A stretch of 64,000 bases of DNA from an uncultured Myxococcales bacterium (GTDB lineage Bacteria; Myxococcota_A; UBA9042): contig CAJBNH010000002.1 in the NCBI GenBank assembly GCA_903955385.1, positions 1-64,000 on the forward strand. Reading direction: 5' to 3'. The notes beneath the pieces were generated by a model, which saw nothing but the letters and a program-made list of their open reading frames with translations, had not been told where the DNA came from and searched no databases. The stretch's first letter is position 1. Every line of letters begins with the position of its first letter. Below are positions 1-64,000 of the stretch, in pieces. The position numbers and the translations under genes were made by a program.

Positions 1-1403
1 ACAAGTGCAGCGGGGGCCAGTGCAAGGGCACGGCGCTGGACTGCAACGACGGCAACGCCTGCACCGACGACAGCTGTCAGGCCGGCGTGGGCTGCGTGAA
101 GGCCGCCAACTCCGCGTCGTGCAAGGTGGGTGACGTGTGCGGCGCGTGCAGCGGCGGCACCTGTCAGGCTGGCAGCGCGCTATGGGACAAGACGTACGGC
201 AGCGTTGGCGCGGACGACATTCACGGCATCGCTCCGACCTCGGGCGCAGGGTATCTATTCGCCGGCAGCGCAGCCGGAAACGGTCCCAACAACACGGACT
301 TCTGGTGCGGTCGGATCAAGGCCGACGGGTCCTTGATTTCCGAGACCAAGCTGGGAGGAGCGGGCATCGACTTCGCCTCCGGAGTCGCGGCATATGGCGG
401 CGGAGCGGATGGCCACATCGTCGTCGGCGCGCGCACTTACGCCAATCAGGACGCCTACTTGTTGCGCCTTGACGCTTCTGGCGTGCAGGTGTGGGAGCGC
501 GTGTACGGGTCCGTCGGACCGAAGGGCAACATCGGCGCCGACCAATTCAATGCCGTCCACGTGACCGAGAGCGGTGGGTTCGTCGCGGCGGGCCGATTCA
601 ACCGGGATAGCAACGGGGCGTCCAACGCAACCGTGGCGGGATTTGACGCGCAGGGCAACTGGTTGTGGGACTACGACGCGTTTACGACCCAATACGGCGC
701 GGACGAGGTGCTGGGCATTGCGCCGGTACCGAATGGTGGCGGTACGGTCGTCACGGGCTACATCGGCGGCCATGAAACCTTCCTGGCGCAGATCTCGCCG
801 ACGGGCAAGAAGCTGTGGCAGTCGATGTTGTCAGCGGGAGCGAACGGGGCCGGATGGGGCGTGCTCGTGCTGTCCGACGGCTTCCTGGTCGTGGGGTCGC
901 GGTCGGAAACGGCGGACAGCGCGATGGAGCTGCGCTTGGTCAAGACCACCCTGAACGGCATCAAGGTCTGGGACCGCACCTATCCGGGGCTGGGGGCCGC
1001 GCGTGGACGAGGGGTCGTGGCGGTGACAGGTGGATTTGCGGTGATGGGGCGGACCTCGACGTCAAACAATGCCCAGAACGACCTGTGGCTGCTGCAGACC
1101 GATGCCAAGGGGGAGCGCCAGTGGGACGCCAAGTACGGCGCCGGAGCCGACGACGCGGGCGAAACGCTGCTGGCCCTTGCGGACGGTGGCTTCCTGCTCG
1201 CGGGCTCGACCGCCAGCAAGGGCGCTGGAGGCTCAGACGGCTGGCTGCTGCGCACCGACCGTTGGGGCTACACCAGCTGCCAGGCGTCGGGGGCGTGCGC
1301 CACGGTCACCACCTGCGATGACGGCAAGGGCTGCACCGCGGATGCCTGCTCTCCGATCGGTGGCTGCTCCAACACCCCGATCGTCGGGTGCGTGGGGCCT
1401 TGA
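1..1403 (+). CDS. Cys-rich/beta-propeller surface protein, 5' end outside window
   Basis: The frame read from base 3 is open to the left edge, so the N-terminus is missing; 466 residues are visible, ending at TGA 1401-1403. It opens with one and a half Cys-rich repeats (CNDGNACTDDSC type). Next come about six or seven repeats of roughly 50-60 residues, each with a pattern like W-x2-x-YG-x-GAD...GGF-x3-G...D-x-WL-x2-TD-x2-G, which is typical of bacterial beta-propeller ('delta-60'-like) repeats. The last 40 residues return to a Cys-rich half-repeat (CDDGKGCTADAC). I infer an extracellular or surface-exposed protein with a propeller head; the ligand is unknown. It has the same stalk-plus-head design as the proteins at 12182-15577, 32061-34139 and 36040-41616. 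It converges on argJ with a 22-base gap. Confidence 0.8.
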   Translation, partial: KCSGGQCKGTALDCNDGNACTDDSCQAGVGCVKAANSASCKVGDVCGACSGGTCQAGSALWDKTYGSVGADDIHGIAPTSGAGYLFAGSAAGNGPNNTDFWCGRIKADGSLISETKLGGAGIDFASGVAAYGGGADGHIVVGARTYANQDAYLLRLDASGVQVWERVYGSVGPKGNIGADQFNAVHVTESGGFVAAGRFNRDSNGASNATVAGFDAQGNWLWDYDAFTTQYGADEVLGIAPVPNGGGTVVTGYIGGHETFLAQISPTGKKLWQSMLSAGANGAGWGVLVLSDGFLVVGSRSETADSAMELRLVKTTLNGIKVWDRTYPGLGAARGRGVVAVTGGFAVMGRTSTSNNAQNDLWLLQTDAKGERQWDAKYGAGADDAGETLLALADGGFLLAGSTASKGAGGSDGWLLRTDRWGYTSCQASGACATVTTCDDGKGCTADACSPIGGCSNTPIVGCVGP

Positions 1404-1425
1404 CGTCGGCAGGGCCGCCGGGGCA

Positions 1426-2634
1426 TCAGGTGCGGTAGGCCCCGTTGATCTCAACGTATTTGTAGGTCAGGTCGCAGCCCCACGCGGTCGCTTGCGCGGC
1501 GCCGGCGTGCAGGTCTGCCGTGAACGTGACCGTGGGCTGCTCGAGCACCCGAAGCGCCGCCTGCTCGTCGAACGGAAGAGGCGTGCCACGGGCCATCAGC
1601 GGCACGTCGCCCAGCCAAAGATCCACCTCGTCGGCAGAGAAGACGGCCGTCGAGTAGCCCAGCGCGCACAACACCCGCCCCCAGTTGGCGTCCTTGCCGA
1701 AGACCGCCGCCTTGACCAGCGAGCTGCCGCAGACCGCCTTGGCCGCCGTGCGCGCCTCGGCTTCCGAGCGTGCGCCGCGCACGACGACCTCCAGCAAGTG
1801 AGTGGCCCCTTCGCCGTCGCGGGCGATGGCCTTGGCCAGCACGACAAGGACCTGTTGTAGTGCAACAAGAAACGTCTCGAAGGCTGGCGTTCCCTGCTGG
1901 ATCAGGGGGTTGTGCGCCGCGCCATTGGCCAGCGCGATCACCGCGTCGTTGGTGCTGGTGTCGCCGTCGACCGTGATGGCGTGAAAGGACCGGTCGGTAG
2001 CCACCCGCAGGGCCTCGTGCAGCGCGTCGGCCGAGATCGCCGCGTCGGTAGTCACAAACCCCAGCATGGTCGCCATGTTCGGGTGGATCATGCCCGAACC
2101 CTTGGCCATGCCGCCCACCGTCACCGCCACGCCGTCCAGGTCAAAACGCACCGCGTGCTGCTTGTCGCAAGTGTCCGTGGTCAGGATCGCTTCGGCGGCC
2201 AGCGGCCCACCGTCCGGGACCAGCGCCGCCGCCGCCCGCACCACGCCATCGCGGATGCGCGCCATCGGCAGGGCCACGCCAATGACCCCGGTGGAACACA
2301 CCGCGACCTGCCCCTCAGGCACGCCCAGCTCGTTTGCCGCCAGCCGCGCCATCTCGGTGGCGTCTTGCAGGCCCTGGTCGCCGGTGCAGGCATTGGCGTT
2401 GCCCGAGTTCACCACGATGGCGTGCAGCACACCCGCTTGGGTTCGAGGCCGCGAGACCAGGACGGGAGCCGCCTGGACCCGGTTGGTCGTGTACAACCCG
2501 GCGGCCGTGCAGGGGATTCGTGACGCAACCATCGCCACGTCGCGCTTGGTCCCGCCCTTGCCCTTGATGTTGGCGACGACCCCGGAGGCCAGAAATCCCG
2601 ACGCTGCGGTCACGCCGCCCTGCACGACCTGCAT
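1426..2634 (-). CDS. argJ: Bifunctional ornithine acetyltransferase / N-acetylglutamate synthase ArgJ
   Basis: ArgJ moves the acetyl group from N-acetylornithine to glutamate (cyclic arginine pathway), and in many bacteria also makes N-acetylglutamate from acetyl-CoA. The 402-residue product has the family signature KGSGMIHPNMATM, with the self-cleavage bond at Ala188-Thr189; the new N-terminal Thr is the nucleophile. The C-terminal half holds the expected GKDANWGRV and the ending EINGAYRT. I chose the ATG at 2634 because AAGGAG lies 6 bases upstream; an in-frame start 36 bases earlier has no ribosome site and adds a non-family extension. It is the last gene of the minus-strand operon 4824-1426, 40 bases after the GNAT gene. 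Whether it is bi- or monofunctional cannot be read from sequence alone. Confidence 0.96.
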   Translation of the reverse strand: MQVVQGGVTAASGFLASGVVANIKGKGGTKRDVAMVASRIPCTAAGLYTTNRVQAAPVLVSRPRTQAGVLHAIVVNSGNANACTGDQGLQDATEMARLAANELGVPEGQVAVCSTGVIGVALPMARIRDGVVRAAAALVPDGGPLAAEAILTTDTCDKQHAVRFDLDGVAVTVGGMAKGSGMIHPNMATMLGFVTTDAAISADALHEALRVATDRSFHAITVDGDTSTNDAVIALANGAAHNPLIQQGTPAFETFLVALQQVLVVLAKAIARDGEGATHLLEVVVRGARSEAEARTAAKAVCGSSLVKAAVFGKDANWGRVLCALGYSTAVFSADEVDLWLGDVPLMARGTPLPFDEQAALRVLEQPTVTFTADLHAGAAQATAWGCDLTYKYVEINGAYRT

Positions 2635-2674
2635 GGGTCTCTCCTTGCCGTGAATGAATAGGCTGTTCAAGGGG

Positions 2675-3205
2675 TTACTTGCCCCAGTGGGGCTTCTCGA
2701 TCAGCGGGATCTCGTCGACCACCGGCGCGTCCGGGTGGGCAGGGTCAACCCAGCGCACGACGGCAATCTCTTCGCAGTGGTCGAACTTGTCGCAATACAC
2801 GCACTCGGTCCACACCTTCTGCGGCAGCGAGTCCTTGGTGACCACGAGGAACCCCGCGCGCTCAAAGAACTTCTGCTGGTAGGTCAGGGCAAACACCCGC
2901 TGCAGCCCGATGTCCGCCGCGTCCAGCATCAGCTGCTCGACCAACCCGCGCCCCACGCCGCCGCCCACGCGCCCCGGCTGCACGGCAAGCGACCGAATTT
3001 CGGCCAGATCCTGTCCCATGATGTGCAAGCCGCCCACGCCAGCCAGCTCTCCGGTGGTGTCATCCACGGCCACCACGAAGTCGCGCGCCGCCTCGTAGAT
3101 CCGCATGGCAGGCCGACGCAGCATCACGCCCTGGTTGGCCCAGTGCTGAATCAGTTGGTGGATCGCGGGCACGTCGGCCATGGTGGCCTTACGATATTGC
3201 ATCAT
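2675..3205 (-). CDS. GNAT N-acetyltransferase, likely short N-acetylglutamate synthase
   Basis: This 176-residue GNAT protein has the acetyl-CoA loop (QPGRVGGGVGRGL) in its middle and a C-terminal Cys-bearing stretch, KVWTECVYCDKFDHCEE, that recalls the short stand-alone N-acetylglutamate synthases (ArgA type) of actinobacteria and deltaproteobacteria. Its place 9 bases after argC and 40 bases before argJ supports that job: the first acetylation of glutamate in arginine synthesis. The start has two adjacent ATG codons (3205 and 3202) without a clear ribosome site, consistent with coupling to argC. Other GNAT specificities remain possible. An ArgA-like enzyme next to an ArgJ suggests either an anaplerotic role or a monofunctional ArgJ. 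Confidence 0.85.
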   Translation of the reverse strand: MMQYRKATMADVPAIHQLIQHWANQGVMLRRPAMRIYEAARDFVVAVDDTTGELAGVGGLHIMGQDLAEIRSLAVQPGRVGGGVGRGLVEQLMLDAADIGLQRVFALTYQQKFFERAGFLVVTKDSLPQKVWTECVYCDKFDHCEEIAVVRWVDPAHPDAPVVDEIPLIEKPHWGK

Positions 3206-3214
3206 TCGATGATC

Positions 3215-4264
3215 TCAGGGGAAAAGTGGATTGGCCGACTCGAGCCCCATTGTCTCGGGCAGTCCGAGGGCCAGGTTCATGTTCTGGACGGCCTGACCCG
3301 CAGCGCCCTTGACCAGGTTGTCGATCACGCTGATGACCACGACCTTTCCCGTGCGCGCATCCACCTGCACGCCCAGATCGCAGCGGTTCGATCCCGTCAC
3401 GTGCTTGGTCGCCGGCAGGTCGCCGACCGGGCGAACGCGGATGAACGGCTCGTGGGCATAGGCGTCGCGGAACAGCTCGACGGCCTGCTCGGTCGTCAGG
3501 TCCCTCTCGAGGTCGAAATAGGCGGTTGTCAGGATCCCCCGCGTCATCGGCACCAGGTGCGGCGTGAAGCTGACCGTGATGGGCAAGCCCGCGAGATCAC
3601 CAAGCGTTTGTTCGATCTCCGGCGTGTGTCTGTGGGTGCCGGCGATGCTGTAGGCCTTGAAGCTCTCGTTGACCTCGGCGTAGTGCACGCCCAGCGCCAA
3701 GCCGCGTCCGGCGCCCGAAACGCCCGACTTGCTGTCGAACACGATGCCGCGGGTGCGGACCAGCTTCTCGCGCAGCAGCGGCGCGGCGGCAAGGGCGCAG
3801 GATGTGGGGTAGCAGCCGGGGTTGGCGATCAGGCGGCGGCCGGGGATGCGGTCGCGAAACAGCTCGGGCAGTCCGTACACGGCCTGGTCGAGCAGCTGTG
3901 GCGCGGTGTGGGGTTGGCGGTACCAAGCGGTGAAGGTTTCGGGGTCACGCAAGCGAAAGTCAGCGCCCAGATCCACCAGCGTGCGGCGGGCTGACAGGAT
4001 CGGCCCCGCCAGCGCCATCGCGTGTCCGTGGGGCAGCGCGGTGAAGACCACGTCGCACTCAGCCGCCAGCTGTTCCGCAGTCAACGTCTGGGCTTGCAGT
4101 CCGGTCAGGCCGGAGAGGTGCGGGTGCACGCGGTCCAGCGGCTGCCCCGCCTGACTGTCGGCACCGACCAGCACGATCTGTACGCGCGGATGGTGGCTGA
4201 GCAGCCGCACCAGCTCGACGCCGCTATAGCCGGTGGCCCCGGCGATGCCCACGCGCAGTGTCAA
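3215..4264 (-). CDS. argC: N-acetyl-gamma-glutamyl-phosphate reductase ArgC
   Basis: ArgC is the NADPH-dependent reductase that turns N-acetyl-gamma-glutamyl phosphate into the semialdehyde, the third step of arginine synthesis. The 349-residue product has the N-terminal Rossmann motif GATGYSG, the active-site NPGCYPT with catalytic Cys151, the KSGVSGAGR segment and the HRHTPEIEQ segment, all usual for the type I enzyme, and full family length. Its ATG overlaps the TGA of the preceding outer-membrane-type gene (ATGA, 4261-4264), so translation of the two is probably coupled. Confidence 0.97.
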   Translation of the reverse strand: MTLRVGIAGATGYSGVELVRLLSHHPRVQIVLVGADSQAGQPLDRVHPHLSGLTGLQAQTLTAEQLAAECDVVFTALPHGHAMALAGPILSARRTLVDLGADFRLRDPETFTAWYRQPHTAPQLLDQAVYGLPELFRDRIPGRRLIANPGCYPTSCALAAAPLLREKLVRTRGIVFDSKSGVSGAGRGLALGVHYAEVNESFKAYSIAGTHRHTPEIEQTLGDLAGLPITVSFTPHLVPMTRGILTTAYFDLERDLTTEQAVELFRDAYAHEPFIRVRPVGDLPATKHVTGSNRCDLGVQVDARTGKVVVISVIDNLVKGAAGQAVQNMNLALGLPETMGLESANPLFP

Positions 4265-4824
4265 TCGAGCCCCTTGAAGTCCCAGCCGACCGTCAGCATG
4301 CCGGTCATCGACTGGCTCGTGTCGCTCAGGTCGAGGTAGTCGAGGGCCCCGCGGACACTGAAGATCCCGCTGCGATAGCCGACGCCCGCTGCGCCGCCGA
4401 TGAGCGACTTCGCGTCGCCCTTGGTCTCGCCGTTCTGGCGCAGGGTCTCATAGTTCAGCGCGAGCTCGCCCGACAGGAACAGGCCGTCCGTCGAGGGCTG
4501 CAGGCGATACACGATGCCGCCGCGCAGGGTGACGACGTCCATGCCGACCGTCATGGTCTGGCCCAGACCGATGTCCTTTTCCTTGTCCAAGGCGCGCAGG
4601 TAGCCCAGCCGGGCCGTGAACGACATCGCTGGCTGCAGCTTCTGCTCGTAGCGGACAATCCCGCCGACCATCGTGCCGTAGGCCTTGCCGAGGTCGCCGA
4701 ACAGCAGATCCAGCCCGGCGTCGATACCGATCACGCGGTCGCGGATCTCGGCGTGGGCCGGCTTGGGGGCCGAGACAGCCATCACCGAAAGCGCTGCAAG
4801 CAGGGCAGCCATCCAGAGTTTCAT
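4261..4824 (-). CDS. Small secreted, probably outer-membrane beta-barrel protein
   Basis: The 187-residue product has a clean signal peptide ending in PAHA/E (about residue 25). The rest is an alternating-pattern, Gly- and aromatic-rich sequence with segments such as GGIVYRLQPS, FLSGELALNYE and GAAGVGYRSGIFSVRGALDYLDL, which look like strands of a small outer-membrane barrel. No family name is recognised. Start ATG 4824 follows GAAGAGG. It is the first gene of the arginine operon and overlaps argC by four bases; the functional link to arginine synthesis is not obvious. On the same strand a TTGACG lies about 60 bases upstream (near 4890), but I see no convincing -10. Confidence 0.75.
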   Translation of the reverse strand: MKLWMAALLAALSVMAVSAPKPAHAEIRDRVIGIDAGLDLLFGDLGKAYGTMVGGIVRYEQKLQPAMSFTARLGYLRALDKEKDIGLGQTMTVGMDVVTLRGGIVYRLQPSTDGLFLSGELALNYETLRQNGETKGDAKSLIGGAAGVGYRSGIFSVRGALDYLDLSDTSQSMTGMLTVGWDFKGLD

Positions 4825-4916
4825 CGAAAGACCTCTTCACTGGTTAAGGGGGCAACGGCGCACGATCCTGCACGCGCCCGCGGAGGCGTCAATGTGCGTC
4901 GTCGCAACTTGATGGT

Positions 4917-6044
4917 TTAGTCAGCGATCACAGGTAGTTCAACCGGAATCAGCTTGAACTGACCATAGCTGTACTCGAGCACACCCGTGACCGAGGCGAA
5001 CTGCGTGCCCACCGGATACTTCTCGCTGTAGACCTTGGTCACCTTGTCGTACCCGGTCAGGTACAGGCCGAAACCGCCGCCCACGCGGACCAGCTTGTCC
5101 GAGTCCGACGTGCCGACGTAGATGTCGCCGTGCGGCTTGCCGTCGGTGCCGTTGGCGAGCGAGTCGCTGACGACCACGTTCTCGATGCGTACCAGCACGG
5201 ACTCGTAGGGCTCGAGCGCGTCTGGGGCGTTCGCCTCGGCGATTGTCGATGGTGGCACCGTCAGAGCGGTAGGCGTGTGGCCCGCGTCCGTCACCGCAAT
5301 CGAGTCGGCCTGCAATTCCGTGAAGCAGTAGTACTCCTTGGCGGTGCCGATGACCGAGATCGTGCTGCCCGGCGCCAAGGCCGCCAGGTCCGTTCCCGAG
5401 CCCTTCATCATCAGGTACATACCCGACCACGCGCCGCCGCCCTGGTCCTGCACGAACACGCCTTCGAAGCCGCTTGCGGTGCGCAGGGGCGAGGTCACCA
5501 CCACATCCTTGACCTCGACGCCCGTCATGAAGTTGTCGAACGCAACCGGCGGGTCTGCGCAGGCCGTCTTCATCGCCTGCAGCTCGGCCAGTGTCTTGAC
5601 GCTCGATTGTCCGTCGGGAGACGTCTCTGGCACGTCGGTTACGGCGGTGTCGGGCGTCGTCGTGTCGGTGGTGGCGTCGGTGGTCGAGTCGATGGTGGTG
5701 TCGGAGATGTCGCTCGTGGTGTCTGGCACGTCCTGCTGCTGCGTGTCCGTCGTCGTGCCCGCCGTGCAGCTGTAGACGGGTGTGCCGCCTGAGAAATCGC
5801 CCTTGCACAGCGCACCTGCACCGCACACCTCGAGCGGCTGCCACGCGCCGCCAGAACACACCAGCACCGCCGATGACGTCGCCGCCATGCCGCACGACTG
5901 GGCTTCCGCCACTGAGCACGCTGCACCTGCCGTCAGCAGGGCCAGTCCGCCCGACCCACCGCTGGAGCTGCCGCAACCACCTGTCACCAGCGCCACCAGC
6001 GTCGTGCCCAAGACCACCAATCCACGAGTGATTTGCCTATTCAT
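4917..6044 (-). CDS. Lipoprotein with Thr/Asp-rich linker and OB-fold-like head
   Basis: The 375-residue product starts MNRQITRG with lipobox VTGGC; AGGAG lies 8 bases before ATG 6044. A short Cys-containing segment (about residues 40-95) is followed by a linker of Thr, Asp and Ser (about 96-145). The C-terminal part resembles the OB-fold modules found in bacterial secreted nuclease-like and DUF5689-like proteins: FDNFMTGVEVKDVVV, GVFVQDQGGG, PGSTISVIGTAKEY and the ending TGVLEYSYGQFKLIPVEL. No catalytic motif is visible. I infer a surface lipoprotein displaying a binding domain. The same general head type occurs at 30567-32057. The reading frame stays open far upstream, but that part lies antisense to glnA and is not coding. 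Confidence 0.82.
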   Translation of the reverse strand: MNRQITRGLVVLGTTLVALVTGGCGSSSGGSGGLALLTAGAACSVAEAQSCGMAATSSAVLVCSGGAWQPLEVCGAGALCKGDFSGGTPVYSCTAGTTTDTQQQDVPDTTSDISDTTIDSTTDATTDTTTPDTAVTDVPETSPDGQSSVKTLAELQAMKTACADPPVAFDNFMTGVEVKDVVVTSPLRTASGFEGVFVQDQGGGAWSGMYLMMKGSGTDLAALAPGSTISVIGTAKEYYCFTELQADSIAVTDAGHTPTALTVPPSTIAEANAPDALEPYESVLVRIENVVVSDSLANGTDGKPHGDIYVGTSDSDKLVRVGGGFGLYLTGYDKVTKVYSEKYPVGTQFASVTGVLEYSYGQFKLIPVELPVIAD

Positions 6045-6254
6045 GTGCGGCGCTCCTGCGTTCGGTCCCGGCCAGAGTGGGGGGCGGGGGCGATAAGTAG
6101 AGCACGACCACGGCTCGCGGCAAAAGGACAGCGTCGGTGACGGCGCGTCGGTCGGGGTCTGACCGCCTCCCCCGAGCCTTGCCGCGTGGGCATTCTTGGG
6201 ACACGATGCCACCAGCTCGGGACTCCCCCCGCCCGGCTCGCGAGGCTTCCCCCC

Positions 6255-7751
6255 ATGACCGTCATCGCTCCTCCCGCGGTCTCCCGCGCGGCTCTGTCCT
6301 CCTTCACGTCTGCTACCAACCCCATTGGCAACGCCCGCCGCTTCATCGCCCAAGTCCGTGCCGACGGCATTGCCATGATCGACCTGCGCTTTGTCGACTT
6401 GCTCGGCGCCTGGCACCACGTCACGCTGCCCACTTCGGCCTTGGACGAGGACGTCTTCACCAAGGGCGTGGCGTTCGACGGGTCCAGCATTCCGGGCTTC
6501 AAGACGGTGCAAGGCGGCGATCTGGTGGCGATTCCCGACCTGGCGACGGCGCTGGCCGACCCGTTCTGGGAGCAACCGACCGTGGGTCTGATCTGCAGCA
6601 TCGCCGAGGCCGACACCCACGAGCCCTTCGCGCATGACCCGCGGACAGTGGCGACCCGCGCCGAGGCCTTTCTGCGCGCCCAGGGCATTGCCGAAAAGAG
6701 TATGTGGGGCCCGGAGTTCGAGTTCTACATCTTCGACCGCATCACGTACCTCAACGACATCAACCAGTCGCAGTACCGCATCGACTCGTGCGAGGCCGAC
6801 TGGAACACCGGTGCCGTCGAAGGGCGCAACCTGGGCGGCCACATCCCGCGCAAGGGTGGCTATCACGCCATGCCGCCGCTGGACGCGCTGTACAACCTGC
6901 GGTCCGAGATGGTGCGGCGCATCGAGGACGCGGGCATTCCCGTGCGCTACCACCACCATGAGGTGGGCGGTCCGGGGCAGTGCGAGATCGAGATCATGCT
7001 GCTGCCGCTGGAGCGCGCCGTCGATGCGGTGATGCTGGTCAAGTACCTGACCAAGATGGTCGCGCGCATGGCCGACAAGACCGTGACCTACATGCCCAAG
7101 CCGCTGTACAACGAGGCCGGCAGCGGCATGCACTTCCACCAGTACCTGGTCCAGGCCGGCAAGTCGCAGTTCTACGAAAAGGGGCCGTACGCGAACCTGA
7201 GCAAGATGGCCCGGCAGTACATCGGCGGATTGCTGAAGCACGGCCCTGCGTTGCTTGCGCTCACCAACCCCGCCACCAACTCGTACAAGCGGCTGGTTCC
7301 CGGCTTCGAGGCGCCCGTCAGCCTTTGCTACGGTCTGGCCAACCGCAGCGCCGCGGTGCGCGTGCCCAAGTACGTCGACACCGACACCGACAAGCGCATC
7401 GAATTCCGCACGCCCGACGGCACTTGCAACCCGTACCTGGCGGTGGCCGCGCAGCTGATGGCGGGCATCGACGGCATCCTGAACGACCTGGACGCCGAGA
7501 AGCTGGGCTTTGGTCCGGTCGACGGCAACCTGTTCGACCTGCCGGTCGAGGAGCGCGCCCGCATCGGCAAGATGCCCGCGTCGCTGCGCGAGGCGGCGCA
7601 AGCGCTAGAGGCGGACCACGACTTTCTGTTGCGCGGAGGCGTGTTCCCGGCCGAGATGATCCAGAACCTGATCCGGCTGAAGCTGCGCGACTACGACGAG
7701 GTGCGCAACCGCCCGCATCCGTTCGAGATGAGCCTGTATTTCGATAGCTAG
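6255..7751 (+). CDS. glnA: Type I glutamine synthetase, adenylylation Tyr replaced by Phe
   Basis: GlnA makes glutamine from glutamate, ammonia and ATP in the cytoplasm. Motifs in order over 498 residues: catalytic-domain start GPEFEFYIFD, HHEVGGPGQCEIEI, NEAGSGMHFHQYL (ATP/Glu region), NPATNSYKRLVPGFEAPV, and RIEFRTPDGTCNPYLA. At the C-terminus the sequence is DGNLFDLPVEE, where adenylylated enzymes have NLYDLP; the target Tyr is Phe427, so control by adenylylation is unlikely. Some loops are non-standard (CEADWNTG at about 190-200), so it is a divergent type I form. I chose ATG 6255, although its ribosome site is weak (CGAGGC); an in-frame start at 6186 is possible. It is divergent from the lipoprotein at 6044 and overlaps the next gene tail to tail by four bases. 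Confidence 0.94.
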   Translation: MTVIAPPAVSRAALSSFTSATNPIGNARRFIAQVRADGIAMIDLRFVDLLGAWHHVTLPTSALDEDVFTKGVAFDGSSIPGFKTVQGGDLVAIPDLATALADPFWEQPTVGLICSIAEADTHEPFAHDPRTVATRAEAFLRAQGIAEKSMWGPEFEFYIFDRITYLNDINQSQYRIDSCEADWNTGAVEGRNLGGHIPRKGGYHAMPPLDALYNLRSEMVRRIEDAGIPVRYHHHEVGGPGQCEIEIMLLPLERAVDAVMLVKYLTKMVARMADKTVTYMPKPLYNEAGSGMHFHQYLVQAGKSQFYEKGPYANLSKMARQYIGGLLKHGPALLALTNPATNSYKRLVPGFEAPVSLCYGLANRSAAVRVPKYVDTDTDKRIEFRTPDGTCNPYLAVAAQLMAGIDGILNDLDAEKLGFGPVDGNLFDLPVEERARIGKMPASLREAAQALEADHDFLLRGGVFPAEMIQNLIRLKLRDYDEVRNRPHPFEMSLYFDS

Positions 7752-8224
7752 GCGCCGGGATCGAAGGTCAGCAGGGCGGTCTTGACCCCCGCCTCGACCT
7801 TGGCCCACAGCGGGAACGGCCCTGCGCCCTCGACCAGCACGATGCGCTCGCCGACCACGAACACGGTCTCGGACAGCACCCAGTCTTCGGCGCCGTGGGG
7901 CAGCAGGAATTCCAGCGTGCAGCCCTTGGAACCCTTCGTGGTGTCGAAGCAATGCTCCGACTTGGGCGCGTAGCCGCGGGCGATCAGGTGGCGCTTCAGG
8001 GCGTCGGTCCAGAACGCAAGGTCGGCCTTGGGCTTGTTGTCGGTCTCGCGGACCTTCAGGCGCACGCCGTCGGCGGTGATCAGCGAAAGGCCGGGGCGAT
8101 CCTCGTACTTCACGAAGCCGGTGGGCGTGTCCATCACGTAGGCGGGGGTGCCGCACGCGGACAGGCCCAGCGTCAGCAACGCCAGTACGAACAGGGACTT
8201 GCGGGTGTTGGTGCAGGTCTTCAT
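7748..8224 (-). CDS. Small lipoprotein of unknown function
   Basis: The 158-residue product has a signal peptide with lipobox LSAC (Cys24) after a KSLFVLALLTLG core. The mature part, about 135 residues, shows no domain I recognise; features are YEDRPGLSLITADGVRLKVRE, a pair of Cys in HCFDTTKGSKGC, and a hydrophobic C-terminal half (DWVLSETVFVVGERIVLVEG). It begins one base after the upstream stop, so it is the third gene of the operon 10186-7748. Its stop overlaps the end of glnA. I infer a periplasmic or outer-membrane lipoprotein working with the two DUF4349-like proteins upstream. Confidence 0.8.
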   Translation of the reverse strand: MKTCTNTRKSLFVLALLTLGLSACGTPAYVMDTPTGFVKYEDRPGLSLITADGVRLKVRETDNKPKADLAFWTDALKRHLIARGYAPKSEHCFDTTKGSKGCTLEFLLPHGAEDWVLSETVFVVGERIVLVEGAGPFPLWAKVEAGVKTALLTFDPGA

Positions 8225-8225
8225 G

Positions 8226-8954
8226 TCAGAACTCCTGCAAGAAGCGGTCGAGGTCGACGGTGTTGAGCCAGTCGAACGGCGACTGGACGTAGGTGATGCG
8301 GCTTTGGCGGTTGAACTGGAAGCTGACGACCAGCCGGGCGTGGCGCACCGAGGCGCGCTCGACCTCCAGCTCGCCGCGCAAGGCTTCGACCTCGCCGACC
8401 AGCTGGCTCATGCTCTGCTCGATGCGCAAGGTCGCCTGAACATTCGAGTCGCCCAGAAAGCCGCGCAGACGCTCGAGAATCTCTTGCTTCGAGCGCAACC
8501 GGTGCTCCAGCTGGGCGATGAGCTCGCCGCGGTCGGCCCGCTGCAGCGACTTTTGCAGCACGATCCCTTGCTTGGACAGCGCGTCGACCATCGGTCCCAA
8601 CTGGTCGGGCGGCAGCTTGAGGTGCAGGTCGTTGTCGGTGACGAGGATCGGAAAGCCGCCGTGGGCCTTGGCCTGGGCAATCGCCTGCTTGCGAACCTCG
8701 TCGGGGTGAATGACCTTGAGGATCAGCGTGGCCGAAAACGCCGTCTGGCGGCCGTCTTGCTCGCTGGTCGGCGGCGAGACCGACACCGGTGCGGCGGTTG
8801 GCGCGGGGACCGGAACCGACGACGCGACCGGTGCAGCGACCGGCTTGCGCGGCTCGGGCTGCGGCGGGGCGATGTCGGCGGCCGCGAGCGCGGGTGTCAG
8901 CAGCGCGGCAAGAACCAACGAATACAGCAGCTTGGAAGGGGTGGTGTGGTTCAT
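8226..8954 (-). CDS. Secreted DUF4349-like protein with coiled coil
   Basis: The 242-residue product has a signal peptide ending near PALAAA, then a Pro/Ala-rich linker (about 28-65). The main domain resembles the extracellular part of DUF4349 proteins: an N-terminal alpha/beta part (FSATLILKVIHPDEVRKQAIAQ), the LVTDNDLHLKLPPDQL segment, and a long charged helix around residues 140-200 that should form a coiled coil. It looks like a shortened paralogue of the next gene upstream. Its ATG overlaps that gene's TGA (8951-8954), so the two are probably made together. Unlike typical DUF4349 proteins it has no C-terminal membrane anchor. The function is unknown. Confidence 0.78.
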   Translation of the reverse strand: MNHTTPSKLLYSLVLAALLTPALAAADIAPPQPEPRKPVAAPVASSVPVPAPTAAPVSVSPPTSEQDGRQTAFSATLILKVIHPDEVRKQAIAQAKAHGGFPILVTDNDLHLKLPPDQLGPMVDALSKQGIVLQKSLQRADRGELIAQLEHRLRSKQEILERLRGFLGDSNVQATLRIEQSMSQLVGEVEALRGELEVERASVRHARLVVSFQFNRQSRITYVQSPFDWLNTVDLDRFLQEF

Positions 8955-10186
8955 GGCGCCACCTTCAGGGTCTGCAGGGCGTTGCGCATCGCCTCGTGGT
9001 GCAGGCGATAGGCGTCCTCGTTGGGATAGAACACTTCGACGACGCCCAGCTTGTCGCCGACCGCCACGACGCCGACCAGCCAGTAGCGGGGGCGCACGTC
9101 CTTGTCGCGGTAGACGCGCACGTGCAGGGTGCCCAGCACCGCCTGGTCGACCAGCTCCTCGTCGCGACCATCGAGCTCGAAGTGCACCGCGTTGGACCAG
9201 AAGGCACCGTCGCCGCGGGGCTCGTTCTCGACGATTGCGGCGCGCAGCATCGAGGTGTCGGCGGCTTGGGCGCGGAAGTCGTCGTCGTCCTCGAACAGGA
9301 CGAAACCCTTGGGCAAGTCGAGCGTGAACGCATCTTTGCCGTCGTGCAGCGTCACAAGGTGCGGCTGCAGCTCGCGGATCCATGCGAACGGCGAACGGTG
9401 CTGCACGATCGCGGTGTTCTGCACCAGCGGCTCCAGGTCGATCGTGATCGTGAAGTAGGCCGTCAGGTTGCGCAGCGTGGCCAGACTCGACTCGATGCCG
9501 TCGATGATCTCGCTCAGGCGCTTGACCTCTTCGAGGATCTGCAGCCGCTCTTCGACGTCGCGCACCGTCTTCAGCAGCGCCAGCAGCCGGTCGCGCGACT
9601 CGACGGCGACCGACAGCCGCGCATCCAGGTCGGTGAATTGCCTAGACACGTCCAGGGCTTTCACGCGCCGGTCCAGCTGCTCGCCGACCGTGCCGAATTT
9701 TTCCATCGACGCGTCGAAGTCGACTGCCGGCACCCGCACGATGATCGTGGTGGCGCCCATCGCCTGGATGTAGCCGCCCGCCTCCTTGGCCAGTCGGGTC
9801 ACCTCGTCGGCCGCCTCGATCACGCGCTTGACCCGCAGCTTCAGGTAACCCATGTAGATCACACGTGGTTCGCTGACCTCTGGCTCGGCCTGCACGGCTT
9901 GTCCCGCCTGGCCGGACGGTTGCTGCGGCTGGCCCGCGGTCGCGCCGGACGACTTGGACGGCGCCGGCGACGGCCGGCTTTGGGCGCGCTTGCTCTCGGA
10001 GCGATCCGACATCGGTTGCGGCCGGGGCGCCGAGCGTTCCGCCGACTCGGCCGCCGCGGGAAAGTCGTTGCCCTGGGCGTAGCCGGCGGGTTCGGGCGCG
10101 TAGCCCGAGTCGTAGGTGTCGGCCGCCGTGCCGCAGCCCGATAGGGCGAGCGCGAACAGGACGGTGGGGGCGGTGAGGGGTCGCAT
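8951..10186 (-). CDS. DUF4349-domain lipoprotein
   Basis: The 411-residue product has lipobox ALSGC, then a Ser/Pro/Gln-rich linker to about residue 105. The DUF4349 region follows: YMGYLKLRVKRVIEAADEV, GGYIQAMGATTIIVRVPA, then the coiled-coil segment RDRLLALLKTVRDVEERLQ and a C-terminal strand pair at ITIDLEPL. An extra 130-residue C-terminal domain of unknown type follows (from HLVTLHDGKDAFTLDLP), with an acidic stretch FEDDDDFRA. ATG 10186 has AGGAGG upstream. It is the first gene of a tightly packed operon (overlap of four bases, then a one-base gap). DUF4349 proteins are usually membrane-anchored periplasmic proteins of unknown role; here the anchor is a lipid. Confidence 0.85.
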   Translation of the reverse strand: MRPLTAPTVLFALALSGCGTAADTYDSGYAPEPAGYAQGNDFPAAAESAERSAPRPQPMSDRSESKRAQSRPSPAPSKSSGATAGQPQQPSGQAGQAVQAEPEVSEPRVIYMGYLKLRVKRVIEAADEVTRLAKEAGGYIQAMGATTIIVRVPAVDFDASMEKFGTVGEQLDRRVKALDVSRQFTDLDARLSVAVESRDRLLALLKTVRDVEERLQILEEVKRLSEIIDGIESSLATLRNLTAYFTITIDLEPLVQNTAIVQHRSPFAWIRELQPHLVTLHDGKDAFTLDLPKGFVLFEDDDDFRAQAADTSMLRAAIVENEPRGDGAFWSNAVHFELDGRDEELVDQAVLGTLHVRVYRDKDVRPRYWLVGVVAVGDKLGVVEVFYPNEDAYRLHHEAMRNALQTLKVAP

Positions 10187-10404
10187 CGGTCCTCCTGCCA
10201 AGGGGAAAGTCGCGGGGTGACGGTACGGGTGAATGGGGGCGGGGCGCAAGCTGCAGGTGTCGAACGGGCGGCCGACGTGGGGTCGGTGGGGGATGGGACG
10301 CGCCCGCGGCAGAATCGGTCTGGTGCCCACTGCGCAACTTGCCTGGCCGCCGCTTGCGGAATCGACAGCGCTTGAGGAGAGACAACGCCCGCGCCGCACC
10401 GCCC

Positions 10405-12048
10405 CTACGGCGTCGAACTGCAAGAGCCGCTGCTGGACGTGACCTTGCAATACTGGCTGGACGAACAAGTCTTGTACTTCGTCACGGGCCCGTAAGCGGG
10501 ATAGCTGGAGCTGCAGGTGGTCGACGAGCCAGAGCAGCCGTTGAACACCTCTTGCACGTAGACGGTGGCGCCCTTGGTCGCGCCGCTGCACGTGTAGATC
10601 TTCTTGGTCGAGTACGTCCCGCACTTGGTGCCCTTGGCCGCGTACTGACCATCGGGGCAGCAGGTCGTGCCGGGGGTGCACTTGTCGCCCGTGACACAGG
10701 TGCCAGCCCAGGTCTCGTTCTTGACCTCGCACTTCTGGTAGCTGCTGCAATCCTTGTACTTTTCAGTTACCCACACCAGAGAGGACGAGCTGGTCGAGCA
10801 CGACGTCGACGAGCCGGAGCACCCGCCATACGCGTACGTCAGCATCACGTCGCTGCCGTTGCCACTGCCGCTGCACGAGTACTTCTTTTGCAGCTGACTG
10901 GTGCCGCACTTGGTGCCCTTGGGTGCGTAGAAGCCGTTCTGGCAGCAGGTGGTTCCGCTGCACTCGGTCACCGGTTTGTTGACGCAGGTGCCGGGCATCG
11001 AGGGGACGGCTACCTGGCAGGTGGTGCCGTACGGGCACGCCTGTTGCGACTGCCAGTTGCCCCATGCCAAGGGGCCGCCCAGCTCGTCGCACAGCAGACC
11101 GGCGCCGTCGCAGGCGGTGAAGCCCTCGCGCATCTGCATCACGTTGCCGCTGCAGCCGTACTCGACTTGTACCGCTTGGTCGCCGCAGCGCATCCCTTGC
11201 GGGCTCGCCTGATTGGCGCACGCGCTGTTGAGGCAGTACGCGTCACTGCACGGCAGGAAGTCCTCACAGTCGGCGTTGACCTGACACGGTCCAACGCCTG
11301 GTGTCTTGCACTCGGGCTTCTCGCCGGGAGCGCCGGGGACGCACTTTTCGCCCGCGCCACACTTCTGAACGACGGACCACTCGCCCCACGCCTGCCAGGT
11401 CGGGTCGGTCGGGCACGCGCCGTTGTTGCCGTCGCACACTTGGCGAGCGTCGCGCTTGCGGATCTCGTCGGCCTTGCAGATGTACTCCGTCGCCAGCACC
11501 ACGCCGCCGCACGCGGTCTTGGCCAACTTCGGGGTCTTGTTCGGGATGTCGCAGCACTCTCCCGCCGTGCAGCAGTTGGGGACGTCCTTGCAGCAGTCGG
11601 GGTTGGTGACGCCCTTGCACTGACCGCCTGAGTCGCACAAGTCGTCCTTGGTGCAGGCGTCGCCGTCGTCGCAGGGCTTGCCGGTCAGGAAGCTCAACCC
11701 CGTGCTGGACTGCGAGGGGTCGCAGCGAAAGCAGGGTTGCGGCCCTTCTCCGGTCTTCCAGCACTGGCCCGCCACGACGCACTCGCCTTCGACAGGTTCG
11801 TGGACGCAGGCTCCACACGGCGAGCAGTGGTCGGTGGTGCAGGTCAGGCCGTCGTCGCACTCCGAGTCGGCCGCGCAGGTGACCGCAGCATCGGGACAGG
11901 TCGTGCCGTCGTCGGTGACAGAGCTGTCGGCGCTGGAGACGTCGGCGTCAGCGGCGACGTAAGAGCCCCCCGGCTTGAGGGTGGTGCCGCAACAGGTCAG
12001 GAAGACCAGCGAGAAGATCCATGGGGCAGGCGAGGTTCCGATGTGCAT
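10405..12048 (-). CDS. Cys-rich lipoprotein with four copies of an unfamiliar repeat domain
   Basis: The 547-residue product starts MHIGTSPAPWIF with a probable lipobox LTCC. An N-terminal region has two Cys-rich CDDG-type units (CDDGLTCTTDHC, CDDGDACTKDDLC). The rest is four tandem copies of an 85-95-residue module: a CG pair near GTKCG or ACGG, a Y-x-C, then C(S/D)G, a Cys, a W or V-rich segment and a final C-x4-6-C. Copies 3 and 4 (roughly 10980-10700 and 10695-10410) are closest to each other. I do not recognise the module. ATG 12048 has no strong ribosome site, so the start is the least sure part. It sits beside two other Cys-rich surface proteins and is probably outer-membrane anchored. 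Confidence 0.75.
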   Translation of the reverse strand: MHIGTSPAPWIFSLVFLTCCGTTLKPGGSYVAADADVSSADSSVTDDGTTCPDAAVTCAADSECDDGLTCTTDHCSPCGACVHEPVEGECVVAGQCWKTGEGPQPCFRCDPSQSSTGLSFLTGKPCDDGDACTKDDLCDSGGQCKGVTNPDCCKDVPNCCTAGECCDIPNKTPKLAKTACGGVVLATEYICKADEIRKRDARQVCDGNNGACPTDPTWQAWGEWSVVQKCGAGEKCVPGAPGEKPECKTPGVGPCQVNADCEDFLPCSDAYCLNSACANQASPQGMRCGDQAVQVEYGCSGNVMQMREGFTACDGAGLLCDELGGPLAWGNWQSQQACPYGTTCQVAVPSMPGTCVNKPVTECSGTTCCQNGFYAPKGTKCGTSQLQKKYSCSGSGNGSDVMLTYAYGGCSGSSTSCSTSSSSLVWVTEKYKDCSSYQKCEVKNETWAGTCVTGDKCTPGTTCCPDGQYAAKGTKCGTYSTKKIYTCSGATKGATVYVQEVFNGCSGSSTTCSSSYPAYGPVTKYKTCSSSQYCKVTSSSGSCSSTP

Positions 12049-12181
12049 GCGGTGGGATGCTAAACACCGGCCGCCGCGGCGTCCACTTCCGCGGTGTGCA
12101 TCGGGGCGCCCAGCCCGGTCAGCACGATGGTCGTCGCAGTCGGCGTGAGGTCGCAGGGGGAACAAGCGACGCCGCCGAACT

Positions 12182-15100
12182 TCAGCGCAAGTAGATCGTC
12201 CCGCCGTTCCAGACCAAGCCCTCGGCCTGACCGCCGTCCTCGCGCTGGCGGATCAGGAATTCCGTATGCGTGGCGCCCCATTGGACCCAGCGGCTGAACG
12301 TTTCCTTCTGTCCGTTGCCCAGTTCGGTCCCCTGCGTGTTGGGCGCCGCCAGTCCAAGCGGTGGGCCGGCGCAGAAGTAGCCGTTGGTCGTCGTCGAGTA
12401 GCAGTCGGTCCCGAGGTCGAAGGTTTCTCCCCAGTTGCCCGTGTAGCCCGCCAGCGTCACGCTGTCGTAGATCATCTCGCTGTAGCTGGGCCAGTTCTTC
12501 GTGGGCGGCGATGCGGTGCACCGGTGTCCGGGTCCCCCCGCGCCGTTGAACTGGTCCCAACCTCGCCACTCCGAAGCCGAAATCTGGCACTTGCCCTCGT
12601 TGGGCAGCTCGTTGGTCAGCGTCAGCAGCGTGTTCGCCCACAGGTTGTTCAGCACCAGCCAGCCGCCGCCGTTCTTCACCTGCTCGCACAGGGCCTGGTA
12701 CTTGGTCCCCGCACCCGAGCCGTCCGGATCCAGCCAGTAGATGCCGGTCGGCCCCGCCGGCCACGCGGCCTTGATCGCCTTGCAGCTCGTTGCGGGATTC
12801 ACGCTGCTGCCCGGTGAGCACTTGCCCGACAGGCACACGCCCACGTCGCCGCAAGTCGTGCCGTTCTGAACCGCGGGTGCCACACAACCAAGCTTGGCGT
12901 CACAGGAGTCTTGCGTGCACGGGTTGCCGTCATCGCAGGTGATCTTCTTGCCCTGACAGGTGCCGGCCAGACACGCATCGTTCTGCGTGCACGCGGTGTT
13001 GTCGTTGCAGGGCAGCGTGTTGGCCAGTGATACACAGCCTGTAGCGGGGTCGCAGGTGTTGTCGGTGCAGAAGTTGCCGTCTTCACACGAGATCGCTCCA
13101 CCCACGCACTTGCCTCCGGTGCACTGATCGTCGCCGGTGCACGCGTTGCCGTCCCAGCAGGGGTTCGCGTTCGGAACCGTCACACAACCCTTTGCAGGTA
13201 CGCAGGAATCGTCCGTGCATGGGTTGCCGTCGTCGCACACGATCGCCGCGCCCGGCTGGCACTTGCCCATCTTGCAGCTGTCGTCCTTGGTGCACGCCGA
13301 GCCATCGTCGCAGGTCACCGGGCCCGGGTCCGTGTAGACGCAGCCCACGGCAGGCTCGCACGCGTCCTTGGTGCAGACTGAGCTGTCATCGCACGCGAGC
13401 GACGCGCCGGCCTTGCACGTCCCGGCCACGCAGGTGTCGTCGGTGGTGCAGGCGCTGCCGTCTGAGCAGGAGCCGGGCACGGGCGCGAACACGCACCCCT
13501 TGGCCACGTCACACGCGTCTGAGGTGCAGACGTTGCCGTCCACACACGGAACTGGGGCGCCGCTCTTGCACTTGCCGGCTGCGCAGCCGTCCACGGCCGT
13601 GCAGGCGTTGCCGTCGTCGCAGGGGTTTGCGTTGGCGGCGAACACGCACAGGCCTGTCAGCGGGTTGCACGAGTCGTCGGTGCACGCCTCGTTGTCGTCG
13701 CAGGTCACGGACTTGCCGGGCACGCAGGCGCTGGCCTTGCAGACGTCGTCCACGGTGCAGCCGTTGCCGTCGCTGCACGCCAGCGTGTTGGCGACGAACA
13801 CGCAGCCGGACTTCGGGTCGCACGCGTCGGTGGTGCAGGGGTTGCCATCGACGCACTCGATCAGCCCGGTGCCCCCGCACACGCCCTTGTCGCAAGTGTC
13901 GCCGACCGTGCACGCCGACCCGTCGTCGCAGGGTACCGCCTTCGTGCCGGGTGCCGCGATGCAGCCCGTCTTGGCGTTGCAGCCGTCGTCCGTGCACGGG
14001 TCGCCGTCGTTGCAGGTCTTGGGCTTGCCGCTCAAGCACTTGCCGGCCTTGCACGCGTCGCCATCGGTGCACGCCGACCCGTCGTTGCAGGGCAGCACGT
14101 TGGCCTTGAACACGCAGCCAGACTTGGGGTCGCAGAAGTCGTCGCTGCACGCGTTGCCGTCGTCACAGGGCAGTGCGTTGTAGCCCTGGCAGCTGCCGTC
14201 GGGTTGGCAGGCGTCGACCGCGGTGCAAGCGTCGCCGTCGTTGCAGGGCAGCTGGGTGGGAATGTGGAAGCAGTCCAAGCCCTTGCAATCGTCGGCCGTG
14301 CAGGGATTGCCGTCGTCGCAGCCGGTTTTCGAGCCGATGCACAGCCCGTTGGTGCAGGTGTCGGCGGGGGTGCAGTCGGAGCCGTCGTTGCACGCAAGGG
14401 TGTTGGGGGGAAAGACGCAGCCCTTGGTCGAGTCGCACTTGTCGTCGGTGCAGTAGTTGAAGTCCTTGCAGACAGCGGCGGCGCCTGGCTGGCACGTTCC
14501 CGCGTTGCAGCTGTCGCTCACCGTGCAGACGTCGCCGTCGGTGCAGGGGCCGGAGAAGGCCTCGTGCTTGCAGCCGGTTTGCGGCAGGCAGGAGTCGATG
14601 GTGCAAGGGTTACCGTCATCGCAGGGGACCGCTGCGCCGGGCAGGCAGGAGCCGTCCACGCACTTTGCCCCCGGGACGCAAGAGCCTCCGCCCCCACAGG
14701 GAGCGGAGTTGTTCGTGTGCACGCAGCCTGTGGAAGGGTCGCAGGTGTCGTCGGTGCATGGGTTGCTGTCGTCGCAGCTCTTTGGCAGCCCGGGCTTGCA
14801 CGCGCCGCCCGTGCAGTAGTCGTTCGCGGTGCAGGCAGAGCCATCGGAGCACGGGACCGCGACCGAGACATGCGAGCAGCCCGATCCCGGCGTGCAAATG
14901 TCGACCGTGCACAGGTTGGCGTCTTCGCAAGCCAGATCGTCGGTGATGCCGTTGCAGTCGTCGTCCACGCCGTTGCAGCCCTCCGGCTTCGGACCGCCGA
15001 CGGGACACGGGAAGCCGGGCACGTCGGGGGCGTCGGCGGCATCGGACGGGACACTGCCATCCGAGGTGTCGGAGCCATCGGAGGCATCCGTGGCATCGAG

Positions 15101-15577
15101 CGCGGTGTCTGGCGCCGCATCCGCATCTACCGTGACGTCGGGCATCGTGTCCGGGACGATGTCGGGAGTCGCATCGGGGGCGACATCTTCTGTCGCATCG
15201 GGCAGCACGTCGGGCTCTGCGGTTGTGTCGGCGTCCGTCGCGTTGCTGTCAGGTTCGATCGTGCCGTCATCGACGTCGAGCGCGGTATCCGCAGGCGGCA
15301 GTTCGGGTTCCACGTCGACCGCAACGTCGGGTTGACCATCGACGGCGAGGTCAGGCTGGACATCGGGCGGGATGTCGGCGACGTCCTGCGCAACGTCGTC
15401 GGTGCCAGGTAGGTCGCCGATGGCGTCGGTCAGGGCGCCATCCTCAGGGCCGACGTCTTCGAAGACGAGGGTTGCTTCTGCGACGACCTCGTCCTGGCCG
15501 CATCCGGTGGCCATGATCAGCGCAACAAACGCCAGACCGTAGACCGCCCAGAAGCCTATGGGATGTGTCGGGCGCAT
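12182..15577 (-). CDS. Giant Cys-rich lipoprotein with fibrinogen-like head
   Basis: The 1131-residue product has lipobox MATGC and a GAGAGG ribosome site before ATG 15577. Layout: an acidic Asp/Pro/Thr/Ala linker of about 180 residues; one MopE-like unit (CNGVDDDCNGITDD); a stalk of about 26 Cys-rich half-repeats (CDDGNPCTDDSC type, about residues 215-910); and a C-terminal head of about 200 residues from SCKAIKAAWP. The head carries GIYWLDPDG, ALCEQVKNGGGWLVL and an FLIRQRE ending, which match the fold pattern of fibrinogen C-terminal domains. Such heads bind glycans or acetylated groups in animals; the ligand here is unknown. I infer a long disulphide-braced rod on the outer membrane presenting a recognition domain. 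It is divergent from the MopE-repeat giant at 15902. Confidence 0.87.
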   Translation of the reverse strand: MRPTHPIGFWAVYGLAFVALIMATGCGQDEVVAEATLVFEDVGPEDGALTDAIGDLPGTDDVAQDVADIPPDVQPDLAVDGQPDVAVDVEPELPPADTALDVDDGTIEPDSNATDADTTAEPDVLPDATEDVAPDATPDIVPDTMPDVTVDADAAPDTALDATDASDGSDTSDGSVPSDAADAPDVPGFPCPVGGPKPEGCNGVDDDCNGITDDLACEDANLCTVDICTPGSGCSHVSVAVPCSDGSACTANDYCTGGACKPGLPKSCDDSNPCTDDTCDPSTGCVHTNNSAPCGGGGSCVPGAKCVDGSCLPGAAVPCDDGNPCTIDSCLPQTGCKHEAFSGPCTDGDVCTVSDSCNAGTCQPGAAAVCKDFNYCTDDKCDSTKGCVFPPNTLACNDGSDCTPADTCTNGLCIGSKTGCDDGNPCTADDCKGLDCFHIPTQLPCNDGDACTAVDACQPDGSCQGYNALPCDDGNACSDDFCDPKSGCVFKANVLPCNDGSACTDGDACKAGKCLSGKPKTCNDGDPCTDDGCNAKTGCIAAPGTKAVPCDDGSACTVGDTCDKGVCGGTGLIECVDGNPCTTDACDPKSGCVFVANTLACSDGNGCTVDDVCKASACVPGKSVTCDDNEACTDDSCNPLTGLCVFAANANPCDDGNACTAVDGCAAGKCKSGAPVPCVDGNVCTSDACDVAKGCVFAPVPGSCSDGSACTTDDTCVAGTCKAGASLACDDSSVCTKDACEPAVGCVYTDPGPVTCDDGSACTKDDSCKMGKCQPGAAIVCDDGNPCTDDSCVPAKGCVTVPNANPCWDGNACTGDDQCTGGKCVGGAISCEDGNFCTDNTCDPATGCVSLANTLPCNDNTACTQNDACLAGTCQGKKITCDDGNPCTQDSCDAKLGCVAPAVQNGTTCGDVGVCLSGKCSPGSSVNPATSCKAIKAAWPAGPTGIYWLDPDGSGAGTKYQALCEQVKNGGGWLVLNNLWANTLLTLTNELPNEGKCQISASEWRGWDQFNGAGGPGHRCTASPPTKNWPSYSEMIYDSVTLAGYTGNWGETFDLGTDCYSTTTNGYFCAGPPLGLAAPNTQGTELGNGQKETFSRWVQWGATHTEFLIRQREDGGQAEGLVWNGGTIYLR
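12840..14935 (-). repeat. Cys-rich tandem repeats (about 26 half-units) inside the 12182-15577 gene
   Basis: Half-units of about 24-27 codons alternate between two forms (C-x-DG-x2-CT-x-D-x-C and C-x-DG-x2-CT-x2-D-x-C), giving a full period near 50 codons. Copies differ at many positions but share Cys, Asp and Gly codons, so recombination between copies is plausible. Confidence 0.85.
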
Positions 15578-15901
15578 CAGAAACCTCTCGCGGGGCTGGG
15601 AAGCGAACGAGCGTCGTGTCGCGGCGGCTGGCGGCGGGTCACGAGGCTGCCCAGGGGGAAAGCGCGCCCACGAGCCCATAGCTTGTCAGGCCAGCTTCGG
15701 CGCGACAAGGAAATGGCCAGTGTGCAGATCGCGCAGGGGGACCGTGCGACCCCGATCACGAAGGCGGAAAAGAATCCTTGCCACAGGAGGTTGTCAGCAT
15801 CTTGCTCTGGAACTCAACCGTCGAACCCCCTACAGTACTGGGCAAGGCAGCTCCCCCGGTTCTGGGCTATCGCAGGGGGGGCGGCTTGTGGGGGATCCAT
15901 C
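15578..15901. other. Divergent intergenic spacer between two giant surface lipoprotein genes
   Basis: This 324-base spacer must hold the 5' ends of both divergent transcripts. I see a TACAGT at 15831-15836 that could be a -10 for the rightward gene, but no good -35 at the right distance. A GGGGGA sequence before ATG 15902 is its ribosome site. No repeat, RNA gene or convincing operator was found. Confidence 0.5.
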
Positions 15902-18900
15902 ATGGCGAAATGTCTTGGCCGGCTGTTGCCGGTCATCGGCCTGTTTGTCCTCGCCGCATGTGGCGATGACTACACGGTGGCCGACGACCCGATTCAGGAC
16001 GGGGCCAGCGAAGTCTTGGTCGACGGCGAAGTGGCGGACAGTGACGCCGACTCGTCAGCCGTCGAGGACCCGGGAGCGATAGGTGACGGCGAGTTTCCGG
16101 AAACCGAAATCGACGATCTGGCCGGCGATGCCCAGACCGCAGACGGCGGAGATGCTACGAGCGGCGACGGCGAGGATGCTGCGGATGTTCCCGAAGCGTG
16201 TCCCGAACCCGGAGGCTTCGGTTGCAGCTGCGAGAGCGCGAGCGACTGCCTGGTGGGCTATTGCGTCGAGACCGAGCAGGGCAAGCAGTGTTCCAAGGCG
16301 TGCGGAGAGTGCCCCGCGGATTGGAAGTGCGTTCAGGTCATGGCCGCCGGAGGCGACGTCTCGTTCATCTGCGCTCCCACGCACTTGGGCCTGTGCCGAC
16401 CCTGCAACAGCCACGCAGAGTGCGGCGCTGTCGGCAGTGTGCCGGGCGACAACCTGTGTATTCCTCACGACATAGAAGGTGGAATCGACGGATCCTTCTG
16501 CGGCACGGCGTGCGAGTTGGCAACCGATTGTCCGGTCGGATACTCGTGCACGACGGTGACCCTGACGGGAGAGACGCCCCGCGGTCAGTGCACCCCCAAG
16601 GCCGGTCAGTGCGCCTGCAGCCCCGTCTCCAAGGCAGGCCAGTTGCAGACCGAGTGTGTGCGCGAAAACGGCGATGGCATCTGCAAAGGCGTGCGCTCGT
16701 GTGGGGTTGCGGGACTGACTGCCTGCAATGCGGCGATTCCTTCTCCTGAAGTCTGCAACGGCGAGGACGACGACTGCGACGGTCAGACCGATGAATCCGA
16801 CGCCCAGGGCTGCCAAGTGCTGACGCGCGACCAGGATGCGGACGGTTTCGGCGTGACCGGTGACTCCAAGTGCCTGTGTGAGGCCTCAGCTCCCTATACC
16901 GCCAAGCTGGATGGCGACTGCAACGACTCCGCGGCGGCCGTCTTCCCGAGCGCCGTCGAGTCGTGCAACGCGGCGGACGACGACTGTGACGGCCAGACCG
17001 ACGAAGCGGGCGCTGACGGCTGCGAACCGCGGTTTCAAGACTTGGACGGCGACGGGTTCGGCGACCCGAACCTGACGGATTGCCTGTGCCCAGCGCTGGC
17101 CATCAAGCCTTGGGTGGACAACGGCAAGGACTGCGACGACTCCGACGCTTCCGTGCGGCCCACTGCACAGGAAGCGTGCAACGGCATGGACGACAACTGC
17201 GACGCCCAGACGGACGAAGCGAACGCCCTGAAGTGCGTGGCCTATGCCAAGGACGGCGATAGCGACGGCTTCGGACTGCAGGTGGACACTTTGTGTCTGT
17301 GTGCCGCGGCCTTGCCCCACACGGCGACTGCCACAGGCGACTGCAACGATGGCAATCCTTTGGTGTTTCCGAACGCCGGCGAGTCCTGCAACGGAGAGGA
17401 CGACGACTGTGACGGCGCGGTCGACGAGAAGGACGCGGCAGGCTGCATGACCTACGGCAAGGACTTGGACGGCGACGGCTGGGGGCAACAGGACGACACG
17501 CGATGCCAGTGCGCATCCGCCGGGGCCTACAACACCAAGAAGTTGGGCGATTGCAACGACGACGACTCGCTCGTCTCGCCCGGCACTGCTGAAACCTGCA
17601 ACGGCGTGGACGACGACTGCGACGGCCAGACCGACGAGGTGGGCGCAAAGGGGTGCACCGACTACTACCACGACGCGGACAAGGACGGCTTCGGTGAGGG
17701 CAGCGCCGAGTGCCTGTGCAAGGTCGCCGGGGTGCATACCGCACTTGTTGCTGGCGACTGTGACGACGGCAACGTCAAGGCGCATCCCGGAGCTGCGGAG
17801 GTCTGCAACGACTTGGACGACAACTGCGACAACGGCATCGACGAGGGCTGCGACCCGGATGGCGATGGTTTCTGCGCCGCTGAGATGGCGGTGACGGCTC
17901 CTCCCCCGGCGACCTGCTCCAAGGGGGGCGGTGACTGTGACAGCGGCAAGGCGAGCGTGAATCCGGGTGCCGTGGAGGCGTGCAACGGCGTTGACGACCA
18001 GTGCAACGGTCAGACGGACGAGCAAGGCGCAAAGGGTTGCGCCGTGTACTTGCGCGACGACGACAAGGATGGCTTCGGCAAGACCGGGGACACCCGGTGC
18101 CTTTGCGCCGCGGCGCTGCCGTATACCGTCACAGCCGACGGAGACTGCAACGACTTGGATGACAAGGTGAATCCGAACGCGCTCGAGGCGTGCAACGGCG
18201 TCGACGACCAGTGCGACGGCCAAACCGACGAGACCGGGGCGAAGGGCTGCGAAGCGCGTTGGCAGGACGTCGACGGCGACGGTTACGGAAACCCTGCTCT
18301 GTCAGCGTGCGTCTGCGTCAAGGTCATCGGTGCCGGGTGGGTGGCGAACGGTACGGACTGCAAGGACACCGACTCCGACGTTCATCCAGGTCAGGCAGAG
18401 ACGTGCAACGACAAGGACGACGACTGCGACGGCCAGACAGACGAGCAGGACGCGTTGAAGTGCAAGGTCTTCCTCCGGGACGTCGATGGCGACGGCTTCG
18501 GCTTGGCCGCCGACAAGCGCTGTCTGTGCGCGCCCGCCGACGGCTATTCCGCGACCCAAGAAGGCGACTGCAACGACAAAGACAAGACCGTGAACCCGGC
18601 GATGACCGAGGCCTGCAACAACGTCGACGACGACTGCGACGGCACAGTAGACGAACCTGGTGCCCAAGACTGCAAGGTCCGAGCTTGGGACGGAGACAAG
18701 GACGGCTGGGGACTGCAAGACAAGACCCAGTGCCTGTGTGTGCCAACCGGCTTCTTCACCGCGCTGAAGGTCAACGACTGTGACGACGACCAGCCGTTCG
18801 TCAACCCCGGCGTGGCTGAGGAGTGCAACGGTGTCGACGACGACTGCGACGGCGTCATCGACGAACCCAACGCGCTGGGCTGTACCGACCTGTACCAGGA

Positions 18901-20800
18901 TGTGGACAAGGACGGGTTCGGCTCGATCGAGAAGGCGTGTCTGTGCAAGCCGTTGGCACCCTTTACCGCCTTGGTCGGTGGCGATTGCGACGACGGCAAC
19001 GCCAAGGCCTATCCGAAGGCAACAGAGTCCTGCAACGACACGGACGACAACTGCAACGGCCAAGTCGATGAGGGCTGCGACGACGACAAGGACGGCTTCT
19101 GCGATGCGGGCATGGCAACGGCCGCTCCTTTGCCGGCGGTCTGCCCCAAGGGCGGCGGCGACTGCGACGACACCGCTGAGGCGGTCCATCCCGGGGCAAC
19201 CGAGCAGTGCAACAACGTCGATGATGACTGCAAGACCGGCATCGACGAGGGGTGTGATGACGACAAAGACGGCTTCTGCGACGCCCAGATGCAGGTCGCG
19301 ACCCCCGTTCCGACCGTCTGTCTCAAGGGAGGCGGTGACTGCAAGGACACCGTGGCAGGAGTCAATCCTGCCGCGGCCGACTTGCCTGATGCCAGCTTGG
19401 CGGACACCAATTGCGACGGCATCGACGGCACGATCGCGGCCGCAGTCTTTGTCGACGCCGCGGGAGGTGACGACGGTTGGCCGGGCACACCCGACCAGCC
19501 CAAGGCCACCATCCAGGCCGCCATCGCCGCCGCCGTTGCGGCAGGCAAGCATGTGTTCGTGTCCAAGGGCCAGTACGGCGGACCGGTGACGTTGGCCAAT
19601 GGCGTCTGGCTGGTCGGCGGCTACGACCGTGCGGCGAAGTGGGAGCGTGCGCCCAAGAACGTGACCCGGATCTTGTCCACCCAGGTGCAGAGCGGTCGAA
19701 TCGTCGGTGTCCTCGCGCCCAACCTCTCGCTGCCCACCGCGCTGATGTCGATGACGGTGCAGGCGGGCGCCAATGGGACCGCCGGCGGAAGCTCGTACGG
19801 CCTCTACGCGTCGAACGGAAACGGCCTGATGGTCGAGGACTGTGTGATCGAGGCGGGCGCCGGAGGTGGGGGCATCTCGGGCGCGGCGGGCGCCAAGGGC
19901 AGCAACGGCGGCAACGGAACGGCCGGTGCGGGCGGGACATCCAACGGCTCCGGTGGTGGTGCCGGCGGGTCTGGCGCCATCAGCGGCTGCGGCGCGTCGG
20001 GCGGGGCCGGTGGTGCAGGTGGGTACAACACTGGAGGCGGAGCCGCCGGCAGCCCGGGGAGCAACGGTGGCGGCGCGGGAGGCTCCGGTGCCGGCACTGG
20101 CAACGGCTGCGACCGCACGGGCGGAGGAGGCACCGGCGGCAGCGCCGCGGCGGCAACCACCCACGGTGGCAGCGGTTCGGGAGGCGGCACGGTCGTCGGC
20201 GGTTGGTGGATTCCCGGCGGCGGCGGCGATGGCCTGCAGGGACCAGCTGGTCGCGGCGGCGGTGGCGGTGGCGGCGGCGGCGGCGGCAGTTCCTGCGCGT
20301 CCTGCTTCGCTTGCAGCGTGTTCGGCAACTGCATCTGCAACGCCGACCGCGGCGGTGGCGGTGGCGGCGGCGGTGCGGGAGGTTGCGGCGGCGGTGCAGG
20401 TCTCGGTGGCGGTGGCGGCGGCGGGTCCTTTGCGATCTTCCTCGTCACAGCCTCGCCCTCCGTTGCTTCGACCAGCCTGAAGACTGCGGACGGCGGCGTC
20501 GGGGGAGCGGGCGGCGCATCGGGCGCAGGCGGCGCAGGCGGTCTCGGTGCGGGCGGAGGCGGAGGACCAGATGACGGCGGCGACGGCGGAGGTGGGGCCA
20601 ACGGCTCGGCGGGTGGCCCCGGAGGCGCGGGCGGCGGCGGCGGTGGTGGAGCCAGTTTCGGCATCTACAAGGCGGCGGGTTCGTCTCCCTCCGTCGGTGC
20701 GGGGATGGTCTACGTCATTGGCAAGGGGGGCGCAGGAGGCGCGGCAGGCACGGGCGCCAACTTCCCGGGCCAGATAGGTGCAGCCGGCAACAGCAACTAG
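15902..20800 (+). CDS. Giant MopE-repeat lipoprotein with beta-helix start and Gly-rich (PGRS-like) tail
   Basis: The 1632-residue product has lipobox LAAC (Cys20) and an acidic linker to about residue 100. A Cys-rich segment follows (about 100-280; includes FGCSCESASDCLVGYC). Then come 13 MopE-type units (CNG-x-DDDCDGQTDE) at about 66-residue spacing, each followed by a Ca-loop (D-x-D-x-DGFG), to about residue 1160. A short domain with VFVDAAGGDDGWPGTPDQP and ATIQAAIAAA looks like the start of a DUF1565/pectate-lyase-like beta-helix. The last 315 residues are over half Gly. MopE of Methylococcus binds copper, but the units here may bind calcium; this cannot be decided from sequence. I chose ATG 15902 because the frame upstream has no signal peptide. 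Confidence 0.88.
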   Translation: MAKCLGRLLPVIGLFVLAACGDDYTVADDPIQDGASEVLVDGEVADSDADSSAVEDPGAIGDGEFPETEIDDLAGDAQTADGGDATSGDGEDAADVPEACPEPGGFGCSCESASDCLVGYCVETEQGKQCSKACGECPADWKCVQVMAAGGDVSFICAPTHLGLCRPCNSHAECGAVGSVPGDNLCIPHDIEGGIDGSFCGTACELATDCPVGYSCTTVTLTGETPRGQCTPKAGQCACSPVSKAGQLQTECVRENGDGICKGVRSCGVAGLTACNAAIPSPEVCNGEDDDCDGQTDESDAQGCQVLTRDQDADGFGVTGDSKCLCEASAPYTAKLDGDCNDSAAAVFPSAVESCNAADDDCDGQTDEAGADGCEPRFQDLDGDGFGDPNLTDCLCPALAIKPWVDNGKDCDDSDASVRPTAQEACNGMDDNCDAQTDEANALKCVAYAKDGDSDGFGLQVDTLCLCAAALPHTATATGDCNDGNPLVFPNAGESCNGEDDDCDGAVDEKDAAGCMTYGKDLDGDGWGQQDDTRCQCASAGAYNTKKLGDCNDDDSLVSPGTAETCNGVDDDCDGQTDEVGAKGCTDYYHDADKDGFGEGSAECLCKVAGVHTALVAGDCDDGNVKAHPGAAEVCNDLDDNCDNGIDEGCDPDGDGFCAAEMAVTAPPPATCSKGGGDCDSGKASVNPGAVEACNGVDDQCNGQTDEQGAKGCAVYLRDDDKDGFGKTGDTRCLCAAALPYTVTADGDCNDLDDKVNPNALEACNGVDDQCDGQTDETGAKGCEARWQDVDGDGYGNPALSACVCVKVIGAGWVANGTDCKDTDSDVHPGQAETCNDKDDDCDGQTDEQDALKCKVFLRDVDGDGFGLAADKRCLCAPADGYSATQEGDCNDKDKTVNPAMTEACNNVDDDCDGTVDEPGAQDCKVRAWDGDKDGWGLQDKTQCLCVPTGFFTALKVNDCDDDQPFVNPGVAEECNGVDDDCDGVIDEPNALGCTDLYQDVDKDGFGSIEKACLCKPLAPFTALVGGDCDDGNAKAYPKATESCNDTDDNCNGQVDEGCDDDKDGFCDAGMATAAPLPAVCPKGGGDCDDTAEAVHPGATEQCNNVDDDCKTGIDEGCDDDKDGFCDAQMQVATPVPTVCLKGGGDCKDTVAGVNPAAADLPDASLADTNCDGIDGTIAAAVFVDAAGGDDGWPGTPDQPKATIQAAIAAAVAAGKHVFVSKGQYGGPVTLANGVWLVGGYDRAAKWERAPKNVTRILSTQVQSGRIVGVLAPNLSLPTALMSMTVQAGANGTAGGSSYGLYASNGNGLMVEDCVIEAGAGGGGISGAAGAKGSNGGNGTAGAGGTSNGSGGGAGGSGAISGCGASGGAGGAGGYNTGGGAAGSPGSNGGGAGGSGAGTGNGCDRTGGGGTGGSAAAATTHGGSGSGGGTVVGGWWIPGGGGDGLQGPAGRGGGGGGGGGGGSSCASCFACSVFGNCICNADRGGGGGGGGAGGCGGGAGLGGGGGGGSFAIFLVTASPSVASTSLKTADGGVGGAGGASGAGGAGGLGAGGGGGPDDGGDGGGGANGSAGGPGGAGGGGGGGASFGIYKAAGSSPSVGAGMVYVIGKGGAGGAAGTGANFPGQIGAAGNSN
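16748..19390 (+). repeat. 13 tandem MopE/Ca-loop repeats inside the 15902-20800 gene
   Basis: The unit is about 200 bases. Each copy encodes CN-x2-DD-x-C-(D/N/K), then a DE or IDE, then D-x-D-x-DG and two further Cys. Three of the 13 copies (about 17810, 19030 and 19210) have a variant loop, DEGCDxDxDGFC, and lie next to CSKGGGDC-type spacers. Confidence 0.85.
19852..20797 (+). repeat. Gly-rich low-complexity coding region
   Basis: About 315 codons dominated by GGC/GGT/GGA with Ala, Ser and Asn, resembling mycobacterial PE_PGRS tails. Two Cys-rich islands (near 20290-20350) and two ordinary strand-like segments (SFAIFLVTASPSVAS and ASFGIYKAAGSSPSVG) interrupt it, which suggests a Gly-rich beta-helix or polyglycine-type fold, not pure disorder. 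Confidence 0.8.
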
Positions 20801-20833
20801 CCACGCCACGCGCGGCCTGTTTCTGGGTCCAGG

Positions 20834-21301
20834 CTATGCAGCAGAGGCGGTCGCCACTTCGGTCGTGGACGCTCCGACACGAGCGACGCGTTCCTGTCCG
20901 CCAGCGAGTTTCGACGCCTTGACGACCCGAACCCAAGCGGCGGCGACCGCCTCTTCCGGCAACCGGTTCAGGCCCAGCGCCTCCGCGTGGCGGTCCAGAG
21001 TCTCGAGCACCCGGTCGCCGTACGCGGCCAGCTTGGCGGGACCGATGCCGCGAATGCTCAGCAGCGCAGCCGAGTTGCAGGGCCTCAGGCGGGCGACTTC
21101 CCGCAGCGCAGCATTGGTCAGCACGGTGAAGAGCGGCACCCGAAAGCCCAAGGCGGCCGTCCGTTCGGCCGCAAGCTCGCGGCGGGTCGCGCGAAGAAAG
21201 TCGTAGAGGGCGACTTCGGCGGGGGCCAGCGGCGCGGGCGTCGCAGCATCCTCGGCAACAGCATCGGCAGGGCAAATGGGGAGAGCGGGAATCGTTGGCA
21301 T
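20834..21301 (-). CDS. Stand-alone HRDC-domain protein
   Basis: The 155-residue product consists of a 25-residue leader, an HRDC domain (about 30-105: LYDFLRATRRELA, PLFTVLTNAALREVAR, LLSIRGIGPAKLAAYG) and a short Ala-rich tail. HRDC is the accessory nucleic-acid-binding domain of RecQ helicases and RNase D; here there is no helicase or nuclease domain. I infer a DNA-binding or regulatory protein. ATG 21301 is favoured by TGAGGA five bases upstream; an ATG at 21313 is possible. It follows the cytochrome b561 gene on the same strand after 197 bases holding a strong inverted repeat, so it may be a separate transcript. Confidence 0.82.
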   Translation of the reverse strand: MPTIPALPICPADAVAEDAATPAPLAPAEVALYDFLRATRRELAAERTAALGFRVPLFTVLTNAALREVARLRPCNSAALLSIRGIGPAKLAAYGDRVLETLDRHAEALGLNRLPEEAVAAAWVRVVKASKLAGGQERVARVGASTTEVATASAA

Positions 21302-21436
21302 GACAGTCCTCATCCAGGGCGGGTCGCCCGGTGGACTGCCATCGATTCAAGGAGCGTGCCAGACACGTTGACTGTCGCAACTACATGAAAGAACGGATAT
21401 CGTTGTCGTCCCGCAGTTTCCCGGACGCGACGTTCC

Positions 21437-21474
21437 TCGGTCTCGAGACCGAAGGGAGACCGTCTCGAGACCGA
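21437..21474. other. Perfect 13-bp inverted repeat built from two GTCTCGAGAC palindromes
   Basis: The arm TCGGTCTCGAGAC (21437-21449) is repeated inverted at 21462-21474 with a 12-base loop. Each arm contains the palindrome GTCTCGAGAC; the left one extends to a 16-bp perfect palindrome (21437-21452). The two palindrome centres are 22 bases apart, two helical turns. It lies 25 bases past the cytochrome b561 stop and about 136 bases before the HRDC start. No T-run follows on either strand, so a plain rho-independent terminator is less likely than an operator or an RNA-stabilising hairpin. Confidence 0.65.
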
Positions 21475-21498
21475 CTCCCGACGCACGGGAACTTCCGA

Positions 21499-22251
21499 TC
21501 AGTCGTCGTCGTCACCACCGTCTTCGTGCTTCTCTCCCGCCTCTGAGCCACCCTTGCCCTCGGCCCCACCCTCGCCGGGTTCACCGAGATGCAGAACGCC
21601 GAGGCCGGGCAGTGCGACCTCGCTTTTGGCAGCGTCGTAACCCGTGAACAGCGCGCCGCCCCATAGGCCGACCAGCACCAGAAACAGCACGGCGACCGAC
21701 GGGTGCGCCGACGGGATCGCCTGTTCGGCGTCCGCCACGCGCTGGCCGTGGACCATGCTGAGGGCAATCGCCTCCTTGTGCCGCACGGTATGCCACACGA
21801 TGCCCGCCAAGTGCGCGACGACACTCAGGACCATCACAAGGACGAACCCCTCGTGCACGTCCTTCGCAGCCTCATTTCCCTGGCCCATCGCAATGCCTGT
21901 GGCGGCAAGGCCCAGAACGGCGACGAACATGGCGGCAATGGCCCACGTGGACCCGGGGTTGTGTCCGGCGTAGCGTTTGCCCCCTCCCGCAAAGGCGCCC
22001 TTCAGGTAGTCGACCAGGCCCTTGGGCGACCAGGCGAAGTCGCCGAACCGGGCGTGCTTGGACCCGACGAAGCCCCAGACGACGCGCAGGGCGACCAGAA
22101 ACGCCGCGGTCAGGCCCAGCAGCATGTGCAGGCGAAAATTCGGGCTGTCGTCGTCGAGCAGCTGCGCGATGGCAAACGCCCCGACGAAAGCAACGGCCAG
22201 CAGCCAATGAAACAGGCGGGTGGGGATGTCCCAGACGAGAATTCGGGGCAT
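21499..22251 (-). CDS. Cytochrome b561-type membrane electron carrier
   Basis: The 250-residue product begins MPRILVWDIPTRLFHW, the typical start of di-haem b-type cytochromes of the Ni/Fe-hydrogenase/b561 class, which pass electrons between quinol and a partner. Four membrane segments lie at about 12-32, 40-62, 102-122 and 134-156, with a fifth near 185-205. Candidate haem ligands are His15, His42, His133 and His147; the last pair shows the H-x13-H spacing. The C-terminus is a Gly/Glu/Asp tail ending in four Asp. ATG 22251 has GAGG upstream. It is the last electron-transfer gene of the block 30317-21499. Confidence 0.9.
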   Translation of the reverse strand: MPRILVWDIPTRLFHWLLAVAFVGAFAIAQLLDDDSPNFRLHMLLGLTAAFLVALRVVWGFVGSKHARFGDFAWSPKGLVDYLKGAFAGGGKRYAGHNPGSTWAIAAMFVAVLGLAATGIAMGQGNEAAKDVHEGFVLVMVLSVVAHLAGIVWHTVRHKEAIALSMVHGQRVADAEQAIPSAHPSVAVLFLVLVGLWGGALFTGYDAAKSEVALPGLGVLHLGEPGEGGAEGKGGSEAGEKHEDGGDDDD

Positions 22252-22353
22252 GACAAACCTCATGGTTGTAGGGGAGAAGGGGACGTTGGAGGAACAGGGG
22301 CGGTGGCGCAAATTCGGTGTGGAGTTGGGAGGTCGGCCCAGCGGAGGTGCCGG

Positions 22354-24558
22354 TCAGGCCGTCATGGGTCGTCCAAAGTGCGTCCGCGTCCGCACGCCGG
22401 CACCCTGCAACAGTTTGGTGGGCAGTGTGCCGCCGATCGACACCAGCACGTCGTCGATCTCGACCACTTCGCCGTTCGTCAGGCGCACCCTCGTCGCCTC
22501 GATCGCTGTCGCACCGGTTTCGAGGTGCAGCACGACCTTGGCTTGGGCGACGGCATCTTCAAGCCGGGTGCGGTTGGCGGCCTTGGCGCGGTCGAAGTCC
22601 TTGCGTCGATGAACGAGGTGCACCGCGGCACCAGCCTGGCCCAGTGAAACGGCAGCCTCGATGGCAGAGTCTCCACCGCCGAACACCATCACGCTGTGGC
22701 CAGAAAACGGCTCTGGCTCCAACAGGTTGTAGATCACGTGGGGCAATTCCTCGCCCGTGACGCCCAGCCGCTGCGGCGAGCCCCGCCGACCCACCGCCAG
22801 CAGCACGCGCCGGGCGCGCAGCCGGGTTGCGCCGGCCACGACGACGAAGCCGCCGTCTGGGTGCGGCTCAAGGGCGTCGGTCTTCATGCCATAGCGCAGG
22901 TCCAGCTCGACCCGGGCAAGCACGTCCTCCCAGACCGCAATCAAGTCCTCTTTCAAGACGTTGTACAGTGCGAGCTTGCCGTAGCCAGGCAGGTGCACGG
23001 GCTCAGTCATGACGATCTTGGCGCGCGGATAGTGGCGAACGGCGCCGCCAGCCTCGGGCTCCTGCTCCAGCGTCACGGCACGCAGCCCCTTCTCCTTCGC
23101 GGCGAGACTTGCCGCCAGGCCCGCTGGTCCCGCTCCGACGATGCACAGGTCCCACTCGTCCTCAGCGGCGCGGCGGTGGTCCTTGGCATGACGCGCGGCG
23201 ATGTGGTCCACCGCTTGCACGGCTTGGCGCACAGCGTTGCGGATCAGGCCCATGCCGGTCAGCTCGCCGACCATGTAGACGCCGGAGACGGAACTCTCGA
23301 ATTGCTCAGAGACGTCGGGGATGTCGACCCCGCGCCGCAGGCTTCCGAACACGAGAGTGATCGCCTCGACCGGGCAGTTCGCCGCGCAGGCGCCGTGACC
23401 CACGCAGTGCGACGGTCCCTCCAGCCGACTTCGGCCGTCGATCAGCGCCAGGATGTCGCCCTCTGGACAGGCCGCGACACAAGCCGCGCTGCCCATGCAG
23501 CGGCTGGGGTCGATGTAGGGGTGAAGGGTCGGCGGCGGTTCGGGCGGGGCGCCATCCGTGACGTGTACTCGGGCAGTGCCTCGTCGGCGCCGACGGCGAT
23601 ACGCCACCTCCGCGCCCCCGAGAACCACCAGCATCGCTGCAACGAGTCCCACTGAGACCCACCCGCCACCGGGCATCGGCCAGCCATAGCCATGCTGGAC
23701 CGCGCTCCAGACGTGTCGCCCGGCGGCCCAGGCCATCACCAGCGCGGCGGTCAGGTGCACCCAACGCCAGGAACGCAGCAAGCGGGCGGCGCGTCCGGCG
23801 ACCAAGCGCGCGTGGCCAGCCCGAACGGCCTCTTGAGCCTGCTCAGCCGCCCAGTCGTGGGTCTCGGCGTCCAGCACCCCGCCGTGCACGCGCAGCAACC
23901 GCCGCAGCTGAAATCGTCGCAACAGTCCCGCCAAGGGTGAGATGAGCAGGCGCGCGGCGGCCGTCAGCGCGTTCTTGCCGGACGCAGGACGGTCCAAACC
24001 CGCCAATCGGGAGACGCTGGCCAGTAGCGGATGTTCGGGCCCGAGACGTTCGGCCATTCGCGCCAGCGCCTGTTCTGCGCGTCCGTGCAGACCCGTCGGG
24101 TCCTCCTCGCCGGAAGCGGTGTGCGGCACCAGCATGTACAGGTAGCGCCCGACGACGCCGGTGGTCACCAATACGATGACGGCCCAGGCGGACAAGCTCG
24201 CGGCCTCGCTGGTCATCTGGAAGTTGGCGTGCAGAAACAGCAATGCGCCGCCGACCAGCCCCAAAAACACATGCGCGGTCATCCAGGACCGCAGCGTCCC
24301 CAGCCGGTGCGTCGAACGAAACCGTCGCCGCAGCAGGTACAGCAGATTGCCCACGAAGAGCACGACCGCGACGCTGCCGATCCAGCGGCCGATCGGCCCC
24401 GCTGAGCGCAGATCGTCGTAGCGGGGGTGGTCCAGCTGCACGTTCGACGGCAACAGGTAAAAGTCTCGCCCGTTCAGAAACAAGGCGATGACCGCAGCGA
24501 GTCCCACGACCAGCAGCACGCCTTCGACCACCCAGCGGTGACGCTTCGACCCAGCCAT
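22354..24558 (-). CDS. Membrane fusion: two-haem b module, two-cluster ferredoxin, FAD/NAD(P) oxidoreductase
   Basis: This 734-residue protein should move electrons between NAD(P)H and the membrane or periplasm. Residues 10-145 and 265-320 hold about six membrane helices. His96/His110 in one helix and His268/His282 in another both have the H-x13-H spacing of cytochrome b and ferric reductases, so two b haems are likely. Residues 350-400 form a ferredoxin-like domain with Cys354/360/364 and Cys385/391/395; the usual second Cys of each cluster is Ser357 and His388. From about 435 comes a thioredoxin-reductase-like flavoprotein: VGAGPAGLAASLA for FAD and GGGDSAIEAA for NAD(P), with no CxxC redox pair. 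ATG 24558 follows GAGG. The gene starts 40 bases after the barrel gene. Confidence 0.88.
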   Translation of the reverse strand: MAGSKRHRWVVEGVLLVVGLAAVIALFLNGRDFYLLPSNVQLDHPRYDDLRSAGPIGRWIGSVAVVLFVGNLLYLLRRRFRSTHRLGTLRSWMTAHVFLGLVGGALLFLHANFQMTSEAASLSAWAVIVLVTTGVVGRYLYMLVPHTASGEEDPTGLHGRAEQALARMAERLGPEHPLLASVSRLAGLDRPASGKNALTAAARLLISPLAGLLRRFQLRRLLRVHGGVLDAETHDWAAEQAQEAVRAGHARLVAGRAARLLRSWRWVHLTAALVMAWAAGRHVWSAVQHGYGWPMPGGGWVSVGLVAAMLVVLGGAEVAYRRRRRRGTARVHVTDGAPPEPPPTLHPYIDPSRCMGSAACVAACPEGDILALIDGRSRLEGPSHCVGHGACAANCPVEAITLVFGSLRRGVDIPDVSEQFESSVSGVYMVGELTGMGLIRNAVRQAVQAVDHIAARHAKDHRRAAEDEWDLCIVGAGPAGLAASLAAKEKGLRAVTLEQEPEAGGAVRHYPRAKIVMTEPVHLPGYGKLALYNVLKEDLIAVWEDVLARVELDLRYGMKTDALEPHPDGGFVVVAGATRLRARRVLLAVGRRGSPQRLGVTGEELPHVIYNLLEPEPFSGHSVMVFGGGDSAIEAAVSLGQAGAAVHLVHRRKDFDRAKAANRTRLEDAVAQAKVVLHLETGATAIEATRVRLTNGEVVEIDDVLVSIGGTLPTKLLQGAGVRTRTHFGRPMTA

Positions 24559-24598
24559 GAAGCCTCGTCCCCTTGCCACGTCCCAGATACGCCGTTGA

Positions 24599-26362
24599 CT
24601 ACAGCCGTCGGGAGACCAGCACCATACAGTCGAAATAGGCACTTGCGTTGGGACCGTCGACGGCCAGTGCCTGCTCGCCGCCCAGATCGGCGGCGATCAG
24701 CCAGTTGTCGATGCGCCAATCGGCCCCAACGTGCACGCCCAGCGGCACAGCGGCGACCTCCACCGGGCCGACGGTTTCCAGCGACGTGCGCGCTCGCGCG
24801 TGCCACCCCTGTGACTCCGTGCGTTGCCAGCGGCCGCCCGCGGAGAGTCCGAGCGCCTGCTGACTCCCCGACGCCCGCAGAAACGTTCCCGCGTTCCAAG
24901 TCCAGCGACCCAGCGGATCCACGCTGCCCGAAGTGCCGAGTCCCAAGCCGCCCTGCCAGCCCTCGTAGGCATCCCCTGAAGACGTCCGGGAGACCCAGGC
25001 TTCCGGTTGCCACGTCACGCCAAGCCACGGTGGCAGGTCCATCTGCGTCCACAATGCCTGATGATCGCTGACGGTCCAGCCTTGGTAGGGCAAACGAGCC
25101 GCCCACTGCCGGGTCAGGTCGTCCGATTGATAGACGTACCGCAGGCGCCCGCGCCATCGAGCCGTAGGCGTCGCCAAGTCCACCAGCGCACGCCCGAGAT
25201 GTACGCCTTGCGGGCTGCCCGAGGCCGCGAACGGCGTGCCGGTCAGGTCCGAAGGCGCCAGCACCAGACTCAAGTCCGCGTATCCCGTGCCCCAGCGCGG
25301 GTGTTCGATCCAACCGCCGGCGCCCAGCGTTTGCCGGTCCAGGCCGCCCTGCCAGGTCTCTGCACCATAGCCGGCGGCCCACCACGCCTGCGCATCGCCC
25401 GCCGTGCCTGACCAGGTCAACCGCGCCCCCAGCCGACCGGACTCGACATCCGGAGCAAAACCAAGCGGATCTGGCGTCAGGCCACCGTAGCCTTCCAGCT
25501 CGGCCCCCTCCCATACCGCGACGCGTACGGCGGCACCGTCGACTGCTTGCAGCAAGGCACCGTCGCCGACCAGCGTTCGCCCCAGCGACCCGCCCCAGCG
25601 TCGGTCCCGGCCGGTCGCGATGCGCCCTTCCAGCAACCGCACCCGCAAGGAACGCTCCGCAGCAGACCGCGGAACCCCGCCCAGCGTATCGAGATCCAGC
25701 CCAAGGTCGTGACGGTATGCGACCGGACTCCCGCCCAGCGACGGCAGCGTCAGGTGGCTCGTCAGTCGCGCGGTGGCCCACGTCTGGCCGCCCGGCTGCC
25801 CGACCATCAACGCGACCAGCGTCAGGTCGCCCTGCGGCCGCAGCTCGCGCACCGAGGGGGCTCCGGCGCTTCGCTTGGAGGGCACGATCTGTGGCTGACC
25901 GGCCGCCAGAGAAGTCCAGGTCTGTTCGTCTTGCACGGAGCCCTCGGCCGAAGCCGGAGCGACCTTCCAAACCCGCGCCGGGTCGCCGACTGCGGGCGTC
26001 TGGACTGGCTCCACGGCACCGACGGTTTCCCCCACGTCCGGTGTCGGTCCGGGCTTGGCGACGGCCCGTGCACGGTCGCCCGCAACGTCGCTCACTTCAA
26101 GCTCGAAGACGAGCGGCGGCACTTTCGGACCCTTGCCCGGCCGCTGGACCTTCGCCGCGCGCTCTATCCGAAGCACCTGACCTTTCTGAAAGTGCTCGCC
26201 GGGGGCCAGCCGCAGGAACACGTCGCTTCCTTGGCTGTGCGGTGCCACGGCAGTCACGGTCGCCGCTGCCGCCGTCGCCGCCACAAACCACGCGCACACT
26301 GCGGCGATGGCACCGCTATGGCGCGCATGGTGGACCAGCGGACGTCGCAGGGTCTCAGTCAT
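24599..26362 (-). CDS. Predicted outer-membrane barrel protein coupled to the cytochromes
   Basis: The 587-residue product has a signal peptide (to about residue 34, ATAAAATV), a small N-terminal domain (35-105, LAPGEHFQKGQVLRIER, like an SH3-type fold), a linker, and from about 175 a long Gly/Trp/Tyr-rich alternating sequence that reads as about 18-22 strands (for example GYADLSLVLAPS, WRGRLRYVYQS, GVHVGADWRIDN). I infer a porin-like barrel. ATG 26362 lies inside the end of the 13-haem lipoprotein gene (8-base overlap), so the two are translationally coupled. The pairing recalls porin-cytochrome conduits (MtrAB or Pcc type), but no sequence family match is recognised. The C-terminal residue is Leu, not the usual Phe. 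Confidence 0.75.
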   Translation of the reverse strand: MTETLRRPLVHHARHSGAIAAVCAWFVAATAAAATVTAVAPHSQGSDVFLRLAPGEHFQKGQVLRIERAAKVQRPGKGPKVPPLVFELEVSDVAGDRARAVAKPGPTPDVGETVGAVEPVQTPAVGDPARVWKVAPASAEGSVQDEQTWTSLAAGQPQIVPSKRSAGAPSVRELRPQGDLTLVALMVGQPGGQTWATARLTSHLTLPSLGGSPVAYRHDLGLDLDTLGGVPRSAAERSLRVRLLEGRIATGRDRRWGGSLGRTLVGDGALLQAVDGAAVRVAVWEGAELEGYGGLTPDPLGFAPDVESGRLGARLTWSGTAGDAQAWWAAGYGAETWQGGLDRQTLGAGGWIEHPRWGTGYADLSLVLAPSDLTGTPFAASGSPQGVHLGRALVDLATPTARWRGRLRYVYQSDDLTRQWAARLPYQGWTVSDHQALWTQMDLPPWLGVTWQPEAWVSRTSSGDAYEGWQGGLGLGTSGSVDPLGRWTWNAGTFLRASGSQQALGLSAGGRWQRTESQGWHARARTSLETVGPVEVAAVPLGVHVGADWRIDNWLIAADLGGEQALAVDGPNASAYFDCMVLVSRRL

Positions 26363-27452
26363 CGGCGAATCCCTGCGGGTGGCACTGGTAGCACTTGGCC
26401 GCCGTGTAGGCGTAGCCCCCCTCGCCATTGTGTTCCTTGTCCGTCGAGCTCTTGGAGTGGCAGTTGCCGGACATGCACGTGAACGCCTTGTAGCTGGTCG
26501 GATCCTGATGGCACTGCAAGCAAGTGAACTTCGAGTGCTTGCCCGACGTGATGGGAAACTTGGTGTGACTCGGCATCTTGGCCGGCTTCCACGCGGTCGG
26601 GGTGTGGCAGGATTCGCAGGTGGTTCCGAACCCTTGGGTCGCGTGGTTGGGCACCTTCGTCGCCTTGTACTCGGCCATGTGGCACGCAGAGCACGTCTTG
26701 GGTGGTGGCAGGTCTGAGGTGTGGCACTTCTCGCAAGCGGTCGTCAGGTGCTTGCCCAGCAGCGGGAACACCTTGGCATGGTCAAACCCGGTCGCAGGCT
26801 TCCAACCGTTGGGCGTGTGGCAGGTCTCGCAGGTCTTGGCGAACTTGCCCGTCACGTGGTTGGGCACCTTGGCTGCCACGTAGTCGGGCTCGTGGCACGC
26901 AACGCAGGTCTTGGGCGGCGGCAGATCGGACGTGTGGCACCCCGCGCACGCGGTCGTCGCGTGCTTGCCCAGCAGCGGAAAGACGGACGCATGATCGAAG
27001 CCGGTCGCAGGCTTCCAGCCGGATGTCGAGTGGCATTTCTCGCAGGTCGTCGGGTAGTTGCTGGTCACGTGGTTGGGGACCTTGACCCCCAGATAGGCAG
27101 GCTCGTGGCAACCGACGCACGTCTTGGGGGGGGGCAGATCGGTCGTGTGGCATTGCTGGCACGCGGTGGTCGTGTGCTTGCCGGTCAGCGGGAACACGCT
27201 GTTGTGGTCGAAGCCGTTGGCGGGCTTCCATGCCGAAGTGGCATGGCACGACACGCAGTCGGTGCTGAAGCCCAAGGCGGTGTGGTTGGGCAGCTTGGTG
27301 GCCTGGTAGTCGGGGGTGTGGCAGCTGGCGCAAGGCACTTCGACAGGGTCGGGTTCGGCGAGTCCCAACTGCTGGCATCCGGACGCAGCGACCACGGCCC
27401 AGCACGCCAGACAGGCGCTGACGATCCTCTCGAGTCGTTGGCATTGGTCCAT
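26355..27452 (-). CDS. Multihaem c-type cytochrome lipoprotein (13 CxxCH plus one CX4CH)
   Basis: The 365-residue product has lipobox AASGC (Cys26) and 13 CxxCH haem motifs; a fourteenth site, CMSGNCH near the C-terminus, has four spacer residues. Four near-copies of a unit of about 65 residues are visible (KVPNHVT..CETCH..GWKPATGFDHAKVFPLLGKH..ACxxCHTSDLPPPKTCxxCH), each with three haem motifs. Lone His in FDH and GKH are probable distal ligands. I infer a haem wire anchored to a membrane by lipid, in contact with the barrel whose gene overlaps it. GGGAGG precedes ATG 27452. It starts 27 bases after the 36-haem gene. Confidence 0.93.
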   Translation of the reverse strand: MDQCQRLERIVSACLACWAVVAASGCQQLGLAEPDPVEVPCASCHTPDYQATKLPNHTALGFSTDCVSCHATSAWKPANGFDHNSVFPLTGKHTTTACQQCHTTDLPPPKTCVGCHEPAYLGVKVPNHVTSNYPTTCEKCHSTSGWKPATGFDHASVFPLLGKHATTACAGCHTSDLPPPKTCVACHEPDYVAAKVPNHVTGKFAKTCETCHTPNGWKPATGFDHAKVFPLLGKHLTTACEKCHTSDLPPPKTCSACHMAEYKATKVPNHATQGFGTTCESCHTPTAWKPAKMPSHTKFPITSGKHSKFTCLQCHQDPTSYKAFTCMSGNCHSKSSTDKEHNGEGGYAYTAAKCYQCHPQGFADD

Positions 27453-27479
27453 GGACTGCCCTCCCCCGGTCGAACGACG

Positions 27480-30317
27480 CTAACCCTTATGATGGCAAGA
27501 ATAGCAGGCGTGCGACTCCCAAACGAATCCGCCGACGCCATCGTGCTCTCCGGTCATGCTGGACTGGTTGTGCTCGTGGCACGCGGTGCACACGAACTGG
27601 CCGGCCTTGACCTGACCCGGATGGCATGAGGTGCACGACATTCCGGAGTGTTCGCCAGACGATATCTCAAACCAGCTGTCATGCCACCGGCCCACCAGAA
27701 CGTTCCACGCGACCGCGGTGTGGCAGTCGCCACAGGTCTTCGGGAAACCGCCCGCCACGTGATCCGGGTGCGAAGTCAGGTAGTCGGCCTGATGGCAGTT
27801 CAAGCAGTCGCGGCCGAGGCCCCGGTAAACGCCGCCCCCGTGGCACGACGCGCAAGCGGCCGTGGCGTGGCGTCCTTCCAGCGCCCACCAGCGGCCGTGG
27901 TCCACCTTCGCCGGGTTCCACGTCCACGTCGTGTGGCAGGTCTGGCAGCCGGGTCCGAAGCCGGCGACCCGGTGATCGGGAACGCGCACGGCTTGTGCCA
28001 GATCGCGGTGGCAGTCGCCGCAGACCGTCGGCGCGCCCGAAAACTGCTGCACGTCTCCTCGGGGGTGGCACGAGCGGCAATCGGCGGCCAAGTGTGCACC
28101 CGTCAGAGGGAATCGAGTGTTCTCATGCTTCGGCAGGCTGCGGGGCTGCTTCCACGACAGGGCGCTGTGGCAGTCCTCGCAACGCGGGCCCATGCGGCCC
28201 CCGTGCGCGTCGGCGTGGCAGGCGGCGCAGGCGCGAGGCACCGGACCGTTTCGTTCTGTGGGTCGGTGGCACCCGCTGCACGGCGCTTGAGCATGTGCGC
28301 CGGTCAGTGGCACGCCGGTGAGACGGTGATCGAAGGCCACCTTGGCGGGAACGGAACTCCAGCTCTCCGTCGAGTGGCACGACGCGCAGGCCCAATCGGC
28401 GACGCCGGCCACCGCCCCGTGCGCCAAGCCCAACGTTGATCCGTCGATGTGCGGATTCGAGTGGCAGTTCGCGCAGTTGCGTGGGCCGATGCGGTACATG
28501 GCGCGCGTCACGCCGTCGGACGTCTTGACCTGACCGTGGCACTTGGCGCACGCCGCCTTGGCATGGGTGCCGTCGAGGGGGAAGCGCGTCTTGGAGTGGT
28601 CGAAGGCCGCGATCTTGAAGGTTTGTCCGCCACCGTGGCAGTCGTCGCAGGCCTTGGCCGGACCGCGTGATGCGAACTGCGCGCCGTGCGGGTCGCGGTG
28701 GCACTGTTCGCAGCGGCCGCGCGTCCCCGTGAACTGCACTGGCGCGTTGGCCTGGGGCCGGAAGTGGCACGCGGCGCACGCAACCTTGGCGTGCGGTCCG
28801 GCAAGCGGGAACCGGGTCTTCTCGTGGTCAAATGCCGACGGTGTGAAGCCCGGCGTCGAGTGGCAGTCCTGGCAGCCCAAGGGCGGGTTGCGCTTGACGA
28901 ATTGTCCACCGTGCGGGTCCCGGTGGCAGCTCTCGCACGTCTGCGCCAGATTCTGCAGCTTGGGCGGCGTCGGGGGCTTGGGCGGGGCCGGCGTCGGTCG
29001 CTGGTGGCACTCTGCGCAGGCGACGGTTCGATGCGCGCCGGTCAACGGGTACTTCGAGCGGTCGTGGTCGGGCATGCCGTACCGCGCGGGGCGGAAGGCC
29101 TCGACGCGATGGCACGTCTCGCATTTGTCACCGGCCTGCACCGACGCGAACGGACCGCCGTGCGGGTCACCATGGCACTCCTGGCACCGCTCGCCGGGGT
29201 GGGCGAAGAACCGCTGGCGATAAGGCTGGCCGGCAGTGTGGCATGCCGTGCAGGCGACCGTGCGGTGCGCTCCCACCAGCGCGTAGCGGGTCTTGCCGTG
29301 GTCGAAGCGGGATGTGGCGGTCATGTGCCAGTCGCTCGCGCCGTGGCACGCGCTGCAGTCCTGGCCGAAGCGGCCGGCATGGGGCTCGCGGTGGCACGAG
29401 GCGCACTTGCGGTCGACCTTGGCGAAGCGCTCGATCCCCTTCACTTTTTCTTTGGTCGAGTGGCACTTTTCGCAGGTGATCTCGGCGTGCCGACCGCGCA
29501 GCGGCAGCTTGGTGCGCTCGTGCAGGTCGACCCCCGCCTTGGGGGCGACCACGGTCCATCCCTGCACGGAGTGACACGTCGCGCAGTCCTTGCCGCCGCT
29601 GTGGTTCGCTTTGGGTTCCTTGTGACAGTCGGTGCACTTCGCGAATGCGACGCCGCGATACACGCCCGCCTTGCCCTCGGCCTTGTGGCACTTGGCGCAC
29701 GCGACGTCCTTGTGCTTGCCGTCCAGACGGTACTTCGCCTTGTCGTGGCTGAAGCGCTCAGCCTTGGTGAACTTCACTTCCGTGTGACAGTCCGCGCACT
29801 TGCCGCCCAACGTAGGCTTGTGCGGATCCTCGTGGCACTTCGCGCACGTCGTCAGCGCCAGGCCCGTCCAGCGGTTGGGGGTCTTGTGGCAGTCGGCGCA
29901 CTTCTTGCGAGCGTGGGCGTCGCGCAGGACGAAACCGGTCTGTTCGTGAGGAAACTTGTCCGGCGGCGTCCACCGCACCATCTGGAAATCTCGCCCACGG
30001 TGCTCGCGGTGGCATTGCGCACAACGCTTGCCCGAGTCGCGCGCTTGGGTGGCGTGGAACTTGGACTTCGCGGTCTTGTCGTGGCAGCTCAGGCACTTGG
30101 CGTCGGTCGGCCCTTGCTCTGCGTCGTGGCATTTGCCGCAGGTCTCGGGGGTGTCCCACTTGGCATGGGACTTCGCCAGCGGGCCGGGCGAGGTGGACTG
30201 CGCCATGGCCGAATCAGGCATCAGCCATGTTGCCGCCACCAGCGCCAGACCGACCATCCACCGCGGCCACAACAGAGCGAAGTGTAGGGGAATAGGTTGG
30301 TTTGCCGCGCTGCGCAT
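27480..30317 (-). CDS. Giant secreted c-type cytochrome with 36 CxxCH motifs
   Basis: The 945-residue product has a signal peptide ending near DSAMAQ (about residue 40) and 36 CxxCH motifs by my count, about one per 25 residues, enough for a long haem chain. Repeating blocks include FDHxKTRFPLxGxHxxVACAxCH and CxxCHxDPHGGxF, the pattern of the c7/'doubled CxxCH' families. No other domain is seen, so its role is electron conduction or storage in the periplasm or on the surface. ATG 30317 has only a weak ribosome site (GGAA). It is the first gene of the conduit block; the 249-base divergent spacer to 30567 must hold its promoter. Maturation would need a cytochrome c synthesis system, not seen in this window. 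Confidence 0.93.
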   Translation of the reverse strand: MRSAANQPIPLHFALLWPRWMVGLALVAATWLMPDSAMAQSTSPGPLAKSHAKWDTPETCGKCHDAEQGPTDAKCLSCHDKTAKSKFHATQARDSGKRCAQCHREHRGRDFQMVRWTPPDKFPHEQTGFVLRDAHARKKCADCHKTPNRWTGLALTTCAKCHEDPHKPTLGGKCADCHTEVKFTKAERFSHDKAKYRLDGKHKDVACAKCHKAEGKAGVYRGVAFAKCTDCHKEPKANHSGGKDCATCHSVQGWTVVAPKAGVDLHERTKLPLRGRHAEITCEKCHSTKEKVKGIERFAKVDRKCASCHREPHAGRFGQDCSACHGASDWHMTATSRFDHGKTRYALVGAHRTVACTACHTAGQPYRQRFFAHPGERCQECHGDPHGGPFASVQAGDKCETCHRVEAFRPARYGMPDHDRSKYPLTGAHRTVACAECHQRPTPAPPKPPTPPKLQNLAQTCESCHRDPHGGQFVKRNPPLGCQDCHSTPGFTPSAFDHEKTRFPLAGPHAKVACAACHFRPQANAPVQFTGTRGRCEQCHRDPHGAQFASRGPAKACDDCHGGGQTFKIAAFDHSKTRFPLDGTHAKAACAKCHGQVKTSDGVTRAMYRIGPRNCANCHSNPHIDGSTLGLAHGAVAGVADWACASCHSTESWSSVPAKVAFDHRLTGVPLTGAHAQAPCSGCHRPTERNGPVPRACAACHADAHGGRMGPRCEDCHSALSWKQPRSLPKHENTRFPLTGAHLAADCRSCHPRGDVQQFSGAPTVCGDCHRDLAQAVRVPDHRVAGFGPGCQTCHTTWTWNPAKVDHGRWWALEGRHATAACASCHGGGVYRGLGRDCLNCHQADYLTSHPDHVAGGFPKTCGDCHTAVAWNVLVGRWHDSWFEISSGEHSGMSCTSCHPGQVKAGQFVCTACHEHNQSSMTGEHDGVGGFVWESHACYSCHHKG

Positions 30318-30492
30318 GCCGTGGTTCCGGTACTGTGGAAAACTGATCGCCGTACTGCCGTGACGCGCGAGCGTCGCTTTCGAACCGTATCAGGCTAGGC
30401 GATTCCGCCGCCAATTGTCGATGCCATGACCGAACTTCACAGGATGCAGGCGTCCGGGGTTCACGCCACGTTGTGTTCGGCCTCCGGATGGA

Positions 30493-30522
30493 TTGCCCGT
30501 CCGCAGCGACAAGCGCTACAGT
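30493..30522 (+). promoter_or_regulatory. Possible promoter of the 30567 lipoprotein gene
   Basis: TTGCCC (30493-30498) and TACAGT (30517-30522) are 18 bases apart, with four of six matches each to sigma-70 hexamers, about 45 bases before the GTG start. Confidence 0.25.
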
Positions 30523-30566
30523 GCAGCCTGTGTCCGGTCCGGCTGGCCGGGCCGCCGGAGGTTCCC

Positions 30567-32057
30567 GTGGGTTCGCGCTCGCAGCTCTTGGTCGGCGCCC
30601 TGATCTTGACACTCGCGACGGCGTGCGACTCGGGCACCTCGGATCCGGGCGGCAATGGAACCTGGAACGATGACGCGGGCTTGGACATCCTGTGGCCGAC
30701 GAACGACGCAAGCACGGTCGACACCGCTGGTCAGGATGCGAAGCCGGACGTCAAGGATGCGGCCGACGCGACCGACATCAAAGACACGGCCGACATCGCG
30801 GACACGGTCGATGGGCAGGATGTGGACGTGATCGACGTCCAGGACACGATCGACACGATCGACGCCCCGGACGTCGCAGACGCCCCCGATGCTGCCGATG
30901 TGCCGGAAGTTCAAGATATCGTGGAAGTTTCCGACATCTCAGACACCTCCGACGTCGCCGACACGACGACCTCGTGCGGCAAGCTGACGACGCTGAAGGC
31001 GCTGCGTACCTGTCCTTTGGGGACCCAGACGGGCGTCACGGTGCAGAACGTGACGGTGACGTACGTCTACGGTCAGGGCTACTTCCTCGGCGACGACAGC
31101 TCTACGCAGGGCATTCAGGTCGTGGTCGGCGCCAACTGGCCGTATCCCAAGCCTACCGTGCAACAGATGCTCGGCTTGCAGGTGACGGAACTGGCTGAAG
31201 TGGACGGGCAGCTGCAGATCACCGCAACTGGCACGCCACAGGTCATGGGATCCGGCAACCCGGTGCCCTGGCAGGTGGACTTGCAGGCGACAACCAAGCC
31301 GACGCTGCAGGTCGAGGCGAACGAGAGTCGGGTTGCGGTTGGCAAGGGGCTGAAGGTCGTGACGCTGCAGGGCTCAGACGCGCTGGTCACCTCCAAGGTC
31401 GCCTCCGACTTGGTGTTTCGCGTCGAGGGGCTCTCTCCGCTGTGCGCCGGAGCGACTTTTGACCTGGTGGCGGGCGCGGTGGTGCAGTCCGGCACGCTGT
31501 ACCGCGTCCAACTGTTCAACGGCGCTGCGGACGTAGAGAACGTGGTGACTACTGCGTGTAGCGGCGCCAGCGCCCCCGACAAGTCGAACTGGGGCTTCGA
31601 AGAGGCCTGGGTCAACGACCCGCCCCCGGACTTCGAGAAGCCGACGACCGGCTACAAGACCGTCCGCTCGATCGCAACCGTGCACAGCGGTGCGGCGGCG
31701 TGCGAGCTGACGTGGACCTCGGTCGACAATCAGGACTTGGTGCAGGCGATGTACATGCCGATCAGCCCCGGCCAGCAGTCGACGATCACGGCGTGGCTGT
31801 ACGACGGCCATCCGGGCGGGCGCGGTCGGCTTGCGCTGATGTTCTACGCGGCGGACAAGAAGGCGATCTCGTACACGGACAGCTACTCTGGCACCTATTC
31901 GACCGACACGGGCACGTGGGTCAAGCACACCTACTCGACCACAGCACCGCCCGCCGCTGCATTCGTTCGCGGCATGATTCGACTCTACGACGTCTCGGCG
32001 GGCTGGACGGGGGCCGCAACCCTTTGGCTCGACGACTGGAACGTCACGATTCCCTAG
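30567..32057 (+). CDS. Lipoprotein with Asp-rich linker, OB-like domain and jelly-roll C-terminus
   Basis: I place the start at GTG 30567 because GGAGG lies five bases before it and it gives a compact lipoprotein signal (MGSRSQLLVGALILTLATAC, lipobox Cys20); an ATG at 30426 would add 47 residues without signal character. After the lipid come an acidic linker of about 100 residues (DVKDAADATDIKDTADIADT type), an OB-fold-like domain (about 131-310; VQNVTVTYVYGQGYFLGDD) and a C-terminal domain of about 170 residues (WGFEEAW..., GGRGRLALMFYA, TLWLDDWNVTIP) that resembles carbohydrate-binding jelly rolls. The function is unknown. It converges on the next gene with three bases between stops. Confidence 0.85.
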   Translation: MGSRSQLLVGALILTLATACDSGTSDPGGNGTWNDDAGLDILWPTNDASTVDTAGQDAKPDVKDAADATDIKDTADIADTVDGQDVDVIDVQDTIDTIDAPDVADAPDAADVPEVQDIVEVSDISDTSDVADTTTSCGKLTTLKALRTCPLGTQTGVTVQNVTVTYVYGQGYFLGDDSSTQGIQVVVGANWPYPKPTVQQMLGLQVTELAEVDGQLQITATGTPQVMGSGNPVPWQVDLQATTKPTLQVEANESRVAVGKGLKVVTLQGSDALVTSKVASDLVFRVEGLSPLCAGATFDLVAGAVVQSGTLYRVQLFNGAADVENVVTTACSGASAPDKSNWGFEEAWVNDPPPDFEKPTTGYKTVRSIATVHSGAAACELTWTSVDNQDLVQAMYMPISPGQQSTITAWLYDGHPGGRGRLALMFYAADKKAISYTDSYSGTYSTDTGTWVKHTYSTTAPPAAAFVRGMIRLYDVSAGWTGAATLWLDDWNVTIP

Positions 32058-32060
32058 CGA

Positions 32061-34139
32061 TCACCAAAGCTTGTAGCGCAGGTTCAGCCAGGCCTCGACG
32101 GCTTGCCGCTGCAGTGGACCCAGCGCCCCGGCATACACCAGAACCTCAGACACGACGCAGGACGAAAACTCGGAGCCGGCGACGTGCCCGGACAGCGAGA
32201 GCCCGTTCGGGCCGGCCACGCCAACTTGGGGCTGGCCGACCGCGATCAGCTTGCCGTTGCGGTAGATCGCGGCTTGGCCGCCAGAGTTTACCGAAGCGTA
32301 TGCGTACGGCAGCGTCGTCGCCGCGGTGCCGCCGATGGCCGTGACCCAACCTTCGTGGAAAGCCTGGTCCATCCATCCGGCCCACCAGCCGAGCAGCCAA
32401 TTGTTCTTCAGTCCCGAGAGGATCCGTGCATTGGCGGCACCCGTCATCCGCGCCACGTACAACACCGTCACAGGCGCCGGGAAGTTGACGTCGACCGTCA
32501 TGGTCTGCTGTTGCGCCGCCGAGAGCTGCAGCGCGGGCCGCCCACCGGGCCCGACCACGACCGAGGGACGCCGCGAAGGCGTTGTCTGGACAAAGGAGTG
32601 CTTCTGGCCGCTCAAGTCCTGCCACTCAGCGACAACGTTGCCCGCCAGCGTGTTGGGGCCGTCGCCCGCGACCCACAGCAAAAGGCCGGGGACGCTGGAG
32701 GGGCAGAAACCGGCGCTGGCAGTGGCCTTGCAGCCGACGCCAGGGTCGCAGCTGTCGACGGTGCACGGGTGGTGGTCGTCGCACACAAGGGCCTGTGATC
32801 CAGCGCATTTCAGGTCAGGCCCGCACGTGTCACCCATGGTGCAGGCGTTGCCGTCGCTGCAGGGCGCGGCGTTCGCGGCGTGGGTGCAGCCGTCCTTTGC
32901 GTCGCAGGCATCGGTGGAGCAGGGGTTTGCGTCGTCGCATGAGATCGCCCCAGATCCCAAGCACTTCCCTCCGGCGCACGCGTCGATCGGGGTGCAAGGG
33001 CTGCCGTCGTCGCAGGGCAGGGCGTTCGCGATGGCACCGCAACCTACCGCCGGGTTGCAGCCGTCCGTCGTGCAGGGGTTGCCGTCGTCGCACGCCTTGG
33101 GCTGGCCGGAGCATTGACCTCCCGCGCACGCGTCCAGTTCCGTGCACGCGTTGCCATCGTCGCAATGGGGGTCGGCCACGCACGCGCCCTGTGAACAGGC
33201 CTCGCCTTGCGTGCAGGCATCGCCGTCGTCGCACGACCCGGCGGCCGGCGAGGTCGCGCAGAGCCCGGTCGCAGGCAGACACCCATCGGCCGTGCAGAGG
33301 TTGCCGTCATCGCACGGGATCTGCACCCCGGCGCACGCCGTCGCGGCACAGACGTCGGCTGTGGTGCAGGCGTTGCCGTCGTCGCAGGTGCTCGTGTTGG
33401 CGGTGAAGACGCAGCCGACCATGGATTCACAGGTGTCGTCGGTGCACGGGTTGCCGTCGTCGCAGGTCACCGGGTCGCCGCCCACGCAGGTGCCGTCCTC
33501 GCAGATCGTTCCAATGGTGCACGGGTCGCTGTCGGCACAGGCCTTGCCCTGCAAAATCGGATACAGCAGGCACTTCTTGGCGATGCACCCCGCCTGCCGA
33601 CACGGGCCGATTTCAACCGGGCTCCAAAGGTCCGCGCAGGCGGCGGCCGACTGGCAGGCGACGACGTCGGGGGCATCGGCGGCGTCCACCGTATCCTGTG
33701 TGTCGACAGGAAGTTCGGCGTCCTGGGCGTCAACAGCATCGTCCGGTGCGGCGTCTGGCATCGTGTCCGTGACCCAGTCGTCGGTCGCATCGACGGCCCC
33801 GTCCGTCTCGGCATCGACGGTCGTGGCATCGTCAGGTGGCTCGGCATCCGCCATCGGCACATCCGCGGCCGAGTCGGTGTCGGCGGTTTCTGCGTCGATC
33901 AGGTCTTCGAGCTTGGCATCCTCGGAGGCGTCGAACCCGCCGTCCACAGCATCGGCGTCGGCTGCCACCGCGTCGGGGGCGTCCACTTCGACGGACAGGT
34001 CGGTGAGGGTGTCGGCGGCCGCGGTGAACTGGTCAGCGGTGGGCAGCGGCTTGGTGCACGCGACAGTCAACAGGGCCGCCAGCACCGGGCCGAGGCATGG
34101 CCAGAACACAAGGACGGTATCGCGCGAGCGAAGCGGCAC
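32061..34139 (-). CDS. Cys-rich lipoprotein with LamG/concanavalin-like head
   Basis: The 692-residue product starts at GTG 34139 (GAGG eight bases before) with lipobox LTVAC. An acidic Ala/Asp/Val/Thr linker covers about 35-165. Eleven Cys-rich half-repeats (CDDGNPCTDDTC type) form a stalk to about residue 475. The head (about 480-692) begins VPGLLLWVAGDG and contains AEWQDLSG, PALQLSAAQQQTM, and the ending EVLVYAGALGPLQRQAVEAWLNLRYKLW-like segment typical of LamG/concanavalin-type domains in secreted bacterial proteins. Such heads usually bind sugars. I infer a surface rod with a glycan-binding tip. Confidence 0.86.
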   Translation of the reverse strand: MPLRSRDTVLVFWPCLGPVLAALLTVACTKPLPTADQFTAAADTLTDLSVEVDAPDAVAADADAVDGGFDASEDAKLEDLIDAETADTDSAADVPMADAEPPDDATTVDAETDGAVDATDDWVTDTMPDAAPDDAVDAQDAELPVDTQDTVDAADAPDVVACQSAAACADLWSPVEIGPCRQAGCIAKKCLLYPILQGKACADSDPCTIGTICEDGTCVGGDPVTCDDGNPCTDDTCESMVGCVFTANTSTCDDGNACTTADVCAATACAGVQIPCDDGNLCTADGCLPATGLCATSPAAGSCDDGDACTQGEACSQGACVADPHCDDGNACTELDACAGGQCSGQPKACDDGNPCTTDGCNPAVGCGAIANALPCDDGSPCTPIDACAGGKCLGSGAISCDDANPCSTDACDAKDGCTHAANAAPCSDGNACTMGDTCGPDLKCAGSQALVCDDHHPCTVDSCDPGVGCKATASAGFCPSSVPGLLLWVAGDGPNTLAGNVVAEWQDLSGQKHSFVQTTPSRRPSVVVGPGGRPALQLSAAQQQTMTVDVNFPAPVTVLYVARMTGAANARILSGLKNNWLLGWWAGWMDQAFHEGWVTAIGGTAATTLPYAYASVNSGGQAAIYRNGKLIAVGQPQVGVAGPNGLSLSGHVAGSEFSSCVVSEVLVYAGALGPLQRQAVEAWLNLRYKLW
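32710..33545 (-). repeat. Cys-rich tandem repeats (about 11 half-units) inside the 32061-34139 gene
   Basis: Same two alternating half-unit forms as in the 12182-15577 and 36040-41616 genes; this is the shortest complete stalk of the three. Confidence 0.85.
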
Positions 34140-34332
34140 GTGCGGCCTCAGACAAAGGGTGCGGGCTGCAGGCCCGATGGCAAGCTAACCGCAGACCCGT
34201 ACCCCGGCAAGGCTTCGTTGTTGGTGCGGCTCACGGGCTCGCCACCCGGCACGTCTCTGGGTGTCGGTGACGCTCTGCCGACGCAAACGGTGAAGTGAAT
34301 CGGAGGGGGCAGATTGCGTCGCAAGCCCAGTC

Positions 34333-34361
34333 TTGAACGGTTTGCCTTGCAGGCGTAGTGT
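34333..34361 (+). promoter_or_regulatory. Possible promoter of the NfeD-stomatin pair
   Basis: TTGAAC (34333-34338) and TAGTGT (34356-34361) are 17 bases apart, about 55 bases before ATG 34415. Matches are only moderate. The rest of the 34140-34414 spacer shows nothing else. Confidence 0.22.
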
Positions 34362-34414
34362 TGCCGTCGGTCGCATGTCATTCGAACGATTTCCGTTCGG
34401 TCGGGGAGTTAGGG

Positions 34415-34873
34415 ATGATCTGGTGGATCTGGATGGTGGCGGGTCTTGTGCTGCTGATCCTCGAGGTGCTGACCCCCGGCACCCTGTTCTTCCTGTTTTT
34501 TGCCGTGGCGGCGCTGCTGGTCGGCGCGCTGGACCTGATCGGCGTCGCCTGGCCGATATGGGCGGAATTGTTGGCGTTCAGCGGCCTGTCGGTCGCCTCG
34601 CTGCTGCTGTTCCGCGGTCCCTTGGTGCGCAGGATGCAGCCGTCGCGAGAGGCCTCGCAGCCGATTGACGACCTGTCCGGCGAGATGGGGACCTCGGCGC
34701 ACCCCATAGCGCCCGGCGAACGCGGCACCATCGAGCTTCGCGGCACCGTGTGGCAGGCCGTCAACGCGGGTACGATGGCTCTGGCCGCCCAGGACCGCTG
34801 TCGTGTGCTGCGTGTCGAGGGCCTCACGCTGCACGTGATCCCTGAGCGTGAACCCGCGGTTCCTGCCGCCTGA
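34415..34873 (+). CDS. NfeD-family membrane protein
   Basis: The 152-residue product has three close membrane segments (about 3-22, 27-47, 52-70), beginning MIWWIWMVAGLVLLILEVL with the family's acidic and PGTLF turn, and a C-terminal OB-fold domain (about 95-145; APGERGTIELRGTVWQAV). NfeD proteins partner with SPFH/stomatin proteins in the membrane, and the next gene, 32 bases on, is exactly that. GGGGAG six bases before ATG 34415 fixes the start. The long protease domain of the larger NfeD form is absent. Probable role: membrane protein quality control or lipid-domain organisation. Confidence 0.92.
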   Translation: MIWWIWMVAGLVLLILEVLTPGTLFFLFFAVAALLVGALDLIGVAWPIWAELLAFSGLSVASLLLFRGPLVRRMQPSREASQPIDDLSGEMGTSAHPIAPGERGTIELRGTVWQAVNAGTMALAAQDRCRVLRVEGLTLHVIPEREPAVPAA

Positions 34874-34905
34874 CCCCTTGTCGTTCTCTCGCCTTGGAGG
34901 TTCCC

Positions 34906-35871
34906 ATGTCCGCCTTGATCGTCTTCGGTGTGCTGGCTCTGGTGGTTCTCCTCATCATCGCCAAGACGGCGCTGGTCGTGCCGCAGCAATACGCGTTCGT
35001 CGTGGAGCGACTCGGCAAGTACTTCGGCACGCTGGAGGCCGGTTTCCACATCCTGCTGCCGTTTGTCGACGTCATTCGCTACCGCCACGAGCTGAAGGAG
35101 CGCGCGATCGACATCCCGGAGCAGACCTGCATCACCCGCGACAACGTGACGGTGGGCGTCGACGGTGTGCTTTACCTCAAGGTGATGAATCCGCAGCGCG
35201 CCTCGTATGGCGTGAACAACTACGGGTACGCCCTGATCCAGTTGGCCCAGACCACCCTGCGTTCGGAGATTGGCAAGATCGATCTGGACCGCACCTTCGA
35301 GGAGCGCACCCACATCAACGGCCAAGTCGTCGCCGAGCTGGACAAGGCGTCCGAGCCCTGGGGCGTGAAGGTCTTGCGCTATGAGATCAAGAACATCACG
35401 CCGCCCCACGACGTGCTGGCCGCAATGGAGAAGCAGATGCGGGCCGAGCGTGAGAAGCGTGCGGTGATCTTGACCTCCGAAGGCGAGCGCGACGCGGCCA
35501 TCAACAACGCTGAGGGCAAGAAGCAGCAGGTGATCAAGGCGTCCGAGGCTTCGCGGCAGCAGCAGATCAACGAGGCAGAGGGGCAGGCATCGGCGATCCT
35601 GGCCGTGGCCGAGGCAACCGCCGCTGGCTTGCGCAAGGTCGCAGAGACGGTGGGCTCGCAAGGCGGCATGGAGGCCATGCAGCTGCGTGTGGCCGAACAG
35701 TATCTCCAACGCTTCGGTGACTTGGCCAATCACGCCAAGACGACTCTGGTCATCCCCGCCAACGTCGCCGATGTCGCCTCGATGATCTCGATGGTAACAA
35801 GCTTTGTAAAGGCAGAAGGAACCGTTCCGGCGCCGCCCCGTTCTGAGACCCCGCGCGTGGGCCAAGCCTAG
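34906..35871 (+). CDS. SPFH/stomatin-family protein (QmcA-like)
   Basis: The 321-residue product has one N-terminal membrane helix (2-22), then an SPFH/band-7 domain (VVERLGKYFGTLEAGFHILLPFVD, TCITRDNVTVGVDGVLYLKV), a coiled-coil stretch rich in Glu, Ala and Gln (about 185-245) and a C-terminal tail. It is the standard length for QmcA/paraslipin. GGAGG precedes ATG 34906. It works with NfeD (upstream gene, same transcript). These proteins form ring-like membrane scaffolds that regulate proteases. Confidence 0.94.
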   Translation: MSALIVFGVLALVVLLIIAKTALVVPQQYAFVVERLGKYFGTLEAGFHILLPFVDVIRYRHELKERAIDIPEQTCITRDNVTVGVDGVLYLKVMNPQRASYGVNNYGYALIQLAQTTLRSEIGKIDLDRTFEERTHINGQVVAELDKASEPWGVKVLRYEIKNITPPHDVLAAMEKQMRAEREKRAVILTSEGERDAAINNAEGKKQQVIKASEASRQQQINEAEGQASAILAVAEATAAGLRKVAETVGSQGGMEAMQLRVAEQYLQRFGDLANHAKTTLVIPANVADVASMISMVTSFVKAEGTVPAPPRSETPRVGQA

Positions 35872-35936
35872 CGAATCTTCCGACAGATTGGCTCAAGGCG
35901 GGACGGTTGGCCCAAATTGACGTGACAATTCAGAAG

Positions 35937-35965
35937 TTCGCAATTCCGAGCGGCAACGGTATGAT
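35937..35965 (+). promoter_or_regulatory. Candidate sigma-70-type promoter of the giant 36040 gene
   Basis: TTCGCA (35937-35942) and TATGAT (35960-35965) are 17 bases apart; the -10 matches five of six consensus bases. It would give a leader of roughly 70 bases to ATG 36040. Confidence 0.38.
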
Positions 35966-36039
35966 TGCCGACTGCGCAGCATACGCGCACATCTGGTCGC
36001 GTGACGATGCGACCGTGTTTGATGAGCAAGGGGGCTTCC

Positions 36040-39000
36040 ATGTGTTGTCGGCTGTCCAACTCGCGCGTTTTGGCCGCGATGTCGTTGTTCGTTCTGGCTT
36101 CCACGCTCTCGGCGTGCGGCGACGATGTCGCTTTGGTTGGCCCGGAGCAGGCGGACCTCATCGCTGTAGACAGCGATGCAGCGACCGAAGTCTCGAACAC
36201 CGATCAGACCGATGGAACCGTTACACCGGATGGCACCGACCAGCCTGACGGCACCGTGTTGCCCGACGGCACCGACACCCCGGACGGCACCGACACGCCC
36301 GACGGCACTGTGCTGCCGGACGGCACCGACACGCCCGACGGTACCGTGGTGCCCGATGGCACCGACACGCCCGACGGCACCGATATGCCCGACGGCACCG
36401 ATACGCCCGACGGAACAGACGTCTCCCCCTGCGTCCCGCTGGACTGCGATGACGGCAACCCCTGCACGGAAGACAAGTGCAATCCGCTGGCGGGTTGCGA
36501 GTACACGGCCAAGGTCGGTTCGTGCGACGACGGCAACGCCTGCACCAAGGACGATGTCTGCCTGGACGGCCTCTGCGCGCCGGGCAGCGAAGTGGTCTGC
36601 ACCGACCAGAACGTATGCACCGACGAGAAGTGCGATGCGGCGGGCGGTTGCCAGTTCCCGAACAATCAGGCGACCTGCGAAGACGGCGACGCTTGCACGG
36701 CGAACGACACCTGCAAGGATGGCGCCTGCCAGGCCGGCGGCGCGCTGGACTGCGACGACAAGAACGTCTGCACCGCCGACTCCTGCGACAAGACTGCCGG
36801 CTGCGTCCACACCGCACAGAGCGGCCCCTGCGACGACGGCGACGGCTGCACCGAGAACGACACCTGCAAGGACGGCAAGTGCGGCAGCGGTGCCGCCCCG
36901 ACTTGTGACGACGGCAACCCCTGCACCGACGACACCTGCGGCAAGGACACCGGCTGCTCCAGCACCCCGAACGTGGCGCCGTGCACCGACGGCAACGCCT
37001 GCACCCTTGGGGACACCTGCAAGGACGGCAAGTGCCAGACTGGCGCCGACAGCGTCGTTTGCGACGACAAGAACCCCTGCACCGACGACGTCTGCGACAT
37101 CGCGACCGGCAACTGCGCGTTCAAGGCCAACGAGGCCGCGTGCGACGACGGCGACACCTGCACGTCCGGCGACATCTGCTTGAGCGGCGCCTGCACCGGC
37201 AAGCCCAGCTGCGTTTGCAAGGCCGACAGCGACTGCAACGACAGCGACCCCTGCACGTTCGACTCTTGCGCGTCCGGCAAGTGCGAGTTCGCCCCTCTGG
37301 ACCAGACGGCGTGCGACGATGGCGACGTCTGCACCAAGGACGACACGTGCGTGGCCGGCAAGTGCAAGGCCGGATCGGCCGTGTCCTGCGACGACCAGAA
37401 CGCCTGCACCGACGACAAGTGCGTGCCCGGTCTGGGCTGCGTCTCGACCAACAACACCGCCGCGTGCGATGACGCCGAGGCCTGCACCGCCAACGACACC
37501 TGCAAGGCCGGCAAGTGCGCGGGCACGCCTTCTTGCGAGTGCACCGCCGACAGCCAGTGCAATGACGGACTGGACTGCACCGACGACGCCTGCGTCGCTG
37601 GCAAGTGCGCCTTCAAGCCTGCCGGCGCCGGCATGGCGTGCAGCGACGGCAACGGCTGCACCGTGGGCGATGCATGTCAGGGCGGCATCTGTCTGCCCGG
37701 CAAGGCCAAGGTGTGCGACGACACCAATGCGTGCACCGACGACTATTGCGACGTCAAGACGGGCGACTGCGCCCATACCGACAACACAACCCCGTGCACC
37801 GACAGCAATACCTGCACCGTCAACGACGCGTGCAAGGCGGGCAAGTGCTTGGGCGGCGCGGCGGTCAAGTGTGACGACGGCAACGCCTGCACCACCGACT
37901 CGTGCGACCCGCTCAAGGGCTGCGTCAACACCGACAACAGCGACCCGTGTGAGGACGGCGACGCCTGCACGGCCAACGACAAGTGCGCGGCCGGCAAGTG
38001 CGCGACGGGCACCGCGGTGGTTTGCGACGACAAGAACCCCTGCACCGACGACTCGTGCGACAAGGTCAAGGGCTGCCAGAACATCGCGAACACGGCCACC
38101 TGTGACGACGGCAGCGCTTGCACCGTCGGCGAGAAGTGCATCGAGGGCGTTTGCTCCGGTGGCGCGGCCAAGGTCTGCGACGACTCCAACCCGTGCACCG
38201 CCGATTCCTGCGACCCGACCACGGGATGCAAGACCGCGCCGAACACCGCCGCCTGCGACGATGGCGATGCGTGCACCAACGGCGACATCTGCTCCGGTGG
38301 CTTCTGCACGGCCGGCGCGCCCGTGACGTGCGACGATGCCAATCCCTGCACCTCGGACACCTGTGACAAGGTCAAGGGCTGCGTCGCCGACGCGGTCCAG
38401 AACGGCACGACCTGCACCGACGCCAAGTGCGAAGGCTCGGTCTACACCAGCGTCGGCACCTGCCAGGACAGCATGTGCCTGCCGGGCACGACCAAGGACT
38501 GCACCGACGCCAACGCCTGCACCGACACGTCCTGCGACGTCGCCAAGGGCTGCTTGGTGGTGAACAACACGGCCAACTGCGACGACGGCTCAGTCTGCAC
38601 CAAGGATGACGTGTGCAAGGACGGTTCTTGTGCGCCCGGCGCCCAGATCGTTTGCGACGACGGCAACCTTTGCACGGTCGACAGCTGTGACCCCGTCAAG
38701 GGCTGCGGCGCGGTCAGCGCGACCGACGGCGCCTCTTGCATCGCCCCGTCCTGCGACCAGCTGATGCACCTGCCGGGTTCTGCCTGCACCTCCGGCGTCT
38801 GCACCAAGGTGGGCAACGCAGAGTCTTGCGACGACAGCGACCTGTGCACCGACGACAGCTGCAACCCGTACGGTGGCTGCTCGCACGCCTTCAACAGCGC
38901 TCCGTGTGATGACGGCGACGCTTGCACTACCAAGGACGCGTGCTTGGCCGGCAAGTGCGCCGGTGGCACGGCCGCGGTCTGCAACGACGGCAACGTCTGC

Positions 39001-41616
39001 ACCGACGACAGCTGCGACAAGGCCAAGGGCTGCCTGACTGCGCCGAACGCCGCCCTGTGCGACGACGGCTCACTCTGCACGAAGGGCGACAGCTGCGCCG
39101 ACAGCAAGTGCCAGCCTGGCGCGAAGGTCACCTGCGACGACAGCAACGTCTGCACCGACGACGTCTGCGATCCCACGAAGGGCTGCGTCTTCACCAACAA
39201 CACCATCGCGTGCAACGACGGCAACGAGTGCAACAGCAACGACCTCTGCGCGGCGGGCGTCTGCAAGGGCTCGGGCGGCATCGTGTGCGAGGACAATAAC
39301 CCGTGCACGGCCGACACCTGCACGTCCGAGTCGGGCTGCAAGTTCACTCCCGTCAAGGACGGCACGTCGTGCGGCACCAGCAAGTGCGTGACCGGCAACT
39401 GGCAGGGTCCCGCGACCTGCTCGGCGGGTACGTGCGGCGCTCCGCCGCCGGTGGAACTCTGCAACGACAACAACGTCTGCACGACCGACCTGTGCAACGC
39501 GCAGACCGGCTGCCTGAACCCGGCGAATACGTCCGCTTGCGACGACACCAACGCTTGCACCGAGAACGATGCCTGCGCCAGCGGCGTGTGCTCGGGCGAC
39601 AAGCTGGTCTGCAACGACGGAGACGTCTGCACCGACGACAAGTGCAGCCCGCTGACGGGTTGCTACGGCGTTGCCAATACGGTCAACTGCGACGACAAGA
39701 ACCCTTGTACGACGCAGGACGTCTGCAAGAGCAAGGTCTGCACGGGTGGTGCGGCGTACGTTTGTGATGACAAGAACGGCTGCACCAACGACTCGTGCGA
39801 CCCGGCCAAGGGCTGCGTCTACACGGCGAACACCGACGCGTGCGACGACGGCAATGCCTGCACGACCACCGACACCTGCGCCGCCACCAAGTGCGTGGGT
39901 GGTGTGGCGCCGGTGTGCGACGACAAGAACGTCTGCACCACCGACTCGTGTGACCCGGGCAAGGGCTGCGTCTTCACGAACAACACCGCGAACTGCGAGG
40001 ATGGCAGCAAGTGCACGCTGAATGACGCGTGCTCGGCCGGCAAGTGCGTGGGCGGCGCGGCTCCGGTGTGCGACGACAAGAACGTTTGCACGACGGATGC
40101 TTGCGACCCGCTCCTCGGCTGCACGACGAAGAACGTGGCGGACAACACGCCGTGTGCGGATGCCTCCTGCTCAGGCGTGAACTACACGGGCCAGAGCCTC
40201 TGCGCGACGGGCAAGTGCGTGGCGCCGGCGGTCAAGGTCTGCGACGACAAGCTGGAGTGCACGACCGACACCTGCGATGCCAAGACCGCTTGCGGCGCCG
40301 TCAATGTGGCCTGGGGCACCGACTGCAAGTCCGGACCGACCGGCTTCGTCAACCAGTTCTGCGCTGGCAGCATGTGCACCGGTCTGCAGGGAGTCGTCTC
40401 GGCAGTCCCCGGCGGCAACAACGGCAAGCTCTCCGACGTCGGTCGGCTTGGCACGGGTCCGATCAACGCGTCGGGTTGGAGCGGCCTCGCTTGGCAGAAC
40501 TTCAACACCAACGGCCTGATGTTTGAGATCAGCGCGGTGAATCTGGGGCTCGCGGCTCGTGGCACTGCCACCATCTGGGGGAACACGCAGGTCAACGCCT
40601 TCGCCGCCAACCTCGCGGTAGGTTCGGTGAATAACTACCAGTACTTCCACGACATGACCCGGACTGCGACCGCTGGATTCTGGACGTCGAACAACAACGC
40701 GAACCTCTACAACAACAACTATTCGTACGGCACGGCGGCGGTCGACCTGATTCCCGGCAGCGGGACCTACGTCTACGCTGGTTCCTACACCAACCAGAAC
40801 AACTACAACAGCTTGAGTCGCTTGACGTTTGCCAACAACAACTGGGGCAACCCGGTGACGATGCTCATCGCCGCCTCGCCCTTCAATTGCGGTTCGAGCG
40901 CCAACCAAGTCCGCATGAGGGTTGCAGACATCTATGCGGCGGACGGCACGAACGTCTTTGTTGCCGGAACTGCGTACGCCGGGGGTAGCGTCGCGACCAA
41001 CGCCACCGTCGCGTTCTGGGATGGCAACACGTCCACCAACTGCGCGAACATCGGCAACTTCAACGGGATCGCGTGGACCAACTCCGCTGTGCACAACGGC
41101 GACTTCTCGTCGCCGCTGAACATCGACAATATGGTTGGCGAGTTGCGGGCAGTTCATGGCACCGGCGCCAAGAACGTCATGACCGGCGGCGCGTTGGGTT
41201 CGCTCTTCAGCTTCGACGGCCTCACGTGGAAGCAGCAGAAGCCCGCGTACACCGGTATGCCGGTCGCGTGGAGCTCAGCCTTCGACGTCAAGTCGATCGC
41301 GATGGTGGACACGCAGGCTTGGGTTGGTGGCGAGTACTACTACCTGTCGGGCACCATGTGCCGCTCGTTCTTCCTGCTGCACGGCACACTGGTGGACGGC
41401 AACTGGGTGTGGGACAAGCTGTTGCTGACCAGCAGCAGCTACTCGACTTGCAGCGGCAACAACACGGAGTTCACCTCGATGGGCCGCATCTGGATCGACC
41501 CGCAGTCGGGCTCGCTCTATGTGGTCGGTGCTCAGGGCACGGACAACAACGGCAACGTGGTGTCGATCAACACGACGCAGTCCCGCCCGTTCGTCGGTCG
41601 CATCGCGTTCAAGTAA
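36040..41616 (+). CDS. Giant Cys-rich repeat lipoprotein (1858 residues) with propeller-like head
   Basis: The signal MCCRLSNSRVLAAMSLF ends in lipobox LSAC; AGGGGG five to six bases before ATG 36040 favours it over ATG 36022. Layout: 12 perfect-register hexapeptides (xPDGT-D/V, 36205-36420); about 45 Cys-rich half-repeats (36430-40380), with two local breaks (near 38400 and 39360) where the pattern loosens; and a C-terminal domain of about 410 residues rich in Asn, Gly, Ser and aromatics (WSGLAWQNFNTNGLMFEIS, SMGRIWIDPQSGSLYVVGAQG), probably a beta-propeller. The repeats resemble the slime-mould CTDC repeat (CDDGNxCTxDxC). I infer a long surface fibre with an adhesive tip. Codon use in the repeats is very uniform. 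Confidence 0.9.
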   Translation: MCCRLSNSRVLAAMSLFVLASTLSACGDDVALVGPEQADLIAVDSDAATEVSNTDQTDGTVTPDGTDQPDGTVLPDGTDTPDGTDTPDGTVLPDGTDTPDGTVVPDGTDTPDGTDMPDGTDTPDGTDVSPCVPLDCDDGNPCTEDKCNPLAGCEYTAKVGSCDDGNACTKDDVCLDGLCAPGSEVVCTDQNVCTDEKCDAAGGCQFPNNQATCEDGDACTANDTCKDGACQAGGALDCDDKNVCTADSCDKTAGCVHTAQSGPCDDGDGCTENDTCKDGKCGSGAAPTCDDGNPCTDDTCGKDTGCSSTPNVAPCTDGNACTLGDTCKDGKCQTGADSVVCDDKNPCTDDVCDIATGNCAFKANEAACDDGDTCTSGDICLSGACTGKPSCVCKADSDCNDSDPCTFDSCASGKCEFAPLDQTACDDGDVCTKDDTCVAGKCKAGSAVSCDDQNACTDDKCVPGLGCVSTNNTAACDDAEACTANDTCKAGKCAGTPSCECTADSQCNDGLDCTDDACVAGKCAFKPAGAGMACSDGNGCTVGDACQGGICLPGKAKVCDDTNACTDDYCDVKTGDCAHTDNTTPCTDSNTCTVNDACKAGKCLGGAAVKCDDGNACTTDSCDPLKGCVNTDNSDPCEDGDACTANDKCAAGKCATGTAVVCDDKNPCTDDSCDKVKGCQNIANTATCDDGSACTVGEKCIEGVCSGGAAKVCDDSNPCTADSCDPTTGCKTAPNTAACDDGDACTNGDICSGGFCTAGAPVTCDDANPCTSDTCDKVKGCVADAVQNGTTCTDAKCEGSVYTSVGTCQDSMCLPGTTKDCTDANACTDTSCDVAKGCLVVNNTANCDDGSVCTKDDVCKDGSCAPGAQIVCDDGNLCTVDSCDPVKGCGAVSATDGASCIAPSCDQLMHLPGSACTSGVCTKVGNAESCDDSDLCTDDSCNPYGGCSHAFNSAPCDDGDACTTKDACLAGKCAGGTAAVCNDGNVCTDDSCDKAKGCLTAPNAALCDDGSLCTKGDSCADSKCQPGAKVTCDDSNVCTDDVCDPTKGCVFTNNTIACNDGNECNSNDLCAAGVCKGSGGIVCEDNNPCTADTCTSESGCKFTPVKDGTSCGTSKCVTGNWQGPATCSAGTCGAPPPVELCNDNNVCTTDLCNAQTGCLNPANTSACDDTNACTENDACASGVCSGDKLVCNDGDVCTDDKCSPLTGCYGVANTVNCDDKNPCTTQDVCKSKVCTGGAAYVCDDKNGCTNDSCDPAKGCVYTANTDACDDGNACTTTDTCAATKCVGGVAPVCDDKNVCTTDSCDPGKGCVFTNNTANCEDGSKCTLNDACSAGKCVGGAAPVCDDKNVCTTDACDPLLGCTTKNVADNTPCADASCSGVNYTGQSLCATGKCVAPAVKVCDDKLECTTDTCDAKTACGAVNVAWGTDCKSGPTGFVNQFCAGSMCTGLQGVVSAVPGGNNGKLSDVGRLGTGPINASGWSGLAWQNFNTNGLMFEISAVNLGLAARGTATIWGNTQVNAFAANLAVGSVNNYQYFHDMTRTATAGFWTSNNNANLYNNNYSYGTAAVDLIPGSGTYVYAGSYTNQNNYNSLSRLTFANNNWGNPVTMLIAASPFNCGSSANQVRMRVADIYAADGTNVFVAGTAYAGGSVATNATVAFWDGNTSTNCANIGNFNGIAWTNSAVHNGDFSSPLNIDNMVGELRAVHGTGAKNVMTGGALGSLFSFDGLTWKQQKPAYTGMPVAWSSAFDVKSIAMVDTQAWVGGEYYYLSGTMCRSFFLLHGTLVDGNWVWDKLLLTSSSYSTCSGNNTEFTSMGRIWIDPQSGSLYVVGAQGTDNNGNVVSINTTQSRPFVGRIAFK
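36205..36420 (+). repeat. Twelve 18-bp tandem repeats encoding hexapeptides
   Basis: Exactly 216 bases, 12 in-frame units reading (Q/T/L/V/M)-(P/T)-D-G-T-(D/V). Most units are near-identical to cgacggcaccgacacgcc. Because the unit is a multiple of three, slippage would change linker length without frameshift. Confidence 0.95.
36430..40380 (+). repeat. About 45 Cys-rich half-units in tandem
   Basis: The full period is near 150 bases (two half-units of about 25 codons). Several neighbouring units, such as those around 39760-40120, are close to identical at the DNA level. Confidence 0.9.
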
Positions 41617-41703
41617 TCACTGGGCTTGCGCTGCGACCCCGGCTTCGGTCGGGGTCGCGGCGGGGCTCGGGTCCCCCGGGCAGGACGGGCAGCAACTCCC
41701 CCG

Positions 41704-42471
41704 TCAGTCCGCGGTCGGTCCCTCTGTCATCCCCCGCAACACGGCATCCTCGAACGCCCTTGCGTCGCCGCCAAAGGCCGCGAGCGCTTGTGGTCCCAGG
41801 TCGAGTCCGATGCGTCCGGAACGCATGACCCAAGCCCGGTCGGCAACGGCCAGCGTCGCCTCAGCCAGGTGGCTCGCCAGCAGGATGGCGGCACCTTGGT
41901 CGCGGGCGGCGAGGATCAACTTGCGCAGCGCAATCGCCGAACGCACGTCCAGACCCGAGTGCGGTTCGTCCAGCAGGATGACCCGCGCCTTGGAGAGAAA
42001 AGCAAGCACCAACGCGGCCTTGTGGGCCATGCCGCCCGACAGCGCCCGCACCGGCTTGTCCAGCGCGGTCGACAGGCCAAGGGCCACGGCCAGACGGGTC
42101 AGCTCGCCCTTCGCTTCGGCGGGATCCAGCTGACGGAAGGCGACCAGGGCTTCGACGTGCTCGCGCAGCGTCAGCAGCGGGGCGAGCGGCGGGTGCTGGG
42201 CGACGTAGACCAGGTGGGCCCGCGCTGCCTCCGGTTCCGTCCGAAGATCCAGTCCTTCCACTTGGATGGCAGCACGGTCGGCCAGCAGATCGCCCGCCAG
42301 CACCCGCATCAGCGTCGTCTTGCCTGCGCCGTTTTCGCCGAGCAACACGGTGACTTGACCGTGGCTGAGCTCGAGGTCGATGCCGCGCAGCACCTCTTGG
42401 GATCCATAGCGCTTTTCAATGCCGGTTGCGCGCAGGCCGGGGGCAGGCGTCGGCGAGGGGGGCGTCGTCAT
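41704..42471 (-). CDS. ABC transporter ATP-binding protein
   Basis: The 255-residue product has Walker A GENGAGKTT, signature ALSGGM, Walker B RVILLDEPHSGLD and the H-loop ASHLAE, the layout of ABC-2-type exporters such as CcmA-, NatA- or YadG-like ATPases. ATG 42471 has GGAGG six bases upstream. It follows the membrane gene on the same strand by 14 bases, so the two form one transporter. The substrate is unknown. The CcmA resemblance (short length, 'SGGM' signature) is worth noting given the many c-type cytochromes, but the partner is not a CcmB. Confidence 0.93.
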   Translation of the reverse strand: MTTPPSPTPAPGLRATGIEKRYGSQEVLRGIDLELSHGQVTVLLGENGAGKTTLMRVLAGDLLADRAAIQVEGLDLRTEPEAARAHLVYVAQHPPLAPLLTLREHVEALVAFRQLDPAEAKGELTRLAVALGLSTALDKPVRALSGGMAHKAALVLAFLSKARVILLDEPHSGLDVRSAIALRKLILAARDQGAAILLASHLAEATLAVADRAWVMRSGRIGLDLGPQALAAFGGDARAFEDAVLRGMTEGPTAD

Positions 42472-42485
42472 GGCGGTCCTCCGGT

Positions 42486-43793
42486 TCAGGCGGCGAGTGC
42501 CGTGGCCCATGCGAGGGCGGCACCATAGACGGCAAGAGCAAGTTGGGGCAGCGACTGGCGAATCGGGTGGTCCGGGCGGCCCCCCCACGCGACGATGCCG
42601 AGGCCGCCCAGCGCTCCCAAGATCGTCCCAAGGGTTGCCGCAAGCGGGGACCCCAAGGCCCCTAGCGCGAGAGCCGCGAGACCGGGTAGCGCAAGCCCCG
42701 CCGAGAGGCGAACGGTGGCGTGTCGCAGGGCCAGCGGGCGTGCCCCCAGCCACTGGGCGGTCAGCAGCCCCAAGCCCGACTCCACGGCGATGGCGCGCAG
42801 GGTCGCGTGCAGCAGGATGGCGGCGGCCAGAAGTCCAGTCGCGACGGGCGGAATCGACGTGCCAGGGACCAACGCGGCCAACACGACCAACAGCGCGGTC
42901 GTCGGCATGGCGCCGGGGTGGGTGCGGAATGAGTGCCGTGCGAGAAACTGCAGCTCTGGCGATGGGTTGCCCGGCGTTACCCACGCCGGAGCCTCGGGCA
43001 TTCGCTCGGACTGGGCAAAGGGCGTGGCGTGCGCAGCCTCGACGGCGAGCAAGGCGTCCTGAACCTCTGGCGCCACCGCCCGCCACTGATGTCGTGCGAC
43101 ACCCACGGCAATCAGCACCGCCACAGGCAGCGCCCAGGCACCCACTTGCAGAGACAGGAGGTCAGCACGCGCGCCCCACACTGCAGCCAGCAGCCCAGCC
43201 GGAACCAGCGCGGCAATCAGCGCAAACGCAGGCGCGTAGAGCAGTGGCGCAGACTCGGCGGGACCAAACGCGCCGCCGCCTCCCAGCGCCGTCCAAACAG
43301 GGTGTTGCCCGTGCGCGACGAATTTCAAGGCGCCCAGCAGACTTGCCGCTGCCAAACCTGCCGCAAGCACGACGGTGGTCGCCGACAGCAGGGCAGAGCG
43401 CCACAGGTCCGCCGACGCTTCGGGGTGCCACGGGACGCTTGCGGCGATGCCCACCGGCACACCGAGCGCCAGCACCGCCAGCACGGCCGCCAAGCCCAAG
43501 GCCTGCCGCACCATCTTTGCCGCCGACTCGCCCAAAAAGCGTCGCACAGAGGCGTTGCGCGGCGTCGTGACGGCATCGAGCAAGAGCACCGGGATGGGCA
43601 AGGCCGCGAGCGCCGAGAACTTCAGCGCCAGATCCGGGCGCATCGAGGCAGGTGTCGCGGCCAGCGCCGCGCCGAATCCCACGCCGGACGCGATCGCGAG
43701 CGCCAGCGCACCCACGGACGAAGCCGGGGCAAACGCGCGGACCAGTCGGGCCGGCGGGCGGGCAGCAGGCGGGATGTGGGCGGTCACGGTCAA
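42486..43793 (-). CDS. Polytopic membrane protein, probable ABC transporter permease
   Basis: The 435-residue product is highly hydrophobic, with about 10-12 predicted membrane helices built mainly of Ala, Leu, Val and Gly, and two longer hydrophilic stretches in the middle. No family signature is recognised; the call rests on the adjacent ATPase. Start: GGAGG (43799-43803) is five bases before TTG 43793 and eleven before GTG 43787; I favour TTG, with GTG as the alternative. It is divergent from the 43960 gene. Confidence 0.75.
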   Translation of the reverse strand: MTVTAHIPPAARPPARLVRAFAPASSVGALALAIASGVGFGAALAATPASMRPDLALKFSALAALPIPVLLLDAVTTPRNASVRRFLGESAAKMVRQALGLAAVLAVLALGVPVGIAASVPWHPEASADLWRSALLSATTVVLAAGLAAASLLGALKFVAHGQHPVWTALGGGGAFGPAESAPLLYAPAFALIAALVPAGLLAAVWGARADLLSLQVGAWALPVAVLIAVGVARHQWRAVAPEVQDALLAVEAAHATPFAQSERMPEAPAWVTPGNPSPELQFLARHSFRTHPGAMPTTALLVVLAALVPGTSIPPVATGLLAAAILLHATLRAIAVESGLGLLTAQWLGARPLALRHATVRLSAGLALPGLAALALGALGSPLAATLGTILGALGGLGIVAWGGRPDHPIRQSLPQLALAVYGAALAWATALAA

Positions 43794-43959
43794 GGGCACC
43801 TCCGACGGAGGCGAAGTGTGCACCAAAGCGTCGCAGTTGGGCAGCTTCGACCGCAGCGCTTGCCGCATGGGTGCAGAGCCGCGACACTGACGGGCTCGGC
43901 GTGAAGGTGTCGGTCGATCTGAGCTGCACCCTGAACCGCTGGTGTTCGAGAGGCCCGAA

Positions 43960-45846
43960 TTGCTCAACTGGTTGCCCTGGCTGCTGCTTGCGGTATCGCC
44001 GCTGGTCGCTCATGCGGTCGGCGCGGTGGTGGCGGCGCTGGTGCGGGTGCGTCCGGGGCGCGCGGCGGACCGGATGCCGGGGCTGCCCGCACGCGACGAC
44101 AAGGCCGGGACGCCGACGCGGCGGTTCGAGCGCGCCGTGCGCCGGGTCGAGGGGCGGATGTTCCGCTGGGTGCTGGACCAACCGAAAGGCGTCGAGGGTC
44201 AGGCGCTGGCGGCGGCGCTGGGCGAGGATCCCGAGGTCGTGGGCGAAGTCCTGGCCCGTTGGCGATCGCGCGCGCCGTGCCGTCTGCAGGTGACGGAGCG
44301 AGGGCGCCTGCTGCACGACTTCCAGCCCGAGGATGTGCGCAGACTTGCGAGGACGCGTCTGCTTTCGGGGCCGGCGCGCTGGCTGCTGATGGCGGTGGCG
44401 GCGGTGGCGAACGTCGGGGCGGCCTGGCCGCTGGCGGTGACCGGTGCGCTGGCCGCGGTGACGTTGGGTGGCATGTTGTTCACGGGTGACGACGGTGGCA
44501 TCGCGGTGGTGCTGATGGCGCTGGCGGGACTCTTGGCGGTGGCCGTCGTGTTCGGCCTCAACCTGCTGCTGGGTCTGGTGTTTCGCGTCGTGCTGGCGCC
44601 TTGGATCGGCGGGCCGCGTTTTCGCGATGCGTTTGGGCCGCAGGACGACGACGATCGCCCGCAAGATCTCGATAGGCCGGGGGTTTTTGCCACCGTCGGT
44701 GAGCTGGTCAGCGGTGCCGTCAAGCAGGGCTTGGGCGCGGCGCTGGTCGCCTGCGTGATCGCGGTGGCGCTGTCGTCGCTCGCGGGGCTGGTCCTGTGGG
44801 GGCGGGGGCTGTGGCGCGCGGTGTCGCGGCGGGACCGGATCGAGGAGGAGCTGTCTCCCGGCGACTGGGCCCACGAAGCGCCAGCTCCCGACGCGCTGGA
44901 AGGCCTGGTTCCGACGAGTGATCTGGTGATGACGCTGACACGGGCGATCGCACGCGCAGTGGCTGCGCGCCGACCTGTCGATGGCCGGATGGCCGCGCGC
45001 GTGCGCGAGCGGGCACGGCGGCACGGCGGCTGGGTGGCGCAGCTGGACCTGCAAATCGAGGAAGGGCTACCCGCAGACGAAGCGCTGGCGGTGGGTGCCC
45101 GTCTGTCGGGAGCGGTCGGTGGCGAGATCGCGACGAGAGACGACGGCAGCATCGACTTCTTCTTTCCTGCCGAGGCCTTGATGGGCGAGGTCGTCCACGG
45201 CGCCGACCCCTCGCGCCCTGCGACCGCAGAGTGCGTGCCGTCCTTGCGGGCGGTGCAGCCGGTTGGCGCGGTTCCTGTGGCGCTGCCCGGACTTGCGCTG
45301 GGGCACCTGCAGGGGTCAGAGCGGCTGGTCGGCGGAACGGTCCTGATGGTCGTCTCCGGCCTTGTCGCGATGGCGTTTGCGGCACCGTCCTCGTCCTGGG
45401 CGTTGGCGTTCAGTCTTGCGCTTGCGGCACTGGCATCGGGGGTGATGATCATCGTCGCCGCAGCGCGTTACGCAGCAGGCAGCTGGGCAAAGGCGGCCAT
45501 CTTTCGCGACGTGCGGCGTCTGACGCTGGCGGCGGTGCGGGGGGCGCTCTCGCACGACACGGCGCTGGTGGACTCGACCGCCTTGGTCGATCGGCTGCAC
45601 GCCACGTTAGCGACCGCTTGGCCCGGACTTGCGCGCGCCGACGTGGCCGTCGAGGTCGAGGCGACGCTGGACGAACTGGACCTGGAACTCGACCCGGACG
45701 CGCTGGTGCAGGACCCGACCGGGCGGCCGTATCTGCTGACGCCGCTGCGCGAGCGGTTGCGCTCCCTGCAGCTGGCCCGCCACCGCGGCCATCGTGCCGA
45801 GCTGATCGTCGACGACGCGATCGCATTCGATACGGCGGAGCCCTAG
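43960..45846 (+). CDS. Large membrane protein of unknown function
   Basis: The 628-residue product begins MLNWLPWLLLAVSPLVAHAVG, a signal-anchor-like helix. Further hydrophobic segments lie at about 140-195 (two or three helices), 245-270 and 410-455. Between them are Arg-rich soluble stretches and one acidic cluster (FGPQDDDDRPQDLDRPG). The last 150 residues are soluble, with an acidic tract ending in AFDTAEP. No domain is recognised. GAGAGG lies six bases before TTG 43960; GTG 43942 is the alternative start. It is 29 bases upstream of the spermidine-synthase-like gene and may be co-transcribed with it. Confidence 0.72.
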   Translation: MLNWLPWLLLAVSPLVAHAVGAVVAALVRVRPGRAADRMPGLPARDDKAGTPTRRFERAVRRVEGRMFRWVLDQPKGVEGQALAAALGEDPEVVGEVLARWRSRAPCRLQVTERGRLLHDFQPEDVRRLARTRLLSGPARWLLMAVAAVANVGAAWPLAVTGALAAVTLGGMLFTGDDGGIAVVLMALAGLLAVAVVFGLNLLLGLVFRVVLAPWIGGPRFRDAFGPQDDDDRPQDLDRPGVFATVGELVSGAVKQGLGAALVACVIAVALSSLAGLVLWGRGLWRAVSRRDRIEEELSPGDWAHEAPAPDALEGLVPTSDLVMTLTRAIARAVAARRPVDGRMAARVRERARRHGGWVAQLDLQIEEGLPADEALAVGARLSGAVGGEIATRDDGSIDFFFPAEALMGEVVHGADPSRPATAECVPSLRAVQPVGAVPVALPGLALGHLQGSERLVGGTVLMVVSGLVAMAFAAPSSSWALAFSLALAALASGVMIIVAAARYAAGSWAKAAIFRDVRRLTLAAVRGALSHDTALVDSTALVDRLHATLATAWPGLARADVAVEVEATLDELDLELDPDALVQDPTGRPYLLTPLRERLRSLQLARHRGHRAELIVDDAIAFDTAEP

Positions 45847-45875
45847 CGCACGTTTGTTGCACGTTTGGAGACCTC

Positions 45876-46553
45876 ATGCGCCCCTGGATCACCCTGGACC
45901 GTCTCGACACCCCGGAGGGCATGCTGGAGCTGCGGCAGCGCGGCGAGCGGGAGTTCCTGATCGTCGTGGGCGGTCGGGTGCTGATGAGCAGCCAGCACGC
46001 ACGCTCCGAGACCTTTCTGGCCGAGGACGTGTGCCGAAGACTGGCCGACCGCAAGGCGCCGCGGGTGCTGGTCGGTGGGCTGGGCATGGGGATCACGTTG
46101 CGGGCGGCTTTGGACGCGCTGCCGCAGGACGCCAAGGTCGTCGTCGCGGAGCTGAACACTGAGGTGGTGCGGTGGTGTCGCGGTCCGCTGGCCCCGGCGT
46201 CGGCAGATGCGCTGGCCGACCCGCGCGTGACGGTCCACCAGGGCGACGTGACGACGCTGATCGCCCACCACGCGAAGTCAGGGCCCGCGTTCGACGCCAT
46301 CCTGCTGGATCTGTACGAGGGACCGCATGCGGCAACGCAGCCTGCCGACGACCCGCGCTATGGGCCGACGGCACTGGGCCGAACGCGCAAGGCCTTGACG
46401 GCAAACGGTTGGTTCGCGGTGTGGGGCGAGGTGTCCGACGACCGCTTTGACCGCGAGCTCAGGCGCGCCGGCTTTCGCTTCGAGCGCCACCACCCCGGCA
46501 AGGGCGGCAGTCCGCATTGCGTGTGGGTGGCCTACCAGTCGGTCGGCGTGTAA
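45876..46553 (+). CDS. Spermidine-synthase-like methyltransferase-fold protein
   Basis: The 225-residue product has the SAM/decarboxy-SAM fold: VLVGGLGMGITLRAAL (nucleotide loop), VVVAELNTEVVRWCRG (acidic residue after strand 2), DVTTLIAHHAK and a DAILLDLYEGPH segment, as in short spermidine-synthase-related proteins. It lacks the full-length N-terminal domain of true spermidine synthases (these are near 280-300 residues), so it may be a methyltransferase or an aminopropyltransferase. GGAG precedes ATG 45876. It overlaps the convergent SDR gene by 22 bases. Confidence 0.8.
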   Translation: MRPWITLDRLDTPEGMLELRQRGEREFLIVVGGRVLMSSQHARSETFLAEDVCRRLADRKAPRVLVGGLGMGITLRAALDALPQDAKVVVAELNTEVVRWCRGPLAPASADALADPRVTVHQGDVTTLIAHHAKSGPAFDAILLDLYEGPHAATQPADDPRYGPTALGRTRKALTANGWFAVWGEVSDDRFDRELRRAGFRFERHHPGKGGSPHCVWVAYQSVGV

Positions 46554-48118
46554 TCCTTCAGGAACTGGCCCCACACGTGCTCGCCGGTGTTCGCGCCCAC
46601 GAGGATCGGGTCCACGATGCGTGCCGCGCCATCGACGATGTCCAGGGGCGGGTGGAAGCGCTGCTCGACCACCTTGCGGGCGGCCAGATGCGCCGGGTCC
46701 TCGTCGTTGATCCACCCGGTGTCCACGCTGTTCATGTGGATGCCGTCGGCGTGGTAATCGGCCGCCGAGGTCCGCGTCATCATGTTCAGCGCGGCCTTGG
46801 CCATGTTGGTGTGCGGGTGCCGCGTGGTCTTGAGCTTGCGGTAGAACTGTCCCTCCATCGCCGACACGTTGACGATGTGCTTGTCGCGCTCCGGGTTGCG
46901 CAGCATCAGCGGCTTGAGGCGCGCGTTGAGCACAAACGGCGCGACGGCGTTGACCAATTGCGTCTCGAGCAGCTCGACCGACGACACCTCGTGCAGCGTC
47001 AGGCGCCAGGAGTTGCGCTCGCGCAGGTCGACCTGCTGCAGGTCCTGGTCCAGCTCGCCCTGCGGGAACAGGTGCTGATCGCCCAGATCGCCAGGCAGCA
47101 GCGCGGCTTGCGACAGCTCGGCCGGGCGCGTCAGGCCTGCGACCCGCTCGTCCGGCAGCGCGGCGGTCGACGTCAACAGCGCGGCCCCCGTGGTCGGCGC
47201 CCCCGGCAGCGCATAGCTTCGCAGCCCCTCGTAGGCACCCAGCAGCTTGCGCACGTGCTCGGGCAGGTCGTGCAGCGCGGCGGTCTCGACCTCCATCATG
47301 TGGCGGTAGAAGTCGGGCGGGCGGCGCACCGTCTGGCAGGCGTTGTTGACGATGTAATCCAAGCGGTTGCGGGTCGTCATCAGGTGGTGGCAGAAGGCCT
47401 CGACGCTGGGCGTGTGGCGCAGGTCCAGTCCGAACACCTCGAGCCGGTCGGCCCACTGGACAAAGTCGGGCTCCATCGCGTAACGCTGCGCCGCGTCTCG
47501 GGGAAAGCGCGTGGTGACGATCAGGTGCGCGCCGGCCCGCAGCAGCTTGATCCCCGCCTGATAGCCGATCTTCACGCGCCCGCCGGTCAGCAGCGCCACC
47601 CGCCCGCGCAGGTCGGCCGACTCGGTGCGCTTGCGGAAGTTGAACTCGGCGCAGGGCGGGCACAGCTGGTCGTAAAACGAGTGGACCTGCGTGTACTTGC
47701 GCTTGCAGACGTAGCAGTGCTGTGGCTCTGTCACCTCGCGGTAGTCGGGGTCGTTCTCAGCCACGTCGTCCTGCGGCGTCCCGGTCGGCGGAAAGACGTT
47801 GGGCGTGACGAACACGGGCTTGGACCGCAGCAAGCGGATGCCGGCGTCTTGCAGCACCGCCTCTTCGGCCGAGACCCGCTCGTTCTTGCGCTGGCGGGCG
47901 CGGATCTTGGCCCGCTGGCGCCGCACGTCCAGGTTGGGGCAGAACACGTCGCCGGCGGCGTTGATCAGCCGGGTCTTGTCGTCGTGCGACAGCGAGCGAA
48001 GCAGCCCGCGGTCGGCAGCGATCGCCTCGAGCAGCTGCGTGGCCAGCAGCAGTCGCTGGTGCAGCTCGTCCGGGGTCTCGACGGCATCGGTCAGGGGGGG
48101 AAGCGGCGAATCGGTCAT
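46532..48118 (-). CDS. SDR-family protein with an internal Cys4 zinc-ribbon-like motif
   Basis: In the 528-residue product, an N-terminal region of about 115 residues is followed by CYVCKRKYTQVHSFYDQLC-PPC (about residues 135-157, four Cys in CxxC pairs), then a Rossmann domain with TGGRVKIGYQAG and NNACQT. At the usual catalytic position (YxxxK) it reads TNMAK, so the Tyr is Thr. NVSAMEGQFYRK supplies the Ser region. The segment SAADYHADGIHMNSVDTGW is typical of the SDR C-terminal part. It also has an insertion of about 100 residues in the middle. I infer an NAD(P)-binding protein with altered or lost redox activity; its partner is unknown. ATG 48118 is supported by weak ribosome bases only. 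Confidence 0.83.
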   Translation of the reverse strand: MTDSPLPPLTDAVETPDELHQRLLLATQLLEAIAADRGLLRSLSHDDKTRLINAAGDVFCPNLDVRRQRAKIRARQRKNERVSAEEAVLQDAGIRLLRSKPVFVTPNVFPPTGTPQDDVAENDPDYREVTEPQHCYVCKRKYTQVHSFYDQLCPPCAEFNFRKRTESADLRGRVALLTGGRVKIGYQAGIKLLRAGAHLIVTTRFPRDAAQRYAMEPDFVQWADRLEVFGLDLRHTPSVEAFCHHLMTTRNRLDYIVNNACQTVRRPPDFYRHMMEVETAALHDLPEHVRKLLGAYEGLRSYALPGAPTTGAALLTSTAALPDERVAGLTRPAELSQAALLPGDLGDQHLFPQGELDQDLQQVDLRERNSWRLTLHEVSSVELLETQLVNAVAPFVLNARLKPLMLRNPERDKHIVNVSAMEGQFYRKLKTTRHPHTNMAKAALNMMTRTSAADYHADGIHMNSVDTGWINDEDPAHLAARKVVEQRFHPPLDIVDGAARIVDPILVGANTGEHVWGQFLKDYTPTDW

Positions 48119-48252
48119 AAGGTCTCGACTTCCTGTGGCGATGGGGGCGCAGAGCATACCGTTTCGCGGCGGGCTGGACGAGGGCAGACAGACTCGCGAC
48201 ACTGCGGCCTGCCGCTACGCCTTTGCGCCTGCCGCGCAGCTTGGGACGCCCC

Positions 48253-51200
48253 GTGACCCCCGCCCGGACCGATCGCCCCCATCGAAAGCGCGGCGGACGC
48301 GGGTCCCCGGCCGCCGTGCGGCTTTGCAAGGGCTGGATTGTACTGGCCATGCTCGTCTGGGCGGTCCCGGCACAAGCGGCAGACGGCGCGATCGAGTGGC
48401 GGTCGCTGCGCCACCCCGACGTCGACGTGCACTATCCCAGCCAGCTGGAAGATTTGGCCCGCCGCGCCCTGGACACGCTGATCGACGCCCAGCGCACGCT
48501 GGGACCGCTGCTGTCGCAGGCCCACCGGCCCCGGCTGCAGCTGACGATCGACGACTACTCGGACTCGGCCAACGGCTTTGCCACGGTGGTGCCTTACGAC
48601 CGCGTGCACCTGCAGGCCTATCCCCCTGATCCCGGAAGCGAATTGGGCGACCACGGCGACTGGGTGCGGGCGCTGCTGTTCCACGAGTACGCGCACATCC
48701 TGCACATGGGAGAGGTCTCGGGTCTGCCCGACGCTGCCAACCACGTCCTGGGGCGGGTCTGGCTGCCCAACGGGTTGATGCCGCGGTTCTTTCTGGAGGG
48801 GCTGGCGACCTGGGCCGAGACGCGTCACACCGGGGCCGATCGCGCCGTGGCGGGGCGAGGTGGGCGCATCGACAGTCCGGCCTACCTCGCGCTGCTGCGG
48901 GCCGCGGTGCTGGACGACACGGTGCCGGACCTGAACCAGCTGTCCGGTCAGCCGCTGCGGTGGCCGCGTGGCGGCGGGTGGTACCTCTACGGCAGCCTGC
49001 TGCTCGACGATCTGGCGAAGCATTACGGTGACGACAAGATCAAGGAATTCATACGCGTCTACGGCTCGCGCACCATTCCCTTCGGCGTCCAGGGCACCAG
49101 TCGCCAGGTGTTCGGCAAGAGCCTGACCCGCTTGTGGCGCGACTCGGTCGAGCAGCTGCAGGCGCGCGTGCAGGCCGAGGTTCGGGCGGTGGCGGGCTTC
49201 GAGGTCACCTCTCCGGAGCAGCTGGCGCGGTGGGTCGCGGCTTCAGACGGCGCGCGACTGACGACCGATGGCGAGCTGCGCGGTCGGCTGCGGCCCTGGG
49301 GGGACGGCCTATGGGTTGTCGGAACCCACGCACCGGCGGACGGGCGTGCACGAATCGTGCGTATCCAGGGCGTCACGGGTGCACAACAAGTGCTTCATCT
49401 GTGCGAGCTGGACTGCGACGAGGCCATGGCGACCCCGGATGGCAAGTGGCTGCTGTTTACGGAGTCGCGGCGGACTGACCGGCTGTACCAGTGGCGTGAG
49501 CTGCTGGCGCTGCCGCTGCGCAACGATGCCCAAGGCCGGCCCCACGCCCAAGGTCCGGCGTTGCAGCTGACGCGGGGGATGCGGCTGCGCGACCCGTCGC
49601 TGGACCCGACGGGAAGTCTTGTCACCTTCGTGACGGTGCGCGAGGGCCGGACGCAGATCCGACAGCTGGACCTTGCGCAGGCGCTGCAGCAGGCGCAAGG
49701 CGGCCTGCCCCCTCCAGACGCAGCGCTGCGGGTCGACGCTCCCAAGTTCGCAGACACACTCGGTTCTCCCGTGGTGGCGGATGATGGGCGGCTGTACTGG
49801 ACCCAAGGGGCCGGGGCGAACCGCTTGCTGTGGTCGGCGACGCTGACGTCCGGTGCCACGGGGCTGGCGGACGCTCCTCAGGCCCATCGTCTTCGGGTCC
49901 GTCCCGGCGACCCGCTGCTGCGGCCGGCGGGTGGCGACTTTCCTGCGGTGTCGTGGCTGAACGATCTGCAGGTGTTTCGGCGTCAGGGCCATTTCTGGCT
50001 GGGGGCGGTTGTGCAGGTGGGGTCGTATCGCGACGCGGCAGCTCTGGATCTGGTTAGTCCGCAAGCGGAATTCCAGCTGGCGACGCGGACGCTGACCGGT
50101 ATCGCCTCTGCCGCGCACTTGGGCGACGTCACGCTGACGACACGACACCACGGCCATGGACTGGAGGTCTACCGCGCGCCCGAACCGGGCCATGCCGACG
50201 CGACGGTGGCGGCGGCGGTTGCGCTTCCCGCCCAGGACACCCCGAGCACGCTGGAACGCTTGGATCCCGCCTCGCTTGCCGACAACGCCTATGCCCCGAC
50301 CTCGCAGCTCTCGCTGTCCCGACCGTACTCGCCCTGGCCCACCCTGTATCCGCGCGCCTGGAAGCCGATTCTGCTGGCCACCGGCGACGACACAGACCCG
50401 ATGTACGGTGGTTTGTGGCTGGGCGCGGCGACCTGGGGGCGCGACGCCCTTGAGCTCACCGACTGGAATCTCGCGGCCCAGCTTCGCAACGACGGCAGCG
50501 ATCCGATGGTATGGGGCGGCTTCGGCGTGTCGCGGTGGGAGCCCCGCTATGACCTGTCGTTCGCCTATAGCCAAGGCAACGCCTGGTATCGCCGAGGCTT
50601 TCGCTGGTTCTCCACGCCCACGCACCGCACGGCCGGCCGCTTGGGTGCCGCTTGGTCCATCCCCGGCGTGCGCGACAGCTGGACGGTGGATGGCGGCTGG
50701 CGCGTGGTCGAAACCTGGTTGCGCAACGAGGACTTTGACCGCGGCACCCCCCATGACCCCGGCGGCCCCGTACCTGTGGAACCATGGACCGGCACCGACG
50801 GCTTGCTGGATCTGGGGCTCTCGTGGGGCGCGGCTGAGGCCTACGCCGACTCCTTCACCGCAGAGAGCCTGCACTACGTCAGCGGCCGCGCGACGGTGGG
50901 TCATGCGTGGCTGGGAGGTGTGCGCGAGCGCCTGCTGTTGGCCGCAACGACCCGCCACCACTGGCCTTTGGGACATCACCGCGTGCTGACGCTGGCGGGT
51001 CGGCTGGATCTGGCCCCCGTCGGTCCGGATGACGGCGCGACCTACTCGGTGACGGGCCAGGCGGCGCTGGACCCGCTGGTGATCCTGGGCGGTGGCTCGT
51101 CGGGCTCGATCGTGCGTGGGCTGCCCACGCTGGCGGGCGCGCTGGGTGGCGACGGTCTGGCATGGGGCAGCCTGTCGCTGCAGTGGCCACTGGCAGACAT

Positions 51201-51450
51201 CGGTCGGGGTCTGGACGTGCTGCCCGTGTACGCGGGGCGGGTCTGGCTGGCCGGCTTTGTCGACGGTGCCTATGCGTTCTGGAGCGAGGCGAGTGATAGG
51301 CTGCCCGGCGGAGGCGTCGGCTCGCTGGGCCTCGAACTGAAAATGGACTATGAACTCGCCTACATACCGTTTGGCGTGCTGAGACTGGGCGCGGGTCGAG
51401 CGTTTGGTGCCGTCAGCGGCAGTCAGGTGTATCTGTCGGTCGGCCTGTAG
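48253..51450 (+). CDS. Zinc-peptidase-like / beta-propeller / outer-membrane barrel fusion
   Basis: The 1065-residue product has a signal peptide ending AVPAQA/A. Residues 50-320 look like an MA-clan peptidase: HEYAH at 144-148 as zinc ligands with Glu145 as base, and FFLEGLATW with Glu182 as third ligand. About 320-660 holds TolB/PD40-like propeller segments (DCDEAMATPDGKWLLFTES, LRDPSLDPTGSLVTFVTV). The last 350 residues read as a beta-barrel ending SGSQVYLSVGL, with an RGLP segment and a GFVDGAYAF strand that resemble the C-terminal barrel of Omp85/BamA proteins. The start is uncertain: GTG 48253 is chosen, with TTG 48223 and GTG 48316 possible. Confidence 0.82.
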   Translation: MTPARTDRPHRKRGGRGSPAAVRLCKGWIVLAMLVWAVPAQAADGAIEWRSLRHPDVDVHYPSQLEDLARRALDTLIDAQRTLGPLLSQAHRPRLQLTIDDYSDSANGFATVVPYDRVHLQAYPPDPGSELGDHGDWVRALLFHEYAHILHMGEVSGLPDAANHVLGRVWLPNGLMPRFFLEGLATWAETRHTGADRAVAGRGGRIDSPAYLALLRAAVLDDTVPDLNQLSGQPLRWPRGGGWYLYGSLLLDDLAKHYGDDKIKEFIRVYGSRTIPFGVQGTSRQVFGKSLTRLWRDSVEQLQARVQAEVRAVAGFEVTSPEQLARWVAASDGARLTTDGELRGRLRPWGDGLWVVGTHAPADGRARIVRIQGVTGAQQVLHLCELDCDEAMATPDGKWLLFTESRRTDRLYQWRELLALPLRNDAQGRPHAQGPALQLTRGMRLRDPSLDPTGSLVTFVTVREGRTQIRQLDLAQALQQAQGGLPPPDAALRVDAPKFADTLGSPVVADDGRLYWTQGAGANRLLWSATLTSGATGLADAPQAHRLRVRPGDPLLRPAGGDFPAVSWLNDLQVFRRQGHFWLGAVVQVGSYRDAAALDLVSPQAEFQLATRTLTGIASAAHLGDVTLTTRHHGHGLEVYRAPEPGHADATVAAAVALPAQDTPSTLERLDPASLADNAYAPTSQLSLSRPYSPWPTLYPRAWKPILLATGDDTDPMYGGLWLGAATWGRDALELTDWNLAAQLRNDGSDPMVWGGFGVSRWEPRYDLSFAYSQGNAWYRRGFRWFSTPTHRTAGRLGAAWSIPGVRDSWTVDGGWRVVETWLRNEDFDRGTPHDPGGPVPVEPWTGTDGLLDLGLSWGAAEAYADSFTAESLHYVSGRATVGHAWLGGVRERLLLAATTRHHWPLGHHRVLTLAGRLDLAPVGPDDGATYSVTGQAALDPLVILGGGSSGSIVRGLPTLAGALGGDGLAWGSLSLQWPLADIGRGLDVLPVYAGRVWLAGFVDGAYAFWSEASDRLPGGGVGSLGLELKMDYELAYIPFGVLRLGAGRAFGAVSGSQVYLSVGL

Positions 51451-51513
51451 CTGACCTCTTCGTATCCAAAAGGGGACTTGCCCCATCCAACCGGCTTTCC
51501 CAAGAGGTTCCCG

Positions 51514-51900
<387 letters not shown>

Positions 51901-51996
51901 GGCCAGTCGGACGCGCCTTGCCCCGTCCACTCGCGCCATACTACGCTGCCGCCACGGCCCAAGACCCGGCAGGGCAAGCGGCTGGCGGAGGCGCTG

Positions 51997-54357
51997 ATGG
52001 CCCGACACCCGCGCGACATCCCGGCGGACCCTTTCGCTCCCGACCCCGAGGCCTCCACCGGCACACTGGATGCCCTTGCGCTGGCGCGCGTGCTGCGCGC
52101 CCGTGGCGATACGGTTGCGGCCGCCCGGTTGCTGGATGCCGCCCTTGCGTGGCCGGCCCTGCAGGTGCCGCCGACCACCGCGCTGGCGGCGCAGGCCGGT
52201 TGGATCCACTTGGAGCGCGCGGACTTGTACGGCGATGCCGGCGACCTGCTCGCTGCCGACCGCCATGGCCTTGCCGCCTTGGACGGCTTTCAGCGGGGCG
52301 ATGAGCGGGCCGGAGCCGCGGCCGCCTGCGTGTTGCTGGGTGACCTGGACTGGCAGGGCGGAAACCCGCGCGCCGCAACCTCATGGTGGGCGCGTGCGCG
52401 CGCGTTGGCCGATGCGGCCGGTGCCACGCCGATCGCCGCCCGTGCCCTGCTGGGACTTGCGTTGCACGAGCTTGGGGCTGGTGAAGCGCCGGTGGCAGAG
52501 GCCCTGATCCGGGCCGCTCAGGACCGCGCGGACCACGACTTGGCCATGGCGCTGGACCCCCATGACCCCGATGCGTTGGAGCAGGCGAGGCTGCGCACCC
52601 AGGCGGTTCGCGCCGGCCTTGCGGTCATGCGGGCGCAAGCAGCCATCGGACGCCGCAACTGGCCGGAAGCGCGACTCTTTCTGGCCGGCGCTGCGGAAGC
52701 TGCCCGTGCGCTGGCGCTGCCCGGCCTGCATCTGGACGCGCTGCGGTTGGATGCGCTGCTGGCCCGTCGTTCCGGCGACCCGGCAGCGGCGGTCGAGATC
52801 CTGTTGGCGGCGGTGCGGATTGCCCGCGAGCAGGGCGTCGAACGCATGGCTTGGCTTCTGGAGTCGGAGCTGGCGCTGGCGCTTCTGGACGCAGGACGGT
52901 GGGCTGAGGCTGCAGGGTGGCACGAGCGGGAGCCGCCGCCGCAGTGGGCCGAACAGCCGGCGCTCAGGGCCGCACGACTCGAGGTGTTCGCCGTCCTGGC
53001 CGCCAGCGGAGGCAGGCAGGACGCTGCCGCAGAGGCGCTGCACGAAGCCGTCGAGCTGCGCGAGCAGCTGGGCGACCGTCCTGCCGCGGCCCGTGACCGA
53101 CTGCTGGCAGCGCGGACGGCGCTGGCGGCCGGTCGTCTGGACGCAGCCCGCCGCATTGCCTTGCTGGTGCAAGGGGATGCGCAGCGCGAGGGTCAAGGCG
53201 AGTGGGGCGTCGAGGCAGCACTCGTGCTTGCGGGCGTTGCGGTTGCGGCGCAGGAGCTGACCGCGGTCGATCTGGCGATGGCAGCTGTGGCAGAGGCGAG
53301 GCGAACCGGAAGCGTTCCACAGGCTTTGGCCGCGTTGGACCTGCACGTCGCCGCTCTGTTGCAGCAAGACGATGTCGCCTTGGCGCGGAAAGTGGCCCGC
53401 GAGGCCGTCGGCGCGGCCGACACGCAACCGTCGCTGGCCTTGCAGGCGCGGGCCGTCGCTCGTGAGGCCCAAGTCCTGCTGAGGCTGGGGGAACCGTCGT
53501 TGGCCGCACGTCGGGCCGTCGAGGCGGGCCAGCTCGCGAAGCGCGGGTCCGACCCGGCGGCATCGGCATCGGCGGCGATGACGGGTGGCCGGGCCCTTGT
53601 CGCGCTTGGACGACTGGACGAGGCGCGGTTTGCTCTGGACCAGTCGCGGGCGACGGCATTGGCGCACCACCGCCGTGATCTCGCGGCGGAGGCGTCCTTC
53701 GAGCTCGGCAACGCACTTCTGGCGGCGCGTGAAGGCGCTGACGCGACGGCGGCCTTCGAACAGGCGCTCACGGACGCGCTCGCCGCCGGCCTGCAACCCC
53801 TGTCGATCCGCGCGCAGCGTGGTCTGGCGGCGGCAGCTCGCGTTCGGGGCGACTCGACGGCCGTGCGGTACCACCTGGAAGCCGCTCTGCAAGCGGCGGA
53901 GGCCGACGGTCGCGATGACGAACGCGTTGCCGTCTTGACCGATTGGGCGCTGGCCGACCTCGAGGGCGGTGACCTTGCGGCGGCCCACGCACGACTGGCC
54001 TCCCTGGGGCCGCCCTCCGCTCTAGCCAACCGCCTGTCCCCGGCAACACGTGGCGACGCCCGGGCGCTGTTGGGTCGCATCTGTGCGCAGCAACGCGACT
54101 TTGCCGGTGCCGCCCCGCTGCTGCACGCCGCGATTGCCGACCTGCGCACGGCGGCCGAGCCCCGCAGCCTGGGGGCCGCTCTGTTGCTCGCCGGGCAGGT
54201 GGAGGGGGCGCTGGGCCATGGTGAGGCCTGCGGCGCGATGCTGGGCGAGGCGCTGACGATCACGGCGCGGCACGGACTGCCCGAGCAGGTCGTGGTTCGT
54301 CAGGTGATCGAGCGGCTGCGAGCGCAGGCAGAGTCGGTCGACGCAAAGTCAATGTGA
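51997..54357 (+). CDS. Long alpha-helical TPR-like repeat protein
   Basis: The 786-residue product is almost entirely helical, rich in Ala, Leu, Arg and Glu. It has repeating helix pairs such as LALARVLRARGDTVAAARLLDAALA, ARRIALLVQGDAQREGQ, AVEAGQLAKRGSDPAASASAAMTGGRALVALGRLDEARFALDQS, which match degenerate TPR repeats. No signal peptide, catalytic motif or DNA-binding domain is visible. GGAGG lies five bases before ATG 51997. It starts 96 bases after the glutaredoxin-like gene. Probable role: cytoplasmic protein-protein scaffold. Confidence 0.8.
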   Translation: MARHPRDIPADPFAPDPEASTGTLDALALARVLRARGDTVAAARLLDAALAWPALQVPPTTALAAQAGWIHLERADLYGDAGDLLAADRHGLAALDGFQRGDERAGAAAACVLLGDLDWQGGNPRAATSWWARARALADAAGATPIAARALLGLALHELGAGEAPVAEALIRAAQDRADHDLAMALDPHDPDALEQARLRTQAVRAGLAVMRAQAAIGRRNWPEARLFLAGAAEAARALALPGLHLDALRLDALLARRSGDPAAAVEILLAAVRIAREQGVERMAWLLESELALALLDAGRWAEAAGWHEREPPPQWAEQPALRAARLEVFAVLAASGGRQDAAAEALHEAVELREQLGDRPAAARDRLLAARTALAAGRLDAARRIALLVQGDAQREGQGEWGVEAALVLAGVAVAAQELTAVDLAMAAVAEARRTGSVPQALAALDLHVAALLQQDDVALARKVAREAVGAADTQPSLALQARAVAREAQVLLRLGEPSLAARRAVEAGQLAKRGSDPAASASAAMTGGRALVALGRLDEARFALDQSRATALAHHRRDLAAEASFELGNALLAAREGADATAAFEQALTDALAAGLQPLSIRAQRGLAAAARVRGDSTAVRYHLEAALQAAEADGRDDERVAVLTDWALADLEGGDLAAAHARLASLGPPSALANRLSPATRGDARALLGRICAQQRDFAGAAPLLHAAIADLRTAAEPRSLGAALLLAGQVEGALGHGEACGAMLGEALTITARHGLPEQVVVRQVIERLRAQAESVDAKSM

Positions 54358-54683
54358 TCAGAGGGCTCGCCCGATCTCCAGAGCACCATCGCGGTGCCTG
54401 TCGGGTCGGCTTCCTTCTGAACGCTTGCAGAGGTCGAACGGGGCGCACACGCGAAAGGTTTGACGTCGGCAGCGGTCGGTGCTGTAAAGGCGCCGACTCC
54501 GCTCAGGTGGAGCCCGCGCTCGCCCGCCCTGCAGGAACGCTGCAAGACCCGGTCCCGACGTCTCGTCCTGACCGGCCGGCGATCGGTCGCGTGGTATGTG
54601 ACATCCGTGTTTGGCCCCAAACCGAACCCCCCGACGGCGGCGGCCCTCTGCGAAAGCATAGCCGCCGGACAAGGCCGACCTTC
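54358..54683 (+). other. Leader region of the sodium-pump decarboxylase operon
   Basis: A 326-base gap without a supported gene. It holds the candidate promoter at 54460-54488 and then about 190 bases of untranslated leader; the reading frame is open here but has no ribosome site or signal. No riboswitch-like fold was recognised. Confidence 0.55.
54460..54488 (+). promoter_or_regulatory. Candidate sigma-70-type promoter of the mmd operon
   Basis: TTGACG (54460-54465) and TGTAAA (54483-54488) lie 17 bases apart; five of six and four of six consensus matches. It is the best promoter-like match seen in this window. Confidence 0.45.
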
Positions 54684-56225
<1,542 letters not shown>

Positions 56226-56234
56226 GGTGGGGCC

Positions 56235-56582
56235 ATGGAGAACCTGCGCACCGCGCTGACCGCCTTCGTGATCGTGTTCATGGGCCTGTCGATTCTGGCG
56301 CTAGCGATTCAGGCGTTGCAGTTCATTGTCCGCTTCCGTGCCCGGTCTGAGGCCCGCCGCCGTGACGCCATCGCTGCGGTTGCGGACTTGCCCCCCACCG
56401 ACCACGGCATTCCCGCCGAAGAGTTGGCTGTCGTCATGGCGGCCGTGTCCAGCGTTCTGGGCCGGAACGTCCGCATTCACCGCGTCCACCCGCACAGCGG
56501 CGACCGCTCGGCACAGGCCTGGTCGCGCGCCGGGCGAGTGGACTTGATGTACTCGCACCGAGTGGAGCCCCCCCGCAAATGA
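56235..56582 (+). CDS. Small membrane subunit of Na+-pumping decarboxylase (OadG/MmdD type)
   Basis: The 115-residue product has one N-terminal membrane helix (about 8-32) followed by a soluble part with IPAEELAVVMAAVSSVLG, a pattern shared by OadG/MmdD subunits, which anchor the enzyme and assemble alpha, carrier and beta subunits. GAGGTGGGG precedes ATG 56235. It is 9 bases after mmdA and overlaps the carrier gene by four bases. Confidence 0.87.
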   Translation: MENLRTALTAFVIVFMGLSILALAIQALQFIVRFRARSEARRRDAIAAVADLPPTDHGIPAEELAVVMAAVSSVLGRNVRIHRVHPHSGDRSAQAWSRAGRVDLMYSHRVEPPRK

Positions 56583-56983
56583 AGAAGCTTCGCGTCACCA
56601 TTGGCGAAAAGGTTTATGAGGTTACGGTTGAGGTGCTGGAGGACGACGAAGGTCGCGTCAGTCCCACGCCGCTTCCGGCGAGCTTGCCGCGGCAGGTGGC
56701 GAGCCCGGTGTACGCTGCCGTGCCGGCACCCAGCGGTACCCCGTCGGCGGGCGGTCCCGACCCTGACGTCGTGCGCTCTCCCATGTCCGGCATCGTCCAG
56801 AAGGTGTTTGTCCACGCGGAGTCGCGGGTCGAGCTCAACGCACCCGTCGTCATGCTCGATGCCATGAAGATGGACACCTACATCTACGCGCCTCGCGCCG
56901 GCAGCATCGCGGAAGTCTGCGTCACGCCCGGAGAACCGGTGCAGGTCGGTGGCTTGCTCGTCCGCTTCCACCCCGTCGCTTGA
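56579..56983 (+). CDS. Biotin carboxyl carrier subunit
   Basis: The 134-residue product has a C-terminal biotinyl domain with DAMKMD and biotin site Lys97, preceded by a Pro/Ala/Ser-rich hinge (about 30-62) and an N-terminal segment (MKKLRVTIGEKVYEVTVEV) typical of MmdC/OadA-type carriers. It shuttles the carboxyl group between the alpha and beta subunits. The ATG overlaps the previous stop (ATGA), so amounts are coupled. Confidence 0.95.
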   Translation: MKKLRVTIGEKVYEVTVEVLEDDEGRVSPTPLPASLPRQVASPVYAAVPAPSGTPSAGGPDPDVVRSPMSGIVQKVFVHAESRVELNAPVVMLDAMKMDTYIYAPRAGSIAEVCVTPGEPVQVGGLLVRFHPVA

Positions 56984-57005
56984 CGCGGCCGCACGAGGTT
57001 TCTGC

Positions 57006-58124
57006 ATGGAAGCGCTTTGGCTGACAACCGGGGTCGCGCACCTGACCGTGCGTGAAGTCGCGATGATCTGCGTCGCCCTGCTGCTCATATGGCTGGCGAT
57101 CAAGAAGGATTTTGAGCCGCTGCTGCTCGTGCCGATCGGTTTTGGCTGCCTGATGGCCAACCTGCCGCTCGCCGGGCTGATGACCGCGCCCCACGGTGAG
57201 GAGGCGGGCGGTCTGTTCTTCTACCTCTTCAGCGGCGTCCGACTCGAGATCTTCCCGCCGCTGATCTTCCTGGGCCTCGGGGCAATGACGGACTTCGGGC
57301 CTCTGCTGGCCAATCCCAAGACGCTGTTCCTGGGCGCCGCCGCACAACTTGGCGTATTCGTTACGTTCATCGGAGCGGGATGGCTGGGCTTCACGCCCCA
57401 GGAGTCGGCGGCCATCGGCATCATCGGCGGCGCCGACGGTCCGACGTCGATCTACCTGACGATGAAGCTCGCACCCCACCTGCTGGGCGCGATTGCGGTG
57501 TCGGCCTATTCGTACATGGCGCTGGTTCCCCTGATCCAGCCGCCGATCATGCGGTTGCTGACGACCAAGAAGGAGCGGGCCATCCGGATGGAGCAGGCGA
57601 CCGACGCGCCCAAGTGGTTGCGGGTCGTGTTTCCCATCGCGGTGACCATCGTGGGTGCCTTGCTTGTCCCCGCGGCTACCAGCCTGATCGGCCTGCTGAT
57701 GTTCGGCAACTTGCTGCGCGAGTGCGGCGTGACAGAGCGGCTGAGCAAGTCGGCACAGAACGAACTGATCAACCTCGTCACCACCATTCTGGGACTGTGC
57801 GTGGGCGTGTCGATGGAGGGAGAGTCGTTCCTCACCGCCTCCACCCTGAAGATCCTGGCCCTGGGTTGCGCGGCGTTCGCATTCTCGACGGCGGGCGGCG
57901 TGCTGATGGGCAAGGTGATGTCGCGTTTGCCCGGCAGTCCAGTCAATCCGCTGATCGGCGCTGCGGGCGTCTCGGCCGTACCGATGGCCGCCCGCGTCGC
58001 GCATCGGGTGGCGCAGGAAGAGGATCCGCAGAACTACCTGCTGATGCACGCCATGGGGCCCAACGTCGCGGGCGTGATTGGCACGGCCATCGCGGCAGGT
58101 GCGCTGCTGGCGATGTTGCGTTGA
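57006..58124 (+). CDS. mmdB: Na+-transporting decarboxylase beta subunit (sodium channel)
   Basis: The 372-residue product, with about nine to eleven membrane helices, is the subunit that decarboxylates carboxybiotin and exports Na+. It has the family core GGADGPTSIYLTMKLAPHLLG, with the conserved Asp of the sodium site, GLGAMTDFGPLLANP, and GNLLRECGVTERL; the C-terminus AAGVSAVPMAARV...MGPNVAGVIG is standard. GAGG precedes ATG 57006. It closes the four-gene operon. The cell can therefore convert decarboxylation energy into a Na+ gradient. Confidence 0.95.
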   Translation: MEALWLTTGVAHLTVREVAMICVALLLIWLAIKKDFEPLLLVPIGFGCLMANLPLAGLMTAPHGEEAGGLFFYLFSGVRLEIFPPLIFLGLGAMTDFGPLLANPKTLFLGAAAQLGVFVTFIGAGWLGFTPQESAAIGIIGGADGPTSIYLTMKLAPHLLGAIAVSAYSYMALVPLIQPPIMRLLTTKKERAIRMEQATDAPKWLRVVFPIAVTIVGALLVPAATSLIGLLMFGNLLRECGVTERLSKSAQNELINLVTTILGLCVGVSMEGESFLTASTLKILALGCAAFAFSTAGGVLMGKVMSRLPGSPVNPLIGAAGVSAVPMAARVAHRVAQEEDPQNYLLMHAMGPNVAGVIGTAIAAGALLAMLR

Positions 58125-58267
58125 TTCGGTTCGTGTCCGGATTGTTGCGGAGTTTTTCCGAACAGGCGCTGCCGTTGCGCTGGGCCCTACCGCCCCGCAT
58201 CATACGTCGAGTCGGCTGGCTGCCTCGTTCCGCAGGCTAGCTCCCTCCTCTTGAGCAGAGGCCTTCG

Positions 58268-59482
58268 ATGCCTGTCCCCGTGCGACGAATTCTGCGTTGG
58301 ACCACGATCCTGGCTGTGCTTGCCGGCATCGGCTGGATGGTTTGGGGCATGGCCCGAGGGCCCGTCGTTCAGGTCGTCCCGGTGCAGCGCCGCGACTTGG
58401 AGCAGCGCGTCGTCACCAGTGGTCGACTGTTGCCCGAGGCTCGCGTGTCGGTGGGCGCGGTGGTCGTCGGTCGCGTCGCCGAAGTGGCCGTCCGCGAAGG
58501 CGCGCGCGTGCAGAAGGGGCAGCTCCTCATCGCGTTGTCCGACACCGAGGCCAAGGCTCAGGTCGACGAGCGCAAGGCAGCCGTCGCTCAGGCAGAGGCG
58601 CGCGCGGAGCAGATCCGCAAGACTTCGCGTTCGCTGGCCAACGAGGGCGCCCGCCAGGCATCGCTGGATCTTGCGCAGGCCCGCCGGCGGCTCGACCGTG
58701 TGCAGCGGCTCTTCGAGGCTCAGGCCGGTGCCAAGACGGACCTGGACGCCGCTGCAGACGCCGTCGAGCTGGCGCAAGGCCGCAAGCGCACAGCGGAGTT
58801 GCAGGTTCAAGGGGTCGGCGAGGACGCACCCGACTTGCGTCTGACCCTGGCCGCTGTCGACCAGAGCCGCGCGCTGCTGGCCGCTGCGGAGGCCCGTCTG
58901 GCCGAGACGCGGATCCTCGCCCCTGCCGCAGGCACGGTGCTGTCGCGCGCCGTCGAGCAGGGCGACGTCGTCCAGCCCGGTCGCGCCTTGATGGTGCTGG
59001 CCGCGGACGGCGAGCGGCTGATCCTCACCCAACCTGAGGAGCGGCAGCTGGGCGTGCTCAAGGTCGGTCAACAGGGTCTGGCCTCCGCCGATGCCTTCCC
59101 CGACCGTCGGATGCCGGTTCAGGTCGTGTCGATCGCGCCGTCGGTCGACCCCTTGCGCGGCACCATCGAAGTCAAGCTGAAGATCGACCGCCCCGACCCG
59201 GAACTGCGGGCGGACATGACGCTTTCGGTGGATGTCGAGGTAGGGCGTCGCTCTGGCGTACTGGTCGTCCCGGTCGAGATGCTGCGCGATGCAAGCTCAG
59301 CAGAGCCGTGGGTGCTGGTCGTCGCCGACGGCATGGCCTTGAAGCGCAAGCTGGTGCTGGGGCCGCGTGGTGAGGGCGTGGTCGAGATCCGTTCGGGGCT
59401 GCGCGAGGGCGAACTGCTGCTGGTGCCGGGAGCCAAGCGCATGCAGCCCGGGACGCGCGTGCGCGCCAAAGGGCAGGACTGA
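58268..59482 (+). CDS. Periplasmic adaptor (HlyD/MacA-type) of an ABC exporter
   Basis: The 404-residue product has an N-terminal membrane anchor (about 9-28), a lipoyl/beta-barrel pair (GRVAEVAVREGARVQKGQLLIALSD and, on the far side, RILAPAAGTVLSRAVEQGDVVQPGRALMVLA) around a coiled-coil hairpin (about 95-190), and a C-terminal membrane-proximal domain. It joins the inner-membrane permease of the next gene to outer components. The stop is one base before the permease start. GCAGAGG precedes ATG 58268. Confidence 0.93.
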   Translation: MPVPVRRILRWTTILAVLAGIGWMVWGMARGPVVQVVPVQRRDLEQRVVTSGRLLPEARVSVGAVVVGRVAEVAVREGARVQKGQLLIALSDTEAKAQVDERKAAVAQAEARAEQIRKTSRSLANEGARQASLDLAQARRRLDRVQRLFEAQAGAKTDLDAAADAVELAQGRKRTAELQVQGVGEDAPDLRLTLAAVDQSRALLAAAEARLAETRILAPAAGTVLSRAVEQGDVVQPGRALMVLAADGERLILTQPEERQLGVLKVGQQGLASADAFPDRRMPVQVVSIAPSVDPLRGTIEVKLKIDRPDPELRADMTLSVDVEVGRRSGVLVVPVEMLRDASSAEPWVLVVADGMALKRKLVLGPRGEGVVEIRSGLREGELLLVPGAKRMQPGTRVRAKGQD

Positions 59483-59483
59483 C

Positions 59484-60693
59484 ATGGCTTTCGAGTGGTT
59501 CGTAGCCCTGCGGTTCTTGCGCGAGGGGCGGTTGCAGACCGTGCTCGTGTTCGCCGGCGTTGCCGTGGGTGTTGGCGTCATCGTGTTCTTGGGCGCCTTG
59601 ATCGACGGGCTGCAGGTCAGCCTGATCGAGCAGACCTTGGGTTCTCAGGCCCACGTCGTGATCGAGCCTCCGGAAGAAAAGGTGCGGCAGCTGGCCCCCC
59701 CGACGACCAGCGCGGTCAGCGCCGCGATTGAGAAGGCACCCCAGCGGTTGCGATCGATTCCCCAATGGCAGCAGACGCTTGCGCTGGTCGACCAGGTGCC
59801 GGGCGTGATTGCAGCGGCCCAAAACGTGTCGGGTTCCGCCTTTGTTCGGCGCGGCACGGCGCGCTTGCCGGCCCTGTTGCGGGGGGTGGTGCCCGAACGC
59901 TTCGACCGCGTGATTCCGCTGTCGGCGAAGATGAAAGCGGGCCGCTTCGATGTCGCGGGCACCAACGTCTGCATCGGCATCGAGATGGCCCAGGACCTCG
60001 GTGTGGTCGTGGGCGACAAGATTCGCCTGGCCACCGACGACGGTCGCGACGAGGTCTTTTCGATCGCGGGCGTCTTCGACATGGGCAACAAGGAAGTCAA
60101 CTCGCGCTGGGTCGTGCTGTCGCTGCGGGCGGCGCAAAGCATGCTCGATTTACCGGGCGGTGTTTCGCGCATCGAGGTCAAGGTCGACGACATCTTCGCG
60201 GCCCCTGCCATCGCCGACCAGATCGCCGACCGCACGGGCATGCAGGCCGACCCTTGGACCCGTATCAATGCGCAACTGCTGGTCGGCCTCAGCTCGCAGT
60301 CCAGCTCCAGCTGGATGATCCAGTTCTTCGTCGTGCTGGCTGTCGCGCTAGGCATTGCCAGCGTGCTGGTGGTGGCCGTCGTACAGAAGTCGCGTGAGAT
60401 CGGCATCTTGCGCGCGGTGGGCACGTCCACCGGCCGCATCATGCGCATCTTTCTGATGCAGGGGGCACTGGCCGGTCTGGTCGGGTCGCTCCTTGGGTGC
60501 CTGATGGGCGCAGGGCTGTCCCTCTTCTTCCAGACGATGGCCACCGACGTGGAGGGCCGGCCGATTTTCCCCGTCGACTTGAACGCCACTCGCTTTGTGC
60601 TGGCCTCGGTCATCGCGACCGTCGTGGGCCTTGCCGCCGCCGTCGCTCCGGCCCGCAGAGCCGCGCAGCTCGATCCCGCTCAGGTGATTCGCT

Positions 60694-60701
<8 letters not shown>
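59484..60701 (+). CDS. ABC transporter permease (MacB/LolC family)
   Basis: The 405-residue product has the four-helix MacB/FtsX layout: a first helix (about 20-42), a periplasmic domain of about 240 residues, and three C-terminal helices (about 280-302, 330-350, 372-395). [22 protein letters not shown] is the coupling-helix signature. It could be a LolC/E-like lipoprotein exporter or a MacB-type efflux permease; the dedicated adaptor favours the MacAB type. It overlaps the ATPase gene by eight bases. Confidence 0.92.
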
Positions 60702-61395
<694 letters not shown>

Positions 61396-61542
61396 CCCAT
61401 CGGCTGACCTTCGGCGACCCTCCCCTAAAGCACCGCAGCGCCACAGTTGCTTGCCTGACCTTCGTCTTGGGCGTTGCGGTTGGGCCGGACTCTGGGTAGC
61501 TTGACCATCATCGGGGGCGAGCGCCCATTGCTACGAGGCGTC

Positions 61543-64000
61543 ATGCTGAATCCGCGTCGCTTGTCGTCGGCCGTTCTTTCGTGCGCCTTTGCCTGCGCGT
61601 CGCTGGTCGCGAGTGTGGCGTCCGGCTTGCCGACGCCGGCTGACCGCTTCTGGATGGACTTTCGCCACGACGCGCAGCGCACCAACACTGCAAAGGCGCC
61701 CGCCAACCTCGCCTCGCCGGCCATTCGCTGGCGGACCTTTCTGGGGCTGCTTCCCTCTGGACTCCGCACGGCCGACGTGGATCTGGACGGCGTGGACGAC
61801 GTCCTGCTGGTCGAGGGCGGTCGCCTTGCGGCTCGCAAGCTCGACGGCACGTTGCTGTGGCAGACCAAGCCGCTGGGTGTTCAAGCGGTCGTCGCAGTCG
61901 CCGAGCTCGACGGCATCCCGCCGATGGAGGTGGTCGTTCGCTCGACGAATGGTCCTCTGCTGATTGGCTTGACCACGGGCGGAGTCGAGTGGACGGCACC
62001 AGCGGTCCTCTTCACCGCCGGCGTCGTCTTTGCGGCAGTGGGCGACTTCGACGGTGATGGCCGAGCAGACCTGGCGGCCGGTTCGGGCGGCATCATGAGT
62101 CAGTTGCCGACCGGCAAGATCTCGATTTGGCGGTTCACGGCGGATGCGCAGACCCTGGTGCAGACGGAGAATCCCCTGCCGAACGGCGCCTTCGAGCTGT
62201 GTCTGGGTGCTGGCGCTGTGGATGTCGATGGCGACAAGGCACTGGACATCGTGATTCCGGAGTTCGGTCTCGGTGCTGACGGCAAACCGACTCGCCGGCT
62301 GGGGGCATTTTCCGGCAAGACCGGCAAGTTGGTGGCTACCTCGCCGCAGCTCGACCAGACCAGTCCTTTCGGCACGGCGTTCGTGTCGGTGCCGGCACAG
62401 GACGGTGGGGCTCCTTGGGTAGTCTGGCAGGGGAACTTCTATCAGGGCAACGCGAACCAGATGATGTTGGGCGTGCAGGTGTTTCGCCTCGAGGGCGGCA
62501 CCTTGGCGCGAAAGTGGCAGGTGTTGGCCCAGGACCCGACCGTCGATCGTTTCGGATGGTCCCCATCGACGGCGGGCGACTTGGACGGTGATGGGGCAGG
62601 CGAAGTGCTCTTCAGCCAGTGGGACGGCAAGGGCTGGACCCTGCACGCCCGCGACCTCGCGACGGGTGACGATTTGGGCAAACTGTCGGCCGGCAGCGCG
62701 GCGTGGCCGGGAGACGCAGGCCCCCTGTTGGGGCACGCCTTCCGCGTCGGCAAGTCCGGACCGATCCTGCTGAACACCACAGCCAGGGCGACGGTGGACA
62801 CAGCCGCAACCGTAGTGACCCGACTTGTCTCTTGGAGCCGGGCCAAGGGATTCGCTCTAGTGGCCGACCTGGGCGTCGCGCAGCTGGGCATTGGGTCGTT
62901 CACCGAGGCGGCCGATCGGGTTCCCTTGGCCACTCAGGGCAGGCTTGCGGTTGTCATGGACACCAACGCGGACGGCTTCGCCGAGACCCTGCGCTGGTGG
63001 TTCGTCCAAGCCGACGGGAAGGTGAAGCAAGGACCCGACGAGACCTTTGCGACGGTACCTAGACTGCAGGCGATGGCCTTGACCAACGCGATGCCGCTGG
63101 CGTTGGTTGCGACTGCGGATGGCCGGGTCTCGGCGTGGCGCGACGACGGCACCTTGGCCAACGACTTCGACGGCGACGGCGTGGCGGACTTGCGGGTGGC
63201 GGGGGAGACCAATCCCCGCATGACCGTGGGGTCCTGGCGCGACAGCGATGCGACGCCGGTCATCGCAGTGCCCGGTGTGGACCGGGTCCTCGTGCTCGAT
63301 CCGGCAGCCGCCGATCCGGTGACTCCGCCGGTCCTCGTTTGGCAGGTGCCCATCTCCGGGTCGGCGGCCACGCAGCCACTCTACGGGGACTTCGACGGCG
63401 ATGGCGCGCGCGAGATCCTCATTCGCGAGCAGCCGTTCGTAGGTTCGGGCATCGCGCGGGCCCGCAACGCGGCGGGCAAAGTGGTGTGGCAGTGGACACG
63501 GCCGCAGCCAGCCACCTCGTGGGGCGAGGCGACCATGGTCCGGGACGTCACAGGGGACGGGCGAGCCGACCTGATCGCGTTCACCCCGCGACTGTCGGAT
63601 CAAGGGGGCAACAATTCGGTCATCGACGGCGCGACGGGCGCCGAGCTGTGGACTCAGGACGCGGCGTGCGCCAGCGTCCCCGACAATCACATGTCGTTCG
63701 ACTTTGCGGCCAACCCGCCGCGGGTAGTCGTGGCCTCGTGGTGGGACCGGTTCACCTGTCGGCTGTCGGACGGCGCTTTGATCGCAAAGAGCAAGCCGGC
63801 CTACGACACTGGCAGCTATGGCATGCCCATCCTTGGGGACATCAACGGAGACGGTCAACTGGACATCGTGCTGGGCAGCGCTGGTCAGGGGCCCGGGGCC
63901 TGGCTTGCCGACATGACGCTGGTATGGGGCACGCAGACGCCGGTCGGGGCGAACTACTATTACTCGCCCGCCGCGCTGTTGACGGTGGCGGGCAAGCCTA
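61543..64000 (+). CDS. Secreted FG-GAP/VCBS-repeat protein, 3' end outside window
   Basis: ATG 61543 (GAGG four bases upstream) starts a signal peptide ending near VASVASG, and the frame stays open to the right edge (819 codons). The mature part holds at least nine Ca-binding loops of FG-GAP type: DLDG, DFDGDGRAD, DVDGDK, DLDGDGAGE, DTNADG, DFDGDGVAD, DFDGDGARE, DVTGDGRAD and DINGDGQLD, in blades of about 60-90 residues. I infer an extracellular calcium-stabilised propeller, possibly in the same surface class as the other proteins here; a Cys-rich stalk may lie beyond the edge. A weak TTGCGG-N17-TAGCTT lies near 61480-61508. Confidence 0.88.
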   Translation, partial: MLNPRRLSSAVLSCAFACASLVASVASGLPTPADRFWMDFRHDAQRTNTAKAPANLASPAIRWRTFLGLLPSGLRTADVDLDGVDDVLLVEGGRLAARKLDGTLLWQTKPLGVQAVVAVAELDGIPPMEVVVRSTNGPLLIGLTTGGVEWTAPAVLFTAGVVFAAVGDFDGDGRADLAAGSGGIMSQLPTGKISIWRFTADAQTLVQTENPLPNGAFELCLGAGAVDVDGDKALDIVIPEFGLGADGKPTRRLGAFSGKTGKLVATSPQLDQTSPFGTAFVSVPAQDGGAPWVVWQGNFYQGNANQMMLGVQVFRLEGGTLARKWQVLAQDPTVDRFGWSPSTAGDLDGDGAGEVLFSQWDGKGWTLHARDLATGDDLGKLSAGSAAWPGDAGPLLGHAFRVGKSGPILLNTTARATVDTAATVVTRLVSWSRAKGFALVADLGVAQLGIGSFTEAADRVPLATQGRLAVVMDTNADGFAETLRWWFVQADGKVKQGPDETFATVPRLQAMALTNAMPLALVATADGRVSAWRDDGTLANDFDGDGVADLRVAGETNPRMTVGSWRDSDATPVIAVPGVDRVLVLDPAAADPVTPPVLVWQVPISGSAATQPLYGDFDGDGAREILIREQPFVGSGIARARNAAGKVVWQWTRPQPATSWGEATMVRDVTGDGRADLIAFTPRLSDQGGNNSVIDGATGAELWTQDAACASVPDNHMSFDFAANPPRVVVASWWDRFTCRLSDGALIAKSKPAYDTGSYGMPILGDINGDGQLDIVLGSAGQGPGAWLADMTLVWGTQTPVGANYYYSPAALLTVAGKP

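Follow-up and report, generated by a model that had tools for sequence, protein, structure and literature searches.

To our knowledge, the putative porin-cytochrome c complex 3 (PCC3) has been listed for years as a possible iron oxidase, with neither a cytoplasmic donor nor a cytoplasmic acceptor known for it. The complex was proposed on bioinformatic grounds by He et al. in 2017 for Gallionellaceae, Leptothrix, and other Proteobacteria, with representatives reported that year from Alpha-, Beta-, and Gammaproteobacteria (PMC5566968), and its function has been described as unverified (PMC12442390). In the window analysed here (the whole stretch of 64,000 nucleotides), the genes located at 22354–30317 would, with reasonable probability, encode a PCC3-type trans-envelope conduit in which the inner-membrane protein (IMP) and a cytoplasmic NAD(P)H dehydrogenase form one fused protein, and for which electron export is likely. 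The conduit reading is based on domain content, motifs, conserved gene order, two opposite orders of fusion, and linkage across phyla; the cofactors, localisation, electron direction, NADPH preference, physiological acceptor, and activity are what we infer from them.

All five genes of the block are found on the minus strand (Table 1). The range given for the block in an earlier note on this DNA, 20834–30317, proved too wide, since it continues for 665 bp beyond the b561 gene, reaching an ORF with an HRDC domain (20834–21313). The longest ORF of P0003 would overlap P0002 by 74 bp, although the likely start is ATG 26362, which is followed by a signal-like helix and reduces the overlap to 8 bp. 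P0005 lies ~90 bp downstream of P0004.

Table 1. Coordinates and predicted features of the five genes and of their modules.
Feature	Position	Strand	Description
P0001	27480-30317	-	945 aa, 36 CxxCH
P0001 N-terminal module	28413-30317	-	residues 1-635, 23 CxxCH, signal-like N-terminus; predicted PCC3-type periplasmic multihaem wire
P0001 C-terminal module	27480-28412	-	13 CxxCH; predicted extracellular-type multihaem cytochrome joined to the wire
P0002	26355-27452	-	365 aa, 13 CxxCH; predicted lipoprotein cytochrome, likely surface subunit
P0003	24599-26362	-	predicted outer-membrane beta-barrel with small N-terminal beta domain; longest ORF starts at 26428
P0004	22354-24642	-	membrane bis-His part with Fer4 and Pyr_redox domains; likely ATG 24558
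P0004 N-half	23536-24558	-	PCC3-type IMP: WX3HX13H on TM3 and TM5, [ST]GXXG on TM4, two predicted b haems
P0004 C-half	22354-23535	-	two ferredoxin-like [4Fe-4S] motifs and FNR/thioredoxin-reductase-like FAD-NAD(P)H domain
P0005	stop 21499, likely start 22263 or 22251	-	b561-type cytochrome, PF01292, E 1.6e-26

The numbers of CxxCH motifs claimed earlier for the two cytochromes, 36 and 13, were confirmed. From its composition (7.6% Cys and 8.5% His), P0001 would be expected to contain ~0.5 such motifs by chance, and no frame of the window other than P0001 and P0002 has more than one. On alignment, P0001 is a fusion of a predicted 23-haem protein with a 13-haem protein, which are encoded by two genes in relatives. 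Its N-terminal module aligns to stand-alone 23-haem proteins of relatives L012–L015, and exactly 23 haem motifs are also present in Emticicia, as well as in several loci of Bacteroidota, Acidobacteriota, and Planctomycetota. In turn, the 13-haem part is a gene of its own in L012–L015, L018, and L021, and it has in common with P0002 the C-terminal signature EH-x-G-x-Y/W-x-C-x2-CH. The assignment of P0002 as a lipoprotein stands with some reserve, as its lipobox (AASGC, near residue 26) is plausible but non-canonical; clearer ones are found in its homologues of L017, L035, and L036. The two multihaem proteins contain 26.2 and 28.1 amino acids per haem, both inside the range published for PCC3 (22–39, median 26; PMC5566968), and thus have a PCC3-like haem density. 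Genes for cytochrome c assembly and for a haem-copper oxidase are also present in the genome.

The outer-membrane barrel predicted earlier is seen again in the AlphaFold2 model of P0003, with 22 strands following residue 177 (mean pLDDT 62.8, moderate), and the best 50 matches in a fold search of the PDB are all outer-membrane barrels. Pilus ushers were the top matches, with low TM scores that reflect a generic likeness of barrels, and this identity was not accepted. In comparisons with the PDB by fold and by sequence, P0003 matched none of the solved conduit barrels specifically; the sequence search with the barrel profile returned nothing beyond a weak hit to TsaP (E 5e-4), which involves the N-terminal domain. 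P0003 has no match in Pfam or NCBIfam, and PF11854/MtrB models matched neither P0003, nor 13 family members, nor anything in the genome of the window or in 24 genomes searched, in accord with the earlier impression of a trans-envelope conduit apart from MtrCAB. In Bacteroidota, Planctomycetota, Acidobacteriota, Calditrichota, and the family of the window, members of the P0003 family adjoin the same multihaem genes. Iterated searches with the barrel drifted into proteobacterial porins, which a core profile built without them failed to recover, and homology was therefore examined again by comparing profile with profile, reversed controls included. In hhalign, the broad P0003 profile scored 95–97% against proteobacterial PCC3 porins, compared to 0.5–6% for the reversed controls and 1% for a family-only profile. 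P0003 is probably a remote relative of these porins.

The description of P0004 as a membrane b-haem/ferredoxin/FAD oxidoreductase agrees with its domains, and its membrane half is, by motif and homology, the PCC3 inner-membrane protein. The two WX3HX13H stretches are WMTAHVFLGLVGGALLFLH and WRWVHLTAALVMAWAAGRH, with TGVVG (T in place of S) in between, and the half includes an added sixth transmembrane helix. The W, H, and G..GR residues of the motifs are invariant across 18 IMP sequences from several phyla, and a single-sequence search found this half homologous to betaproteobacterial IMPs. A search of genome contigs with P0004 alone gave no match, whereas an alignment query did. The AlphaFold model of P0004 is likewise of moderate confidence (73.3), with values of about 45–70 in its transmembrane part.

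The C-terminal half is the element that is new relative to the described PCC3. Its second [4Fe-4S] motif is the His-substituted CxxHxxCxxxCP, and the fold of the FAD part resembles those of ferredoxin-NADP reductases and thioredoxin reductases. The nucleotide-binding motif of the window protein, HRR..R, is thioredoxin reductase-like and suggests NADPH; other lineages have YRS, YRG, or YRK in its place and may use a different nucleotide. Linkage of the FAD half to IMP, multihaem, or barrel genes was found for 23 of 26 strong homologues, distributed over ~8 phyla, and for none of 54 weak ones. The IMP and the FAD subunit are encoded separately in many lineages and are fused in two opposite orders, one in the window family and the other in Planctomycetota, which form separate groups on the tree of the FAD domain; the fusion arose at least twice. 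The reverse test started from IMPs scoring at or above about 190 bits in an independent betaproteobacterial sample, the order of Thiobacillus (G057 and nine others). All ten lie next to a divergent FAD gene and are accompanied by a gene for a cytochrome of 20 to 27 haems; the nine loci covered over their full length all continue with a second multihaem gene, and eight of them with a porin. A large porin holds the equivalent position in betaproteobacterial clusters.

The set P0001–P0004 recurs in nine other genomes of the same family with its order conserved; the arrangement that the earlier note had called unusual is thus ordinary within its family, and the supposed distinct conduit class matches the published PCC3 (He et al. 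2017, PMC5566968). The cassette is nonetheless patchy, with the barrel present in 10 of 22 same-family genomes (barrels in relatives were located with six-frame ORFs and profiles, as a simple gene caller overlooked them). Among plasmids searched with tblastn, only Emticicia has the whole set. Placement of the window genome by RpoB gave 62% with a genome of the same phylum and 57–59% with several Proteobacteria-like genomes, so that its phylum can be assigned only tentatively; the family is perhaps Myxococcota-like. The b561-type gene noted previously does exist, but no homologue of P0005 is found near the cassette in relatives; it was dropped as a component and probably lies outside the conserved conduit.

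In the mechanism that we propose, electrons from NAD(P)H would pass via FAD to the two [4Fe-4S] clusters of the P0004 C-half, and from there across the inner membrane through two b haems with bis-His ligation on TM3 and TM5. The 23-haem module of P0001 would carry them through the periplasm to the barrel P0003, and the 13-haem module, together with the 13-haem lipoprotein, would present them at the surface to an acceptor outside the cell, for example a metal oxide, a humic substance, or a partner. Such a conduit would be fed directly by NAD(P)H instead of by quinol alone, akin to ferric reductases and NADPH oxidases, but prolonged across the outer membrane. Export is likely, given the low potential of NAD(P)H as a donor and the outward movement of negative charge. 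With this direction, the inner-membrane step would dissipate rather than conserve energy, so that the likely role is that of an NAD(P)H-driven extracellular reductase or a redox-overflow valve. An exchange of electrons between the IMP and quinones, as proposed by He et al., may also take place, and the FAD domain could run in reverse.

Electron uptake, with Fe(II), Mn(II), a cathode, or a partner cell as the outside donor to be oxidised and with electrons moving inward to quinone or NAD(P)+, would agree with the presence of PCC3 in iron oxidisers, where it was modelled as leading from donor to quinone (PMC5566968), with the upregulation of one PCC3 inner-membrane gene along with iron-oxidation activity in Sideroxydans CL21 (PMC12442390), and with the possible reversibility of this kind of conduit. 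We regard it as unlikely here, since growth on Fe(II) gives lower levels of both PCC3 clusters of S. lithotrophicus ES-1 than thiosulfate does (PMC8788666). Additionally, the module joined to the IMP belongs to the NAD(P)H-type flavoproteins. Electrons passing from iron to NAD(P)+ through two b haems would have to overcome both the difference in redox potential and the membrane potential.

He et al. likened the IMP to the quinone-exchanging cytochrome b of bc1 and of hydrogenase, but also likened the same HX13H pairs to the flavin-fed ferric reductase and NADPH oxidase (PMC5566968). Respiratory EET driven by quinol, with the IMP half as a quinol dehydrogenase feeding the wire and the FAD/Fe-S half admitting electrons from NAD(P)H in an auxiliary or regulatory role, would fit the existence of the FAD subunit as its own gene in many lineages; the near constancy of FAD linkage and the repeated origin of the fusion make it distinctly improbable. 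That there is no trans-envelope conduit at all, the cytochromes storing electrons in the periplasm or at the surface and the barrel being an unrelated porin, might be argued from the predicted nature of the subcellular locations and from the lack of a specific match among solved conduit barrels, yet the recurrence of this barrel family beside the same multihaem genes, as well as the equivalent porin of betaproteobacterial clusters, renders it very improbable.

With the NAD(P)H-fed conduit as the preferred reading, the fusion and the nearly constant linkage name a cytoplasmic partner of PCC3 that is absent from published descriptions. NAD(P)H is predicted to reduce the wire, and loss of the divergent FAD gene in Sideroxydans or Leptothrix should disable or change PCC3, the likely role of which would move from iron oxidation to reductive export or redox balance. 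We can tentatively extend this to PCC3-type conduits of at least eight phyla, which may be NAD(P)H-driven trans-envelope reductases that bypass the quinone pool via a dedicated, two-cluster FNR-like subunit (with the His-substituted second cluster) overlooked in PCC3. The known range of the PCC3 type itself now takes in Bacteroidota, Planctomycetota, Acidobacteriota, Nitrospirota, Zixibacteria, and Calditrichota, as well as the window family, which would change the annotation of EET in environmental genomes.

Comparison of the locus with PCC3 reveals the same combination of a barrel, two very haem-rich cytochromes, and an inner-membrane protein, with the same IMP motifs and ratio of amino acids per haem, a 21–27-haem periplasmic partner, and an FAD gene that adjoins this gene set in betaproteobacteria. 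Whereas the cytochromes of PCC3 are separate periplasmic (~21 haems) and extracellular (~34 haems) proteins, the window has a 23-haem module fused to a 13-haem one, in addition to the separate 13-haem lipoprotein. The PCC3 IMP is a stand-alone protein of ~300 aa, and the locus is classed as a PCC3 variant because that of the window is fused to the [4Fe-4S]/FAD-NAD(P)H module. The barrel, with about 22 predicted strands compared to up to 42 reported for PCC3, is shorter and only remotely related; the gene order differs, and the window lies outside Alpha-, Beta-, and Gammaproteobacteria. MtrCAB, MtoAB, and PioAB follow the same logic of a periplasmic multihaem protein, a barrel, and a surface multihaem lipoprotein, but the window has no match to MtrB/PioB (PF11854), 36 and 13 haems versus 10 and 10, and another inner-membrane partner; the DmsE-family decahaem model matches only far below its cut-off. 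Ferric reductases and NADPH oxidases (FRD, pfam01794) also have two HX13H pairs on two helices, with agreeing spacing of the four His, two predicted b haems, and a cytoplasmic NAD(P)H-FAD domain, although PF01794 is absent among the 25 of 26 Pfam matches listed for P0004 (E 0.1). In the window, the FAD domain is TrxR/FNR-like rather than of the NOX type, ferredoxin-like clusters lie in between, and the output is to multihaem c wires. Finally, the fold of the FAD half is that of TrxR-like ferredoxin-NADP+ reductases and YpdA (7apr, 6gar, 3ab1), from which it differs in that no CxxC redox disulfide is seen and in its fusion partners, a pair of ferredoxin-like clusters and a b-haem domain in the membrane.

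The gene set in the window appears to be related to putative porin-cytochrome c complex 3 (PCC3), proposed bioinformatically in 2017 by He et al. (PMC5566968), as judged from the motifs and homology of its inner-membrane protein (IMP), the density and number of haems, and the barrel. The N-terminal half of P0004 carries the WX3HX13H motif twice, as well as TGVVG. Twelve positions are invariant across 18 sequences drawn from several phyla; the Trp, His, and G..GR residues are among them, and a single-sequence search from the window recovers betaproteobacterial IMPs, down to 1.9e-9. P0001 and P0002 contain one haem per 26.2 and 28.1 residues, respectively. Since the IMP motifs and haem density match those of published PCC3, the possibly distinct conduit of the earlier note would not be an unknown class.

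Features of the gene block and its surroundings (aa, amino acids)
Feature	Coordinates	Strand	Description
P0001	27480-30317	-	945 aa, signal-like N-terminus, 36 CxxCH
P0002	26355-27452	-	365 aa, 13 CxxCH, probable lipoprotein
P0003	24599-26428 (ORF); likely start ATG 26362	-	predicted barrel
P0004	22354-24642; likely start ATG 24558	-	membrane part with predicted b haems, and Fer4/Pyr_redox
P0005	stop at 21499	-	last of five in transcription order, Ni_hydr_CYTB
HRDC-domain ORF	20834-21313	-	RecQ/RNase D-like C-terminal domain; within the range of the earlier note, unrelated to the conduit
Repeat protein	15563-20800	+	1745 aa, secreted, Cys/Asp-rich, end near cassette; repeats GDCDD..PGA.E.CN..DDDCDG.TDE, reminiscent of MopE-type metal-binding proteins

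The genes are transcribed in the order P0001, P0002, P0003, P0004, P0005. With the likely starts, the gaps are 27 bp (P0001/P0002), 40 bp (P0003/P0004), and ~90 bp (P0004/P0005), and P0003 overlaps P0002 by 8 bp; the two cytochromes with their motif counts, the tight one-strand spacing, and the overlap of the barrel gene with the lipoprotein gene noted earlier thus all stand. Elsewhere in the 64-kb window, no frame contains more than one CxxCH. Terminator-like matches, rarer than in shuffles, are absent between the four cassette genes (P0001–P0004); one lies within P0004 and one within P0005. Pfam assigns P0001 and P0002 to multihaem c families and provides the domain names tabulated for P0004 and P0005; P0003 has no Pfam or NCBIfam match.

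In the same family, relatives of P0004 are 52–58% identical, and the order multihaem–(multihaem)–barrel–P0004, sought in other genomes as the earlier note had proposed, is retained in every locus of judgeable length (L011–L021). A single-sequence search finds P0003 in 10 of 22 same-family genomes and gives no match in the remaining 31 near genomes. Several relatives have separate 23-haem and 13-haem genes in place of the 36-haem P0001, and the alignment break at P0001 residues ~630/640 is located exactly at that junction. The conserved unit consists of four genes, because no P0005 homologue is found in the cassette neighbourhoods of relatives, and the b561-type gene is thereby removed from the five-gene conduit envisaged before. 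In one relative (G007; L016 on C232, L017 on C249), the whole cassette occurs twice. Homologues of the 1745-aa repeat protein lie near the cassette in L012, L015, and L017.

The structure model of P0003, of moderate confidence, has 22 strands, and the top 50 PDB matches to its fold are without exception outer-membrane barrels, in agreement with the earlier prediction. P0003 probably shares distant ancestry with proteobacterial PCC3 porins, with hhalign values of 95–97% compared with 0.5–6% for reversed controls, but the family-only profile gives just 1%. A small N-terminal β domain (residues ~35–117 of the 587-aa form) precedes the barrel and shows weak similarity to the TsaP C-terminal region (PDB 3jc8, E 5e-4); it may be located in the periplasm, docking the wire.

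The C-terminal half of P0004 comprises two ferredoxin-like motifs and a domain bearing the nucleotide motif GGGDSA...HRR..R, the fold of which resembles, by structure comparison, ferredoxin-NADP+ reductases, YpdA, and thioredoxin reductases. The second cluster motif, CxxHxxCxxxCP, in which an unusual His replaces the second Cys, is present in 38 of 39 homologues, and its cluster is possibly a His-ligated or altered [4Fe-4S]; the equivalent position of the first motif is Ser, Thr, or Cys. In the window family the IMP comes first in the fusion (IMP-FAD); six Planctomycetota have the opposite order (FAD-IMP). Since the two form separate groups on the FAD-domain tree, the fusion arose at least twice. 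He et al. modelled the inner end of PCC3 as the quinone pool (main text of PMC5566968), and no cytoplasmic partner is named in the main texts, covered mostly by term search, of PMC5566968, PMC10734462, PMC12442390, PMC8788666, PMC12016527, and PMC13386937. The C-terminal half of P0004 is a candidate for this partner. Supplementary files of these papers might mention the FAD gene.

When one genome per species was searched with the P0004 alignment, relatives turned up in Zixibacteria, Bacteroidota, Pseudomonadota, Nitrospirota, Planctomycetota, Acidobacteriota, Calditrichota, Bdellovibrionota, and a deltaproteobacterial MAG; in Bacteroidota, Planctomycetota, Acidobacteriota, and Calditrichota, members of the barrel family lie beside them. 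On plasmid pEMTOL02 of Emticicia oligotrophica (Bacteroidota), the cassette is split, with the b-type membrane protein and the [4Fe-4S]/FAD protein as separate genes, accompanied by 23-haem and 40-haem cytochromes, a 539-aa barrel, and a neighbouring cytochrome c assembly gene. In the one-genome-per-species sample, where loci were picked by FAD patterns and then verified against the complete fused query, a procedure that could favour IMP-adjacent loci, 26 strong FAD-half matches had within 8.5 kb the membrane protein in 20 cases and a protein with 10 or more CxxCH in 20, with at least one cassette part nearby in 23; none of 54 weaker FAD homologues had any.

An independent reverse search, free of that bias, started from the IMP and covered 200 genomes from the order of Thiobacillus. 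The ten IMPs of at least ~190 bits, including that of the starting Thiobacillus genome, all adjoin a 20- to 27-haem gene and an immediately adjacent divergent FAD gene; in the nine of these loci available at full length, a further multihaem gene (11–62 haems) always lies downstream, and a porin is present in eight. By gene content and motifs, this sample would correspond to the published PCC3 strains. Eleven weaker IMPs (88–124 bits, L158–L168) are followed by 9–10-haem proteins, with no porin detected beside them and only two FAD matches, which are different (120–141 bits, in a 789–791-aa protein with a divergent FAD domain); this group resembles what He et al. described as the "other multihaem" or PCC4 group.

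Charged loops and an extra sixth helix suggest that the Fe-S/FAD half of P0004 is cytoplasmic; the transmembrane part of its AlphaFold model is of modest confidence. TM3 and TM5 would be parallel, which would place the His pair 97/269 (numbering of alignment A4) toward the cytoplasm and 111/283 toward the periplasm. Electrons would pass from NAD(P)H via FAD, two [4Fe-4S] clusters, and two haems b to the 23-haem wire, the barrel/13-haem module, the 13-haem lipoprotein, and the outside. Export is favoured, since the donor has a low potential and since levels of the two PCC3 clusters in S. lithotrophicus ES-1 are lower on Fe(II) than on thiosulfate (main text of PMC8788666). RpoB comparison places the host only broadly, near Proteobacteria-like phyla. 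The conduit is probably not the sole electron sink, as the host genome encodes a haem-copper oxidase, and a redox valve or a nutritional or defensive extracellular reductase would be as likely as respiration.

Compared with the periplasmic PCC3 subunits of Gallionellaceae, for which the main text of PMC10734462 gives 21, 24, or 27 haems, the corresponding module in the window has 23.
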